A stretch of DNA of 64,000 bases from Sinohyriopsis cumingii. Lineage: Eukaryota > Mollusca > Bivalvia > Unionida > Unionidae. The stretch spans positions 14,105,220 to 14,169,219 of the forward strand of contig CM068839.1 of NCBI GenBank assembly GCA_028554795.2, read 5' to 3'. Of the stretch, positions 1 to 64,000 are shown piece by piece; the first letter of the stretch is position 1; each line of letters opens with the position of its first letter. The notes beneath the pieces were generated by a model. That model made no database searches, was not told the origin of the DNA, and saw nothing but the letters and a program-made list of their open reading frames with translations. The position numbers and the translations under genes were made by a program.

Positions 1-849
1 CATGGCAGGAACCTCTTTGGGGAAAAAAACAGCCAGAAGTTGTGGTATGTATGGATGCCATGGTGTAATGTCAGGGAACCCACCTGTTGTCATATTTTGC
101 TTCACCACAGTAAGTGACAACATGGGTTCAGAGGAGTTACCTCTTAACATCAACCTCCTCAAAATGAAGACTATAGTCAGTGCATTTCATTTCTGGAATG
201 ATCAGCTTGGGAAAGTAGTCCTTATATTGTCTGACAGCTAGGTTTGAGTGGCCACCTACATCATTATATTGACGATTAAAATTAACCAACCTATGCATTT
301 TGGTTTGGAACTGTATGAAATATTGCTCCCTGCTAAAGATAGCCAACAGATCCAAGCAGGCCCAGTGTCATGGCTGACTTGCTGACAGAAAGGACACTTC
401 ACAAAGAGTGGATCTTTTGTCAGTCAGTCTTTCAACAAATTTATCTACTTTGGGAGAATCCAATGATAAATAAATGACTGAAAAATCTGCTTTCATGGCC
501 AAGGGCTCTTGTGTTGCATTTGGCTAAGGCAGATATTAGCCAGGTGAGAGATCTCATGCTAACTTAGGCCTTTTTTATTTTTATTGTAAATGGATATGAC
601 ATCACGCAGCTGGGTTTGCAGACTGGTATACAAGCTAGTGTACATGGCTAAAAATTAATATTCCAAAAGCCATGTTTTAATCAATCAGTATAGAAATTTG
701 TCATATATTTAATGCAGTCATATTGATGTTTCCTATCAATAAGAGCTCTTGACTGACATGTTAAATAATATGTAATATTACCTGATTTTTTAAAATATAT
801 TATTCAAGTTCATTTTAATTAAAAGAAGTTTTGTTTTATCTGCTCATAG
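1..849. other. intron or upstream sequence, no feature recognised
   Basis: Short open frames on both strands at 2-355 do not resemble any family I know. The rest is AT-rich. The upstream IP3R-like exon was not found here. Confidence 0.4.
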
Positions 850-957
850 TGCACTTTAGGATTCGTGTGATAGACCAGCACAAACCAAAAACCCTGTCTC
901 CCTCCACCTCCGGCATCACATACTGGCAGATTGAGGCAGAACATAGCATCTTGGATG
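850..957 (+). CDS. ITPR: IP3R-like exon 1 of window (MIR region)
   Basis: Acceptor ..CTCATAG, donor G|GTAAGA. It enters with two bases of a split codon and leaves with one. It encodes HFRIRVIDQHKPKTLSPSTS followed by GITYWQIEAEHSILDG. YWQIE matches the ALWEVE strand of the IP3R beta-trefoil, just after the place where canonical receptors have the RTTGR phosphate-binding loop. No RTTGR is present. A second AG at 858-859 gives an alternative acceptor. Confidence 0.75.
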
Positions 958-3900
958 GTAAGAAGCAATAAGGATTTAGTTTTGTCCAACTTTGTTGTTC
1001 CAATTTTTGAATGTTTATGCAGGGCTCAAAATTAGTTATATTCCACTAACCCAAGACTTGTAAAGTTCCTGTTGGACTTGTAGTTTTCATAATTTCAATA
1101 GTCCAATGGCTACCAAAGTTCCTGTTGGACTAGTAGTTTTCATAATTTCAATAGTCCAATGGCTACCAAAGTTCCTGTTGGACTAGTAGTTTTCATAATT
1201 TCAATAGTCCAATGGCTACCAAAGTTCCTGTTGGACTAGTAGTTTTCATAATTTCAATAGTCCAATGGCTACCAAAGTTCCTGTTGGATTAGTAGTTTTC
1301 ATAATTTCAATAGTCCGATGGTTACCAAAGTTCCTGTTGGACTAGTAGTTTTCATAATTTCAATAGTCCATTGGCTACCAAAATTCCTGTTGGACTAGTA
1401 GTTTTCATAATTTCAATAGTCCATTGGCTACCAAAATTCCTGTTGGACTAGTAGTTTTCATAATTTCAATAGTCCAATGGCTACCACAATTCCTGTTGGA
1501 CTAGTAGTTTTCATAATTTCAATAGTCCAATGGCTACCAAAATTCCATTAGTCAGCATTTTTGGGGAAGCAGTAGTGAAGATTCAGCAGAACTAGTAAAT
1601 TTTTAAATCTTCTACCCCTTTAGCTCCAAGGAAAGTTGTTTGACCTGGTTATTATGCTATTTGTTATAATTGTGCCTTTATGTGAGAGATTACAGTTTTT
1701 GTTTGGGAAGAAAAAAGGTGACTATTTCATGAAATCTAGATGAATATTTTGAGTGACTATTGAACATTTTAACTAATATTGTAACAAGTAGAACTAAGTG
1801 CCAGTCATACAGTTTTCCCAGTCATATACTGTTCTTTCTATTGATAATGATTTTAAAGTAGTTTGAAATGTGTTGGTTCATACATTCTTGCTTGATATGC
1901 TTTTGATAACTTTATGTGCAGCAAAAGTATTTCAAATTTGAAAATGGTGTGACTTTATTTTTAGGTGATGTTCTGAGATGGGAGCAACAGATCCGGCTGC
2001 GACACATGTTGACTCGTCACTACCTGTGTATTGATTCCAAAACAGAGGTGTCATTAATCACTGACCCAACAGACCCTCGGACTGTCTTCAGACTTCACTC
2101 TGTCCTCAAGGTGCATATTGTAGAACAAGTGTTGTCATTTAAACCGTATTAATACTTTAATGTCATGTCACCATGGTCAAATAAATATGATACACAGGTT
2201 GCAATTTTATTTTCCAACAATAGTGATATATTGTATTAGTGCATGAATTGAACATAAAGAAAGCTACATTAAATGGCTACCATTGCACTAAAGTTATGTC
2301 CCAATAGAAAACTGGCTAAAATTAAGCAACACAATAACAATTTTATATCAATGGATAATTCATCGTAAATTATGCCCCATGGAAACAAATATAAACTCTT
2401 TGGTTACACTATTGACACATAGATAACTTTTGCCTTTCAGTTGCAATTGCAGATCATTACCACATGTGGGGATAGCAACATGAATTTTGCACTACTAGGT
2501 CAACTAAAATTATGGAATTCGCTTGCCCAGGTGGTAAACCAGCTAATAGCCTTGGGCTAATGAACTACTGCTAATTTCAAGGCAAGGCCTGGAGTTAAAT
2601 CCTTTAAGACTGATCAACACCAGTGAGATACAGACTTTGCCTATCTTTTTAACAGAAAAGTAAAACAATAGGATGGTTTATGCTTTTCATATAAAGCCCA
2701 AGAACTGTTCATTGTAACCTTAGTGGAAAGGTTTCAGATTAAATGAATGGACAAAACAATGTTACCTTTGAGGAAAGGTTCAAAATTAAATGGGCAGAAC
2801 AATGTAGCCTTAAAGTAGTGTTCATTATATTTAAGTAATGGCATAAAGCATTACATATAACACATTATTCTTGTCACATGTCAAATTCATCACAAATATT
2901 GTTTCCATTCAGTAACTTTTAAATGACTTAAAGAATTGAAAACAAATTTGATATGAGAGTGTATATAAACAAGATCATGGTCAAGTTTGATTTTCACTAC
3001 AAAACGAGAATGTCCACCTTGGAAGCAGGAGGTTGTGAGTTTGTTCCCTGGTGGAGTCATACCAAAGACTTTTTAAAAAAATGGTACTAACAGCTGCCTC
3101 ACTTGGCACTCAGCATTAGGAGGTTAGTATTAAGACTGGTCGGCCTGGTGTCAGGATAATGTGATTGGGTGGGACATCATGCTACATGTCTGTGGCATGA
3201 TGCCCCAGTGCTAGACATTACTATAAACTGCCACACTGCAGACATCATAGCGATGTGACTGAAAAATTGTTAAAGTATTTTAAAATCCAAATCACACACA
3301 CACACACAACAAAACGCTAAAGAGTTATGCCCCCTGTTTGACATCACACTGCCCTTCAATTGCACTATACCTGTAGGGGTATTCATGTTGTATACAAACA
3401 TTTCTAGTTCTTTTCCTACAAATCATGTCATTATTGTTATCTTTTAAGTGGTATTTAAAATTTAAATGGCAGAAAATTGTAACTTAATTGAAAAAGGATG
3501 TTTTTCTTTAGAAAGCCTAATAAAGACAAAAATTTGAAGTGGAGCTTATTAAAATTGTTCAAATTTATTTTATGATAGATTTTTCATTTTAATAATTTTG
3601 ATATATTTTATGATAGCGTTTTCATTTTTCACTAGAAGGAAATTGAACTAAAAGTGGATTTATTTTATGACCAATTTTTGTGTGATTTTGCTACCAGAAG
3701 GACAATAAATTTAATGTAGAACTCAATTGAATAGTTTGGATTTATTTTATGATGGATTTTTGGTATTTTGCTAGGAGAAGGACAACAAATTTAAAGTGGA
3801 GCTCCTTTGAATAGTTCATATTTATTTACTTGTAAATGTTCTTTTTTTTGTTGCAAGGAGAGGGATGAGATCCAGTTTGAGTCCTATGCCAGAATTGAAC

Positions 3901-6900
3901 ATGTTCTCACAGGATGCTGGCTTCATGCTTTGAAAGGTAACTTGCACTTGAAGCAGTCTATTCTTGAACAGCATAAGGACATACTGATAGGAGCTGAAAA
4001 ATATAAAACACAATGTAGTCCTAATCTTTTTATGCTTTCCTTTCAGGTTTGGTGTATTTTAGTTCCTCTGTAAGTGCCTCGGGATGCCATGAGATGGAAT
4101 TGGTCACATGATGAGTCCACATCATTCTAACATATTTCACCTAGTTCAGATTTTTTATGCATAAGGCTAATTTATTTGCTTAAATGTGATCTCTGATGAG
4201 ATATCTCGGGTGCCATTGTTAGAACCCTGTGTCACCTGACCAACTAAATCATCTGACCACTGCTTCTTTAATCACATTTGTAATATGAGGGTGCAGTAAC
4301 CTAGATAAACTGTGGCCAACAATGTCATACCATCATGCTGAGCAAAATGTTTTAAATCCAATGGAGTGTGGGATGGTAACATGTTGTCTAGAAGAAACAA
4401 AATTGCAAGCACAGAAGAAAAATACTTGTTTGAAGTCTATAGCATAGTTGTTTTAATATATTTATAGCATCTAAATAAAGTGGTGCTTCCATAATTCAGA
4501 GTGCAAAGCCCAACTATTTTGTCGTCAAGCCCTTGTTAGTGGGAAGTAAGATATAGCAGTCTCTTTTCTGCTGGCAGCAGTGGTGGCATAAACAGTTTGT
4601 TTAGGTTCTGGTTACAAGTTTTAATTTGCATATATTTTGTAACACCATTGATAAATTCTTACCATACTTAACAGGAACAATCATAAAACTAAGATAATTC
4701 CTTTTTTGAGTTGGTTGCCCTTTTTATCTTGACGTAAATTTCACAGCAATCAATACTTGGTACTAAGGCTCTGGATACATTCTTTTGTTTCCTTATATTT
4801 TCTAAACCTCAAGATAGATTTCTATCATAATTGACATCATGGAGCTAAGATAATTTATTCTACAGCTTGCTCACTTGCCCCTTTTGATTTTTAGGTCGGA
4901 TTCACAGTCACATGACATTTGTACCAGGGTTTTGATTAAAGGTTTATGTTTTGTTTATCTTTCCTAAACCCTTTGATCAAGATTTTTTTATATTTGAAAT
5001 GAATCATTATGAAGCTAAATTGAATAATTCATTTTTATACTCACGTGCCCATTTCTCCTTGGGGTCAAGGTTACAAAAATACAATTAAACCTTCCATTAT
5101 ATTATAATATAAAATATAAAGAATTCACAAAAATGTTGGAAAAATATGAACTTTACGGTTAAAATCTCAAATATTAAAAAGTACCCATTCTTTAAAGAAG
5201 TTTGTGAACACAGACGATTCTTACCTGTAAGGAAAAGAGAGAACTGTTCTGACTCAGGGAACAAATTAATTCTTTGTACGTCTGCTTCTCTATTTATACA
5301 GTTTTTGTTTTCGCTCAGTCCAGTCAGAACAAGAGTCTTGACCTTCCCCAGGGAAACCATGTGAATCATCTGCGTAACTCATCCATTATTAATTTAATAA
5401 TTTGCCTGTTCAGCAGCTTCCCCCCAAATCTAAATTGCTGACATTTAGATACAAGCAAAATATATGGATTTCTGCACAAGCTCATAAAGGACGATCTTTA
5501 TAAAATGGCAAACAGTTGTATTACACAAATAGATAATTGTATATGGGTGTTTGGAAGACCACTGTGTCTATGTCCAAGAGTTTGGAGTGGGAGGTTCTGT
5601 GATATGTAACAAAAGCATGGGATTTACCTGGGGAACCGTGAAAGTAGTTCTAGTTTTCGTTAAATTTTCATTTATTTCTAACAAATTCTTACACATTACC
5701 TTGTTACGTATGGATATTGCAGGTAATTGATGAAGTTATTGCTGAGGTAATGAAAATTTAAAAAAAAATTTTTTTTAATGAAAACCACTACCTTTTGTTC
5801 GGTTAAAATTATTCTATTATTATTGTCCATGTAACCATGGCAAGATACAGGTGTCACTTTTCCAGTGGCATGAGCATTATATTTTTCTGTTAAGGTGTTT
5901 ACATACAGATACAGGAGAATATGTTAACACTAGCTTTCACAGTATAATTGTTTAAGCAATGAAGATAAATGAACAAATTTGTATTTGCATTTTGGCATGA
6001 ACTGGACATTGGTGCTTTTTCTTGTAGATGAAGACTATGAGAAAAAGGAGTTCACAAACAATGATCAGGAACAGTCCATGTATGGACTCAAGTGGGATGG
6101 AGCCTCCTTAAGAAAGGTGAAGATTTGTTTGTCTGACCTGCAAAGCATGAGACATAGGTGTCAATTTCCAACAGCATAGTTATAATTGGCATACACATCA
6201 GTGTTATGTTTTTGCATTAGGCTTAGTTTCTAGGACTCTGTTGAATGTACAGTCATGAAACTGGGGCCCCAGATATCTTAGTGGTCTCAAATGACTGTCT
6301 TTACCAATCACTGTCATCTCACTTCTGTCTTTGTGGGTTCATGTCTCGGGCTCGGCCAATGTGGGTATGTGGGAAATCTTCCCAGTAGCTTCTCTGGGTC
6401 AGTAGTTCTTAGTGGGGTTTTCCAGGGTTCTTCCTTCACCAGTTGTCCTGGCCACCATGTATAGCCTATCTTGCGCTAAGAAATGGTGTTAAACCCAAAA
6501 CAACAACAGTCATGAAACTTTATAGGTATATTCAAGCTGGATGGTACTACTGGTAAAACAAGGTCATGGTGACCTACTTCTCCAGTGATGTTAAATTTTG
6601 CATTTAGATCAGTTTCTTTGACAATGTTGCATGTGCAGTCATGAAATTTGATGAGTGCAGGGTTCCCACGCTACCAGGAAATCGGGAAAAAGTCAGGAGA
6701 AATAACAATTTCTTTCCCGAAACTTGATGAAGGATACATTTTTACCATATGAAAAAGTAGATTACAGCAAACTACTTTCATTTCTCTAGTGACTTTGAAT
6801 GATTTGTGAATTTTGTGATGTGGATTATATTGCAGTAGATCACAGCAAACTACTTTCATTTCTCTTAAGCGACTTTGAGTGGTTTGTGGATTTTATTACA

Positions 6901-9900
6901 GTAGATCACAGCAAACTACTTTCCATACTCTAGTGACTTTGAATGATTTGTGGATTATGATTTGTGGATTATATTACAGTAGAGCTCTCAAGATACAGAA
7001 TTCTGCAAATTTTTTTACTTTTTAACAACTTGTACAACAGGTTTTGTGTGATATAATGAGCTAAAGGAATTTTTTCAGGTTATACTTTTGGTCAGGTTGC
7101 TGCTGTTAAAGATGCAGTATCACATCTACAGACTCGGTTGATCAATGAGTTGGAAATGTGTGTTGTCTTGCATGAATTTTAGCACAGAATCAAGCTGTAT
7201 GTAAAAGTCGAAAAACTGAGACACAGAATCCTTTTAACACTATTATCTCATGGTTTTCTAAATGCATCACGGGAATTTAAATGTTTTTTTTTTTTTTAAA
7301 GTTATTCATGATTGCTTGTGGGAGTTTTATCTGGTGAGCGGTCTGTATATGTGTGTTGCTTGATAAGTGCTACATGCTAAGTACCACATGATAAGTACAA
7401 AACTTGTACCAGATGATAGTACCACATCATAAATACCATATAAGTACCACATGATAGGTACCATATGATACGTACCATATGACAAGTACCATATGATAAA
7501 TACCATATGATAAATACCAAATGATAAATATGTATGATAAGTGTCACATGATAAGTACCATATGATAAATACCAGATGATAAGTACCATATGACAAGTAC
7601 CACATGATAAGTACCATATGACAAGTACCACATAAGCACCATATGACAAGTACCACATGATAAAAGTACCATATGACAAGTACCATATGATAAGGACCAC
7701 ATGACAAATACCATATGATACATTCCACATGATAAGTATGATATGACAAGTACCACATGATAAGAAGTATCACATGATAAATACTGCATGATATAAGTAC
7801 CATATGATAAGTAGCATATGATAGGTACCACATGATAAGTACCATATGATAAGTACCACATGACAAGTACCATATGATAAGTACCACATGATAAGTACCA
7901 TATGACAATTATCACATGATAAGTATATATGATAAGTACCATATGATATGTACCACATGATAAGTACCATATAAGTACCACATGACAAGTACCACATGAT
8001 AAGTACCACATGATAAGTACATATGACAATTATCACATGATAAGTACATATGATAAGTACCATATGATATGTGCCAGATGATAAGTACCATATGACAAGT
8101 ACCATGTGTCAAATACCATATGACGAGTACCATATTTGTAAGACATTGATGCTGGAGCCTTACCAGAATTTCTTTTAATGTATAGAGAGGTGTTGATCTT
8201 TACCTAATATTGTAACGTGTCAAGGGTCAGGGTCAAATAAAATGGAATAGATGGACAGCTCATGCCTTTTTCAGTTACTAGATCTCTCCAGTGTATTGTA
8301 GTGTCAAGAAATGTGTGTTCACCACAAAAGTTCTTATATTGATCATAAAAGCACAAAACAAAACATATATAAATAGTCAAGACAGTTTATTATATGTCTT
8401 CCAGGCTTGAATGTGTTTTTTCACAAAATCCAGTGCTCAAAATAGTGAATTATAATATTTGCCAATTTTCAGAACAGATGTTTGATAAGGCATATTGAAA
8501 TGACAATAATTTCAGTGTTAAATTGCATATGAAAATCAGCATAAATGTTCCATTTGTCATAATTCACATAATGTCTAACTCGGATAATCCCAATTCCCAA
8601 ACTAATCTTATACAGAAAAAGAAGTTAATAGTTCTCAATATTTGTTCATATAATGTACCGAAGTGGTAATGATTTTGGGCACCCAATCAAGGTTCGGAAC
8701 AAGACCCGAATTTGTGTTTTAGAACCTGTTGGTAAATATGTTAGAGACACAGTCTGGAACCGGATGTTAAGTGTGTTTCGCTTGAGTTGAATGTGACAGT
8801 TTGTAGCAACATTTGTGTCGTTGTGTCGAGTTTATTATTTTGACCTCTAAATGACACAACCACTACAAAATGGATGGAAATTTGTGATTTCAAAATGATA
8901 CGTGAAACTGAATAGGAAATTCGATAACGCCAATTGGAATACTAAATTTCCAATGGATAGCAGACGGCTGTGTTGATGATGACACAGTGTCATAAAAATA
9001 AATGTTGAAACAATTTCAGAGAAACATAGTAGTCACTATGAGTACTAAATTTAATAAGTCAATAGTAAATAAACTACCTTGCTATTAAGGCTTGAAATGA
9101 TGAGAGACTTTTTGCTTGGTCTTGAGACCTTTACTGGAGTCCAGTAGAACCACAACTGCAAAAACGGCGGATCTTACCGATATTTATAGGTTTTGGGAAC
9201 TCGCTCGGGAAATTCATGACAAAGTTTTCACGAATATGACTAAATATGGAAGAATTCGGAAAGATAAACCTGAGTGCCTCCTAGTGGAAAGCCGAGCTCC
9301 CAATACAGACAGTAGTAAAAAATGGCGCCCGATTTCAAATGACAAAAAAAATAGCAATTAATTCACAATAAATTTTGCAAAGATTCAACACTGATGATGA
9401 ACAGTTTCATCACACTGGGGACGAAAAATTATGAACTTACATGAGTATTACCTTAATCCTAGAGGAAAAAAATGGAATACAATTGCCTATTTCTCTCTCA
9501 AAATAGAAGGTAAGTGATAACAGTTTACAATCCTATCATGTACACATTGGGCTTCAAAAATCGTTACCCAGATGATACATATTTAAACAAATAATTTTTA
9601 TACGATTTACATATTGTATCAAATTACTTTTCCTTTGTGCAAGTGTCATATATCAAAAACTGTTACTACAGTTACTATTATTTGCATTGGAAACAGAGGT
9701 ACGACTTTCCAACATGAAGGAAATGTAAACAATAAATGGAGATCATAAATTATCTCCAACATTAGCAACAGGGGATGATTTTTTTAATAATTATAGAATA
9801 TATAAAAATGGAATGCTTTCTGCATAATTTGAGTGTGCAGATTTCAAAAATGAATCCATCTTTATGATATCTTTTCAAATAAATACACAGGAAGCATTCA

Positions 9901-12900
9901 AACACATGTACCGTCCACCATTTTTAATATTGGTCTTTGGTCACATTTTAAAAAAATTCTTGGCCTCATGTTACTTCATTTTGAAAGTTACATATTTTTT
10001 ACATGTGGTTAGATATAAATGTGTTGTGAACATTCAGCTTCAAGAATAAATTTACTTTTTCTATGTTCCAGGTACTTCTGAAGACTTTCTGTGCCTTTGT
10101 ATCACACGCCCCCTAACATTTTTGCATGAAATAGCATAATCATGAGTCATGCCAAGTTGAAATTGTATGTTACTCTTAAAACCAATAGTGCATATTCATT
10201 ACAGTGTTCTTGTACATATATACATTAATCTGAAATCATAGTTATATAAATAACAATTGCTGTTTTAGAATTTAGTTATCATAAGATATATTTGGTCAGT
10301 TTTCATATCTAAAAAATAAAATCAATGACAAAAGGTTTTCCACTCATTTTTCATTATAGTAAGTCAGGATTTATATAGTGTCAACTTAGCATGGTGCAAC
10401 ATTAAATTTAAGATGTTCTAAATTTGCAATATTTTCACAATAATTCTGACCATTGTTTTGAGCAATATTACAAAGTTTATGAAGCAAAGACAATTGTGGT
10501 ATCAGAGATAGAGAAGAAACTGGCACTGAGTTGGTTCTTAAGAAATATTTATAATTATGTATTTGTTTAAATGGAGAAATACTACAGATCGATTCTCTAT
10601 TCCTTGGCTTATGATGACAATATTCATATTGATATTCACAAAAATGGCATGACAATTTTAAATGAATTTGTTTTCATTCTTCAAAATTCTGAAAAATAAT
10701 TGAACTTTTACCTCTTTTCCGTCCCTACTAAACATGAACATTTTAATTTTAATACCAGTGTCTTTAGACAAGAATCGTACGTAGAACAGATGACATGACA
10801 TTGATAATATCTCAGTGATCACAATCACATACATATTATCAATACATCTAGTATCACTGAGTCGGTGAGTGATACTCCCATTGAGTCTCTAACCTTGAAA
10901 TTATATTACACAACAAAAGTTGTACAAATATTTTGCAATAAGTTTGGTATATTGAATGACAGTACGTCTGTATAATCCGATTTCTTGCTGTAAACATCTG
11001 CCTTTTCATACAATCAAGTTTTCTTGTGTTTTGAACCCAGATTATGTTGTATTGTTGTCATTGTTTACATTTTGTATGTACCCATGTGCCGGGAAGAGTT
11101 ACCGTTCTTGCTGGCATGGGTGATCTTTGAAAAAGACGTAATTCATGGGTTTTCCGCAAATATTCACACACATTTTACCATTATTCTCGTAAAAAGAACT
11201 CCAAAGTATTTAAAAAGTAGGCATAGGTGAGCATATATGTTCATTTATTTAGTTTTTCAGCATTTTGAAAAATTCGTTTTTCGTTTTTTCCCGCTGAATA
11301 AGTTGTAGAAATGGCCCAGTGTCATATACGCTAAATATAGACATTTGACCTTTCAACCATGAATACATTTGGATGTAATAATGTCGGCTTTTTACATATT
11401 AAAGCGGAGAAAGTACCGGGTGTAATGAGGTTGACATTTTGAGAAAATGTTAATCTTGATCGCCAGTGCCCTCTAGCGGCGTCCCCTGTTGCTACCAACA
11501 TTAATGATATGTACAAATGCACTTTATAAGAATACAAGTTGACAGGTAGTCAGGATTGTTTCACTATATATGATGTGTCTCTACCTGATTTACCATACAT
11601 ATTCACTTGTATGTTGAGTCTACCTCCAGACTGCACAAATTCAGATCTGTCATGACATAATAAGCCAGCAGATCTGTGTCTGTTCAGTTTCATGGGAGTA
11701 ATCAGTAGAAAAATATATAAAATAACTGGATTTGTTAGGATATTATGCAACAGCAGATTAGGGTCTATGTTGTTTGGACTTGTCTTTTCAGTGAGTATAT
11801 ATGGTACTTTATGTCTTTGTGTTCTGCAGGTGTCCGCAAGCAATGAGAGCATGTACGATGATGCCTACACTGTACAGCTTGTTCAGAGATATGATGTCAG
11901 CCATTTCAATTTTGTGGCTGGAATGGTACCTTTCCTTCAAAACCTAATCCAGGATGTAAGTTGATTCTGTTTTCCGTTATCAGTTCTACAAAACATACCA
12001 TATAGTTTTTGTCACATTGATCAAGGTGACCAGAATTAGGTGTTCATCAGTGAACAATATTTTTTTGAATGGTAGGGGGGACAATTAATGGGGAGAGAAA
12101 TGAAAAAAGTTGCTGTAATATGCATGCTTTTTTTCTGTTTTCATTTCCTTTTGTATATGCTTTATATATGACGGTAGAGTTCATATGAAAGCAATCATAA
12201 AAAAGCCTCTATAATACTGTTACATTTCCTTTTTCTGTTTTTTTCTTCATGTTTACTGTTACAAACTATAGGTCAGTGTTAGTAGCAGAGATTCTTTCAT
12301 ACAGTTCTTTCACACATAATGTGTGTGCCAGCTGTACATATGTCATATAATTCATTCACACATAATGTGTATGCCAGATGTACATATAATTCATTCACAC
12401 ATAATGTGTGTGCCAACTGTACATGTCATATAATTTATTCACACATACTGTTTGTGCCAACTGTACATATGTCATACAATTCATTCACACACACTCTGTG
12501 TGCCAGTTGAACATATAGTATAGAATACTTTGTACAGCATCATATTCCCATGTACTTGGTCTTCAAGTCTATTTTTCTTTTTTCAGTTCCAGAATGATAC
12601 AATATTGACAGCTAGGAAAACACATGGGATAATTACAGTGAGTCAGCATTTTTATATTGTGAATCATTTCTATGCCTCACAAGGTTGCTGGTTTTGTACG
12701 GTTAATACAACCTTGAGTAATTCCTTGAATTTAAGAATTTGCCCTGAAACCTCAAAAAATTGGTTTTATTCTTGACAAGTTTTTGAATATCTAAAACTCT
12801 GTAAATTTTGCCCAAAATCTCCTTGAATTTACCTTGATAATGGTGACATTACAACTTAATGAAATGTATAAAGTTTTAAAGGAAGAATTTCGGATATTAA

Positions 12901-15900
12901 CATATTATCCAGGAATAGTAAATGAAATGGGATAGAACTAGGTTGATCAAATGACACTCAACACCAGTAAACAAAAAGAAGATTAAATTTCTGTAATGTT
13001 AAACACTCCTTGAAAATCTTTTGAAGTCCTTTGAAACTCCTTCAGAAGAATCTGTCCGGAGCTGTATGAACTAACAGTTATGTATACATTAGTGATTAAT
13101 ACAAATCAATGCAATTTTGCAGTTTGGTGTAAGATTAATATTTATGTATCTCTGTTTTCTGTATGTAATATAAAATGTAATGTAAACATTTGAAGGTTCT
13201 TGAACACAGTCACATACTAAATGTTATAAAGGAATGTCTTCAATCAGCACTGTTAACCAATCACAATATCATTCACATATATGTCACATACTAAATGTTA
13301 TAAAGGAATGTCTTCAATCAGCACTGTTAACCAATCACAATATCATTCACTTATGTCACATACTAAATGTTATAAAGGAATGTCTTCAATCAGCACTGTT
13401 AACCAATCACAATATCATACACTTATATGTCACATACTAAATGTTATAAAGGAATGTCTTCAATCAGCAGTTAACCAATCAATATCATTCACTTATATGT
13501 CAAATACTAAATGTTATAAAGGAATGTCTTCAATCAGCACTGTTAACCAATCACAATATCATTCATTTATACGTCACATACTAAATGTTATAAAGGGATG
13601 TCTTCAATCAGCACTGTTAACCAATCACAGTATCATACTCTTGTATTTACTTTAGGACATTACTTAAGATAAGGGCTGTTCCAGTAAAACATATACCCCC
13701 CGGGGGATGGCACTTTCAAATTCAACCAACCCACAACAGAAGCAATTAAAAAAAATTATGATACACCATCAGATGTGTTTTAATCGAGAAGCACTGCCTC
13801 CTACAGAAGTATATTTTTTTAACATAAGTTCTGGCTATGGGTTAGTGGGCAGTAAAGGCAATTTTAATATTGGGTTGGGGACAGAAGCGATTTAAATGAC
13901 AGCTAGCTGGAGGTAATCTACTGAATTCTTATAGATCATAAAATCTACTGCATATTTTTATTTGTATTCATTCATTATAATCAGTCTTTTGTCCTTTTGT
14001 TTGTTTGTCTGTCAGCCAAGTATGTCTGATACTGTGAAATCACGAATTTTCATGGTGGCTTATTATTTGTAGATGTCATTGATCAGTCCCTTAATACCTA
14101 ATAATTTAACATCCATGAATACAGATTTTATTATAGATATTTCAATTCTAATACAGAAATCATGAATTTGTATCCTTATTAAACTGTGTTTCCTAAAGTG
14201 ATCACTATGTCTTGCTATTTTTCTTTGTTTTCAGGCATGCTACTTTTGATTAGAATAATAGTTAAATCTTGTATTGCTTTAAATGTGTGGTCAGATTCTA
14301 TGATTCATTGTTATTATTTTTTCCAATAAATGTTTTGGTAAACTTATATGATTTATCAGAGAAAAAACCCAATGATGCCTGTGGAAGTGATGATGCATCA
14401 TTTGTCTACTTTTACACTATATCATTTCTTGTCAGAAACATCTTTTTCAGTTACTGATGTCTTATATTTATGCCTTGTTGCAAGACTAATATAAAGTTAT
14501 TTAAAAAATATAGCAAGTCAAATTTTTTTATATCATAAGTTAGATTTTTAAAAATGGATGAAAGTCAAGGAATCATTTTTCCCAGAGCATTCATAAAATC
14601 AATGTCATTGCAGTTAACTGCATTGTCAACAGCATCATCATCATCATTGATGGTCTAGCAGTAACATTCTGCACTTTCAATCCAGTTGTCACAGGTTGAA
14701 AACCTCTACATTTCTGGATGTATTCTGCTTGGATTCCATATTTCTGCACAAAACTCAAGAGTTCAGGACTCTCTGTACTAATTCAGTTCCTCTGTAAATT
14801 TGTGCAAACACCATGATATTAAAATTCAGTAACTTAAAATTTTGAGTGCTCATGATCAGATTTATATCAGTATAGACACATCTGTGACGACAGCTTTTTT
14901 GAAAAGAAAACCATAACAGCTGCACCATTTTCTGGATCTATACAAATTTGAAATGTGTGCTTTCAATACTACACCAAAGACTCAGCTGCTGATTTCAGTA
15001 ATGAGTCATCCAAACTCGGGTCTGTAAAGGGATGGAAATTATGTTAAAAAAAACAATGTCCCTCACTTTTTTCATTTACAAGTAGGACAAGCTCTCAAAA
15101 GATTGTTTTTACTAAAATCTTACTTTCATTATCAACCAATCAGGGACAGCCAAACCCATATATACTCTATTTTATTTTCACTGATTTATAGTATGGTTCT
15201 CATTCTTTCACATCTGTAGTAATGTGAGTCCTTTAACAACTCTCAATGGTTGTAAGCCTTTTTCGACCATGCTGAATGGACACTGTAAGATAATGTTCAA
15301 GTAAAAGAAATACCATGGGATAACCAGAGACCAATAAAATCGAATAGTCATGTTATCTCCTCTGCAGGGATGCTGCCAGGATTTCAGGATGTACTCTTAT
15401 GTTTTATGTGTGTGTGATCTCCAGTGAGGAACTCAGGAAGTGGTGGCGGTGGGAATAGACATTGTTAAATATTTTCCTAACACTTAAATATCTGTCACTC
15501 TTTCCTACTGTTCCACTCTGTTACAGCTCTACTGAAATCAAAATTCTCGAAGAGATGTCATCTCTAGTTGTATAGCGATTATTACTGTGATGTCATTGGG
15601 CATGGTCACGTGGTTGTGGTGGGGTCATGGTTGGGATGGCATGAAGACCATAGGCTTACTCCACATTTGACAGCTAATAATGATGTTGTCACAAAAATTA
15701 CAAAATTTCTAGCAATTCAGTTGGACTCGGATACTTGATTCATAGTCAATGAACAGGTTCTAAAATTGTTGTGTTTATTTTGGAGCTACGTTCCTCCATC
15801 ACATTCAAGATTTGGATATACCAAAGGTGAAATTGGTACAGCTGCATCCTAAACTACTATCGTGGCTACTTCAAATGTTATTTAATGTGAGACTTTAATG

Positions 15901-18900
15901 CAAGAACTTGTAGCTTCAGTGATTTTTGGGTTAAAAAATTAATTTCTTCTCAAACAACTCAATTTGGTGCAGATTACATTGTTTTTAATGATGCGGTGAG
16001 AATTCTTAATGTGTAAAATTTGGGCAAGAAATGAACAACATCAGATCAGAAAATTACTACCACTGGGAAAATACTGATAGGAATATACAGAAATAATGAT
16101 ATAATTATTTAAGTAGAATATTTGGTGACAATACAAGCGCTAGTTCTACAACTTAGTGCAAAATACATCTTGTACAACTATTCTGTTGTTTTTAACAACA
16201 CTGTAATATGGCAGTAATTTCTGTCCAATTTTTACTTTAGTCCCTTGCTAATTGATAGTTTTAGATTTTACAACACTAAGCACATTTAACCTTTTGACAA
16301 TAACACATCAATACAAATATTTAGATTGCAAGAAAATAGAAGTTACAGTTTTATTAAAAGCACTGGTACCAGTAAGACTAAAGGAGATGGTTAAAAAAAA
16401 AGAATCAGGATGAACACATTAATAGTGTAGTAAAGAATACATATATCAGAATGACATCAAGTATTTTTTCATCAATTTCATCATCAGTTAATGATACTGC
16501 TTAAAAATGTATTGTACTAGATAATAGACTTTTTTAGTTATCCGTTTTGCAATACAAATACCAAATGATGGCTTGGAACTAAGTGCCAGAAGGTCTGCAG
16601 AAAATACCACCATGATCAAAATATACATAGGAAGAACCGAACACAAACAGGACAAATTTTTTCCATCTTGCTTTTGAGTTTACACAGATCAGTTAGTCTC
16701 TTATGTTTAATGTCATTTAATATTTGCACATGGAGAGCATGTACATCATTTGGTCATACATCTGCATGATATAAAAGTTTGTCTTTTTATTCTTTTGTTG
16801 CTCAGTGGTTCTGCCAACTTGAGATTCTCCTCTGTGTACAAATATTGTTCTGTGCTGTGAACTCCTTTCATTGCCTGCTGTCTGAAATGCTTATGCATAA
16901 CTAGCTTGAACAAGTTACAGTTCTTTATGGTTGTGTAATTTTCAACATTTCACATGTATGGCCCCATGGGTATTCTCTCTTGGATATCTCTGTTCCAGAA
17001 AGAAAAGTTTTGAACCAGAGGTCTCGTTAGGATTTTAAAACTAAGAGTCCATGGCTCCCATTTTGGAAAAAATACGAGTCCCACCAGGAAAAGTTGCAGT
17101 CCCCTCTCAGAAAACTATGCAAATTATAAGAACTATTGGTTGCCATAGAGTTTAATTTCTACATTCTTTATAACACTGACATAGCTCTTGCTTGTCCATG
17201 TAGGAAGGTCTTATTCAATGCACTAAGCTAGGCATCATACACTTTCTTATACATGGCTAATGTCCCTTCCAAACTATCAGTTCTAGCAACTTTAGCACTC
17301 TCCTGAATCTCACAACCTTCGTCAGTTTGCCGATTCAAGTCTAAGTCTCAACGTGTCATGATTCGGAGGTCACATGCACTGCTTATTCCGTTACACTCGG
17401 AAATGAACACAATAATGAAAGCTAAAGTTGTTTATTTTATGTACTGTTATAAATGACCACATGTACATCTCTGGGTATTTCTGCCTCTGAATTCAAGCAC
17501 TGTAAATATCAGTAGATTTTCCCACCCAGCTGCCAGTCAAAGCCTTTGATCATGCCGCTTGGCCATGGCAGCATGTTCTTTTGATGTACTCTTATATAGG
17601 TGATGACGGGGGTGGGGGGCTTTCAACCACTAAATTCTGTCATTGTAATTATTAGCACAGCTAACTGATCAACACATTTTCCCACTATGCAGGTGACTGA
17701 AGCAGGACTGGCAAGTCTTTGAATTTTGGCGTCCAAATACACGTGATGATAAGTGTTTCCGAGACCTTTGTCAGTTTTCACTAACATGAACTCTGCCAAA
17801 GATCAACTTCCTTGAATCAGTGTTTTGCTGCCTCTTATGCCAGATTTTTCTCTTCCATAATGCTGTATTAGGGTTTTAAGTCCAACATTCCCATAGTCTG
17901 CTTGTTTAGACATGGGTATGTTGAATAAATATAACCGGCATATTGTCCATCCAACACGTACATTGGACTCGCACTCAACATCAATTTTGGGCTCAAAATC
18001 ACACACTGGTATTTCCAGTGACATTTTCCCAATGTCCGACAGAACGATATACATGAAATTCGTTGTCATCTATCACCAGCCAGTATTTGCCGACTGAAAA
18101 CGTCGTCTAAAGACAAACCTTGTTGTGATTCAACCATTTTGGTTTCCTGTGTGGCCCTTATTGGAAACACGCATTTATAAAACTTCCACGATGAAAATAA
18201 GGTTAAAACTCCATAAAATGCCTGTTCCAGGGCCAATGAACCAATTAAATTTAGTTCAACAGCCATTCATGTCGAACCGAAGTATCCAGATATCTGGATG
18301 TTGCATCAAGTGCTGTGAGACAGCTGCGGCAGCGTGAATTACATCGCAAAATGCACTTTTAAAGTTAAAGTTGAAAGTTAAATATACATTGCATACTGCG
18401 CAAAGCACGTTTTTTTTATATCCGCGACATTGACATAATTTGCCGAACGTGTATCACTGCTTTAAAAGTACGCGAAATTCATACAAATTACGTGCACTTG
18501 CGTGTACTGGCATCATTTTCTGATCCAATGTTTTATTCACATTAGACCGCTAGGAGGGGGTTAGATGCGATTTTAAATATATATTCGTTTTTTTCTTTCT
18601 TTCTTTCTGACAACCCCACCAGCGATTTCTCATATTGTTAACACAACCCACAACAGAAGTGATTTTCCTAACCAACCTTCCACTGTCAGAATCAAAATAG
18701 TTCGAAACACAACCTCCACCAGAAGTTTTTTTGAAGTGCTGTCCCGGCGGGGGGATATATGTTTTACTGTAACAGCCGTAAAGATAGTTTGTATGTAGCC
18801 TGGTAACAGTTTTAAGGCTTTGTCAATACAGTATACAGTCAATAGATACAGTGTTTATATCGGTGTATACAGTCAATAGATACATTGTGTTTATATAAGT

Positions 18901-21900
18901 GTATACAGTCAGTAGATACATTATGTTTATATCAGTGTATACAGTCAATAGATACATTGTGTTTATATAACTGTATACAGTCAATAGATACATTGTGTTT
19001 ATCTCAGTGTATACAGTCAGTAGTTACAAATATCAGTGTATACAGTCAATAGATACATTGTGTTTATATATGTGTATACAGTTAATAGATACATTGTGTT
19101 TATATTAGTGTATACAGTCAATAGATACATTGTGTTTATATAAGTGTATACAGTCAATAGATACAATGTATTTATATCAATTGCATTTTACCATCCATGA
19201 TTACTTATGAATTGAAAGATTTTCTCAAAATGGCTTCTGTGTTTAAGTTACTAAACATTTTTTTTATATAAATTGTTGTGGTTCACCTACCATCTTGGTA
19301 ACAAAGTAAAAGAGACATGTCTGTGTTGAGGGTGAGAATAACAAAGTGTGTGATATTTCATTCTTCCAAGGTACATTTATATTGATTGACAGTGTGTGAT
19401 GTTTCATTCTTCCAAGTTACATTTATATTGATTGACAGTGTGTGATGTTTCATTCTTCCAAGGTACATTTATATTGATTGACAGCGTGTGATGTTTCATT
19501 CTTCCAAGGTACATTTATATTGATTGACAGTGTGTGATGTTTCATTCTTCCAAGGTACATTTATATTGATTGACAGTGTGTGATGTTTCATTCCTCCAAG
19601 TTACATTTATATTGATTGACGTGGTATTTTTGTTAGTCCAATACTTCCATTGGTAACATTGCAGACTCTGAAGGACCTGAAGGCATTTATGTTGCCTGGA
19701 GACCAGCCAGAGAAGGACTGCCAGAAGTTGATGAGGAATCTCAGGGTATGTAAATAATTAAAACCAAACATGCCTGTTTATTCTTACAAAAATACATTAT
19801 AAAATCATAATAACTTAGGAATATGACCACTACCTAATAGGTGGCAGTCAGACAGTTATCTCCCTTTAGATATAGGGATTGGTACTAAATTTCATTTATA
19901 CATCAGTTACAACATGCACTCATACAACTAATATTCCATGCATATGTCCAACTATTTCTTGCTCCTTTCTAGTTTTTCTATCTATTGTAGAATTACATCT
20001 TTGTCAAAATTTATACTTGTTAGCTTCCACTTTGTAGTTACCTGAATGGGTCTCTAGTTTGTGCATTCAGCAGTTTGTACTCAGGCAGGGTTCCCATGCT
20101 ACTGGGAAATCAGGAAAAAGTTGGCAGAAATGATAATTTTTTCCCGACCGTGGAAAGTCCTTGAATTTTGCAAATATTGATGAAAGTCTTAAAAAACCAT
20201 GGAATTTTCTGCCACCCCTTGATGCCCGAAACAATCACGAAATTGAGTAGTAACTGAACTGATCGTGAGTTAAATTTATCGAGTTCTAACTGGAATATTT
20301 GGAGGCTGCAGTATGGATCATTTGGTTGCTTGCAATAAACATATATGCTGAATCAATCCAAACACCCAGTGGATTAGATTCATCTAGTAGCCTTTTATTT
20401 TCAAGTCAGCTTGATATCCATATCTTTCCTTACATGGAAGATATGAAAACCAGTCTAGAATAACATGAGGCCAACATGGTGGTGGCAAAGCGTAGTCACT
20501 TACCGAATGGCCTAGCAAACTTTAAACATTGTTAGATCAAGTGATACATGCATGAAATCAATATGAAAATTGCTTATTTTCTCAGAAATTGTGAGAATTA
20601 AAATTATGTCTGTAATCTGCTGAAAGACAAGATAAAACTACGTCGTTGATGAAAAGTGACCTGGTACTCATGATTTGCTTTGATAGTTGCATGAGTACAC
20701 AAATCTAACAACCCACATTTTCAGATGTTGTAGAGAAAGAAAAAAATTAAATGAAAGTTGTTTACTGGTTGTAATAAAAATACAAAAATGAAAGAACACA
20801 AAATTCTCCATATTTATATATTCCGAGAACAACTTTGGGAGTTTTGTTGTATCACTTGACTACCACATTGACGTGCTCTCTGCTTGATAAATCAGACTGG
20901 CCATATTGCTGGTTTTTACAAAAAGTATCTAACTTTCATTTTAATATAATTGAATTTCTGTACAACAACATTATAAAGGAGTTTGTTGTTGATATCATGT
21001 GACTATTAGACTTCCAATGTCGTTAATTTGAGATTAGTGAAGTCATGTGACTATATATGCAAATGGCGAGTACTGGGTCAGGTTTCATCTATGCCTTAGT
21101 TTCATCTTGTCTGTCACTAGATTAATGACATAATGATTATAATACTTGCCATTTCTGAGAAAATAAATCATTTCCTTTAAATTTTGTTCAGGTATGAGTT
21201 GACATAACATAAGTTAAACATTTTTAGGCCCGCTGGCAAGTGATTACCATATGTCGCTACCGTATGGTGGCAGCAAATTCCAAATTTTCGATAAGCAGTT
21301 GCAATGACCCCGCACCCTAACATAATGTCCAAATATGAAAAAATGGGGTGGGAATATTCAGAGGAAACTTGGATTAGAAAATGGACTGGTATTCGTTTTA
21401 AGCCACATTTATAGTCCAAATTTTTTAATCTCAGAGATGAAATGAGAAATATTCGTCCCTTGTGTTATATATTTTAAAAAAATTATACGAGCCCCTGTAT
21501 CAATACAGGTGTGGGGACTGGTTTAATGAATTACAAGAAGACAAGTTGTTTATTCAACAGTATATAATTTTGAAGTTTTTTTGGTCAAAATTTAAATCAG
21601 TCCTTTTGAAAATGTTTCTTAAATAATGGATTTTTAACCAGATCGTCTTAAGAAGACAAGGCTGTTTGAAAAATCTTGTTTGGTATTTAAAATGGCACTT
21701 GTCTGGCTACACCATGGTATAAACATTATTTTTCTCTATTTCTTTTTATTGAGTCTATGGGGAGGACTAAATGTAAGCAGTGTAAACACCTGCAGGGCAT
21801 CGATGATAACCATAATGCATGTTTAGAATGCAAAGGATGCCACTTACAAAATTTATATAAAATAGGCACTGTATGGCCCAAAATTCAGCGGGCTGCTTTA

Positions 21901-24900
21901 CTGGGTTGACAATCTGACCAAAAAGGAAGGTCAATAAATACATTTTTAGAAATGAGGGTGTTTTAGAATCAAATTAATGCTGATGCAGCCTTGATCAATA
22001 CATTCTTGCTGGTACAAGTATGGCAGATCAGAGGGCTCACCCGCCAAAAGCAACTCAGAAGATGTTTTCAGCAGTACCAATTGGCCTGATACCTCAAGCA
22101 AATAATGGCCAGTGCACTCTCCCTGCCAGGTATAGACCAGACTGAGAACGTACCAGTGCAACTCAGATACTGTTTTGCACAATGCAAGTAGGGACCTGTT
22201 TTGTAGATCACATATCCCATAACTTGTCTGATCATAAGGAACTTAACAACATTATGGAGGATTTGATGGCCCTATTTTATGGTGATAAGGTTCTAAATCA
22301 GATTGCATGAGGTCAGCACCAAAGTTAATCTTAACTTTAACATCTAATGAGGGATATTTTTGTCCATCCTGCCAACAGTACACTGGTACCTTAATGGATC
22401 AGTCAACCCATTATAGTGTCAGAAGGCACCCTGTTCACTCAAGACCCAGTCTAGTGCCTCATTACTGTAAATATTCACTTATAGGATGAGCCCAACTGCA
22501 AACACCCAGATCTGCCATCACATAATGCACTGGCAGATCTGGTACTGTGCAGTTTGTTAGGAATAATCAGTAGAACACCCTGATCTGCAGGCACATTATG
22601 CTATAGCAGATCAGGATCTTTGTTGTTTGCAGTTTGACTCGACTTAAAAGTGAGTATATACAGGGCTTGCTTGAAATGGAATCAGTTTAGAGCAAGGAAT
22701 CAGGCCATTTTTGGAGCCAAGGTGGGATAATATTTCTAGAGCTCTTTCTCATGCCTGTGCCACTATAGGTCAGCATCCGGTGGTCATAGAAGTCTGTAAA
22801 AATTTGGTTTAGACTATGGAGATATTTCAGGTATGGAGGCCTGAGACGCTGCTAAGGATGGGGAGGAGTTTACTTGCAGCTGATGGGAAGTTACAGTATC
22901 TCAATCAGGATAACTTCTAGTTTGGTTAGCCATCACTTTCAACAATTTTCACCAGCACCACCTAAGATTTGGACATACTCCTCTAGAGACAATGAATTTT
23001 GTTCACTTGCACCCTTGTCCTTGTTTGAGCTAATGATGGCAAGAGATAATTCTGCTTTTCCAAGAAATGATCAAAGTATTCTTTCGCTTGTTACTACCCA
23101 TCTCCTCTTGCACCCACAAGAGATGGAGGGAGTTACATTCCCTTGTCCAGGAGAGAGGCCATCTCTGGTTCCCAAAGGTATGTGAGGTAGCTTTAAATCT
23201 TGGATATGCTTGGCTGGAGTATTGACTCAATATGCCAAGACAGAACTTTGGGAGAGAGGGGAAAAAATTTCTCCCACAAATCTAGTTGCAGTTGTATAGA
23301 CAGTAAATGAGAAGCTGCTGAATGACATGGAAAAGTTGCCTGCAGTTAAATCCTACTGGGAGAGCATGCCTTGTGATTCAGTAGTAACTGAGGTAAAGAC
23401 AGTATTTTGATGCCAGTAACTAAATCTAAGGGGAGATCATTCTGTCTAACTGCCACCTATGTGGGCAGACAATTTTCAGATTTCATAGCTAAATATTTTT
23501 ACCTGTGTGGTCTGGATTTGTGAGTTTGTGGTTATAGGTACTCTAAGATATTATGATTAATAAGCATTACTTTTATTTTGCTCCAGAGGTCTCACTGGGC
23601 AGTTTATCTGGTGAATTTTCATCCAATGATGACCAATTACAGAAAAATGAGAATAATTTTACAAATACAAACAAGCTAATGATTTTTGTAGAAAGCATAC
23701 ATGTGAGATTTTGACTGCATTAATCAGGTTAATTCCTGATGCAACTGGTGGTTTTTATACTGAACCAACACTGCCATCAACCCCTAAATTTTACATTCAT
23801 TTTTGACAAGAAATAGCTATTTTGAATATTTTTCTGTGACAAGGCAGCTAAAAGAATCAGTATGTGCCTTATGCATGAATAAAGTTCACTAGTACTATAA
23901 CATATCAGCATACTTTTCATCACCCCTCAACCATCTAGATTTTTAGATATTTACCTCTGTAGCAGACACATAAATACATAAGCCAAGTCGACAGCTCATT
24001 TGCAGCCCAAGTTATGCATTTGATCTCCAATGCAAATCTAACTGTGACAGGCAGTCACCAACAAGCCAACCTATTTCCAAGCCTAACTCAAAGTAAATCT
24101 GAACCACATTATAGATTTAGCTTATGTGTGAATTTATAAATGCTAGGCTTGTGATAATTAGGTTCATGCCTTCTACCTTAAAAATTGGGGGTGGTGTGTC
24201 AAAATACGAAACTATCCAGTGAGACCAAATATTGGTTTTCCTTAATTTTAAACAATGCAATAGCTACAGTTTTGTATCATCACTATCATAGATATTAAAT
24301 GTATATGGCATACCGGGGTCTATGCATACTGGTTCCCATAAAATAAACATGAATCGATGGTAATAACAGTTCTAATTACAGGTCATAGACCTATTGGTAC
24401 AACTGTTACAGTGTCCCCTGAAGGAGGGGGATGAAGAAACCCACATGATTAGAATCTTCAAGGAAGCTTATGATGTTCTTCATGCCTACATGATTGGCAA
24501 GAGTCGGAAAAATGCTCTTTACTTTGCCAAGTACATTGACTTCTTCCAGACACAATTCACAAAAAAGGTTTCTCTTTTACTTTTATATTAGAGTTGTCAT
24601 CATCAGATTTCTACATGACTATAAAAAATAGTTAAAAAGTTTTGCACAGTAGATGCAACTCTTACATGGAGAGTTGAAAAATAAAATTTTCATTACTTTA
24701 TATTTCTTCTCTTCCATAAACATTAATTTTATATTTGTTTCTCCTTAGCACTATTTATTTGAATCAAATATGCTGAAAATGTTAACAGGACATAAAAGTT
24801 TAGTTGAAAAGAAATTAAGAAGCAATTGATTAACACAAAAAGTTTACTTAATGTTTCGATATATTTTATCTAAGTACATCTATTGACATGCCACTTTCTT

Positions 24901-27900
24901 GTTTCTCTTTCATTTTGTCACTGAATTTTTGAGTATTTTGATGGTCATTCACTTAAAAGTCTAATTACACAATAATGTTTACAGATTAAAGGATTATACG
25001 TATTAACTCACAATTGATCTTTTAAAGAATGTTTTGAATCTTCTGAATTGGCATGCCTTAAAATTTGGACAAAAGTTTGATTTCTTCAGAGCAAGTAAAT
25101 AGATCATGTCATGAAATTCAGATTTTATGTAACTTTATTATGTGAATTTAAGGAACTTGTGAAGTTTAATGTGCATTTAGTGGTATTTTGCTATGGTCGC
25201 CTTTTCTTCAGGGTGGCATTGGACTGAATGTGGCACAGATGATTGTTGAACTGATCAGAGACAAGAGGAAAATTGTGGACAGAATCACAAAACACCACAT
25301 AGACATCTACATTGACTTGCTGCAACATCACCAGGTATTGGGTAGTGGTGATGGTGGTGGGAAATGTAAAAAGAAATAAAAAAAGAATTGCATTTTAATA
25401 TATATTGGTAATCTTGTAAATGAAAAATTCATAAAAAGGCACAATTAGCACACCCTGCTATGTCAGAGTGGACAAAAGTCACTTATTGTGTAGATATCAA
25501 ATTGATATTTCTTTAAACTTTAATATCCCATATATATTTAAATGACTGGCAGAAGATATATATTGATGACTCCTGCACTGTAACTGTTTCCTTTTTCATT
25601 TTTGCAAATGATGTTATGCTTCAGTTATCTTCATTTAAAAAAAAATGGAATCTTTTATTTTTCTTTTAGATTTTGGTATTTAATTTGACCACTTAAATTT
25701 TTTTTGTATAATGTTTGACAACATCAGTTAATTCCATTTGAAAAAATTATAACAGGCTTAATTAGATTTATTTTCATTTTGACTGTATTGTCTGTAACTG
25801 TTTGTCACATTGTCTATAAAGAAAAATATTTTTGGGTGGGGTGTACAAAACTTAGAGACAAAATTATTCATTTTAATTTTCAACTTATTTCAACAGTACA
25901 CAGATTTGCAGATATTATGGAAATACTGTATAATTACAGACTTTCCAAGATGTTTTAAAGTATGATAATGCATGATTCAACATTTTAGTAAGTTAATTTT
26001 ATCACTTAGTTTGTACCCCTTTCATTCAGTATTTGCAGTATAGCATTTTTGATACGTCAAGATGTTAACATATCACTTTATGTGAATCTTATTGGTCTAT
26101 GCTGTATACTCATTACTGATTGACTGCAACCATCCACCCCCAGTACTAATATTAGTACATCTACTTCATGGAGCTGTTAAGGCTATGACATCATAGCTAC
26201 CCACCCTACAGACATGTATGGTTTAAATGTCAACTTATAGGAGTAAAAGACTCGCCTCTGTTTTGAAAAGAATGTTGACAAATGCGATATCCCAACAGAC
26301 AGACAAAATCTAAAACAGCATCATGTCATCACTTTATTGAAATATATGTTTCTTTTGGAGTTTTAAGATCTGTTCAGTTTTTGAAAATAGAATCATTTAA
26401 TAACACTGACATGAATTAAGTCTTAGAAAATGTTCTTTATTTCTTCTTTGTTTTGTGTCTAGAATTATCGTTTCCTTGACTTGCTGAATGTGCTTTGTGT
26501 CTGCGATGGAGTGTCCATTCCTAACAATCAGTCATACATCACTGAAAAGTGGCTCAAGTCAGCTACACAGGCAAGTGCAGAAATGATTATTAAATAAGGC
26601 AACATAGTGTTTACTTATTGGAATAAAACCATGATTATTAAATAAGGCAACATAGTGTTTACTTGTTGGAATAAAACCATGATTATTAAGTAAGGCAACA
26701 TAGTGTTTACTTGTTGGAATAAAACCATGATTATTAATAAGGCAACATAGTGCTTACTTGTTGGTATAAAACCATTTGTCCTTTTCTGAATGTCAAATTT
26801 GGAGAAGAAATACCCGAAGTTAAGACAAAAGCAGCTAATAAAAGAAGCATATTTAGTTGTTTGAAGGTTGCATTTATTTAGTTTGTATCAGCGGTTCTTT
26901 TTCTTTCTTATTTTGTGCCAGATGCATATTGATGTGACAACTTTTTATAAAAGAGAGAGTATATGTTGCATGGTTCAATATGAAAATACATGTACAATCG
27001 TTCCCACTACTGATAATAATTGCGTAGACTAAACTCATCAAATGTGATGAAAGAAAGAAAAAGTACAAATTATTTTCTGGAACAAGGTGATAGCAACTAG
27101 AATTTTAGATTGCTGAAGCCCACGATAGCAGTGCTTTGATGGTGATGGTAAATTTTAGTGTACAGCCAACATCTTTAGTTTGAAAATGATGATGAAGACA
27201 GTTTTATTAAACTGTTAGATAATTATTGATGTAGTTACTTCATAATACCATTTTAGTCTCTTTCAGTATTTGTTTCGGAGTGTTTTTATGCTGCCTGATT
27301 TATAAATGTAATAATTTCGCTACATTTACACTTTATTTTCCTGAGAATAAATTATGCTTTTATTTTACATTTCCATTTATTGAAATTCCCTACCTTTTTT
27401 TTAAGAATGACAAATTTTATTGTTTATGTAGAGTTATCATTTAAGGAAAAAGGTAATATTTTAGTGAATGATAGCATATTTAGAGAGTGGTAGCATAGAA
27501 TATTTTGTGAATTGTAGCAAATTTAAGGAATGTTAGCATTGAATATTTTGCGAATTGTAGCAAATTTAAGGAATGGTAGCATAGAATCTTTTGTGAATTG
27601 TAACAAATTCAAGGAAGGGTAGCATAGAATATTTTGTGAATTGTAGCAAATTTAAGGAAGGGTATCATAGAATATTTGATAAACAAAATGTCCTAGAATG
27701 ATGGGACATATCTGAATTTTTTAATGCTAATTATATGTCCAGGATAAATATTCAAGGCTCGATAAACCTAACAAAATCTATAGCAGAAGAGTATATCATA
27801 TTTCTGCTTCTAAGTATGGATATTTCTTGTACTTGGGTAGATATTTGATGATTATAAATATAAATTAATTGCTCACATGCTTAATTACACCTTTCTGTTG

Positions 27901-30900
27901 ACATAATATTTTTATATATTCAGAAAGATAGTGTGTATTTAACAGACAGGGGGCAGAATATCAACAAAAGGCCAAATATTGTTTATGTCTCCACTGACAA
28001 TGGACATGGATGGACCCCTCTGCATGAGTTTGTCAATGTAGGTATCTAATTAGCATAGAATTTTAATTTACAAAGTCTTTGGTTCAGACATTAATGTAAC
28101 CAGTTTAGAAACATACCCAATAAGTAGTTTAAAAGTTGGTAAAAATAAGAAAATTTGTTTAAGAAGTTTATAGTGTTGTTCAGTTTTCAGCAACCAGATA
28201 ACATAGTTTTCAATTGCAAATATGATATTGTAAATTATTATTGCTTATGATTTTCACCCACATGGAAGAACAGGAGAATTTTAATTGGCTGTTAAGTCCA
28301 AGTGATCTTATGGTATGATCCTTCATAGCTGTACAACATGTGGCACATGTCATGCATCCATCAACACTTGCCATTTTCACCATCCAGTATGGCTGCCTCT
28401 ACTAAGAATAGCAAAACCATGGAACAACAACTCTTTAAAAACTACTCGACATAATTTCATCAAACACTGAGTCAGTTATATTTAGATGAAAGTATTTCAT
28501 TTTTATACAAATAATTATGATCCATTATCCCATATGGTTACGGCTGCTAAAAGGTAAAATTTATGAAATGACATATTATAGATGCCGACTCATAATCCCT
28601 CAGCAATGATGGATGTGATGTTCAGAAGCTTGTTTGTAGAATTTTAATTCAACATATTTTGTCAAGCAGTTGGCCTTGAATGAAGTCTAATTTGAGACTG
28701 GATGGTAAATTAATTTGGAGTGGCATTTGCAGACATTTTCAATGGGAGCTTGATCTTGATAAGAGTGATGTTTTGCTTAAAAATAACTCTACTTTTTTCA
28801 ATGAAAATATTTACAGGGGAAAATGGCTGTAGGCAACCCTTCTCCCTCTGTCAAACCTTCAAAATGTGCTCCTGACTCACTGACAATGATTTCAGTATTT
28901 GGACAAGACAAAATTTTTTTATTCAGTTTCCAGGATTATTTAATACACACAGATTGGACAGACATAAACATCCAAATTTAAAATTTGCTAATTTAGATAA
29001 GTCATTATCTAAATACATGTACATTTGAAGTCATTATATAGACTATTCCATTCAGAAATGGGGTACTGGAGGACTTTAATTGCTGTATCTTCTCTTTTCC
29101 CACCCATATTACCAGGTATTTACTAGGCAGTGAACAGAACAGAACACTTTTGGCAATTATATCAGCCCAGGATGCTTCTGTAAGACTTGGAATATCAACA
29201 GCTTCCCAAATTCAAGATTTTATAAGACTTACAGTGTGAAGGAGTAATTCAGAAAAGATGACAAAGTTTTTATGTTTTTGAGTTCCATTGTAGTTCAAAC
29301 ATCTGCGCATGGCTGAAGGACCTTTAAGTTATTATACAAATAATACCAATCCATGGTAAAAATATTACTGCAAATACTAAAATTAGAAAAAGTTCCTACA
29401 ACTATTTGGCCAACTGCTTTTGCATTTTGCTGTTGGGCAAGTGTCAGCCAGGTGAGTGATCTTATGCCACATGGGTCTCTTATAAATTTTTATATTTCCA
29501 TGTTCATTATAAACAACATGGCAATAATTTGCAATTATCAGTTTTAAACTATATGCTTATTTTCTTAGTTTCATTTTTTAACAGCGGGACATCATTGGTT
29601 TCAATGAGGATCAGTATGACTACCTGATGCATCAACTAGAACTCTTCAAAGCCCTCAGCTATGTAAGTTCTAAATTTCATTACTAGAGGAAAAAGCATAT
29701 TCAACTACTGTGAATTGGAAAAAATATGGCATTTGCTTAAATAGGAATGTAATTATTAGGCATAGATAGAAATGTAATTGTTTGGTCAGGACATGTCATT
29801 CTTATGGGTTCAATGCTGTCAATACTATGCATAGATAGAAAGGCAATTGTTAGATTTGTTTTTATGGGTTCAAGGCTAACAATACTAGATATAGATGGAA
29901 AATATAATTTGGTAGGTCAGGACTTGTCCTTCTTATGGGTGCAAGGCTGGCAATACTGTGTATAGATAGAAATGTAATGCTCACTCAGGACATGCAGTTC
30001 TTATGGATGCAAATACTCAGATTGTCTTTTGTAAGAAATAAATCAGGATAATACCCAGAGATATAATCTCAAAGCACAGAAACCACAATTGTTGCCCATG
30101 CTTCAATATTACTCCATACCCATTTAATCTTACAGGCTTGACCTGGCATTAAGTACAGATGTTCAGTCTGTATTTCTATCACACACCCAGATTGGAACTG
30201 TTTCAGTGTTTTGTCCCTGCACTGGTATTCCAAGAAGTACCATATATAACTTGTATAAATCCCAATTTGTTTTTGCTTTCATTCACCTTTAGAAGCTGAA
30301 CATATTTTCAAAGTGCAAAATATCAGGTGTGTTACAAATTCAATACTGCATTTGTTCTTTGTCCCAAGTCAGGGAAAGGGTTCATTTGATATAGCTTATG
30401 ACTGCATCTCTTAGTGATATCCTTCTTTGCCATGTCAAAACATACTCTTTCTGCCAACTCTATAGCAAAATACATAGGACATTTTGTGTGTGTAACATTT
30501 GAAGTGAATAGTGTATAATCTGTATCTTTGTTAAAGTTCATTACCTGGATAAAAAGAAGCATTTGACATGTGACTTTCTAATAGCTAGAGTAAAGGGCAG
30601 GGTCTATAACATATATTAAATTTCATCATCTAAATTAACAGAAATGTTTGACCTGTCCACCTTCTCTTAGCTGTAGCAAAGGGCAGAGCCTATAACAGTA
30701 GTTCCCAACCTTTTTTGGCCACAAAACTAAAAATTACTTTTTCTTCACCTCATGATCTTGTTCCACATTTTCACAACCCTAAAAATAAGTCCTGGCTACC
30801 CACATGACCTTCAGAGTGTCCTCATGACTGACCTGGGTCATGATCTTGAAGTTGGGAACCATTTGTCTATAATTATCTGATAAATTTCATTACATGGATG

Positions 30901-33900
30901 AGCACAAGAGTTAGAGATTGCCTGTTTGCCCTAGCTTGACTAATGACAAAAATGTATTAAGAAATATAGTGTATAGATTTGTAATTGAATATCCATCATT
31001 ACCATGGTAATTCATATAAGTTAACAACATTACCAATGTTACCAAATGGACTTAGAGCATGTATATTGGCTATTCATTTTTTAAAATTTAGTATTTCTTA
31101 CCCAAAATGTACAGGGTCGAAACGATTATGCAATCCATGCCATAACAAGGGAGTATGGTTATCTGACCTGGGAAGACTCATTCCTTTGCATCACATCTGA
31201 TCTCCTTCCCGATGCCATCAGGGCCAAGTACTGTGAGCTGATTATAGGTAACTTCTTTTTGAGTTTCAAAACTTGTCACCATTTAATTGACCAGAGAAAT
31301 GGACAGATGACTTTAACAGTATTCACCATTTAATTGATAAGAGTACTGGACAGATGACTTTAACACTATTCACCATTTAATTGACCAGAGCACTGGACAT
31401 ATGACTTTAACACTAGTTACCATTTAATTGACCAGAGCACTGGACATATGACTTTAACACTATTCACCATTTAATTGACCAGATCGCTGAACAGATGACT
31501 TTAACAATATTCACCATTTAATTGACCAGAGTAGTGGACACATGACCTTAACACTACTCACCATTGAATTGATAAGAGCACTCGACAGATGACTTTATCA
31601 CTACTCACCATTTAATTGACCAGAGCACTGGACACATGATTTTACTCCCATTTAATTGATCAGAGTGCTAGATAGATGACTTTAACACTATTCACCATTT
31701 AATTGACTAGAGCCCTGGGCACATGACTTTGACACTATTCACCATTTAATTAACTAGAGCCCTGGGCACATGACTTTGACACTATTCACCATTTAATTAA
31801 CTAGAGCCCTGGGCACATGACTTTGACACTATTCACCATTTAATTGACTAGAGCCCTGGGCACATGACTTTGACACTATTCACCATTTAATTAACCAGAG
31901 CACTGGACAGATGACTTTAACACTATTCAACATTTAATTAACCAGAGCACTGGACAGATGACTTTAACACTATTCAACATTTAATTGACCAGAGCCCTGG
32001 ACGCATGACTTTAACACTACTCACCATTTAATTGGTCAGAGCAAGAAATGACTACACTGTTCATTATCATAACACATCAGATAAAATTGAACATGTTTGT
32101 TTTTGATAATTACCCCATATGAATAAATATTCATTTGGAGTAAATACTGAAATTTTGTATGAAATATGGTTGAGTAATGCTAAAAATATAACAATTTGAT
32201 TTTGTATATGCTGTATGTAGTAATAGTGAATTGGGTAATGGACATCATCAAGTAAGTATTTGATGGTCATTTGAGTAATGGCCATCATGCAGTAAATATC
32301 TGACAGTCATTTGGGTGATGGACATCACTCAATAAGTATCTCACAGTTGGGTGATGGACATCACTCAATAAGTGTCTGATAGTCAGTTAGATGGACATCA
32401 CTCAGTAAGTCTCTCACAGTTTGGTGATGGACATCACTCAATAAGTGTCTGATAGTCAGTTGGGTGATGGAAATCACTCAGTAAGTATCTAATAGTCTGT
32501 TGGGTGATGGACATCACTCAGTAAGTCTCTGACATTTGGGTGATTGATATACTCAATAAGTGTATGATAGTCAGTTGGGTGATGGACATCACACAGTAAA
32601 TCTCTGACGGTTGGGTGATGGACATCACTTAATATGTGTCTGATAGTTATGTGATGGGCATCATTCAGTATTCAGTAAGTGCTTGACAGTTGGGTGATGG
32701 ACATCACTCAGTAAGTCTCTGACAGTGTTTGACAGTCAGTTGGGTGATGGACATCACTCAGTAAGTGTTTGACAGTCAGTTGGGTGATGGACATCACTCA
32801 GTAAGTGTTTGACAGTCATTTGGGTGATGGACATCACTCAGTAAGTGTTTGACAGTCAGTTGGGTGATGGAAATCACTCAGTGAGTCTCGAATTATGTAA
32901 TAAGTCACCTCTGTGCCAGTCAAAGTACAGGTCATCAGTAGATGTATATCATCAAATGTTTGAGTTTGACTGGTGTATGGGGATAGATTCATTGACATCA
33001 TGATCTTATGAATTGAATATGAATAAGTTAAGATTCCTTTGGCTGGGAATCTGACTTGGTGACTATGAAACAAGAATAAGTTGAAATTCCTTTCCCTGGG
33101 AATCTGGCTTGGTGGCTATGAAACATGAATAAGTTGGAGTTCCTTTCCCTGGAAATCTGACTTGGTGGCTATGAAACAAGAATAAGTTGAAATTCCTTTC
33201 CCTGGGAATCTGACTTGGTGACTATGAAACAAGAATAAGTTGAAATTCCTTTCCCTGGGAATCTGGCTTGGTGGCTGTGAAACATGAATAAGTTGGAGTT
33301 CCTTTCCCTGGAAATCTGACTTGGTGGCTATGAAACAAGAATAAGTTGAAATTCCTTTCCCTGGGAATCTGACTTGGTGGCTATGAAACATGAATGAGCT
33401 GAAATTCCTTTCCCTGGGATTCTGACTTAGTGGCTATGAAACATGAATAAGTTGGGTCCTTACCCTGTTTATCAGACTTGGTGGTTATGAAACATGAATA
33501 AGAAGGGGTCCCTGGGTGCCTGACTAAGTGGTTACAAAACATTTGAGCTGTAGTTTTGTTTAGATTCCCAATTTATACTTATAATAATTCCCTTCTATAT
33601 AGAAATAAAGTAGTTAAATCTACATGATTATATTGGCATATACTCTTCTATTTTTGTCCAGTTAAAAAAAAGATGAATGAAATTGAACATCTGAGGGGAA
33701 ACATTCTGATTTTTTTCTGGCCATGACTTAAGATTTCCATGGTAAACTGGTGTGACAATTTTTTAGATAAAATTATTATTATCATTGATGCCACCTTGGT
33801 GCTACTTGAAAAGTTAGAATAGTGATGTTGTAGTATTTTGAATTTATTTTGCACTTAATCTGTAAAACATGATACTCTGTTAACTAATATATCAGTAAAA

Positions 33901-36900
33901 GTCAATTTGTCTAATGTAAATTACACGACACTTTATAATTATCTTTTATGAGTCATTGTGATAGTAGTAGTCATGATGATGATGATGATGATGATAAGTT
34001 GAAGAAGAAGGAACCGAAGAACATATAAAAATAAAGTAAAAAAGACAAGATTTGCTTTTGAATTAATATTTTTTTTATAGATTTCATAATTTTAGTGTTC
34101 TTTTAATCATTTGGCAGGACTTTTTGTTGATGTTGGAAATAACTATTCAGTTCTAGACAACCCAAATATCTGCTTTGTCTATGAATATGTTGGATCCAAG
34201 GATTCGGAGAGAGAACAAAGTCAATATGTAAGTGTCACAAGGGAAGTTTGCTCATTTTAGGTACATGAATACTTTAAAACTGGTAATTTTTCATGCATTA
34301 ATTCCACAGTGCATGTAATCAGAGGATTACTTATGATTATATCCACAGTACTTGCAATCCAAGGATTACTTTTGATTACATCCACAGTGCTTGCAATCCA
34401 AGGATAACTTTTGATTACATCCACAGTGCTTGCAATCCAAAGATTACTTTTGATTACATCCACAGTGCTTGCAATCCAAGGATTACTTTTGATTATATCC
34501 ACAGCACTATCCAAGGATCACTCTAGTTGACTATTGTGAATTCATTTACTTTTATGGTTCTCAATTTTCATGGTTTTGCTAAAAGTGTCACTTTTTGTGG
34601 GAACTTAAATTCATGGATTGAGAAAGTTGGCCTATAGTTTTTACAGAAGGATGATTGTTTGTTGGGTCTTTACATTTGTGACTTTGAGCAACCACGAAAT
34701 CCATGAAAATTGGTATCCTGCAAAGAATAGTGAAATCACAGTGTTTTGCATTCAACAGGTCTGCATATATCAGTGATGTTTTTTGTATGAAGTTCTAACA
34801 TGCATTATGACTTATTATGTGATATTTGGTTCAGTTTATTGGCGATTCTTATATGAAAATAGCCTATAGGGACTATATTTAAATAAGCATATGGGGACTG
34901 TGTTCAAAATAAGCACATGGGGACTTAAGTACAAACTAGCCTGTGAGAACTATCAGACTATACATACAAACTAAACTGTGGGGACTATGTACAAACATGT
35001 CTATGGGAACTATGTTCAAATTAGTATATGGGGACAGTGTAGAAACTTGACTATGGGAACAATCAGTACATACAAACTAGCCTATGGGAACTATGTACAA
35101 ATAAGCATATGAGGACTATGTACAAATAAGCCTATGAGGACTATGTACAAATAAGTCTATGAGGACTATGTACAAATAAGCATATGGGGACTATGTACAA
35201 ATAAGCATATGGGAACTGTGTACAAAAAAGCATATGAGGACTATGTACAAATAAGCCTATGGGAACTATATATATAAAAATAGGCCTATGAGATCTATGT
35301 ACAAATAAGCCTTTGGGAAATATGCACAAATAAGCTTATGGTGTCTATGTACAAAAAGCCTATGGGAAATATGTACAAATAAGCCTATGGTGTCTATGTA
35401 CAAAAAGCCTATGGGAAATATGTACAAATAAGCCTATGGTGTCATCGTTGTTGTTGAGTTTAATTATAATGGCGTGCGCACAATTGTGCATGTGCCACTT
35501 TTTTCTGACTGCACCGCAGTCTGCTAGTTGTTCCTGGGGAAGGGGATGGTGCCACCTTCCCCAGGCTTTTATGGATTCAAGGAACCCTGATAGTGTGGCC
35601 TCAATCTGTGGGTCCATAAAGGTCCCTACAGTTGAATGGTTGGCAGTCATTAGTGGGAAGGAGAGCTCGGGAACGGTCCTGCTTGCTTTACATCGCTGGT
35701 TTCTTGTTGCATTTGCCTGGTGTTTCTTGCGATTTTTTTTTTTCTTCTATTTTTTTCTTCTTCAAAATGTTCTAAAAGGGGGGGGGGGATGTTCTATGCT
35801 GTTTATAGAGGTTCTTAGTAGAAATCATGTATGAAGATATGGTGTCTATGTACAAAAAGCCTATGGGAAATATGTACAAATAAGCCTATAGGAAATATGT
35901 ACAAATAAGCCTATGGGAAATATGTACAAATAAGCCTATAGGAAATATGTACAAATAAGCCTATGGGAAATATGTACAAATAAGCCTCTGGTAACTATGA
36001 ACAAATGAACCTATGGGGACTATGTACAAATGCTCCTATGGGAAATATGTACAAATAAGCCTATGGGGACTAAGTACATTTAAGTCTATGGTAACAATAC
36101 TCCTGTAAGCTTATGAGAAATATGTACAAATAAGCATATGGAGACTATATTCAAATTAGCCTATGGGGACTATGTACAAATACTCCTATGGGAAATATGT
36201 ACAAATAAGCCTAGGGGGACTAAGTACAAATACTTCTATGGGGAATATGTACAAATAAGCCTATGGGAAATATGTACAAATAAGCCTATAGGAAATATGT
36301 ACAAATAAGCCTATGGGAAATATGTACAAATAAGCCTCTGGTAACTATGAACAAATAAACCCTTGATGACTATGTACAAATACTCCTATGGGAAATATGT
36401 ACAAATAAGCCTGTGGGGACTAAGTACATTTAAGTCTATGGTAACAATACTCGTGTAAGCTTATGAGAAATATGTACAAATAAGCATATGGAGACTATAT
36501 TCAAATAAGCCTATGGGGACTATGTACAAATGCTCCTATGGGAAATATGTACAAATAAGCCTATGGGGTCTAAGTACATTTAAGTCTATGGTAACAATAC
36601 TCATGTAAGCTTATGAGAAATATGTACAAATAAGCCTATGTTTATGTAAGCCTGTGGGAAATATGTACAAATAAGCATATGGAGACTATATTCAAATAAG
36701 CCTATGGGGACTATGTACAAATGCTCCTATGGGAAATATGTACAAATAAGCCTATGGGGTCTAAGTACATTTAAGTCTATGGTAACAATACTCATGTAAG
36801 CTTATGAGAAATATGTACAAATAAGCATATGGAGACTATCTACAAACTAAAGTTTATTTCCTTTGGCTCAGTCAGAATTTACTAATATTTCTAGGATAGT

Positions 36901-39900
36901 CAGTCTGTTGCTTCAAAGAGAAACATTACCCACTTATACGAAATGTCATTCATGAACATATCTGCAAAGTGGAATTTCTGAATTACTGATGAAAATGTAA
37001 TAGCAGATGAAAATACTATATACAGTTTTGCTATGATACACTGCCTCTTCGCCATGCTGTACAAGGTGACAAATGACATAAAAACTGATCCTGTAAAAAG
37101 TACTTGGTATCCAGTAAAGAAATTTTTAACATGGAATAATCGATCATGGATGCATTTCAAAATTTTGTATCATTTTCATATAAATTTGGAATTATCAAAA
37201 GTACCCTGGCATATATTTATAAAAAAAACTGCCTTCCCTAAGTACTATGCCTGTTAAATTGAACAAGATCTGCATATTTTGCATTGGTAAACTGATGTTC
37301 AATAAAAAAAATCTGTATGTTTCACATTTATGAGGTGATGTTCAATAGATTATTTGGACTTGCACAATCACTGACATTAAATTTGCATGCATGAAGTTAT
37401 GGTATTGCTGCTGACAAAATATAAATATTTAAAGGAAAACTATAGCTCAAGAAAATAGAGATGCTTTTTTCAAGTTGTTTGAATGCTGTTTTGCTGTGCA
37501 AACTAACAATATTTTTCACAAAATAGATGATTCATTTGGTTTTGTGGGGTTTTGCCATTTTTGAGCACATACTAGGTTATATACATGGCAGCTAGTGTAT
37601 TTTAGTGCAGGAAGATACCAGGAAGAACCACTGACTCATAGGAAGCTACTGGCAAGCCCTGTGTGTTACTTTGAGATTCATAATTTTGTACATAATGAAA
37701 TTGTGGATGTCATTTTTTAGAAGTGTTTTATTGTTGTAGTAGATGATGTAGAAAGATTGTCAGCTGTGCATTTAACCCTGACAGTGCTTATATATGCATG
37801 CTTTCCTTTCTGGCATTAGGTCGTGCAGGAGTCCTCTACTTGCAGTGGCTCACAGGTAGGGGACATAACTCTGACTAGAATATTTTGTTTACTATTGTTC
37901 CATGCTGTTCATACTGTCCAGTCTTTTTCTCTGTTAAATATATATCAGACACCTTTCTTACCACTTTAGATCACATGTGATATTTATGACTCAGCTGGTG
38001 GAAGGTTAGACCTGTTGTATTATTGTACTTAAGGTAATATCCCAATACATCTGCATATCCTATTTTACATTTCCATACAGCTGCATATCCTAATTTACAT
38101 TTCCATACAGTTGCATATCCTAATTTACATTTCCATACAGTTGCATATCCTAATTTACATTTCCATACAGCTGCATATCCTAATTTACATTTCCATACAG
38201 CTACATATCCTATTTTACGTTTCCTCTAATAGCTAATGAAAATACTGCATTGATGGTATTTAATTTGGAGAAACCAATATTTATCATTTATTTTCAAGCT
38301 GGGCTTGATTTAGTTTTGACCATCCTTACTGGCAGGGTTTTATAGCTTGTGTTTAATTGTATCTTTCAACTGAATCATGCTTGTGACAGAATCAGAACAT
38401 CAAACTACTAGGTTTAAAAATTTTTGCAGTAAATTGGTTTCTAAATTGGTAATTTTTTTGTCAATATAAATTTTATATGTTTTAAGGGGATTCAAAACAA
38501 ACCAAGTGCATTTTTTGCCACAATATGTATTCCATACTATGGCAGTGTTTTCATAATAAGTAAATAATATGAGTCCGCACTGCCAATTAAATGAAAAATA
38601 GGAAGACCTCTTTATCTCATAGTTTACTGCAAAGATTTTATATAACATCCGCAAGCATTTTTAGTTTTCTTGATATTAGATTACTGACTGGTGACCACTG
38701 ATGACATACAGTACAGTTATTAAGTTTTTCCCTTTACAGGCTGTCAGTAGGTTCTGGTCCAGTTTTTCTCTTGAATCATTTGTATTTTGAAAAATATGGA
38801 GAAAGTCCTCTCTGTATGAGCATTAGAATGTGGCAGTGACAAAACAGCCATACTTAACCTGCAAAAGGAATTCAAATTTTATTTTTTCTAGCCTGCTGAC
38901 TGCTCTCCAATACTTCTCCAAGCTATGTTAACGCTGAGGAGAAAGTTTTTGAATTGGACTTGAGATTCATTCCTCAGGCTCATATTTCTTGTTTGGTGTT
39001 TTTTTTTTTTATAGCTTTGGGAGAAAGCTCACAATTTAGCATTTACATGAATTGAACCAAACAACTATATGAACTGCACATAAATATTCCACTTAAAACA
39101 TCTTGAACATCACAATAGCAATAAGGCAAGACAAAATATTAAAATACTTGCTCAAGTGTTTCTGCTGAAATAATTTTTGGGTCGGTCACATTTCGTCTCA
39201 CCTTTGCCAATGGTCAGCCAATATTAATCAAAGAGTAAAGAGCTGTGTTGAACACTCTTTAATCCCTTTATCATGTATAACACCTCAAAAAGCATTTGGC
39301 TTGAAACTGTCCAGATTACAACAATATCAATGAACACCATGATGTTGTGTACACATGTTTGACTTCCTAATCCGATTACTCAGCCACACATCATTGCACT
39401 GCTTAAACAGTTCCAATCCACAGTAGATTGGTTCTCACTTGATTCTGTAATGAGTGTATAGAACACATTAAAAGAACAGTACAAATCTTTTTCTCCAGTT
39501 TTTCATTTATTAATGTTAGAAGGTGGTAGATTTCAAGAAAACTGTTTATGTGGTATTTTTGTCCTTCTATTGGTAAAATCACATGTGTGCTGCATGAAAC
39601 ATCCCATTCTTTTTATTTGCTCATGAACATAAGACTGGATACAATGCTGAATGGCATAATTCACTTGTCAGCATTTTTAAAAATACCCTAGAGAGTGTTA
39701 TGGCCCCTGATTTCCTGTTTCTATTCATGTAGTGCTTTGCTCTAAGTGCTGTGCAGTGTTTAAGGTTAACATTATTTATAGAATTTTTGTTGTGTTTTCT
39801 TAGCAAACCTGCAAAAATATTAGGATTTTTACTATAAATGTGATGTGGTGACAGATACAGGTTCAGGCACCTGTTTCTCATTGATAAGTTAGCTGTCTGC

Positions 39901-42900
39901 ATTAGTTTCAAAGTTAAATATACCGTTTATAATTGCTTATAAGTTGAGTCGAGTTGCAAGCAACAAAGATCCTAATCTGCAGTAGTATACTGTGCTTGTA
40001 GATCAGGGTCCATGTTGTTTGTTCCACTGATTACTCCTTACAGACTGCTTAGATCCAGATCTGTCAGCATATTATTCAATGACAGATTTGGGTCTGTGCA
40101 GTTTGCTATTGGTCTCAACTTGTAAGCGAGTACATACAGTACATCTTGTTACATTTTGTAAGATTCCTGGAGCCCCTATTACTGTCTACACTCACTGCAT
40201 TTTTCTTGTAAAATAGTTTCAGAAACCAAATTTTGTTTAGTTTCTTCCTCCAAATCAACATCAGTCATTTTTTTTAAAGATTTGGTTAAGGAGAACAGAG
40301 TATTTGCAGTATCTTCATTGCGTGGTCATATTGTTTTTGTATCAGTCAATATGTCTGCCCTGACAGTTCCATGTGAACTACATTATCGATCACTAATATA
40401 CAAGTATTGATTTATTGTTTTTAGCACTTCAGAATATTTTTTATCCTTTTCAGGAGACTTTGAAAATTATTTGTGAAAATATTGCATATTGACTTCTAGT
40501 GAGTGTCTTCAAGAGTTCATTATGTGACTAAACTAAGCTAAAGATTACCAACAAGTACGAATTGTTAAAATGTTTGGTCAGTAAGGGTATTAATTAATCT
40601 GAGTCAGTTATCTTTCAGGTTTCTTTTTAAAAAAATCAAATTATTTATGCATTATTTTCAAAAGGACATGTTTGTAAAAATCCCCACTAAATTTAATGAA
40701 TTGATAATTAGAAAAGATTGAGCACTTGGAAAAGCATCTCTAACTAACAGTGCTTGGCATGGTTGTGCAGTGATGGAAATGCAGTTTTTGTTATTAATGT
40801 CTTTATGTGTCTTTCTAATGCATACAGTGTAGAACTACTGTCATAACATTGATTGCTGCTTATGCAGATAATGAACATAAACAACTTTAAGATTTAACTT
40901 TTTTTATTGAAAATTATCAGATGCACAATTCACTGAAACATGCTCTAAGGTGTCTATTCTAATATAAAACCCTGACAACACTCGTTTATGAAAATGGCAG
41001 AACAGTAATCTCCCCACCAACTCCCTCCACCACCATGTGAGATCTTGGGTAAATGACTATAGTTTATTTTTCAATTTAATAGATTTCCTTGTAAGTTCTG
41101 TCTTGTCAACAAACTGCAAAGAAAACCATTGGCTGAATCAGTGTAAAATTTGCTCAGATATTTCATCCAAATATTTTTATATTATTTGCAGCTGTAATAT
41201 TGTTGTCAGTTTTTAAATTCAAGTAAATTAATTTATGACATGCAATAGGAAGTCTGTCTCCTGAGCAAGCAAAGGTGTCAATCACTAATTCAACAAACCC
41301 TATTACATACAAAGGTGTAGATCACTATTGCAACAAGCCCTAAACAAAGCATAGTGTAGATTACTAACTCAACAAGCCCTAAACAAGCAAAGGTGTCAGT
41401 TAACAGTGCTTAATCGACAGGGATAAATATAGTTCAGAAACTAAAGGACAGGGATAAATATAGTTCAGAATTTCAAAACTGACAAACAAATCACATATCT
41501 TTCATCAAAATTGCCAAGTTAGGTGTTTTAGCTTCATTTCAGCCTATTAGAGAAATGTAATATAATTTTCTTCATGTAATTCATATAGATCATATTTCTA
41601 TGTCATTCTTCTTTTTTCTTTTTTTTTATAATTGGAAACCAAATAAATTTTAAATAATATTCTCCAAAATGTGTAGCAGTTTTCCAAATGCAAAAAAGAG
41701 TGAATCAAAATAAGGCAGATGGTAAAATCCACTGTTTAAGTTTAGAATTTCCACATGACTCTTCTTTAGTAGTTAACAGTAACATTATTCTCATTGTGTA
41801 CAAATTTGTAATAGCTACGGAGTAACATAAATCTCATTGTGTACAATTTTGTAATAGCTAGGGAGTAACATAATTCACATTGTGTACAATTTTGTAATAG
41901 CTAGGAAGTAACATAAATCTCATTGTGTACAATTTTGTTATAGCTAGGGAGTAACATAAATCTCATTGTGTACAATTTTGTAATAGCTAGGGAGTAACAT
42001 AATTCACATTGTGTACAATTTTGTAATAGCTAGGAAGTAACATAATTCTTATTGTGTACAGTTTTGTAATAGCTAGGGAGTAACATAATTCTCATTGTGT
42101 ACAAATTTATAATAGCTAGGGAGTAACATAATTCTCATTGTGTACAAATTTATAATAGCTAGGGAGTAACATAATTCACATTGTGTACAGTTTTGTAATA
42201 GCTAGGGAGTAACATAATTCTCATTGTGTACAAATTTATAATAGCTAGGGAGTAACATAATTCTCATTGTGTACAATTTTGTAATAGCTAGGGAGTAACA
42301 TAAATCTCATTGTGTACAATTTTGTAATAGCTAGGGAGTAACATAATTGTCATTGTGTACAATTTTGTAATAGCTAGGAAGTAACATAATTCTCATTGTG
42401 TACAATTTTGTAATAGCTAGGGAGTAACATAATTCACATTGTGTACAATTTTTAATAGCTAGGGAGTAACATAATTCTCATTGTGTACAATTTTGTAATA
42501 GCTAGGGAGTAACAATTCTCATTGTGTACAGTTTTGTAATAGCTAAGGAGTAACATAATTCTCATTGTGTGCAATTTTGTAATAGCTAGGGAGTAACAAT
42601 TCTCATTGTGTACAGTTTTGTAATAGCTAGGGAGTAACAAATCTCATTGTGTACAATTTTGTAATAGCTAGGGAGTAACATAATTCTCGTGTACAATTTT
42701 GTAATAGCTAGGGAGTAACAATTCTCATTGTGTACAGTTTTGTAATAGCTAGGGAGTAACATAATTCTCATTGTGTACAATTTTGTAATAGCTAGGGAGT
42801 AACAATTCTCATTGTGAACAGTTTTGTAATAGCTAGGGAGTAACATGATTCTCATTGTGTACAATTTTGTAATAGCTAGGGAGTAACATAATTCTCATTA

Positions 42901-45900
42901 TGTATATGACTATCCCAGAACACCAGACTCACAAGTATTCTCATTTTATGGGGAACATATGCATGTAATTATCTGTTTTTATCTGTCACCCCACTCACAA
43001 AAAGTATTTCACTGCCCATAAATATGAATGAAGTATCTTTTGCATTTTAAGACATATTTCACATGCCTGTTTGCCATTGCTTGTATAGTTAAATGCCTTT
43101 TTGCCATTGCCTGCAGAGTTACATTCCTTTTTGCCATTGCCTGCAGAGTTACATTCCTTTTTGCCATTGCCTACATAGTTAACTTGCTTATGTAGAATGC
43201 ATTTCTTTTTGCTTGCTTCACATTTTTCCTTACATCTTTTCAATGTCCCAATATCATATTTCCCAAATGCTTGTTAAACCATTTGTGTGGAATGATTTGT
43301 TCTGTTTATTTGTAATCTCAGTTCTTTTTCTATTATTCATTTTGAATAGCTGTTTAATAGTTCAAACAAGATAGACCCAGATCTGCCATCACATGATGCA
43401 CAGGCAAACTGGGTCTTGCATTATTTGTTATACTGAATAGTCCCAACAACATACATAAGCCCAGATATGTTGGTTCATTGTGTAAAGATAGATATGAGTC
43501 TGTTGTTAATATTTGGATCAACTTATATGCAAGCGTACAGTACCAGAAGAACTGTCGGTTTCATATAGTTTACATGTTTACCCTTTTCTTGATGATTTTA
43601 AAAGCTAGAAAAGTCAGTAATGTTTTTAATTCCAGAATGAATCATACACATGGATCAGTAAAACTTATTGTATTTTTCTGTCGGAATGCCTAAGCAGATT
43701 GACTCTTTTCCATTTTTTCAGGTGGTCAAGGATCTTGTCACAATATTCCCAGTACTGCGAGATTGGCTGGCGGACTTTCTGAAATGCAACTGCCAAATGA
43801 TAGCATCTGAGATAGGACACAATCTCTTAATTGAGCAGGTAATGTGATCTTGTGTGAATGAAGTCTAATTTGAGATACTATGTGTCAGCAACAAGTTAAG
43901 AATGAATGGCTTGTACTTGGATGAAGTGTAATTTAAGTCTGAAAAGTAACTTAATTTGGAGTGGCCATTACATGATGGGGGGGGGCTGTTTTTTTTTAAG
44001 AGTGATGGTTTGCCTAATGGTTATCTTTCTATTTTTCAGTGAAAATTTTAAAATATTTACACTGGAAATGAATGCATGCAGACAAGACAGATATAAGCAT
44101 CTAAAGCATGCATTTCTGAGAGCTAAAACAGTGCAAATTATAATTTCTACAAAGTCCAATGACTTTATTTCTATAAGAATTTACACTTGTAGGAGAAGAT
44201 TTAGAAATGAAACAACTAATTTGATTTTAATCATGTATAGAGTATATCAGTTTCAAGAATTTTTCACAGGGTAACCTTTTGCCAAAAATATGAGAAGAAA
44301 TATCCTTAGTTTTTTTGAAGGACTCCTTTTATGACTGAGTTGCTGTTGGGAAACTTAGCATTTATCTTTTTAGTGCCTTCTTCAAAAGATTGAATCATAT
44401 TAACCCAAAAAATTTCAATTATTTAAAATCATTTTTTTCCCCTGTAAAGTAGAATAAAAGTATTTTAATTTCAAAAGTAATTCTGAAGATATCATAACGA
44501 TAAACATTGTGGACTGTTTTCAGGCTGGGAATTAATGGTCGCATGGTGTTCTCATCATTTAGTTTATTCAAGATAAGTGTTAAGAAAATATGCTACACCG
44601 TTTTGATCTTATAGGCCTTTTACTGTTTGCAGGTGTTGAGACTGCTGCAGTACCTCGTGAAGTTTGGCTACTATAGTGATATTGAGGATGTGAGACACCT
44701 GTTGACTCCCCTTCTCTGTCAGCTGGATGGTAGGCATGATGCCCCATTTCCCAAAGACAAAGCAAAAGGTTGGCAGTCTTTCACTTTTAACTTTTGTTTT
44801 TCCACCTCATATTTCATTATCTGATTCTAGATAGCTTGAGTTAGTCTTTTTAAAATTTTTAAAAAAATTCAGCCAATACACTAAAATGATTCTTTTGTTT
44901 CCTGCTATTTCAGGTAGGGTGGTGCACTGTATGGGAATTATGGATGAGCTGATGAAAACAAACTTTATCCTGTATGTTTAAATGCTGACTCTGACTAAAC
45001 AATGACCAGATGACTACAATGACCAGATGACTGCAGTGACTGCAATGACCAGATGACTGCAATGACCAGATGACTATAATGACCAGATAAATACAGTGAC
45101 CAGATGACTACAGTGCCCAGATGACTGCAATGACCAGATGACTATAATGACCAGATGAATACAGTGACCAGATGACTACAATGACCAGATGACTTCAGTG
45201 ACCAGATGACTACAATGACTAGATGACTACAGTGCCCCAGATGACTACAGTGCCCAGATGACTACAATTACCAGATGACTACAATGACCCAGATGACTAC
45301 AGTGACCCAGATGACTACAATGATCAGATAACACAAATTGACCCCTTATTATTCAAGCTAGCAGACCTCTCCAAAGATATCTTGATATCCTATTTATCCT
45401 CATGTATTGATTGATACTAGCAAAGATATATTGATATCCTATTTATCCTAATGTATTGATTGATTCTAGCAAAGATATCTTGATATCCTTTTTATCCTGA
45501 TGTATTGATTGATTCTGCTAGACAAATCCATCTTCTTTCCTAAACAAAGTCTCGACTTTTTCAGTACTGATTTCTCTAGACTTGACTTTTAAACTTTTAC
45601 ACGATTATCCCATCACTGATCCCACTCATACTCAAAAAATATACATGTGAAATAAATGTATTTTAAGTTCACAGGCCTTTCAAAGATTATATTTGTCTGT
45701 GTGTATGAAGAGAAGAACTTGGGAAATTTTGGATGAAATTCAGTGAAAACTTGAATGATTTTGTTGAGGATGATAAAAGAAATAAAACTGATGAAATGTT
45801 TCGGGTATGTTTCTTAATTTGTTTCTGGAATTTTGCCTGATTTGATAGGCATAAAATGTAACACAGTGTGTGTCACCAGATATGATGTTGCTTATCCAAG

Positions 45901-48900
45901 GTTTTTTCTTCCTTTCCCCATGTGTTTCTTTGGTATATACAGTGGTGTTTATACATACAAATATCCTTTGTGAATGTGTGAATGATGTCAGGGTTTACAG
46001 GTGTTGCTTCTTGTTTATTTAGTAATACAAAGATAGTCAAATGTAAATTAAGCATCACTCCTTAATTAAATTCAACTATTGAAAGAAAAATGTGAGGCTG
46101 CAACATTTACCAAATGTGTAAAAATGTGTGCATGGTATACGATAACAGAAATGATGCCATTGAATTGAAACAATTCCAAACTATACCTCACCCCACCCCA
46201 CCCCTCATCAACTAGTGAATCCTGACGTTCATCTGACAGTTATGTATATGTAATACATTAACAGTGCTGACAATTACATATATATAATAAATTAACACTG
46301 TGCATAATGTAATACATGAACAGGGTGCATACTGTACCGCAGTATGCATTACATTAACAGTGAGCATACTGTACCACATAATGTATTACATTAACAGTAT
46401 GCATACTGTACCACACTCAGGTTGCTATCATTTTATTTCATGTATGTCCTTTACCTCTTGCTATAACTATTTCAGTTTGTAAATTATGATAAACAAAATT
46501 GGATAATGCAAATGGATGTATATACTGTACATAAACAAAAGGAGCTACAGTGACTTTGGAACTGTTCAGTGGTATGTAAAGTTCAAAAAATGTTTTGTTT
46601 AAAAAAATGTTACAGAGCCCAGGCTCTGACTCAGGCATCTTGTATAATGGTACAAGAATCAGTGACCTGTCTCATGCTACACAGTAACAGACTCCTGGAG
46701 GTATCATGGAAAAGTACTGGACAGGTCTATCATCAGGTGACACCACATCCTTAGATGCCAAGGTACATGTCTTAGAACATTACTGAATGCCTGGAAATAA
46801 CTATGCCCCAGCCTGCACACTCATCTTGCTTCAGTTGTTACATGAATTGCAGTCAAGTGTCTTTATGTTTGGAGGTTCATACTTACCAGCACCATTTTTT
46901 TTCTCAACCCAGAAGATTCAGCCTCCTGCGCATTAATCAAAGAGATTGTCAGGATTTTGCCACCTGAGTTCTGTCCCTATCCACTTATTACATCATTGGC
47001 CACTTATAATGTTCCTGCATATATTGATCTATTAAGAAATACCAGCCACCATTTAGACAACTGGTAGAGTTGCTGACATACTATATTGCTTTGAGAGACA
47101 GCTTCAGGTCCCAAGTGACAATAGGCCTTTATTTTCACATTGTAAACTCCCATAAGATTTCAACCTGCATGTTTATAAGACACAAACTGGTTTTTCATAT
47201 GAAAGTCCATTCTGTGGACAGGAACCCTGTGGGCTTGGGAATATTAAAACCTTCCTCGGTACATGCAGTCTAGAGTCCTTCCTATATGCCCAACAGCAGA
47301 TTTGGAATGTTGTGGCAACAGTGTCCATGCTTCATACTTTTATTTAGCAGTCTGAGTACAGCCCATCGAGAACCCCATTGATGGACATGCTTGGAGTCAT
47401 TCTCTCTTATGGCACATATCACAAAAGAGCAAGTCTACACTACTTTCAGGTGCCATGGTTGTACCTGGAAATCCACTGCATTCATAAAGATTTGCTTTGC
47501 TTTACATTTGTTTTTCTTGAAAGATCACTTTCAGGCTATCTCAGATTACAATCACTTTCTTCCAGCCTTTTTTCCTTGATCAGATCTGAGGCCAAGAAAC
47601 AGTCTGGCATTTTTTGGCAAAATACTCACAGGTCCAGTGACCCCTGTCTCAGTCTGTTTCCAATTAGAGATATCAGAGCAATAGCAAGTATTCCCCTACA
47701 GCAGGTCAAGCAGGAAAACTATCCTCCAAGCCCTTTCCCATGATGAGAACCAAGGGCCACAAATGTCCAGACATGATGAGACATGGGTCAGTAAGAACAG
47801 TTTCTCTTTCTGAGAGACCAAATTGATGCCCATTTCAGTTATCTCATTGCCTCAGAATGGTAGAGATTCTGCATTCATGACCAGTGGGTGTTGCAAATTG
47901 TCTCCGAGAGCTTCCAGATCATGTTGAATGTACTATCCCCATTGTCAATGGCTCCCTTTGCAACATACCTACCAAGAGATCTATTCAAAACTAATGTTTC
48001 GTAGCAAAAGATAAATACTTTTGTTACAAGAAAGCAAATAGAAATTGTTCACAATGCAATCTCACCAGGATTTTACTTCACACTGCTCTTGATTGCCAGA
48101 GCTGATGGCAAGCTTTGTTGAGTCATAAGTCTAATCTCATGCACTTCATTTGGGCACCATGATTCAGAATGATGACAAAAATACTAGTTCTCAAAGTGAT
48201 TCTGGAGAGCAACTTCATAGTCAGCCTAGACCTGCAAGATGCATATCTCCACAATCCCATTCACAAGTCTTCTTGGAAATTCACATTTATAGATGTGGCA
48301 TGCCAATTCAAGGCACTTTCATTTAGTCTGAAAATCTGTCCCAGGATCTTGACAAGAATGAAGTCATGCTTCAGAGTCACCTCCATGTCCATGACTTTCC
48401 AGGATGACATTCTTCAAAATCTGTATAAAGACAGGAAATTCATTGTTTCACTTTTGCTTCACATGGATACCTCGTCAACAAAAACAGATCTGATATCATT
48501 CCATCCCAACCTTCCACTCACTTGAGTATAAAGTTCAAAATCCACTTGAAATGAAGCTGTATCAATCTGGAATGTGCCTTAAAAATCATTTTATTGGTGT
48601 CTACCATTTGCTCAGAATTGAATTGCAGCCTGTGAATTTCTTTTACTCTTAGGTCTCAATGCAGCAGCGGATCTCTATTGTTCCAGTGTTGCCTGTTCAG
48701 AAGACCACTGTAGATTATATTTTCTATCCCAGTGGCAGCTGAAACTTTGACCACTAGACCAGGTGATCCCAATTTTGGTCCACATCTGGTCTCACCTCAA
48801 CATATGTGATAACCCCACTTAGTTTACTGCAGGCATCATATTGCAGAATCTGCAGTCAGAAATTACAATCTGCAAAAGATGCAAGAATGACAAGCAGGAG

Positions 48901-50009
48901 TGTCCACCTGTGGTCCTCCTTTGAAAAAGTCAGTGGGGTTTGACCCTCTAGAAGTACTCATTATGCATGTCTCCCAGAGATAAAGGCAATAGCAAATGCC
49001 TTTTAATTGTGGCAGGAGACACTGTGTGGAAAGGGTGTTCTCATTTCTATCTGACAACTTGACTGTTTTGGATTATATCAGAAGGCAGAGGGGAACCATG
49101 TTCGCAGATCTCTGCATTGTTGTTTTCTCAGATGTTTTCAGCATCAGCATAAACTACATTGAATTCTACTACATCTTGGACAGTAGAACTGGGTACCATG
49201 AAAAATTTACCATTGTATTTCTGAACATACCAGGATATGTACCATGGTATATCACAACTGTATTAGAAACAAACAATTTAATGTTCTGAGGCAGGTGTCT
49301 GACAGTATTTTAAAGAAAAATCCATCTGTTAATGGCTGGAAAATATTATCTTGCTCTGATTTATAACAAAATAACACCATATTATATCCATTTTATTATT
49401 TGAAGAAAAAAATTATTGTGAGATAACAGAAAAAAAATATCTATGCTCAAAATCACAGCCCCACTCCAATAAATTGGTCAGAACTTTATAGTAGATAAAT
49501 TTGATATGTGCATGTTAATTGATGTGTAGTTGTGCTCAAAACCTAAGTAAATTGAGTTAATTAAGCTTACACTTTAGCTGACGTGCCTTTAAAAGACATT
49601 GTGCTGACATTAGAGCTTAGTGATAGAAATAGGACATGTTGATACTCAAGCCTACAATTTCCTAAGTGAATTATAGATATAATAGGTGGGAAGCTCTGAG
49701 TGGGATGCTAACACCAGGCAAGATATTTATCAGAGATGGTCAGTAAAAATAAAACCCACTGATTCATGAGAAAATATTTTAGTGCAATTGAGAAATTTAT
49801 ATAAAATCAGAAAACAACTGCTCTCCTGAAAATCTTATGGTGATTTGCAGTCTTACAATGGAGTACATGTCCTTAACACATTAACAGATGCCTCGTGCTA
49901 CATGTCTGCGGCATGATGCCCCTGTGCTAGACATCACTATAAACTGTCACACTGCAGACATCGTAGTGGTATGACTGAAAAATTGTTAAAGCTACATAAA
50001 AAATCCAAA

Positions 50010-50044
<35 letters not shown>

Positions 50045-53000
50045 TTAACATATGCCAGAAAAGAAGCTTAAAAAAATGACATTTAGTATTGTTTTCTCAT
50101 TCAAAATATTTCCTAAATATTGATTTGAACCAAAGAACTTTCACAACCAAAGTTACAGTGATAAACTACCATGGTTTGTACCATCAGAAAATACTGAGGT
50201 AAACTGGTATAATTGTATTACTGTGTACGTGCAATGGACAGGTTGAATGTCCAAGCAGACTCTCTATCCCAATTAAATCTGTCAGTTCATGCCAAATGGT
50301 CCATTCACCCTCATACCTGCCAGACTCTTTTTTACATGTCACACAGAACGTTTGACTTGTTTTTATTCCTTAACCCATTCACATGGTTGTGTCTATAAGA
50401 ACACAATTTCACTAGTTCTATATTATTATTTTATTACCTCATTTAATTTATGGATGTCATATGAAAATAACATTGAACAGTTCAAATTTTGGATAACTTC
50501 AGTGGCAGCCAATGACATGATACTGGGAACACAGCTCTTTAATGAAGTGTTTAATTAATGTAGTATGATTTATATGTGTTGGACTATTCATGTACAATGA
50601 TAGATCAGTATTATTCTAATATATAATGCACCTTTACTTTGGAAGAGGTGAAAATGTATGTTACATACAGGTGTTGTAATTGATATTGATTGTAAAATTA
50701 CCACCATATTGTAAAGACCCCTCAAACACAAACTCAGATGAAGACCATGTGAGGAAATATCCACTTAATGATTTTAATTTATATAATATGTCCTAGAAAA
50801 ATGGCAAATGTTGTTACTACTAGTGCAGTTATATATTACGATGAAATTTTCTTGTGGAGTAACACGTGGACTGAACCACTCTGACTGGCATGTGCACAAA
50901 AATTCAATTTGCAATTGCATTATTATATTTTGATTCAACTGGGATGGATCAGAGGTATTTGACAGGGTTTGAAGAAAGCAGGTTTGACTTAACACATTTC
51001 TGGTTGTTGCCATATTTGTGGTAGTTGTTAGATTTCGGTTTGGATATTTTTGGCCAGTGATGTGTATAGCCTGTGTGTCTGGAACAGTGTTTTCTGTCAG
51101 TTTGTGACATAAATATTTTCTCATGCTTGGGTTTTTGTAATATATTTTGAAGTAAACATGGGCAAGTTTGTTTTATTGACATTAAGTTACTCATCTTTCT
51201 TGCCCCATCTGGTGTCCATAAAAATCCATTGCTCATTTGCCCCAGGTGCATCCATATGGGTTACATGGGCAAAGTATAATGAATGGTCAGGTCATAAAAA
51301 TCACTGGGATTTTTTGTTCTTTTAAAATTGGTTGATACGTTGCACCTATCTGGCAATAGGGATTTAGCAGACATTCTTGGTTTTTCATTGCTTGTATTTC
51401 TTATGTCCTTGTCTTTGTTTAGTTCACAACCTTGCTTTAAAGAGGCACTTGATGTTTGTATTTTTCAACCCCTCCACATGGCTCAATGTGCAAGATATTC
51501 TCAAACCATAAAGCATTTAAGAAGTTGATGGTGTGATAGGACTCAGCAGCATGGATTCAGATAGTTTATACATGTGTCAGTACTGATGACCTTAGAAGTT
51601 TGTGGTTAAATAATACTCTTTCATTTTTGAGCTCTACCAAATAGCTATACTAAGTGTGTGTGCACATCCATTCCAATAGTAAATGTCTGTTGACAGGATT
51701 TTGAGACAATCTCACTATCTAAAGGGAGACCACTCTTATCTAACTTCCATCTTTGGCAGTTTTACAACTTTTAATAAATACTAAGTTTGGGTAAATATTA
51801 TTGAAGAAACATAATTGGCTAAAAATGTATTGTGTTTCCCTATAAGACTTCTTATTGTAGTTGTTTCATGCTGATCATATCTCCAACATACATGTTTGAT
51901 GGTCATCTTGAAAACCTTGTTATTGTCACTTTTTCTGAACAGGTGCTTGTAGTCACGTTTGTTTTTCACTGAAAGACCGCTTATGATGCATAGCTGGTCC
52001 TAAGTTAAAATGGCACTGATCAAAGCTCCAATTTAGTTGCTATTTTAAAAGTCTGGTTACTGCTTCTCCTTAATGAATTGACATGGGGTTTTCACTAAAT
52101 GACTTACGATATGTAGCTGGTATTAGGTAAAAATGGTGTCAATGTGACTTCCAGCATTGCTCCAATTGGCTGCCATCTTAAAAATCTTGTTATTCGAACT
52201 TCTTCTGAATGCGATGTGGGATTTTCACTAAAAGATTTTTGTTGACATATAACTGATTCTAAATGTGAAAGGTGTTCATTTGATCTGCAACATGCCCATC
52301 ATCATGGCCATCTTGAAAATCTTATTGTTATTTCTCCAAAACAGACGGTGAAGTTGACAAGTAGTTTTGTCTTGAAGACTTCTTATGAAATCTAGTTCAT
52401 CCTCAATGAAAATGGTGTCTATCAGACCTCCATCATGATGGCCACCATCCAGCAGTCTAAAAAATCTTTGTTACTGCTACTTCTCATTAACAGGATGATG
52501 AATCGACTTAGGGTCTTCATGAAAACACTTCTCACTACATATAGATGTTCCTGAAGACAAAAGTTATGTTAGTAATACCTCCCAAATTTGCAGCAGTAGT
52601 TGTTGTGGGCCAGAAGAGATTTGAGCATGAGTACAGATCAAATATATATGAATAGCATCTTAGATTTACACAGTAAGTGTAAATTGATCGCAAGAAATTG
52701 CCACATTAGATTTATTGCCTAGTGACTTCTGCATGTACAAAGGGCTTTATCAGGTTTATGGGTATACTGACTTGTGAGTATGATAACATAAACAAGTATG
52801 AATTGATTTTTATCATTTAGCACTGTTTGTCAGTACATCTGAAGAGTACCTTGAATGATACCAATTCAGTAACTTTAGTGTTTCCTAACAAAAATAAATT
52901 AAAGATTTAACCAAACTTGTGTACCCCTGATTTTGGATTGAAAGTCAAAGTCAAATTCATGACGAAGAATTAGTACTGCACTTTCAGGTATCTCGTGAAC

Positions 53001-56000
53001 ATGCTATTAACTCCAAAATATAAGAAAATATTTTTAGTTCCAGATTTGTTAAGCTGAAATTTCTCAAGAATATCTAACATGATTTCAATACTCAGCAGTT
53101 ATAAATGTTGAAAAGACACAAGAAACAGGTTTATCATGGATTCCTTGACATTCTGTTTATCATTGATTCCTTGTCATTTATCCAGTAGAGTTTCAGTCAC
53201 TTTGAAGGAATCTTTTATTTTGTTTCATCATGAAATATACTGTTAGTGATGATTAGATATTCTTTTTCTGCTCTTTAACTCGAAAAGTATTCATTTGAAC
53301 TTCCCCTCATTTTTTTTAATCAAATGCTATTTATCATTATTTTTTCAGAATATGATTTGTCCTTTCATTTCGTAAATATGTTTTTCCTCATTTAAAGTTT
53401 CCAGAGGTTTCTTTTGCAGTGTAATGTTTGATCTAGATTCCTAATATCACAGTTATTTCCATCAGAATCATTCTGCCATTTTGATGTTCAGAATCATTTT
53501 ATTGTCATTGTTAAACTAATATTAGTCCATAGGAATGTTACATTGATGCTGGGTCCCTCACAATGTTTCATTATTACTGTAACACTTGTTCATTTTTGCT
53601 TATGTTAGGTTACTCAAAAGAGAGTCAAAAAGCAGTCACACAATATCGGACATCTGGGAGATTTGAAAAGAGTAAGGAAACAGAGGCCATTGTCAAAGCC
53701 AAATATCAGTAAGCCACCTGTCTTCTATTACATTTCTGTTTTGTTGGTTTACATTTTTGGGAGTTAGGATTATCTCAATGTTACATTAGCCTTCATAAGT
53801 TATTGCATATTTCTAATCCAATTTTGATGCAGCTTAATATTTGTTTTTTAATGTTTCTATTACATTTTTAATTTTACACTTGGTACCTATTTCATTTTTC
53901 CATTAAAGTCTTGAATACAATTGCCTGTAGTGAACCTTTATTTATAGCAGTAGCTTAACCAGTACTTAAATATTACTTGAAAAATGATAATTTAAAGTGT
54001 TTCTGAGAATCATTTGAGCCAATTTATTTAGTTTTTCAAAGCTTTGCAATAGCTTAAAAGTGTGAAAATAGCAGCCTTGACAGTGAGTGGGGGTTAGAAT
54101 ATTAATAACACATCCTTGTCTTGTATGAATATTATTATGTTTTCTTACAAGCTTATCAGACTGTATTTAATTGTATATTTTTCCAATATGCACTCAGGGC
54201 CATGGAGGTGTTGGACCTTCTGTTGACTTTCCAGAGGAACTTGAGACTAACTGTAAGTTTTATATAGTTACTTTTCTCTGATCTTAAAGGCACTTGAGCA
54301 TTTTTATCTCAGGCCTAACAACATGTATAAATGTTAATACACAGTAATATAACTGATTAATTTTATTGTCATTAGAATGATTGTTACAAATTATCTAATG
54401 GAGCAACATGCATAAATGTTTATAGACATTAATACCACTGAGTAATTTTATTGTCATTAGAATGAACTTTACAAAATAAACAGAATTGTATAAATTGAAG
54501 TTCATAATGTGGTGAAGATAAAAACATTTGCAAATTGATCATCCAATGAAAACAATGAATGAACCATCCAATGAAAACAATGAACCATCCAATGAAAACA
54601 ATGAATGAAAATAATGAAACATCCAATGAAAACAGTGAATGAAAATAATGAACCATCCAATGAAAACAGTGAATGAAAATAATGAAACATCCAATGAAAA
54701 CAATGACCCATCCAAAGAAAACAATGAACCATTCAATGAACACTGTGAATGAAAACAATGAACCACCCAAAGAAAACTATGAATGAAAGCAATGAGCCGC
54801 AGCTAAGGAAAACAATGAACCATCCAATGAAAATTATGAATGAAAAGAATGAACCATACAGTGAAAACAATGAACCATCAAATGAAAACAATAAACCATG
54901 CAATAAAAGAATGAACCATCCCATGAAAACTGAATGAAAACAATGAACCATCCAGTGAAAACAATGAATGAAAACTATGAACCATCCAGTGAAAACAATG
55001 AATGAAAACTATGAACCATCCAGTGAAAACAATGAACCATCCAATGAAAACAAGACATTACTCAGATTATACCTACAAAATCGCTAAGAAAAAAAAATCA
55101 TTTTATCACACTTCATGTTGTCAACAATTAATTGTGGTATGAAATACAGTATATCTTGCTCAATACATTACATTTTATTTTTGTTTCAGGCATTTGTGGA
55201 AAAGTTTAAGGTTGCAGAACAGGTAGGAGTTAAGCGCAGAAATCCTAGCACCATGGAACCATTGCTGTATGAGACCTATGACCCGACAGACTTCTCCAAG
55301 TAAGTATAGAGTAATTTAGAGCAGAATTGATGCTGTTCCCATTCAGCGTTTGAAGTCAATTAAAAGCCCATATAAAATGCATGACTGTGGTCATTGTTTA
55401 TTCTACTTAACATAAAATGGTCAGTGAATGACTGGCAAACAGTTTGGATTACTATACATACTCGCTTATAAGTTCAGTCAAATGGCAAACAATAAAGATC
55501 ATGATCTGCTATAAGATAATGTGCCTGCAGATTAGGTTCAGTGTTGTTTGTTCTGCTGATTACTTCTAACAAACTGCACAAACCCAGCTCTGCCAGTGCT
55601 AAATGCACCAGTAAGTCTGGATCTTTGCAGTTTGCAGTTGGACTAGTCTTTCTATGCATTGTTTTCACTAAATATTGCCAACTTTCAACAAATACCACAA
55701 AACATTTAACTTTAAATAGATTTTTTTCAATAGTAAAATTATGGTACAAAAACACATTTTAGAAATAAATTCTTTATTAATAATCAAATATCATGAATAA
55801 ATATATTTAAACCACATGCAAATTACAATTAAAATATAACACATACAAAGGACAAATCACAGAAGAGACTGTTTTGGAAGAAAGTTGTGGTAAGGGAGGT
55901 ATTCATAAAATACATACAACCTGGTGCTGCATGGGAAAAGGAGATGGGTAACATCTGGACAGTAGGATAGAGAGATATTTTCAGATGAAATTCAGATAGT

Positions 56001-59000
56001 TGTTGAAAATGATAAACATTTACATTTGGAGAAAAAGGGGCAAATGTCAGAGGCCAGGTCTGGTTCTCTCCAAAGACAATAAATAATGTCAAGTGGTGAT
56101 ATGGGGGTGCATATGCATCCACAACATTAGAATATTAACAAGTGTACATGGAAATAAATGTTCCAAATTATCTTGTGAATCTGGATACCAGTTTATGGTC
56201 TATTCTAGTTCAGTATTTCCAAGAAAGTTGTTATCTTTTTCAGGACAGCAATGCATTTGCTTCATGATCTGATCATACCGGAATACAGCACTAGAAACTA
56301 TAAGAGGCAGCAGCTTGCCAGCACAGTCACCTGACATAAACATAATCGAAAATATATGGTTGTTTATTAAATGGTGGCTTCTTTTTAGACTCATTTGATA
56401 AATTGCAATGACAGTTTGTTAGTGAGATCCAGTGTATATGGATAGACTTTTCCCTGTCATATTCACAGTCTGTATAAGTATATTCCCAGACGATTAATGC
56501 AAGTAATATGATTGAAAGGATAATAACATTAATTTTCTGATTCCCATTGGAGGCCTCATTACCATTTTGAAAGTCAACTTGACTTTTCACAGAAAACAAA
56601 ATGGCAGTCATTTTACTGAATACTTTTTGTATGTGCTTGTATATTACAAGAAAGTCATTATTGAAATTGTCTAAAACAAATGCTGCATACACGTATGATT
56701 TTAGGAAGAACCAGAAGAAACAGAAAGAAGTGCTAAGGGAACTGAGGGAGATGTTCCATGCCTCAGCCATCTTTGATATTGAGACCACCACATCAGTGCT
56801 TTTGGTATGTTCTGTGTAAACCTTGAAGTCTTTTTTCTGTTTGTTAGGAAGTTTATTAAAAAGCATAAGTCTGTATTGGGTACTGCTTGTTATGGTATAA
56901 AGACTTTATGCTAATGACTTACGAATATTATCAACATGTTTATTGTTTGTAATCAGTTCTATATACAGTACTCTGTGGCAACATCCTGAAGTTCTTTTGT
57001 TTTCTTTATGACATGTTGGTTGTTCACCATGATGATCAGTCAGACATCGATATGGCCATGATGTACCATGGGATTGTATTTTGTATTTCATGGTCATAAA
57101 AAAGGGAAATTCAGTTTATGCAATACACGAAGAGCCATTAATTATTAATCATTGTTAGACTATTGACAGCTGTGAATTTCATCATCAGGGACCAAAACAT
57201 GGGGTTTGGGTAGTTATTTAACCATTATATTTCTAGAATAATAAATTAAGTTGATTTAAAAAGATAGGAATTTACTAAACTTTCTTGAGTTATATTTTCT
57301 ATTTCATATTCTGAGTTTCTTTCAATTTTTTTAAGGAAATGTGGATATTGTTCAGCTGTATGGACATATAAAGAGGACACATAATATGCATTTAATGAAC
57401 AGTTGATTGAAATTGCCTAAAATTTACAAATGTACTTAGAATTGCAATAGGTTCGAGTCTAGGATGCGGTTAATGTGGGTATGTGAGAAAGCTTGCCAGT
57501 AGCTTCTTGTGGGTCGGTGGTTCTTTCCTGGGTTCTTCCTCCACCATTGATACTGGCCGCCAACAAGAGTTGCAATAATTTTGTGCAGTGGCCAGTTTTG
57601 AACTCTCCAAATTATTATGCCATTGTGTCAGTCAGTCACAGCAAATATTCTATCCTTTCCATCCAATATTGAACCAGAAATATTTGCATCTATTTAGCAA
57701 CTTTTTAAAGTTATTTTTTATTGAACAAAAGATAAAATCTACAACCCTATTTATGCGTATTCTAATAAATTTATTTTCTGTCAGTATTGTGTTTATTATC
57801 TCATGTAAGAAAGAACATTATACATCATCATGTTCATTAACTGAGATTTTCCTACGTTTTATTTGTAAAAGGGGTAGCTACAGATGTAGCCTGTTTTACC
57901 CTCCCCCCAATTCATTCACTGACTTCTCCTAAAGAGAATAAAAAGTAATGTAACTAATATAATGAATTTTATTCCAGTTCAGCTCAAAGAAAGGTGTTAA
58001 ATTTCATACACAATGAAAGTTAGAAATGAACAAGTCAGTAGGTTTAATTTGTACTTTGTACTTTATAACCTACAGGATCTGTCAAACTACAAGTATGACA
58101 TGATGGTGACCAAAAGCCTGGACATTCTAAACAAGTTGTACTCATCCCAAAGTGACATGTTCCAGCTGGCACTGGAAGCACAGGTATGAAGAAAAGGAAG
58201 TAGCATCAAAGGAGAATGGGTCAAAGGTCATATGAGGGTAGAATGCTGAAACTATTACCTAGCATTTCATTATTCTTAAAAACAAGTCTTTAGATTGTTG
58301 CGATTGATGACATAATATAGTCCAAAAGTACAATTTTGACACTTTATTTACCATATACACTCACTTATAAGTCAAGTCAAACTGCAAACAACAAAGATCC
58401 TGATCTGCTATAACATAATGTACATGTAGATCAAGGTCTGTGTTATTTGTTCTACTGATTACTCCTAAAAAACTGCAGACCCAGGTCTGCTGGTGCATTT
58501 TGAAATGTCAGATCTGGGTATGTGCAGCTTGCAGTTGGACTCATAAGCAAGTATATATTGTAACAATTCATAATTTTTTAAAATTTGAATGTGACTTCAG
58601 CACAGCATCAACGTACAATAACTGTGTACCATGGTATTGTATTGAGTAAATTGTGGTGCTCAGCAAGTACATGTTACAATTCCATTTATGTTACTGATCA
58701 CTGTTGGCATAAACAGACATCTTGTAATAAAAAGCTATGCTGTGTTGTAGTAATTAATCAATTAACAAGTACTTCCTGTAACATCATGTCTCACCCTTTT
58801 TTTAAAATTTCTTCATTGTACCATCTTTGTAATGGCTTTATGAGCTTGCACAAAAACATTAATGTTGGTTTACACAAACATTAACACTGGCTTGCACAAA
58901 CACTTGAATATTGGTTTGCACAGAATTTTTAATGTTAGTTTGCACACAGAGGTTGACATTTGCTTGCATAAAAACTTTGCACAGAAGCTTTAAAATTGGC

Positions 59001-62000
59001 TTGCACAAAACCTTTAAAACATGCTTGCACAAAATGTTAACATTAGCTTGCACAATAATATTAACATTGACTTGCACAGAAACTTTAAAACGGCTTCACA
59101 AAATTTAACATTAGCTTGCACTAAAATGTTAAGATTGGCTTGCACAAAAACTTTAACACTAGCTTGCACATACACTTTAACCGTTGACTTGTACAAGAAC
59201 ATTAACACTGACTTGCAAATTTACTTGCACAAAAACATTTGCATTGATTTACTTGCACAAAAACATTTGCATTGGTCTTCACACAAACATTATCAAAAGT
59301 TTGCACAATAACTTTAGCATGGAGTTGACACTATGAACACCAATATCAGCATGTCTTTGTCTTGCACTTTTCTCTGATAAAGTTGATGCAATGAATTTTC
59401 AAATCCTCCAAATAAAATTATGAATGAGTTAAAACGTAGCATACAAATTTCAGTAACTTGAATGTTTTATAGTTCAGCATTGTAAGCACTGAAGTATTGG
59501 CTCCATTATAAATAAAAGTAGTTCCATTAATGTTGGTGCACATTTCCTTCATTGGGAAGTGGGTAACGTAAACTTCACTGCATTCAAAGCAGCTGTCTAT
59601 TTAAAATTTACAGAAGTGTTAAATTAAAAGTCTATTTTTAATATATACTATATATACTCATTTATAAAATGAGCCCAACTGCAATCTGCACAGACTCGGG
59701 TCTGCTGTCACAAAATGCACTGGCGGATCTGGGTCTATGCAATTTATTAGGAATAATCAGTAGGACAAACAACATAGACCTTGATCTGCAGGCACATTAT
59801 GTGATGGTAGATAGGATCTTTGTTCTTTGCAGTTTTACTCAACTTATAAGTGAGTATATATGGTATTATTAATGTATAAAACTGTAATATATCAATGCTG
59901 AATATTTTTCTGTCCCAAGTATAATAATAGGTTCTGCTCACATAGACAAATGTTGGACTGTAAATACCACAAATATGAAAGTCATGTTTTGATCATTTGG
60001 ATATTTTATAGGTTCTGGTAACGCACGACTCAGCCCGTGTTCATCGTGAGGTTCAGAGAAGCCTGCCAGTCCTGAGGCGCCTTTCCAAACAGAAACTTAA
60101 TGAGCAGCAGGTTCTACTTATGAATGAGATTCTCAATGAACTGGCAGAGTAAATAATCCATACATTATTTGATCAGGACATAATTATGAATGATATTCTC
60201 AATGAACTGGCAGAGTAAATAATCCATACATTATTTGATCAGGACATAATTATGAATGTGATTCTCAGTGAACTGGCAGAGTAAACAATCCATACATTAT
60301 TTGATCAGGACATAATTATGAATGAGATTCTCAATGAACTGGCAGAGTAAATAATCCATACATTATTTGATCAGGACATAATTATGAATGTGATTCTCAG
60401 TGAACTGGCAGAGTAAATAATCCAAACATTATTTGATCAGGACATAATTATGAATGAGATTCTCAGTGAACTGGCAGAGTAAATAATCCATACATTATTT
60501 GATCAGGACGTAATTATGAATGAGATTCTCAATGAACTGGCAGAGTAAATAACCCGTACATTATTTGATCAGGACATAATTATGAATGAGATTCTCAATG
60601 AACTGGCAGAGTAAATAATCCATACATTATTTGATCAGGACATAATTATGAATGAGATTCTCAATGAACTGGCAGAGTAAATAATCCATACATTATTTGA
60701 TCAGGACGTAATTATGAATGAGATTCTCAATGAACTGGCAGAGTAAATAATCCATACATTATTTGATCAGGACGTAATTATGAATGAGATTCTCAATGAA
60801 CTGGCAGAGTAAATAATCCATACATTATTTGATCAGGACATAATTATGAATGAGATTCTCAATGAACTGGCAGAGTAAATAATCCATACATTATTTGATC
60901 AGGATGTAATTATGAATGAGATTCTCAGTGAATTGGCAGAGTAAATAATCCGTACATTATTTGATCAGGACATAATTATGAATGAGATTCTCAATGAACT
61001 GGCAGAGTAAATAATCCATACATTATTTGATCAGGACATAATTATGAATGAGATTCTCAAAGAACTGGCAGAGTAAATAATCCATACATTATTTGATCAG
61101 GACGTAATTATGAATGAGATTCTCAATGAACTGGCAGAGTAAATAATCCATACATTATTTGATCAGGACGTAATTATGAATGAGATTCTCAATGAACTGG
61201 CAGAGTAAATAATCCATACATTATTTGATCAGGACATAATTATGAATGAGATTCTCAATGAACTGGCAGAGTAAATAATCCATACATTATTTGATCAGGA
61301 CGTAATTATGAATGAGATTCTCAGTGAACTGGCAGAGTAATTAATCTGTACATTATTTGATCAGGACATAATTATGAATGAGATTCTCAATGAACTGGCA
61401 GAGTAAATAATCCATACATTATTTGATCAGGACATAATTATGAATGAGATTCTCAATGAACTGGCAGAGTAAATAATCCATACATTATTTGATCAGGACA
61501 TAATTATGAATGAGATTCTCAATGAACTGGCAGAGTAAATAATCCATACATTATTTGATCAGGACATAATTTCTTTCATCACATGACTATTGTGATAACA
61601 CCTATTGAGCTCATAATGACATCATTACATCATGCTGAGGAAAGGAGTAAGTACACATGCATCCTGTTGTATTTCAAAGTCATTTCATGACACTGTTCTG
61701 TGGTTTGTTTGTAAAGTGATAAATAGAATCTTTCATTTATACTCATTTCAGATGAAATTTATGAAACTCACCAAATAATTGAATCTTTCACTTGCTGAGA
61801 CAAACAAAAGATATAAATTATTTGACTTCATACATAAATTTCATTTGAATTGAGCACTCATGTAAGTTCCTTAAATTTATATATTGCCCATTCACAGTCA
61901 ATACTTGTTCATTTCATGCTCAGATACCAGTGTATGTGCTTGTGTTTGCTGTTGATAGCAGCAATTAGTTGCCAGAATTGTATTATTTATTCAGACTCTA

Positions 62001-64000
62001 CAGAATCTTGCCAAATTCTTAAGAATTATAATGAATGTATTCCAAAAAAGAAGATTCAACCCATTTTTTTTGCTAAATATATTGTGCTTTATTTGTACTG
62101 TTACAGCAGTGTTCAGTGTGAGAATGGTTTTCACACTAAGACATTGGAGTTTATTTTCATTATTATATTAGTGTTCAGTGTAAGACATTGGAGTTTATTT
62201 TCATTATTATATTAGTGTTCAGTGTAAGACATAGGAGTTTATTTTCATTATTATATTAGTGTTCAGTGTAAGACTAGTTTTCACACTAGACATATTGTGC
62301 TTTATTTTTTTACTATTACAGTAATGTTCAGTGTGAGAATGGTTTTCATTAGACGTATTGTGTTTTAGTTTTTACTATTATAGTAGTGTTCAGTGTTTTC
62401 ACAAACTCTATAATATTAATTTATGAATTGGTAAATTGCATCATTAGTATCTATACTTGTTTTCAAGTTGATTCCAACTGCTGCAAACTGCACAGACCCA
62501 GATCTACCATCACATAATGTGCCAGGAGATGCACTTTATTAAATATCATGAGTTGAACAAGTGATGTAGACCCTGATGTCCAGTACATTATGTGATGGCA
62601 GATCAGAGTCTGTGTTGCAGTTTTACTCAACTTATAAGTGAATATATTTTGTGTCTCTGATAAGCTGCATGAAACATGATTAAATACAGTTTGCTACCTT
62701 ACTAGCTTATAAGTTAAATCCAACTGCAAACAACATATGAACATGGTCCACTGCATCTACTGTTAAGTTATGTGAGGAAATTGTTTCTTAACTAGTAATA
62801 CAAAAGATGAACTGTACAAATCTAAGGGTTCACAACTCTTTGTCACCAAATTTTATAATAAATACCAAATTTTTAAAAATACAAACAGTAGGTTAGCAAG
62901 GAAGTTCCATCAAGCTTAAATTATCATTATCAGTCAATGGAAAATTGAATCAACTGAACTAGATATGAAGATGTTAAAATTTCTATCACCTTTTCTAGGT
63001 TTTGTTTTCTGCCAAAGACACCACATGAGCCACATTTCATGAACCAGAACATAATGATTAGCCATGGTGAGTAGAAGTTTCTTTACTTTATAGACGATAT
63101 AATGCACACCCATATGCACATAGCACAGATCCAGATCTGCAGTCACATGATAGCCCATCTGTACAGACCAGTATCTGTTGTCACTTAATGGACCATCAAC
63201 ATTGTTACAGATCTGCAGTAGCACAATGGCTGGCAGCACAGACCCTTTGTTGTTGTTGTTGAGTTTAATTATAGTGGCATGCACACAATTGTGCATGTGC
63301 CACTCTTTTCTGACTGCACTGCAGTCTGCTAGTTGTTCCTGGGGAAGGGGATGGTGCCACCTCCCCCAGGCTTTTATGGATTCAAGGAACCCTGATAGTT
63401 TGGCCTCAATCTGTGGGTCCATAAAGGTCCCTACAGTTGAATGGTTGGCTGTCATTACCGAGTAATCAGCTAGGATTCCGGTCCTAGATGTCCTTAACGA
63501 ACCGTGTAATCGGCTAGGACTCTGGTCTCTTGCTAAATAAAGTATAAATAACATTCAATCTCTAAAAACATTAATTAATAAATAACTTAAAGAGGTAATA
63601 TCTAAAAACTTATAAATAACATAATGTAGGAAGCACACCCTAAACACCTCGACTAGTAATACCATAATAACCTTGAAAATCTCTCTTCATACATGATTTC
63701 TACTAAGAACCTCTATAAACAGCATAGAACATCCCCCCCTCCTTTTAGAACATTTTGAAGAGAAAAAAAAAATTCGAAAAAAATAAAAAATAAAGAAATC
63801 ACAAGAAACACCAGGCAAATGCAACAAGAAACTAGCGATGTAAAGCAAGCAGGACCGTTCCCAAGCTCTCCTTCCCACTAATGACAGCACAGACCCTTAT
63901 ATGTGGTTACATAATGGGATGGCCGCACAGGCCCAGGTATGTCTGCAAGCAACCTGTATGAAAACTTCCGCCCTGACTTTAACCAGATTCCAGGTGGAAT
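850..64000 (+). CDS. ITPR: IP3 receptor-like calcium-release channel gene, partial, 27 exons seen
   Basis: Gene-level entry; the exons follow separately. The product should be a large ER-membrane tetrameric channel that releases calcium. The visible part is cytosolic: MIR/beta-trefoil exons (850-6116), then RIH armadillo exons (about 11830-31247), then solenoid up to the window end. Joined exons give about 900 codons without a stop, with matching phases at almost every junction. Motifs aligning with vertebrate IP3R include QKLMR, SRKNALYFAK, RFLDLLNVLCVCDGVSIPNNQ, LPDAIRAKYCELIIGLFVDV, LVKFGYYSDIEDVRHLL, AMEVLDLLLTFQRN and FQLALEAQVLVTHD. By my alignment from memory this covers about human residues 260-1180. 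No SPRY exons are present, which argues against RyR. Similarity is well below that expected of a canonical animal IP3R, so I infer a divergent paralogue. The 5' exons, second RIH/RIH-associated region and pore are outside the window. Introns are mostly repeats. Confidence 0.85.
1066..1545. repeat. 53-bp minisatellite, 9 copies
   Basis: TTCCTGTTGGACTAGTAG starts each unit at 1066, 1119, 1172 and so on, with a constant 53-bp step. Units are near-identical. It lies in the intron after exon 1. Confidence 0.95.
1965..2110 (+). CDS. ITPR: IP3R-like exon 2 (MIR region)
   Basis: Acceptor TTTTTAG, joins the previous exon in phase (G|GT = Gly). Encodes GDVLRWEQQIRLRHMLTRHY then LCID and, near the end, TVFRLHSVLK. 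The RLRHM..RHYL pattern is a classic MIR strand (compare FRFKHLATGHYL in vertebrate IP3R), and TVFRL matches IFELDP. The donor is the weak GTGCAT. Ends in phase 0. Confidence 0.82.
2990..3310 (+). mobile_element. SINE-like element with CA-repeat tail
   Basis: The 5' part (3001-3060) looks tRNA-derived, with a B-box-like AGTTTGTTCC. The 3' part (TGCTACATGTCTG through ACTGAAAAATTGTTAAAG) recurs at 49895-50015. Ends in (CA)n. The shared 3' part and simple tail fit a retroposed SINE. Confidence 0.6.
3540..3830. repeat. diverged tandem repeat, about 70-bp unit, 4 copies
   Basis: Repeats of TTTATTTTATGAT..GATTTTT..TTTTGCTA..AGAAGGACAA. It ends shortly before the acceptor of the exon at 3858. Confidence 0.6.
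3858..3936 (+). CDS. ITPR: IP3R-like exon 3 (MIR region)
   Basis: Acceptor TTGCAAG after a T-run, donor G|GTAACT. Encodes ERDEIQFESYARIEHVLTGC then WLHALK. It aligns with the vertebrate NSYVRLRHLCTNTWVHS segment, the last MIR repeat. Phase 0 in, one base out. Confidence 0.8.
4660..5070. repeat. old diverged tandem repeat, about 180 bp, 3 copies
   Basis: Three blocks share CAT.AT.AAGCTAAGATAAT, then CTCACTTGCCC, then a pyrimidine-rich stretch. They are heavily diverged. The rest of 3937-6027 is AT-rich intron with no other feature seen. Confidence 0.45.
6028..6116 (+). CDS. ITPR: IP3R-like exon 4 (end of MIR region)
   Basis: Acceptor CTTGTAG, donor AAG|GTGAAG. Encodes DEDYEKKEFTNNDQEQSMYG and then LKWDGASLRK. 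It corresponds to the IDKEEEKPVMLKIGTSPVK loop of canonical receptors. The phase links to both neighbours. Confidence 0.75.
6262..6510 (+). mobile_element. tRNA-derived SINE
   Basis: B-box-like GGGTTCATGTCTC at 6335-6347, then a conserved core (AATGTGGGTATGTGG, CCAGTAGCTTCTCTGGGTC, CTGGCCACC), then GGTGTTAAACCC and (AAC)n. The core recurs at 57450-57580. This architecture is typical of SINEs widespread in molluscs (family knowledge; exact family not assigned). Confidence 0.75.
6657..6735 (+). repeat. fragment of dispersed repeat
   Basis: AGGGTTCCCACGCTACCAGG followed by AAATCGGGAAAAAGTC matches 20088-20150 (AGGGTTCCCATGCTACTGGG). A two-copy dispersed family in this window. Confidence 0.55.
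6755..6985. repeat. imperfect tandem repeat, about 75 bp, 3 copies
   Basis: GTAGATCACAGCAAACTACT then TTCATTTCTC..GTGACTTTGA repeats three times with small indels. Confidence 0.75.
7372..8135. repeat. 14-bp CATATG/CACATG minisatellite, about 55 units
   Basis: The unit is TACCATATGATAAG, with CACATG and GACAAG variants. The minus strand stays open in all three frames because the unit has no stop in that direction and 14 is not a multiple of three. The long minus-strand open frames rich in HMVLIIWYLS are therefore artefacts. Confidence 0.95.
9273..9287 (-). promoter_or_regulatory. CTCF-like motif
   Basis: Minus strand CCACTAGGAGGCACT differs at one position from the bilaterian CTCF core CCASYAGRKGGCRSY. 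Prediction by eye only. Confidence 0.35.
11465..11479 (-). promoter_or_regulatory. CTCF-like motif
   Basis: Minus strand CCGCTAGAGGGCACT fits the CTCF core CCASYAGRKGGCRSY except for G at position 3, a common variant. Same orientation as the motif 2.2 kb upstream, in the same intron. Confidence 0.45.
11591..11804. mobile_element. two-hairpin MITE-like element, eroded copy
   Basis: Ends ATACATATTCACTTGTATG..GAGTC and CAGTGAGTATATATGG match the family's terminal inverted repeats. It contains CAGATCTGTCATGACATAAT and GGGTCTATGTTGTTTG. It stops about 25 bases before the acceptor of the exon at 11830. Confidence 0.65.
11830..11955 (+). CDS. ITPR: IP3R-like exon 5 (linker to first RIH domain)
   Basis: Acceptor GTTCTGCAG, donor GAT|GTAAGT, 42 codons, phase 0 on both sides. 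Encodes VSASNESMYDDAYTVQLVQR then YDVSHFNFVAGMVPFLQNLIQD. It aligns with the [25 protein letters not shown] segment. A hairpin-rich MITE copy ends about 25 bases upstream of the acceptor. Confidence 0.8.
12306..12515. repeat. about 50-bp minisatellite, 5 copies
   Basis: ATTCATTCACACATAATGTG then TGTGCCAACTGTACATATGT repeats with small deletions. Lies just before the 17-codon exon. Confidence 0.85.
12587..12637 (+). CDS. ITPR: IP3R-like exon 6 (17 codons)
   Basis: Short exon with a strong TTTTTTCAG acceptor and a GTGAGT donor. Phase 0 on both sides. Encodes FQNDTILTARKTHGIIT. Its place matches the helix before the RIH core (NERRSVTKLLEDLVYF region). Supported by phase and splice sites more than by sequence similarity. 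Confidence 0.65.
13211..13645. repeat. 74-bp minisatellite, 6 copies
   Basis: CACATACTAAATGTTATAAA starts each unit, then GGAATGTCTTCAATCAGCAC. The array ends about 30 bases before a DNA transposon end. Confidence 0.92.
13673..18778 (-). mobile_element. decayed 5.1-kb DNA transposon with terminal inverted repeats
   Basis: The left end GGGCTGTTCCAGTAAAACAT then ATACCCCCCGGGGGATGGCAC is mirrored at the right end: reverse complement of 18735-18778 is CGGCTGTTACAGTAAAACAT then ATATCCCCCCGCCGGGACAGCAC. Subterminal CAACCCACAACAGAAG occurs near both ends (13727 and 18646). The flanks CTTAAGATAA and GTAAAGATAG may be a diverged target duplication. Minus-strand frames at 17803-18266 (MVESQQGLSLDD.., then CRLYLFNIPMS..HYGREK) could be the start of a transposase with a zinc-finger-like motif, but this is weak. 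The strand is guessed from them. No catalytic core was recognised. Confidence 0.75.
18829..19180. repeat. 36-bp minisatellite, about 10 copies
   Basis: TGTATACAGTCAATAGATAC then ATTGTGTTTATATA repeats. Begins about 50 bases after the DNA transposon's right end. Confidence 0.93.
19352..19622. repeat. 46-bp minisatellite, 6 copies
   Basis: GTGTGATGTTTCATTCTTCC then AAGGTACATTTATATTGATT. Ends about 40 bases before the exon at 19665. Confidence 0.93.
19665..19745 (+). CDS. ITPR: IP3R-like exon 7 (RIH, IP3-pocket helix)
   Basis: Acceptor ACATTGCAG, donor AGG|GTATGT, 27 codons. Encodes TLKDLKAFMLPGDQPEKDCQ then KLMRNLR. The QKLMR stretch aligns with NRERQKLMRE of canonical IP3R, which carries R504, K508 and R511 of the ligand pocket. 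K508 and R511 are kept, and R504 is Lys here. A 46-bp minisatellite ends about 40 bases upstream. Confidence 0.82.
20088..20232 (+). repeat. dispersed repeat copy
   Basis: Begins AGGGTTCCCATGCTACTGGG like 6657, and continues with a CCTTGAATTTTGC..GGAATTTTCTG segment. Similar wording (CCTTGAATTT..) occurs at 12720-12835. Confidence 0.5.
20240..21740. other. intron sequence without recognised gene
   Basis: AT-rich intron; nothing recognised beyond short chance open frames. Confidence 0.4.
21755..23520 (+). pseudogene. DIRS-like retrotransposon gag relic
   Basis: At 21757 a frame reads MGRTKCKQCKHLQGIDDNHN then ACLECKGCHL. The CxxC..HxxC..CxxC spacing resembles the N-terminal knuckle of DIRS1-type ORF1 proteins. 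Downstream, broken frames (SILSLVTTHLLLHPQEMEGV, KLLNDMEKLPAVKSYW) continue the same strand with stops. A two-hairpin MITE is inserted at about 22466-22664. It is dead. Family assignment rests on the first motif and on the DIRS relic 24 kb downstream. Confidence 0.5.
22466..22664. mobile_element. two-hairpin MITE-like element
   Basis: First hairpin CCCAGATCTGCC..GGCAGATCTGG, second hairpin CCTGATCTGC..GCAGATCAGG, outer ends ATTCACTTATAGG and AAAGTGAGTATATA. Inserted in the gag relic. Confidence 0.8.
23521..24381. other. intron sequence, nothing recognised
   Basis: AT-rich; no exon or repeat recognised. Confidence 0.4.
24382..24567 (+). CDS. ITPR: IP3R-like exon 8 (RIH domain)
   Basis: 62 codons; acceptor AATTACAG, donor AAG|GTTTCT. 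Encodes VIDLLVQLLQCPLKEGDEET at the start, then HMIRIFKEAYDVLHAYMIG, then KSRKNALYFAKYIDFFQTQF. Matches KQIFKLLQAPF and [20 protein letters not shown] of vertebrate IP3R. The YRK ligand triplet (Y567, R568, K569) reads SRK here. Confidence 0.9.
24568..25211. other. intron sequence, nothing recognised
   Basis: AT-rich spacer between two RIH exons; one of the few introns here with no visible array. Confidence 0.45.
25212..25334 (+). CDS. ITPR: IP3R-like exon 9 (RIH domain)
   Basis: Acceptor TTCTTCAG, donor CAG|GTATTG, 41 codons, phase 0 on both sides. Encodes GGIGLNVAQMIVELIRDKRK, then IVDRITKHHIDIYIDLLQHH. Aligns with the [20 protein letters not shown] segment of the IP3R/RyR RIH domain. Confidence 0.88.
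25335..26462. other. intron sequence, nothing recognised
   Basis: AT-rich intron with no recognised repeat. Confidence 0.4.
26463..26570 (+). CDS. ITPR: IP3R-like exon 10 (RIH domain) with GC donor
   Basis: 36 codons; acceptor GTGTCTAG. The exon ends ACACAG and is followed by GCAAGT, a GC-AG type 5' splice site. Encodes NYRFLDLLNVLCVCDGVSIP then NNQSYITEKWL. This is the best conserved block of the RIH domain across IP3R ([21 protein letters not shown]) and RyR (DVLCSLCVCNGVAV). Confidence 0.9.
26583..26775. repeat. 48-bp minisatellite, 4 copies
   Basis: GATTATTAAATAAGGCAACA then TAGTGTTTACTTGTTGGAAT. Starts about 12 bases after the GC-type donor at 26571. Confidence 0.92.
27475..27680. repeat. 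43-bp minisatellite, about 5 copies
   Basis: TAGCATAGAATATTTTGTGA then ATTGTAGCAAATTTAAGGAA. Confidence 0.88.
27924..28037 (+). CDS. ITPR: IP3R-like exon 11
   Basis: 38 codons; acceptor ATATTCAG, donor AAT|GTAGGT. Encodes KDSVYLTDRGQNINKRPNIV then YVSTDNGHGWTPLHEFVN. Position and phase fit the segment after the RIH core (NADILIETKLVLSRF region). It is not strongly conserved but is flanked by good sites and has no stop. Confidence 0.75.
28038..29584. other. intron sequence, nothing firm recognised
   Basis: AT-rich intron. A segment at 28670-28760 (TGAATGAAGTCTAATTTGAG..GGATGGTAA..TTAATTTGGAGTGGC) recurs at 43857-43965, so it is a dispersed repeat of unknown type. Confidence 0.5.
29585..29662 (+). 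CDS. ITPR: IP3R-like exon 12
   Basis: 26 codons; acceptor TTTAACAG, donor TAT|GTAAGT. Encodes RDIIGFNEDQYDYLMHQLEL then FKALSY. It matches the VLSYYRYQLNLFARMCL helix of canonical IP3R and the equivalent RyR helix. Confidence 0.85.
29745..29990. repeat. diverged tandem repeat, about 70 bp, 4 copies
   Basis: CATAGATAGAAATGTAATTG..GTCAGGACATG..CTTATGGGTTCAA..AATACT repeats with indels. Confidence 0.7.
30696..30865. mobile_element. hAT-type MITE, 170 bp
   Basis: Left end CAGTAGTTCCCAACCTTTTT and right end GTTGGGAACCATTTG form terminal inverted repeats of the well-known hAT CAGNGGTTCCCAACC type. Flanks CCTATAA and TCTATAA look like the target duplication, 6 of 7 identical. Confidence 0.75.
31115..31247 (+). 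CDS. ITPR: IP3R-like exon 13
   Basis: Acceptor TGTACAG, donor ATAG|GTAACT. Encodes GRNDYAIHAITREYGYLTWE then DSFLCITSDLLPDAIRAKYC then ELIIG. It matches GR..YLAIDKIS..DVDLVLRCM..E.LPYDLRASFCRLMLH. This motif is conserved in both IP3R and RyR. Leaves with one base of a codon. A 47-bp minisatellite starts just after the donor. Confidence 0.9.
31270..32046. repeat. 47-bp minisatellite, about 16 copies
   Basis: CACCATTTAATTGACCAGAG then CACTGGACAGATGACTTTAA. Starts just downstream of the exon ending at 31247. An inner block (31700-31880) has its own variant, GCCCTGGGCACATGACTTTG, showing local expansion. Confidence 0.93.
32225..32890. repeat. 41-bp minisatellite, about 16 copies, with GTAAGT in many units
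   Basis: GGGTGATGGACATCACTCAG then TAAGTGTTTGACAGTCAGTT. About ten units contain GTAAGT, a good 5' splice-site hexamer. Confidence 0.92.
33022..33510. repeat. 53-bp minisatellite, about 9 copies
   Basis: CTATGAAACAAGAATAAGTT then GAAATTCCTTTCCCTGGGAA. A pair-wise alternation of two variants (GAAATTCC.. and GGAGTTCC..) is visible. Confidence 0.92.
33966..33996. repeat. (GAT)n microsatellite
   Basis: Short pure GAT run upstream of the exon at 34118. Confidence 0.8.
34118..34227 (+). CDS. ITPR: IP3R-like exon 14
   Basis: Acceptor TTTGGCAG, donor TAT|GTAAGT. Enters with two bases that complete Gly. Encodes GLFVDVGNNYSVLDNPNICF then VYEYVGSKDSEREQSQY. LFVDVG continues the LMLHMHVDRDPQE block. 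Confidence 0.85.
34322..34512. repeat. 39-bp minisatellite, 5 copies
   Basis: ATTACTTTTGATTACATCCA then CAGTGCTTGCAATCCAAGG. 39 is a multiple of three, hence a periodic open frame on the minus strand. Confidence 0.92.
34531..34742. mobile_element. MITE-like element with about 50-bp inverted ends
   Basis: Left CTATTGTGAATTCATTTA..CAATTTTCATGG pairs with right CCATGAAAATTGG..AATAGTGAAATCACAG. A related end (CTGTGAAATCACGAATTTTC) lies at 14034, inside the 5.1-kb transposon. Confidence 0.65.
34850..36850. repeat. 25-bp minisatellite, 2 kb, interrupted
   Basis: TATGTACAAATAAGCCTATG plus GGAAA/GGGAC. More than 60 units. From about 36040 a longer block (..AAGTCTATGGTAACAATACTC..) recurs four times, so higher-order repeats exist. 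A 394-bp retroposon interrupts it at 35444. Confidence 0.93.
35444..35837 (-). mobile_element. retroposon (non-LTR-like 3' fragment), 394 bp
   Basis: Flanked by a perfect 9-bp duplication TATGGTGTC (35435-35443 and 35838-35846). On the minus strand it ends in a CAACAACAACG-like tail. It carries a 60-odd-residue frame starting MTANHSTVGTFMDPQIEATL. A copy about 95% identical over the shared 200 bases lies at 63248. A palindrome GCACAATTGTGC sits near the 3' end. Family not identified. Confidence 0.7.
36860..37810. other. intron sequence, nothing recognised
   Basis: AT-rich sequence between the 25-bp array and the microexon; overlapping open frames on both strands at 36900-37257 look like chance. 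Confidence 0.4.
37820..37855 (+). CDS. ITPR: IP3R-like candidate microexon (12 codons)
   Basis: A 36-nt stretch with a GCATTAG acceptor and a CAG|GTAGGG donor, phase 0 on both sides. It would insert VVQESSTCSGSQ between QSQY and VVKDLVTIF. It falls in the loop that is variable between receptors. Skipping keeps the frame, so it could be an optional cassette. Evidence is splice sites and phase only. Confidence 0.45.
38040..38222. repeat. 30-bp minisatellite, 6 copies
   Basis: TTCCATACAGCTGCATATCC then TAATTTACAT. Each unit contains a CATACAG pseudo-acceptor. Confidence 0.93.
38223..39920. other. intron sequence, nothing recognised
   Basis: AT-rich; small open frames only. Confidence 0.4.
39921..40141. 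mobile_element. two-hairpin MITE-like element, reverse order copy
   Basis: Ends TTGCTTATAAGTTGAGTC and CAACTTGTAAGCGAGTACAT. Hairpins occur in the opposite order to the 22466 copy, so it is inserted in the other orientation. Confidence 0.8.
40142..41260. other. intron sequence, nothing recognised
   Basis: AT-rich; no feature seen. Confidence 0.4.
41262..41405. repeat. imperfect tandem repeat, about 40-50 bp, 3 copies
   Basis: GCAAAGGTGTCAATCACTAA..TTCAACAAGCCCTAA repeats three times with changes. Confidence 0.65.
41775..42905. repeat. 43-bp minisatellite, about 26 copies
   Basis: AGCTAGGGAGTAACATAATT then CTCATTGTGTACAATTTTGT. From about 42490 a shorter variant lacking part of CATAATT alternates with the full unit, giving a two-unit higher-order pattern. 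Confidence 0.95.
43070..43190. repeat. 30-bp minisatellite, 4 copies
   Basis: TTGCCATTGCCTGCAGAGTT then ACATTCCTTT. Confidence 0.88.
43373..43543. mobile_element. two-hairpin MITE-like element, truncated
   Basis: AGACCCAGATCTGCCATCAC through ATCAACTTATATGCAAGCGT; the left end is missing or eroded. Confidence 0.65.
43722..43838 (+). CDS. ITPR: IP3R-like exon 16
   Basis: 39 codons; acceptor TTTTTTCAG, donor CAG|GTAATG. Encodes VVKDLVTIFPVLRDWLADFL then KCNCQMIASEIGHNLLIEQ. Matches the [33 protein letters not shown] helices of vertebrate IP3R. Confidence 0.85.
44633..44768 (+). CDS. ITPR: IP3R-like exon 17, two possible donors
   Basis: Acceptor TTTGCAG. Encodes VLRLLQYLVKFGYYSDIEDV then RHLLTPLLCQLDG, matching [24 protein letters not shown]. 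Two in-frame donors lie 39 bases apart: GAT G|GTAGGC (end 44729) and AAA G|GTTGGC (end 44768). The long form adds RHDAPFPKDKAKG, in the place of the ISKMAKGEENKG loop of vertebrates. Confidence 0.85.
44914..44971 (+). CDS. ITPR: IP3R-like exon 18
   Basis: Acceptor CTATTTCAG, donor CT|GTATGT. Joins exon 17 as G|GT (Gly). Encodes RVVHCMGIMDELMKTNFI plus a split Leu. Matches VMRSIHGVGELMTQVV of vertebrate IP3R. If unspliced it would hit a stop six bases later (TAA). A 17-bp minisatellite begins 30 bases downstream. Confidence 0.82.
45003..45335. repeat. 17-bp minisatellite, about 19 copies
   Basis: TGACCAGATGACTACAA units with small variants, right after exon 18. Confidence 0.93.
45362..45530. 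repeat. about 52-bp tandem repeat, 3 copies
   Basis: GCAAAGATATCTTGATATCC then TATTTATCCTAATGTATTGA. Confidence 0.85.
45711..45804 (+). CDS. ITPR: IP3R-like exon 19 (tentative)
   Basis: Acceptor TGTATGAAG, donor CGG|GTATGT. With exon 18 it completes Leu and then reads EELGKFWMKFSENLNDFVED then DKRNKTDEMFR. This acidic linker has no clear family match. The call rests on phase, an open frame and the donor. It occupies the variable loop between the VGEL helix and the KIIEIL helix. Confidence 0.5.
46240..46420. repeat. imperfect tandem repeat, about 37 bp
   Basis: TGCATACTGTACCACATAAT then GTATTACATTAACAGT, about four imperfect copies. Confidence 0.7.
46570..50400 (+). pseudogene. DIRS-like retrotransposon relic: reverse transcriptase and RNase H
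   Basis: At 48220-48420 a frame reads FIVSLDLQDAYLHNPIHKSS then WKFTFIDVACQFKALSFSLK, the DLxDAYLHIPIHxSSxxFLRF..YQF.ALPFGL signature of DIRS1-type reverse transcriptase. The catalytic YLDD region survives only as FQDDILQN. A frame ending at 47743 holds EAKKQSGIFWQN then SIPLQQ. At 49057 LSDNLTVLDYIRRQRGT and at 50237 NVQADSLSQLNLSVHAKWSI match the RNase H segment. Many stops and frameshifts are present and a SINE copy is inserted at about 49895. Tyrosine recombinase and terminal repeats were not found. Nonfunctional. Confidence 0.75.
49893..50046 (+). mobile_element. SINE-like fragment with CA tail
   Basis: GCTACATGTCTGCGGCATGA through ACTGAAAAATTGTTAAAG, then (CT)n(CA)n; same family as 2990-3310. 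It interrupts the DIRS relic. Confidence 0.65.
51780..52560. repeat. diverged tandem repeat, about 135-150 bp, 5 copies
   Basis: Blocks share ATCTTGTTATT..CTTCT..GAA, then TTTTCACTAAAAGAC, then AAATGGTGTC..GACCTCCA..GCCATCTT. They are heavily diverged, so the array is old. It carries no open frame. Confidence 0.6.
52561..53608. other. intron sequence, nothing recognised
   Basis: AT-rich. One exon joining phase 0 to phase 1 could hide here; none seen. Confidence 0.4.
53609..53708 (+). CDS. ITPR: IP3R-like exon 20 (start ambiguous)
   Basis: Donor CA|GTAAGC is clear. The frame that fits the next exon reads YSKESQKAVTQYRTSGRFEK then SKETEAIVKAKY. The obvious acceptor TATGTTAG at 53608 would need an incoming one-base phase, but exon 19 ends in phase 0. 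An acceptor at 53622 (AAAGAG) starting at 53623 fits phase 0. Either that is used or an exon in the preceding transposon-filled intron was missed. Confidence 0.6.
54198..54252 (+). CDS. ITPR: IP3R-like exon 21
   Basis: Acceptor GCACTCAG, donor ACT|GTAAGT. CA|G completes Gln, then AMEVLDLLLTFQRNLRLT. Matches [20 protein letters not shown], a conserved helix, and so fixes the frame of the exons around it. Confidence 0.85.
54535..55065. repeat. GAA/CCATCC-rich minisatellite, 9-21 bp units
   Basis: Mixed units AATGAACCATCCAATGAAAAC and AATGAATGAAA. The F/H/W/S-rich minus-strand open frames are products of this array. Confidence 0.92.
55190..55299 (+). CDS. ITPR: IP3R-like exon 22
   Basis: Acceptor TTGTTTCAG, donor AA|GTAAGT. 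Encodes AFVEKFKVAEQVGVKRRNPS then TMEPLLYETYDPTDFSK. Phase 0 in, two bases out. It sits where vertebrate receptors have the CLLCIFKREFDESNS segment. Confidence 0.8.
55453..55655. mobile_element. two-hairpin MITE-like element
   Basis: TATACATACTCGCTTATAAG start, hairpins GATCTGC..GCAGAT and ACCCAGCTCTGCC..GTCTGGATC, then TTGCAGTTGGACTAG. The right end is eroded. Confidence 0.72.
55656..56704. other. intron sequence, nothing recognised
   Basis: AT-rich; the long minus-strand open frame reaching 56866 is discussed under rejected items. Confidence 0.4.
56705..56804 (+). CDS. ITPR: IP3R-like exon 23
   Basis: Acceptor ATTTTAG, donor TTG|GTATGT. Completes Lys, then KNQKKQKEVLRELREMFHAS then AIFDIETTTSVLL. 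SVLL aligns with [16 protein letters not shown]. A long antisense open frame covers this exon but has no sign of being a gene. Confidence 0.82.
57445..57580 (+). mobile_element. tRNA-derived SINE, truncated
   Basis: B box GGTTCGAGTCT at 57450-57460, then AATGTGGGTATGTGAGAAAG, CCAGTAGCTTCTTGTGGGTC, CTTCCTCCACC and CTGGCCGCC. Same family as 6262-6510. Confidence 0.75.
58076..58183 (+). CDS. ITPR: IP3R-like exon 24
   Basis: 36 codons; acceptor CCTACAG, donor CAG|GTATGA. Encodes DLSNYKYDMMVTKSLDILNK then LYSSQSDMFQLALEAQ. Matches [32 protein letters not shown] almost residue for residue in spacing. Confidence 0.9.
58351..58559. mobile_element. two-hairpin MITE-like element
   Basis: ATACACTCACTTATAAGTC start, hairpin GATCCTGATCTGC..GTAGATCAAGGTC, hairpin AGACCCAGGTCTGC..CAGATCTGGG, ATAAGCAAGTATATATT end. 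Follows exon 24 by about 170 bases. Confidence 0.8.
58850..59315. repeat. 24-bp minisatellite, about 19 copies
   Basis: TTGCACAAAAACTTTAACAT then TGGC, with variants. 24 is a multiple of three, giving periodic open frames on both strands. Confidence 0.92.
59649..59862. mobile_element. two-hairpin MITE-like element, best inverted ends
   Basis: Left TATATACTCATTTATAAAAT and right ACTTATAAGTGAGTATATAT are inverted repeats of about 24 bases. Between them lie hairpins GGGTCTGC..GGATCTGGGTC and ACCTTGATCTGC..GATAGGATC. Confidence 0.82.
60012..60148 (+). CDS. ITPR: IP3R-like exon 25, 3' end amplified in tandem
   Basis: Acceptor TTTTATAG, donor GA|GTAAAT. Encodes VLVTHDSARVHREVQRSLPV then LRRLSKQKLNEQQVLLMNEI then LNELA. 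Matches [23 protein letters not shown]. The last 29 bases of the exon, its GTAAAT donor and 35 bases of intron form the first unit of a 66-bp, 22-copy array running to 61572. Only the first donor keeps an open frame, because every unit reads GAG TAA. Confidence 0.88.
60120..61572 (+). repeat. 66-bp array of exon end plus splice donor, 22 copies
   Basis: Unit starts ATGAATGAGATTCTCAATGA, then ACTGGCAGAGTAAATAATCC, then ATACATTATTTGATCAGGAC, then ATAATT. ATG positions run from 60120 to 61506 at exactly 66-bp steps. The first 29 bases are the coding end of exon 25, followed by the donor GTAAAT. Confidence 0.97.
62105..62395. repeat. imperfect tandem repeat, about 48-70 bp
   Basis: TATTAGTGTTCAGTGTAAGA then CATTGGAGTTTATTTTCATT. 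Shorter and longer variants are mixed. Confidence 0.8.
62450..62648. mobile_element. two-hairpin MITE-like element
   Basis: CTATACTTGTTTTCAAGTTG start, AAACTGCACAGACCCAGATC hairpin arm, TTTTACTCAACTTATAAGTG end. A partial left end of another copy follows at 62697-62766. Confidence 0.75.
62999..63066 (+). CDS. ITPR: IP3R-like exon 26
   Basis: Acceptor CTTTTCTAG, donor CATG|GTGAGT. GA|G completes Glu, then FCFLPKTPHEPHFMNQNIMI then SH. The phases fit the exon before and the proposed exon after. It follows exon 25 as ..ILNELAEFCF, comparable to the start of the second RIH region. Confidence 0.78.
63116..63247. mobile_element. two-hairpin MITE-like element, left part, split by an insertion
   Basis: CACAGATCCAGATCTGCAGT and repeated ..CTGTACAGACC.., ..CAGATCTGCAGT.. 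motifs. It continues at 63885 after the inserted retroposon. The right part reaches the acceptor of the last exon. Confidence 0.6.
63248..63884 (-). mobile_element. retroposon with inverted 5' part, 637 bp
   Basis: Flanked by a 14-bp duplication CAGCACAGACCCTT (63234-63247 and 63885-63898). Bases 63248-63460 match the 3' part of the 35444 copy. 63690-63884 match the rest of that copy but in opposite orientation. 63461-63689 are extra sequence absent from the shorter copy. A 3' (CAA)n tail on the minus strand and a 5' inversion fit target-primed (twin-priming) retroposition. A minus-strand frame SRTGILADYSVMTANHSTVG spans extra and shared parts; function unknown. Confidence 0.72.
63937..64000 (+). 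CDS. ITPR: IP3R-like exon 27, cut by window end
   Basis: Acceptor AGGCCCAG, with an alternative CACAG six bases upstream in the same phase. Reads G|GT = Gly then MSASNLYENFRPDFNQIPGG, still open at the last base. The acceptor and first bases resemble a hairpin arm of the MITE family described below (GCACAGACCCAG..CTGC). The polypyrimidine tract is poor. Confidence 0.55.

Follow-up and report, generated by a model that had tools for sequence, protein, structure and literature searches.

Twenty-two tandem copies of a likely exon end and its splice donor in a 66-bp minisatellite of an ITPR-like gene from Sinohyriopsis cumingii

Host gene and likely exons

The window, by which we mean the whole 64,000-nucleotide stretch of S. 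cumingii contig CM068839.1 that was analysed, has a G+C content of 34% and carries a gene which, judging by its predicted peptides, is a divergent relative of the IP3 receptors (ITPR family), that is, a calcium-channel-like gene. Six exon peptides were searched against Pfam. One matched RYDR_ITPR (the RIH domain) above the cut-off (E 1.7e-8), another matched MIR below the cut-off (E 2.7e-4) and the remaining four matched no ITPR family. For comparison with the PDB we used a list of 17 exons, chosen by hand, in which four starts (24377, 31118, 54197 and 56706) do not coincide exactly with an acceptor. When 16 of the 17 peptides were joined, the search returned IP3 receptor type 1 (IP3R1) with an E value of 6.8e-9, which is a sum over stretches none of which passes alone. 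Stretches in receptor order correspond to IP3R1 500-626, 727-786, 848-896 (0.0 bits) and 1060-1126, and this order is broken by a sixth stretch, in which the first RIH region aligns with 1198-1305 of the receptor. The weak MIR match and the RIH match come in the order known from IP3 receptors, as expected for a member of the ITPR family.

The likely exon upstream of the array (58076-58183, forward strand) is in phase 0, encodes DLSNYKYDMMV...LALEAQ and was recognized from its open frame and splice signals. The likely exon that would have seeded the array (60012-60148, forward strand) is 137 nt long and encodes VLVTHDSARV...NEILNELA+GA; it is entered in phase 0 and is left with two nucleotides of a codon. 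Its coding score of 24.9 is the highest listed in the window, although the few sequences used for training included the exon itself. It has a weak acceptor (score 0.9). The frame of this exon fits that of the likely next exon, FCFLPKTPHEPHFMNQNIMISH, at 62999-63066 (forward strand), which has a donor score of 10.0 and an acceptor score of 3.4. Exon 62999-63066 is open in a single frame, and this frame requires two incoming bases, as given by the donor at 60149. The exon does not figure among the segments with coding scores above 9 bits, nor in the computed exon chain, a home-made chain of 12 exons which misses many likely ones, has its last end at 60148 and was not used for conclusions. Between this exon and the end of the window at position 64000 no later exon was seen, such as would encode the C-terminal channel domain of an IP3 receptor. 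Vertebrate IP3 receptors extend well beyond the point at which the array lies, with chain lengths of up to 2771.

The peptides of exons 58076-58183 and 60012-60148 together align with IP3R1 1060-1126 with a score of 79, which was reached by none of 5000 shuffles. The junction with the next exon, NEILNELAE/FC against KEILIRLSK/LC in IP3R1, was matched as well by 1381 of 5000 shuffles and is not significant alone; the junction peptide was not recognized as ITPR by the Pfam or PDB searches. The frame and the splice signals make an exon end at 60148 likely, short of proof, and on the same grounds exon 60012-60148 would be joined to 62999-63066. An exon end at an upstream GTTCTA donor, named in the original prediction as the alternative that would leave the repeated unit purely intronic, was tried and rejected by frame: joined to exon 62999-63066 it leads to a stop at the tenth codon past the junction, in the next exon. 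This site has a matrix score of 0.9 against 3.5 for the first donor of the array (donor 1), but U1 is predicted to pair a little more strongly with the GTTCTA site (-5.8 kcal/mol) than with donor 1 (-4.5 kcal/mol).

Several open frames elsewhere in the window were also noted. One, at 48163-48522, reads FIVSLDLQDAYLHNPIHKSSWKF and presumably resembles part of a DIRS-type reverse transcriptase; it had no Pfam match. Similar open frames at 35441-35731 and 63126-63533 (minus strand), TANHSTVGTFMDPQIEA...LSGFLESIKAWGRWHHPLPQEQLADC, are probably copies of a dispersed repeat, and the one copy of this pair that was searched had no Pfam match. In all, guesses at mobile elements among the open frames outside the gene found no Pfam support (four peptides), and no part of the window matched an Rfam family at its gathering score.

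Anatomy of the 66-bp array

TRF reports a minisatellite with a period of 66 bp and 22.0 copies at 60118-61571 (forward strand), with 96% matches and 0% indels, in agreement with the original prediction of 22 units at exact spacing. Such an array is not a chance product; it lies far beyond chance. Its start at 60118 falls inside the likely exon 60012-60148. The range first given, 60012-61572, began at the likely start of this exon, and the array proper runs from 60118. Each unit, as tabulated, consists of 31 exon bases and 35 intron bases, the intron part including GTAAAT; the exon share may be put at 29-31 bases, two bases at the array edge being ambiguous. The parts of the earlier division into 29 coding bases, GTAAAT and 35 intron bases do not sum to 66.

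The units differ little from one another. Any two of the 22 full units (60118-61569) differ on average at 2.06 of their 66 bases, and nine of the 22 are identical to the consensus, among them unit 1, which carries the likely exon end, and units 20-22. Both the donor GT and the motif GAGTAA are intact in all 22 units, and GTAAAT is found in 20, the exceptions being unit 3 (GTAAAC) and unit 19 (GTAATT), so that the row of near-identical donors and the GAG TAA in the exon frame of every unit were correctly described at the outset. A change of AAT to AGT (N to S) occurs in five of the 22 units. A change of A to G at unit position 63 (seven of 22 units) makes an extra GT, GAC/GTAATT or GAT/GTAATT, at 60510, 60708, 60774, 60906, 61104, 61170 and 61302; these sites score 4.0-4.4, slightly above the copied donor (3.5).

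The 13 distinct variants among the units are partly arranged in an ordered pattern of six units. Variants common to units 6-11, 12-17 and 18-20 recur in register, which marks out a higher-order pattern with a period of six units (396 bp) at 60448-61437 (forward strand). Seven variants are shared at lag 6 against a shuffled mean of 2.42, with 64 of 20000 shuffles of the unit order doing as well; when all lags from 1 to 11 are allowed for, the figure is 452 of 20000. The six-unit periodicity is a modest signal. It is consistent with duplication in six-unit blocks of 396 bp, and the pattern points to probable changes of copy number in the past.

The introns of the window are rich in minisatellites, with 73 TRF rows that were merged by hand, small rows left out, into 28 arrays covering 11,748 bp of the 64 kb. 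Examples of other arrays lie at 7361-8135, 31276-32043, 35846-36846 and 41778-42904. Random circular shifts of the arrays touched on average 3.68 of the 17 chosen exons compared with the one observed (probability of one or none 0.10), and therefore the overlap of an exon with an array needs no special cause. Two more arrays approach likely exons to 29 and 45 bases (31118-31276 and 19620-19665) and do not include the exon edge. When 34 exon edges were compared with the whole window, tandem copies were found for the array donor only; two other edges had one short match each and 31 matched only themselves. A search of viral contigs with 40 bases of the unit gave no exact match, a result of little information as the collection is not an animal one.

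Copied donors and explanations of the array

Donor 1, AGA/GTAAAT (CAGA/GTAAAT), lies at 60149-60154 on the forward strand. Among the 22 copied donors it alone leaves the frame open into exon 62999-63066, and with this exon the original claim that the protein stays open from the first donor only holds. Donors 2-22 follow on the same strand every 66 bases (60215, 60281 ... 61535), spanning 60215-61540. Isoforms via donors 2, 3 and 22 were translated and all end after ...LAE, at a stop that precedes the junction by 62, 128 and 1382 nt, respectively. Donors 4-21 would likewise give a premature stop because every such exon contains the TAA of unit 1, as had been anticipated for all later donors. 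The phase is kept at every copied donor because the unit amounts to 22 codons. The stop in each unit is automatic and no special device, because a phase-2 intron starting with GTAA always reads xxG TAA. Nonsense-mediated decay usually requires a stop at least 50-55 nt before a junction, and the stops from donors 2, 3 and 22 lie beyond this limit.

A simple frequency matrix rates donor 1 as weak: its score of 3.5 is the second lowest of the 17 chosen exon ends. The best predicted U1 pairing of this donor is CAG-(bulged A)-GUAA, at -4.5 kcal/mol. All 22 copied donors are about equal in predicted strength, donor 1 being no stronger than the rest. A further 17 GTs are present inside the array, nine of which score above 3.5, and all of them lie downstream of the stop in unit 1. 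With donor 1 weak and nine other GTs of the array scoring higher, these predictions suggest that the copied donors could compete on even terms.

In our judgement, the array is probably a mirage, as tandem duplications of exon-intron boundaries have been called, in which a minisatellite took in the end of an ITPR-family exon, donor 1 is the site in use and the built-in stop disposes of errors. It would have originated when 66 bp spanning an exon-intron boundary of the ITPR-family gene were duplicated in tandem, and would have grown by exchange of repeat units, probably including six-unit blocks of 396 bp. Donor 1 would normally be chosen, and the 21 downstream copies would be intronic passengers of an array that is presumably neutral. 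If a later donor were used by mistake, translation would end at the stop with which the intron opens, and the resulting mRNA should go to nonsense-mediated decay. Donor 1 is most likely to be in normal use because it yields the shortest exon, of an ordinary size (137 nt), and the sole open frame; this usual choice, with a stop awaiting every slip, would be why the array is tolerated.

The near equality of the 22 donors, together with the nine higher-scoring GTs and the position of the later stops more than 50 nt ahead of the junction, would also suit a different role, in which a fixed share of the transcripts is spliced from downstream donors and then destroyed, and in which the length of the array tunes the output of the gene. 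Use of two downstream repeat units as donors has a precedent in human IFI6, as far as the excerpted text goes (PMC4526556). The stop is nonetheless the automatic outcome of a phase-2 intron starting with GTAA, and the available parts of the amphioxus papers report mirages without disturbance of regular splicing (PMC3087553, PMC3902484). We regard such a role, the brake of the original prediction, as unlikely. A further form of it, a brake tunable by length in which the 21 stop-sealed decoy donors drain ITPR-like transcripts in proportion to copy number, appears quite unlikely to us; if it were true, an array mutating by repeat exchange would set expression allele by allele.

Alternatively, the TAA of unit 1 could be where coding ends, within a retained intron or a last exon, giving a short protein with the array as 3' untranslated sequence. 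GAG TAA does follow in frame directly after exon 60012-60148, and exon 62999-63066 is missing from both the exon chain and the coding list. We nevertheless find this improbable: exon 62999-63066 is flanked by a good donor and a fair acceptor and is open only in the frame of donor 1, vertebrate IP3 receptors run well past this point and the consensus unit, read by eye, contains no AATAAA.

It is also conceivable, and in our view very improbable, that the array aids splicing or is structured, a row of weak U1 sites or a hairpin in each unit helping or hiding the donors while only donor 1 is used. The low matrix score of donor 1 would be in keeping with this. The minimum free energy stem of the unit pairs the donor, at 60136-60181 and at the equivalent place in every unit, and the variants spare the predicted stem, helix 2 being paired in 142 of 143 cells. 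Six of the 13 variable columns fall in the 12-base loop, which takes up 12 of the 66 positions (P 0.009, for a question asked after the fold was seen). Variants that spare the stem and crowd the loop may be read as a weak hint, observed after the fact. In contrast, the fold is no more stable than shuffled sequences (z -0.22 for the unit, -0.89 for the 46-nt stem and +0.47 for two units), no stem pair is changed on both sides and shuffles do equally well by every measure. Predicted accessibility of the donor likewise gives no clear signal, with a median of 0.019 against 0.016 for all positions and a mean of 0.025 against 0.055. A sequestering hairpin round each donor was not adopted, its stability being no better than that of shuffled sequences.

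Nine identical units out of 22, and an amphioxus mirage that a supplement legend describes as aberrantly assembled in the draft genome (PMC3087553), might raise the thought of an assembly artefact of a shorter array, but 13 distinct variants, part of them in six-unit order, are not expected from the stuttering of one unit, and we take this to be extremely improbable. The exact copy number of 22 may be wrong.

With 22 nearly identical donors spaced exactly 66 nt apart in a single pre-mRNA, the locus would provide a very clean test of positional donor ranking, in which junction counts alone would rank equal donors by position for the choice made by the spliceosome. The original proposal of a natural experiment in donor choice is a reasonable one. 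The locus also suggests that the minisatellites of array-rich introns can absorb coding bases, tying the exon end to the array, and repeat exchange could bring variants of the array, such as AAT to AGT (N to S), into the protein.

Comparison with known systems

The minisatellite of human IFI6 has a unit of 12 bp, and a 1995 paper by Turri, going by its title, reportedly deals with a human 6-16 minisatellite with multiple splice donors. In this gene, also known as 6-16 or G1P3, two downstream minisatellite units serve as donors and give protein isoforms, according to the part of the source available (PMC4526556). IFI6 resembles the present locus, as far as the excerpts go, in that a minisatellite offers several splice donors at one exon (PMC4526556, PMC3618361). 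It differs in its much shorter unit and in its outcome, as isoforms are produced there whereas every later donor yields a stop here. Repeat donors that lead to protein isoforms are not what we find: the in-frame TAA of unit 1 bars longer proteins.

Human segmental duplications, in the available portion of their description, contain variable internal tandem repeats where exons border on introns, and these repeats are linked to intron gain (PMC2812944). As in the present array, growth of a minisatellite at the boundary alters which splice sites exist; unlike it, the arrays described in that portion are short, with units of 30 bp on average in four copies (PMC2812944). The minisatellite of DDX3Y was considered as a comparison and set aside, since in the excerpted account it starts transcripts and is without a row of copied donors (PMC3039753). 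In the open-licence literature, nothing was found that links a trisphosphate receptor gene, a minisatellite and splicing.

The closest parallels are the mirages of amphioxus, tandem duplications of exon-intron boundaries which the available parts of two papers report in the globin genes BflGb6 and BflGb9, in Adh3, in troponin C (TnC) and in PGBD5, and which are said there not to interfere with regular splicing (PMC3087553, PMC3902484). In the excerpts of the first paper, BflGb6 has six and three units in two haplotypes, the globin unit measures 150-160 bp, BflGb9 has the 3' boundary of exon 2 duplicated and the Adh3 mirage has units of 10-72 bp and somatic instability; RT-PCR suggests that splicing at the mirages is normal and that unused signals remain (PMC3087553). 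The second paper, in the text available, describes 60- and 108-bp repeats and a triplication in PGBD5 and states that no aberrant mRNAs are generated by the Adh and TnC mirages (PMC3902484).

The present array shares with these mirages, as they appear in the excerpts, a minisatellite-like repeat over an exon-intron boundary with its splice signals and a similar unit size. They sit next to a working exon, as described there, and here the adjoining exon, 60012-60148, is a predicted one. The edges of the BflGb6 cluster are, by the same partial account, excluded from homogenization, whereas the present array has consensus copies both as unit 1 and as its last three units. Two further differences are the host, which here is an ITPR-like gene, and the size of the array, since 22 copies exceed the counts given in those excerpts (six and three in BflGb6, a triplication in PGBD5). 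Given an exon end at 60148, all 22 units contain an exon end, a splice signal and an intron start, as the units of a mirage do, and we judge the array to be a probable large new case of this already described kind.
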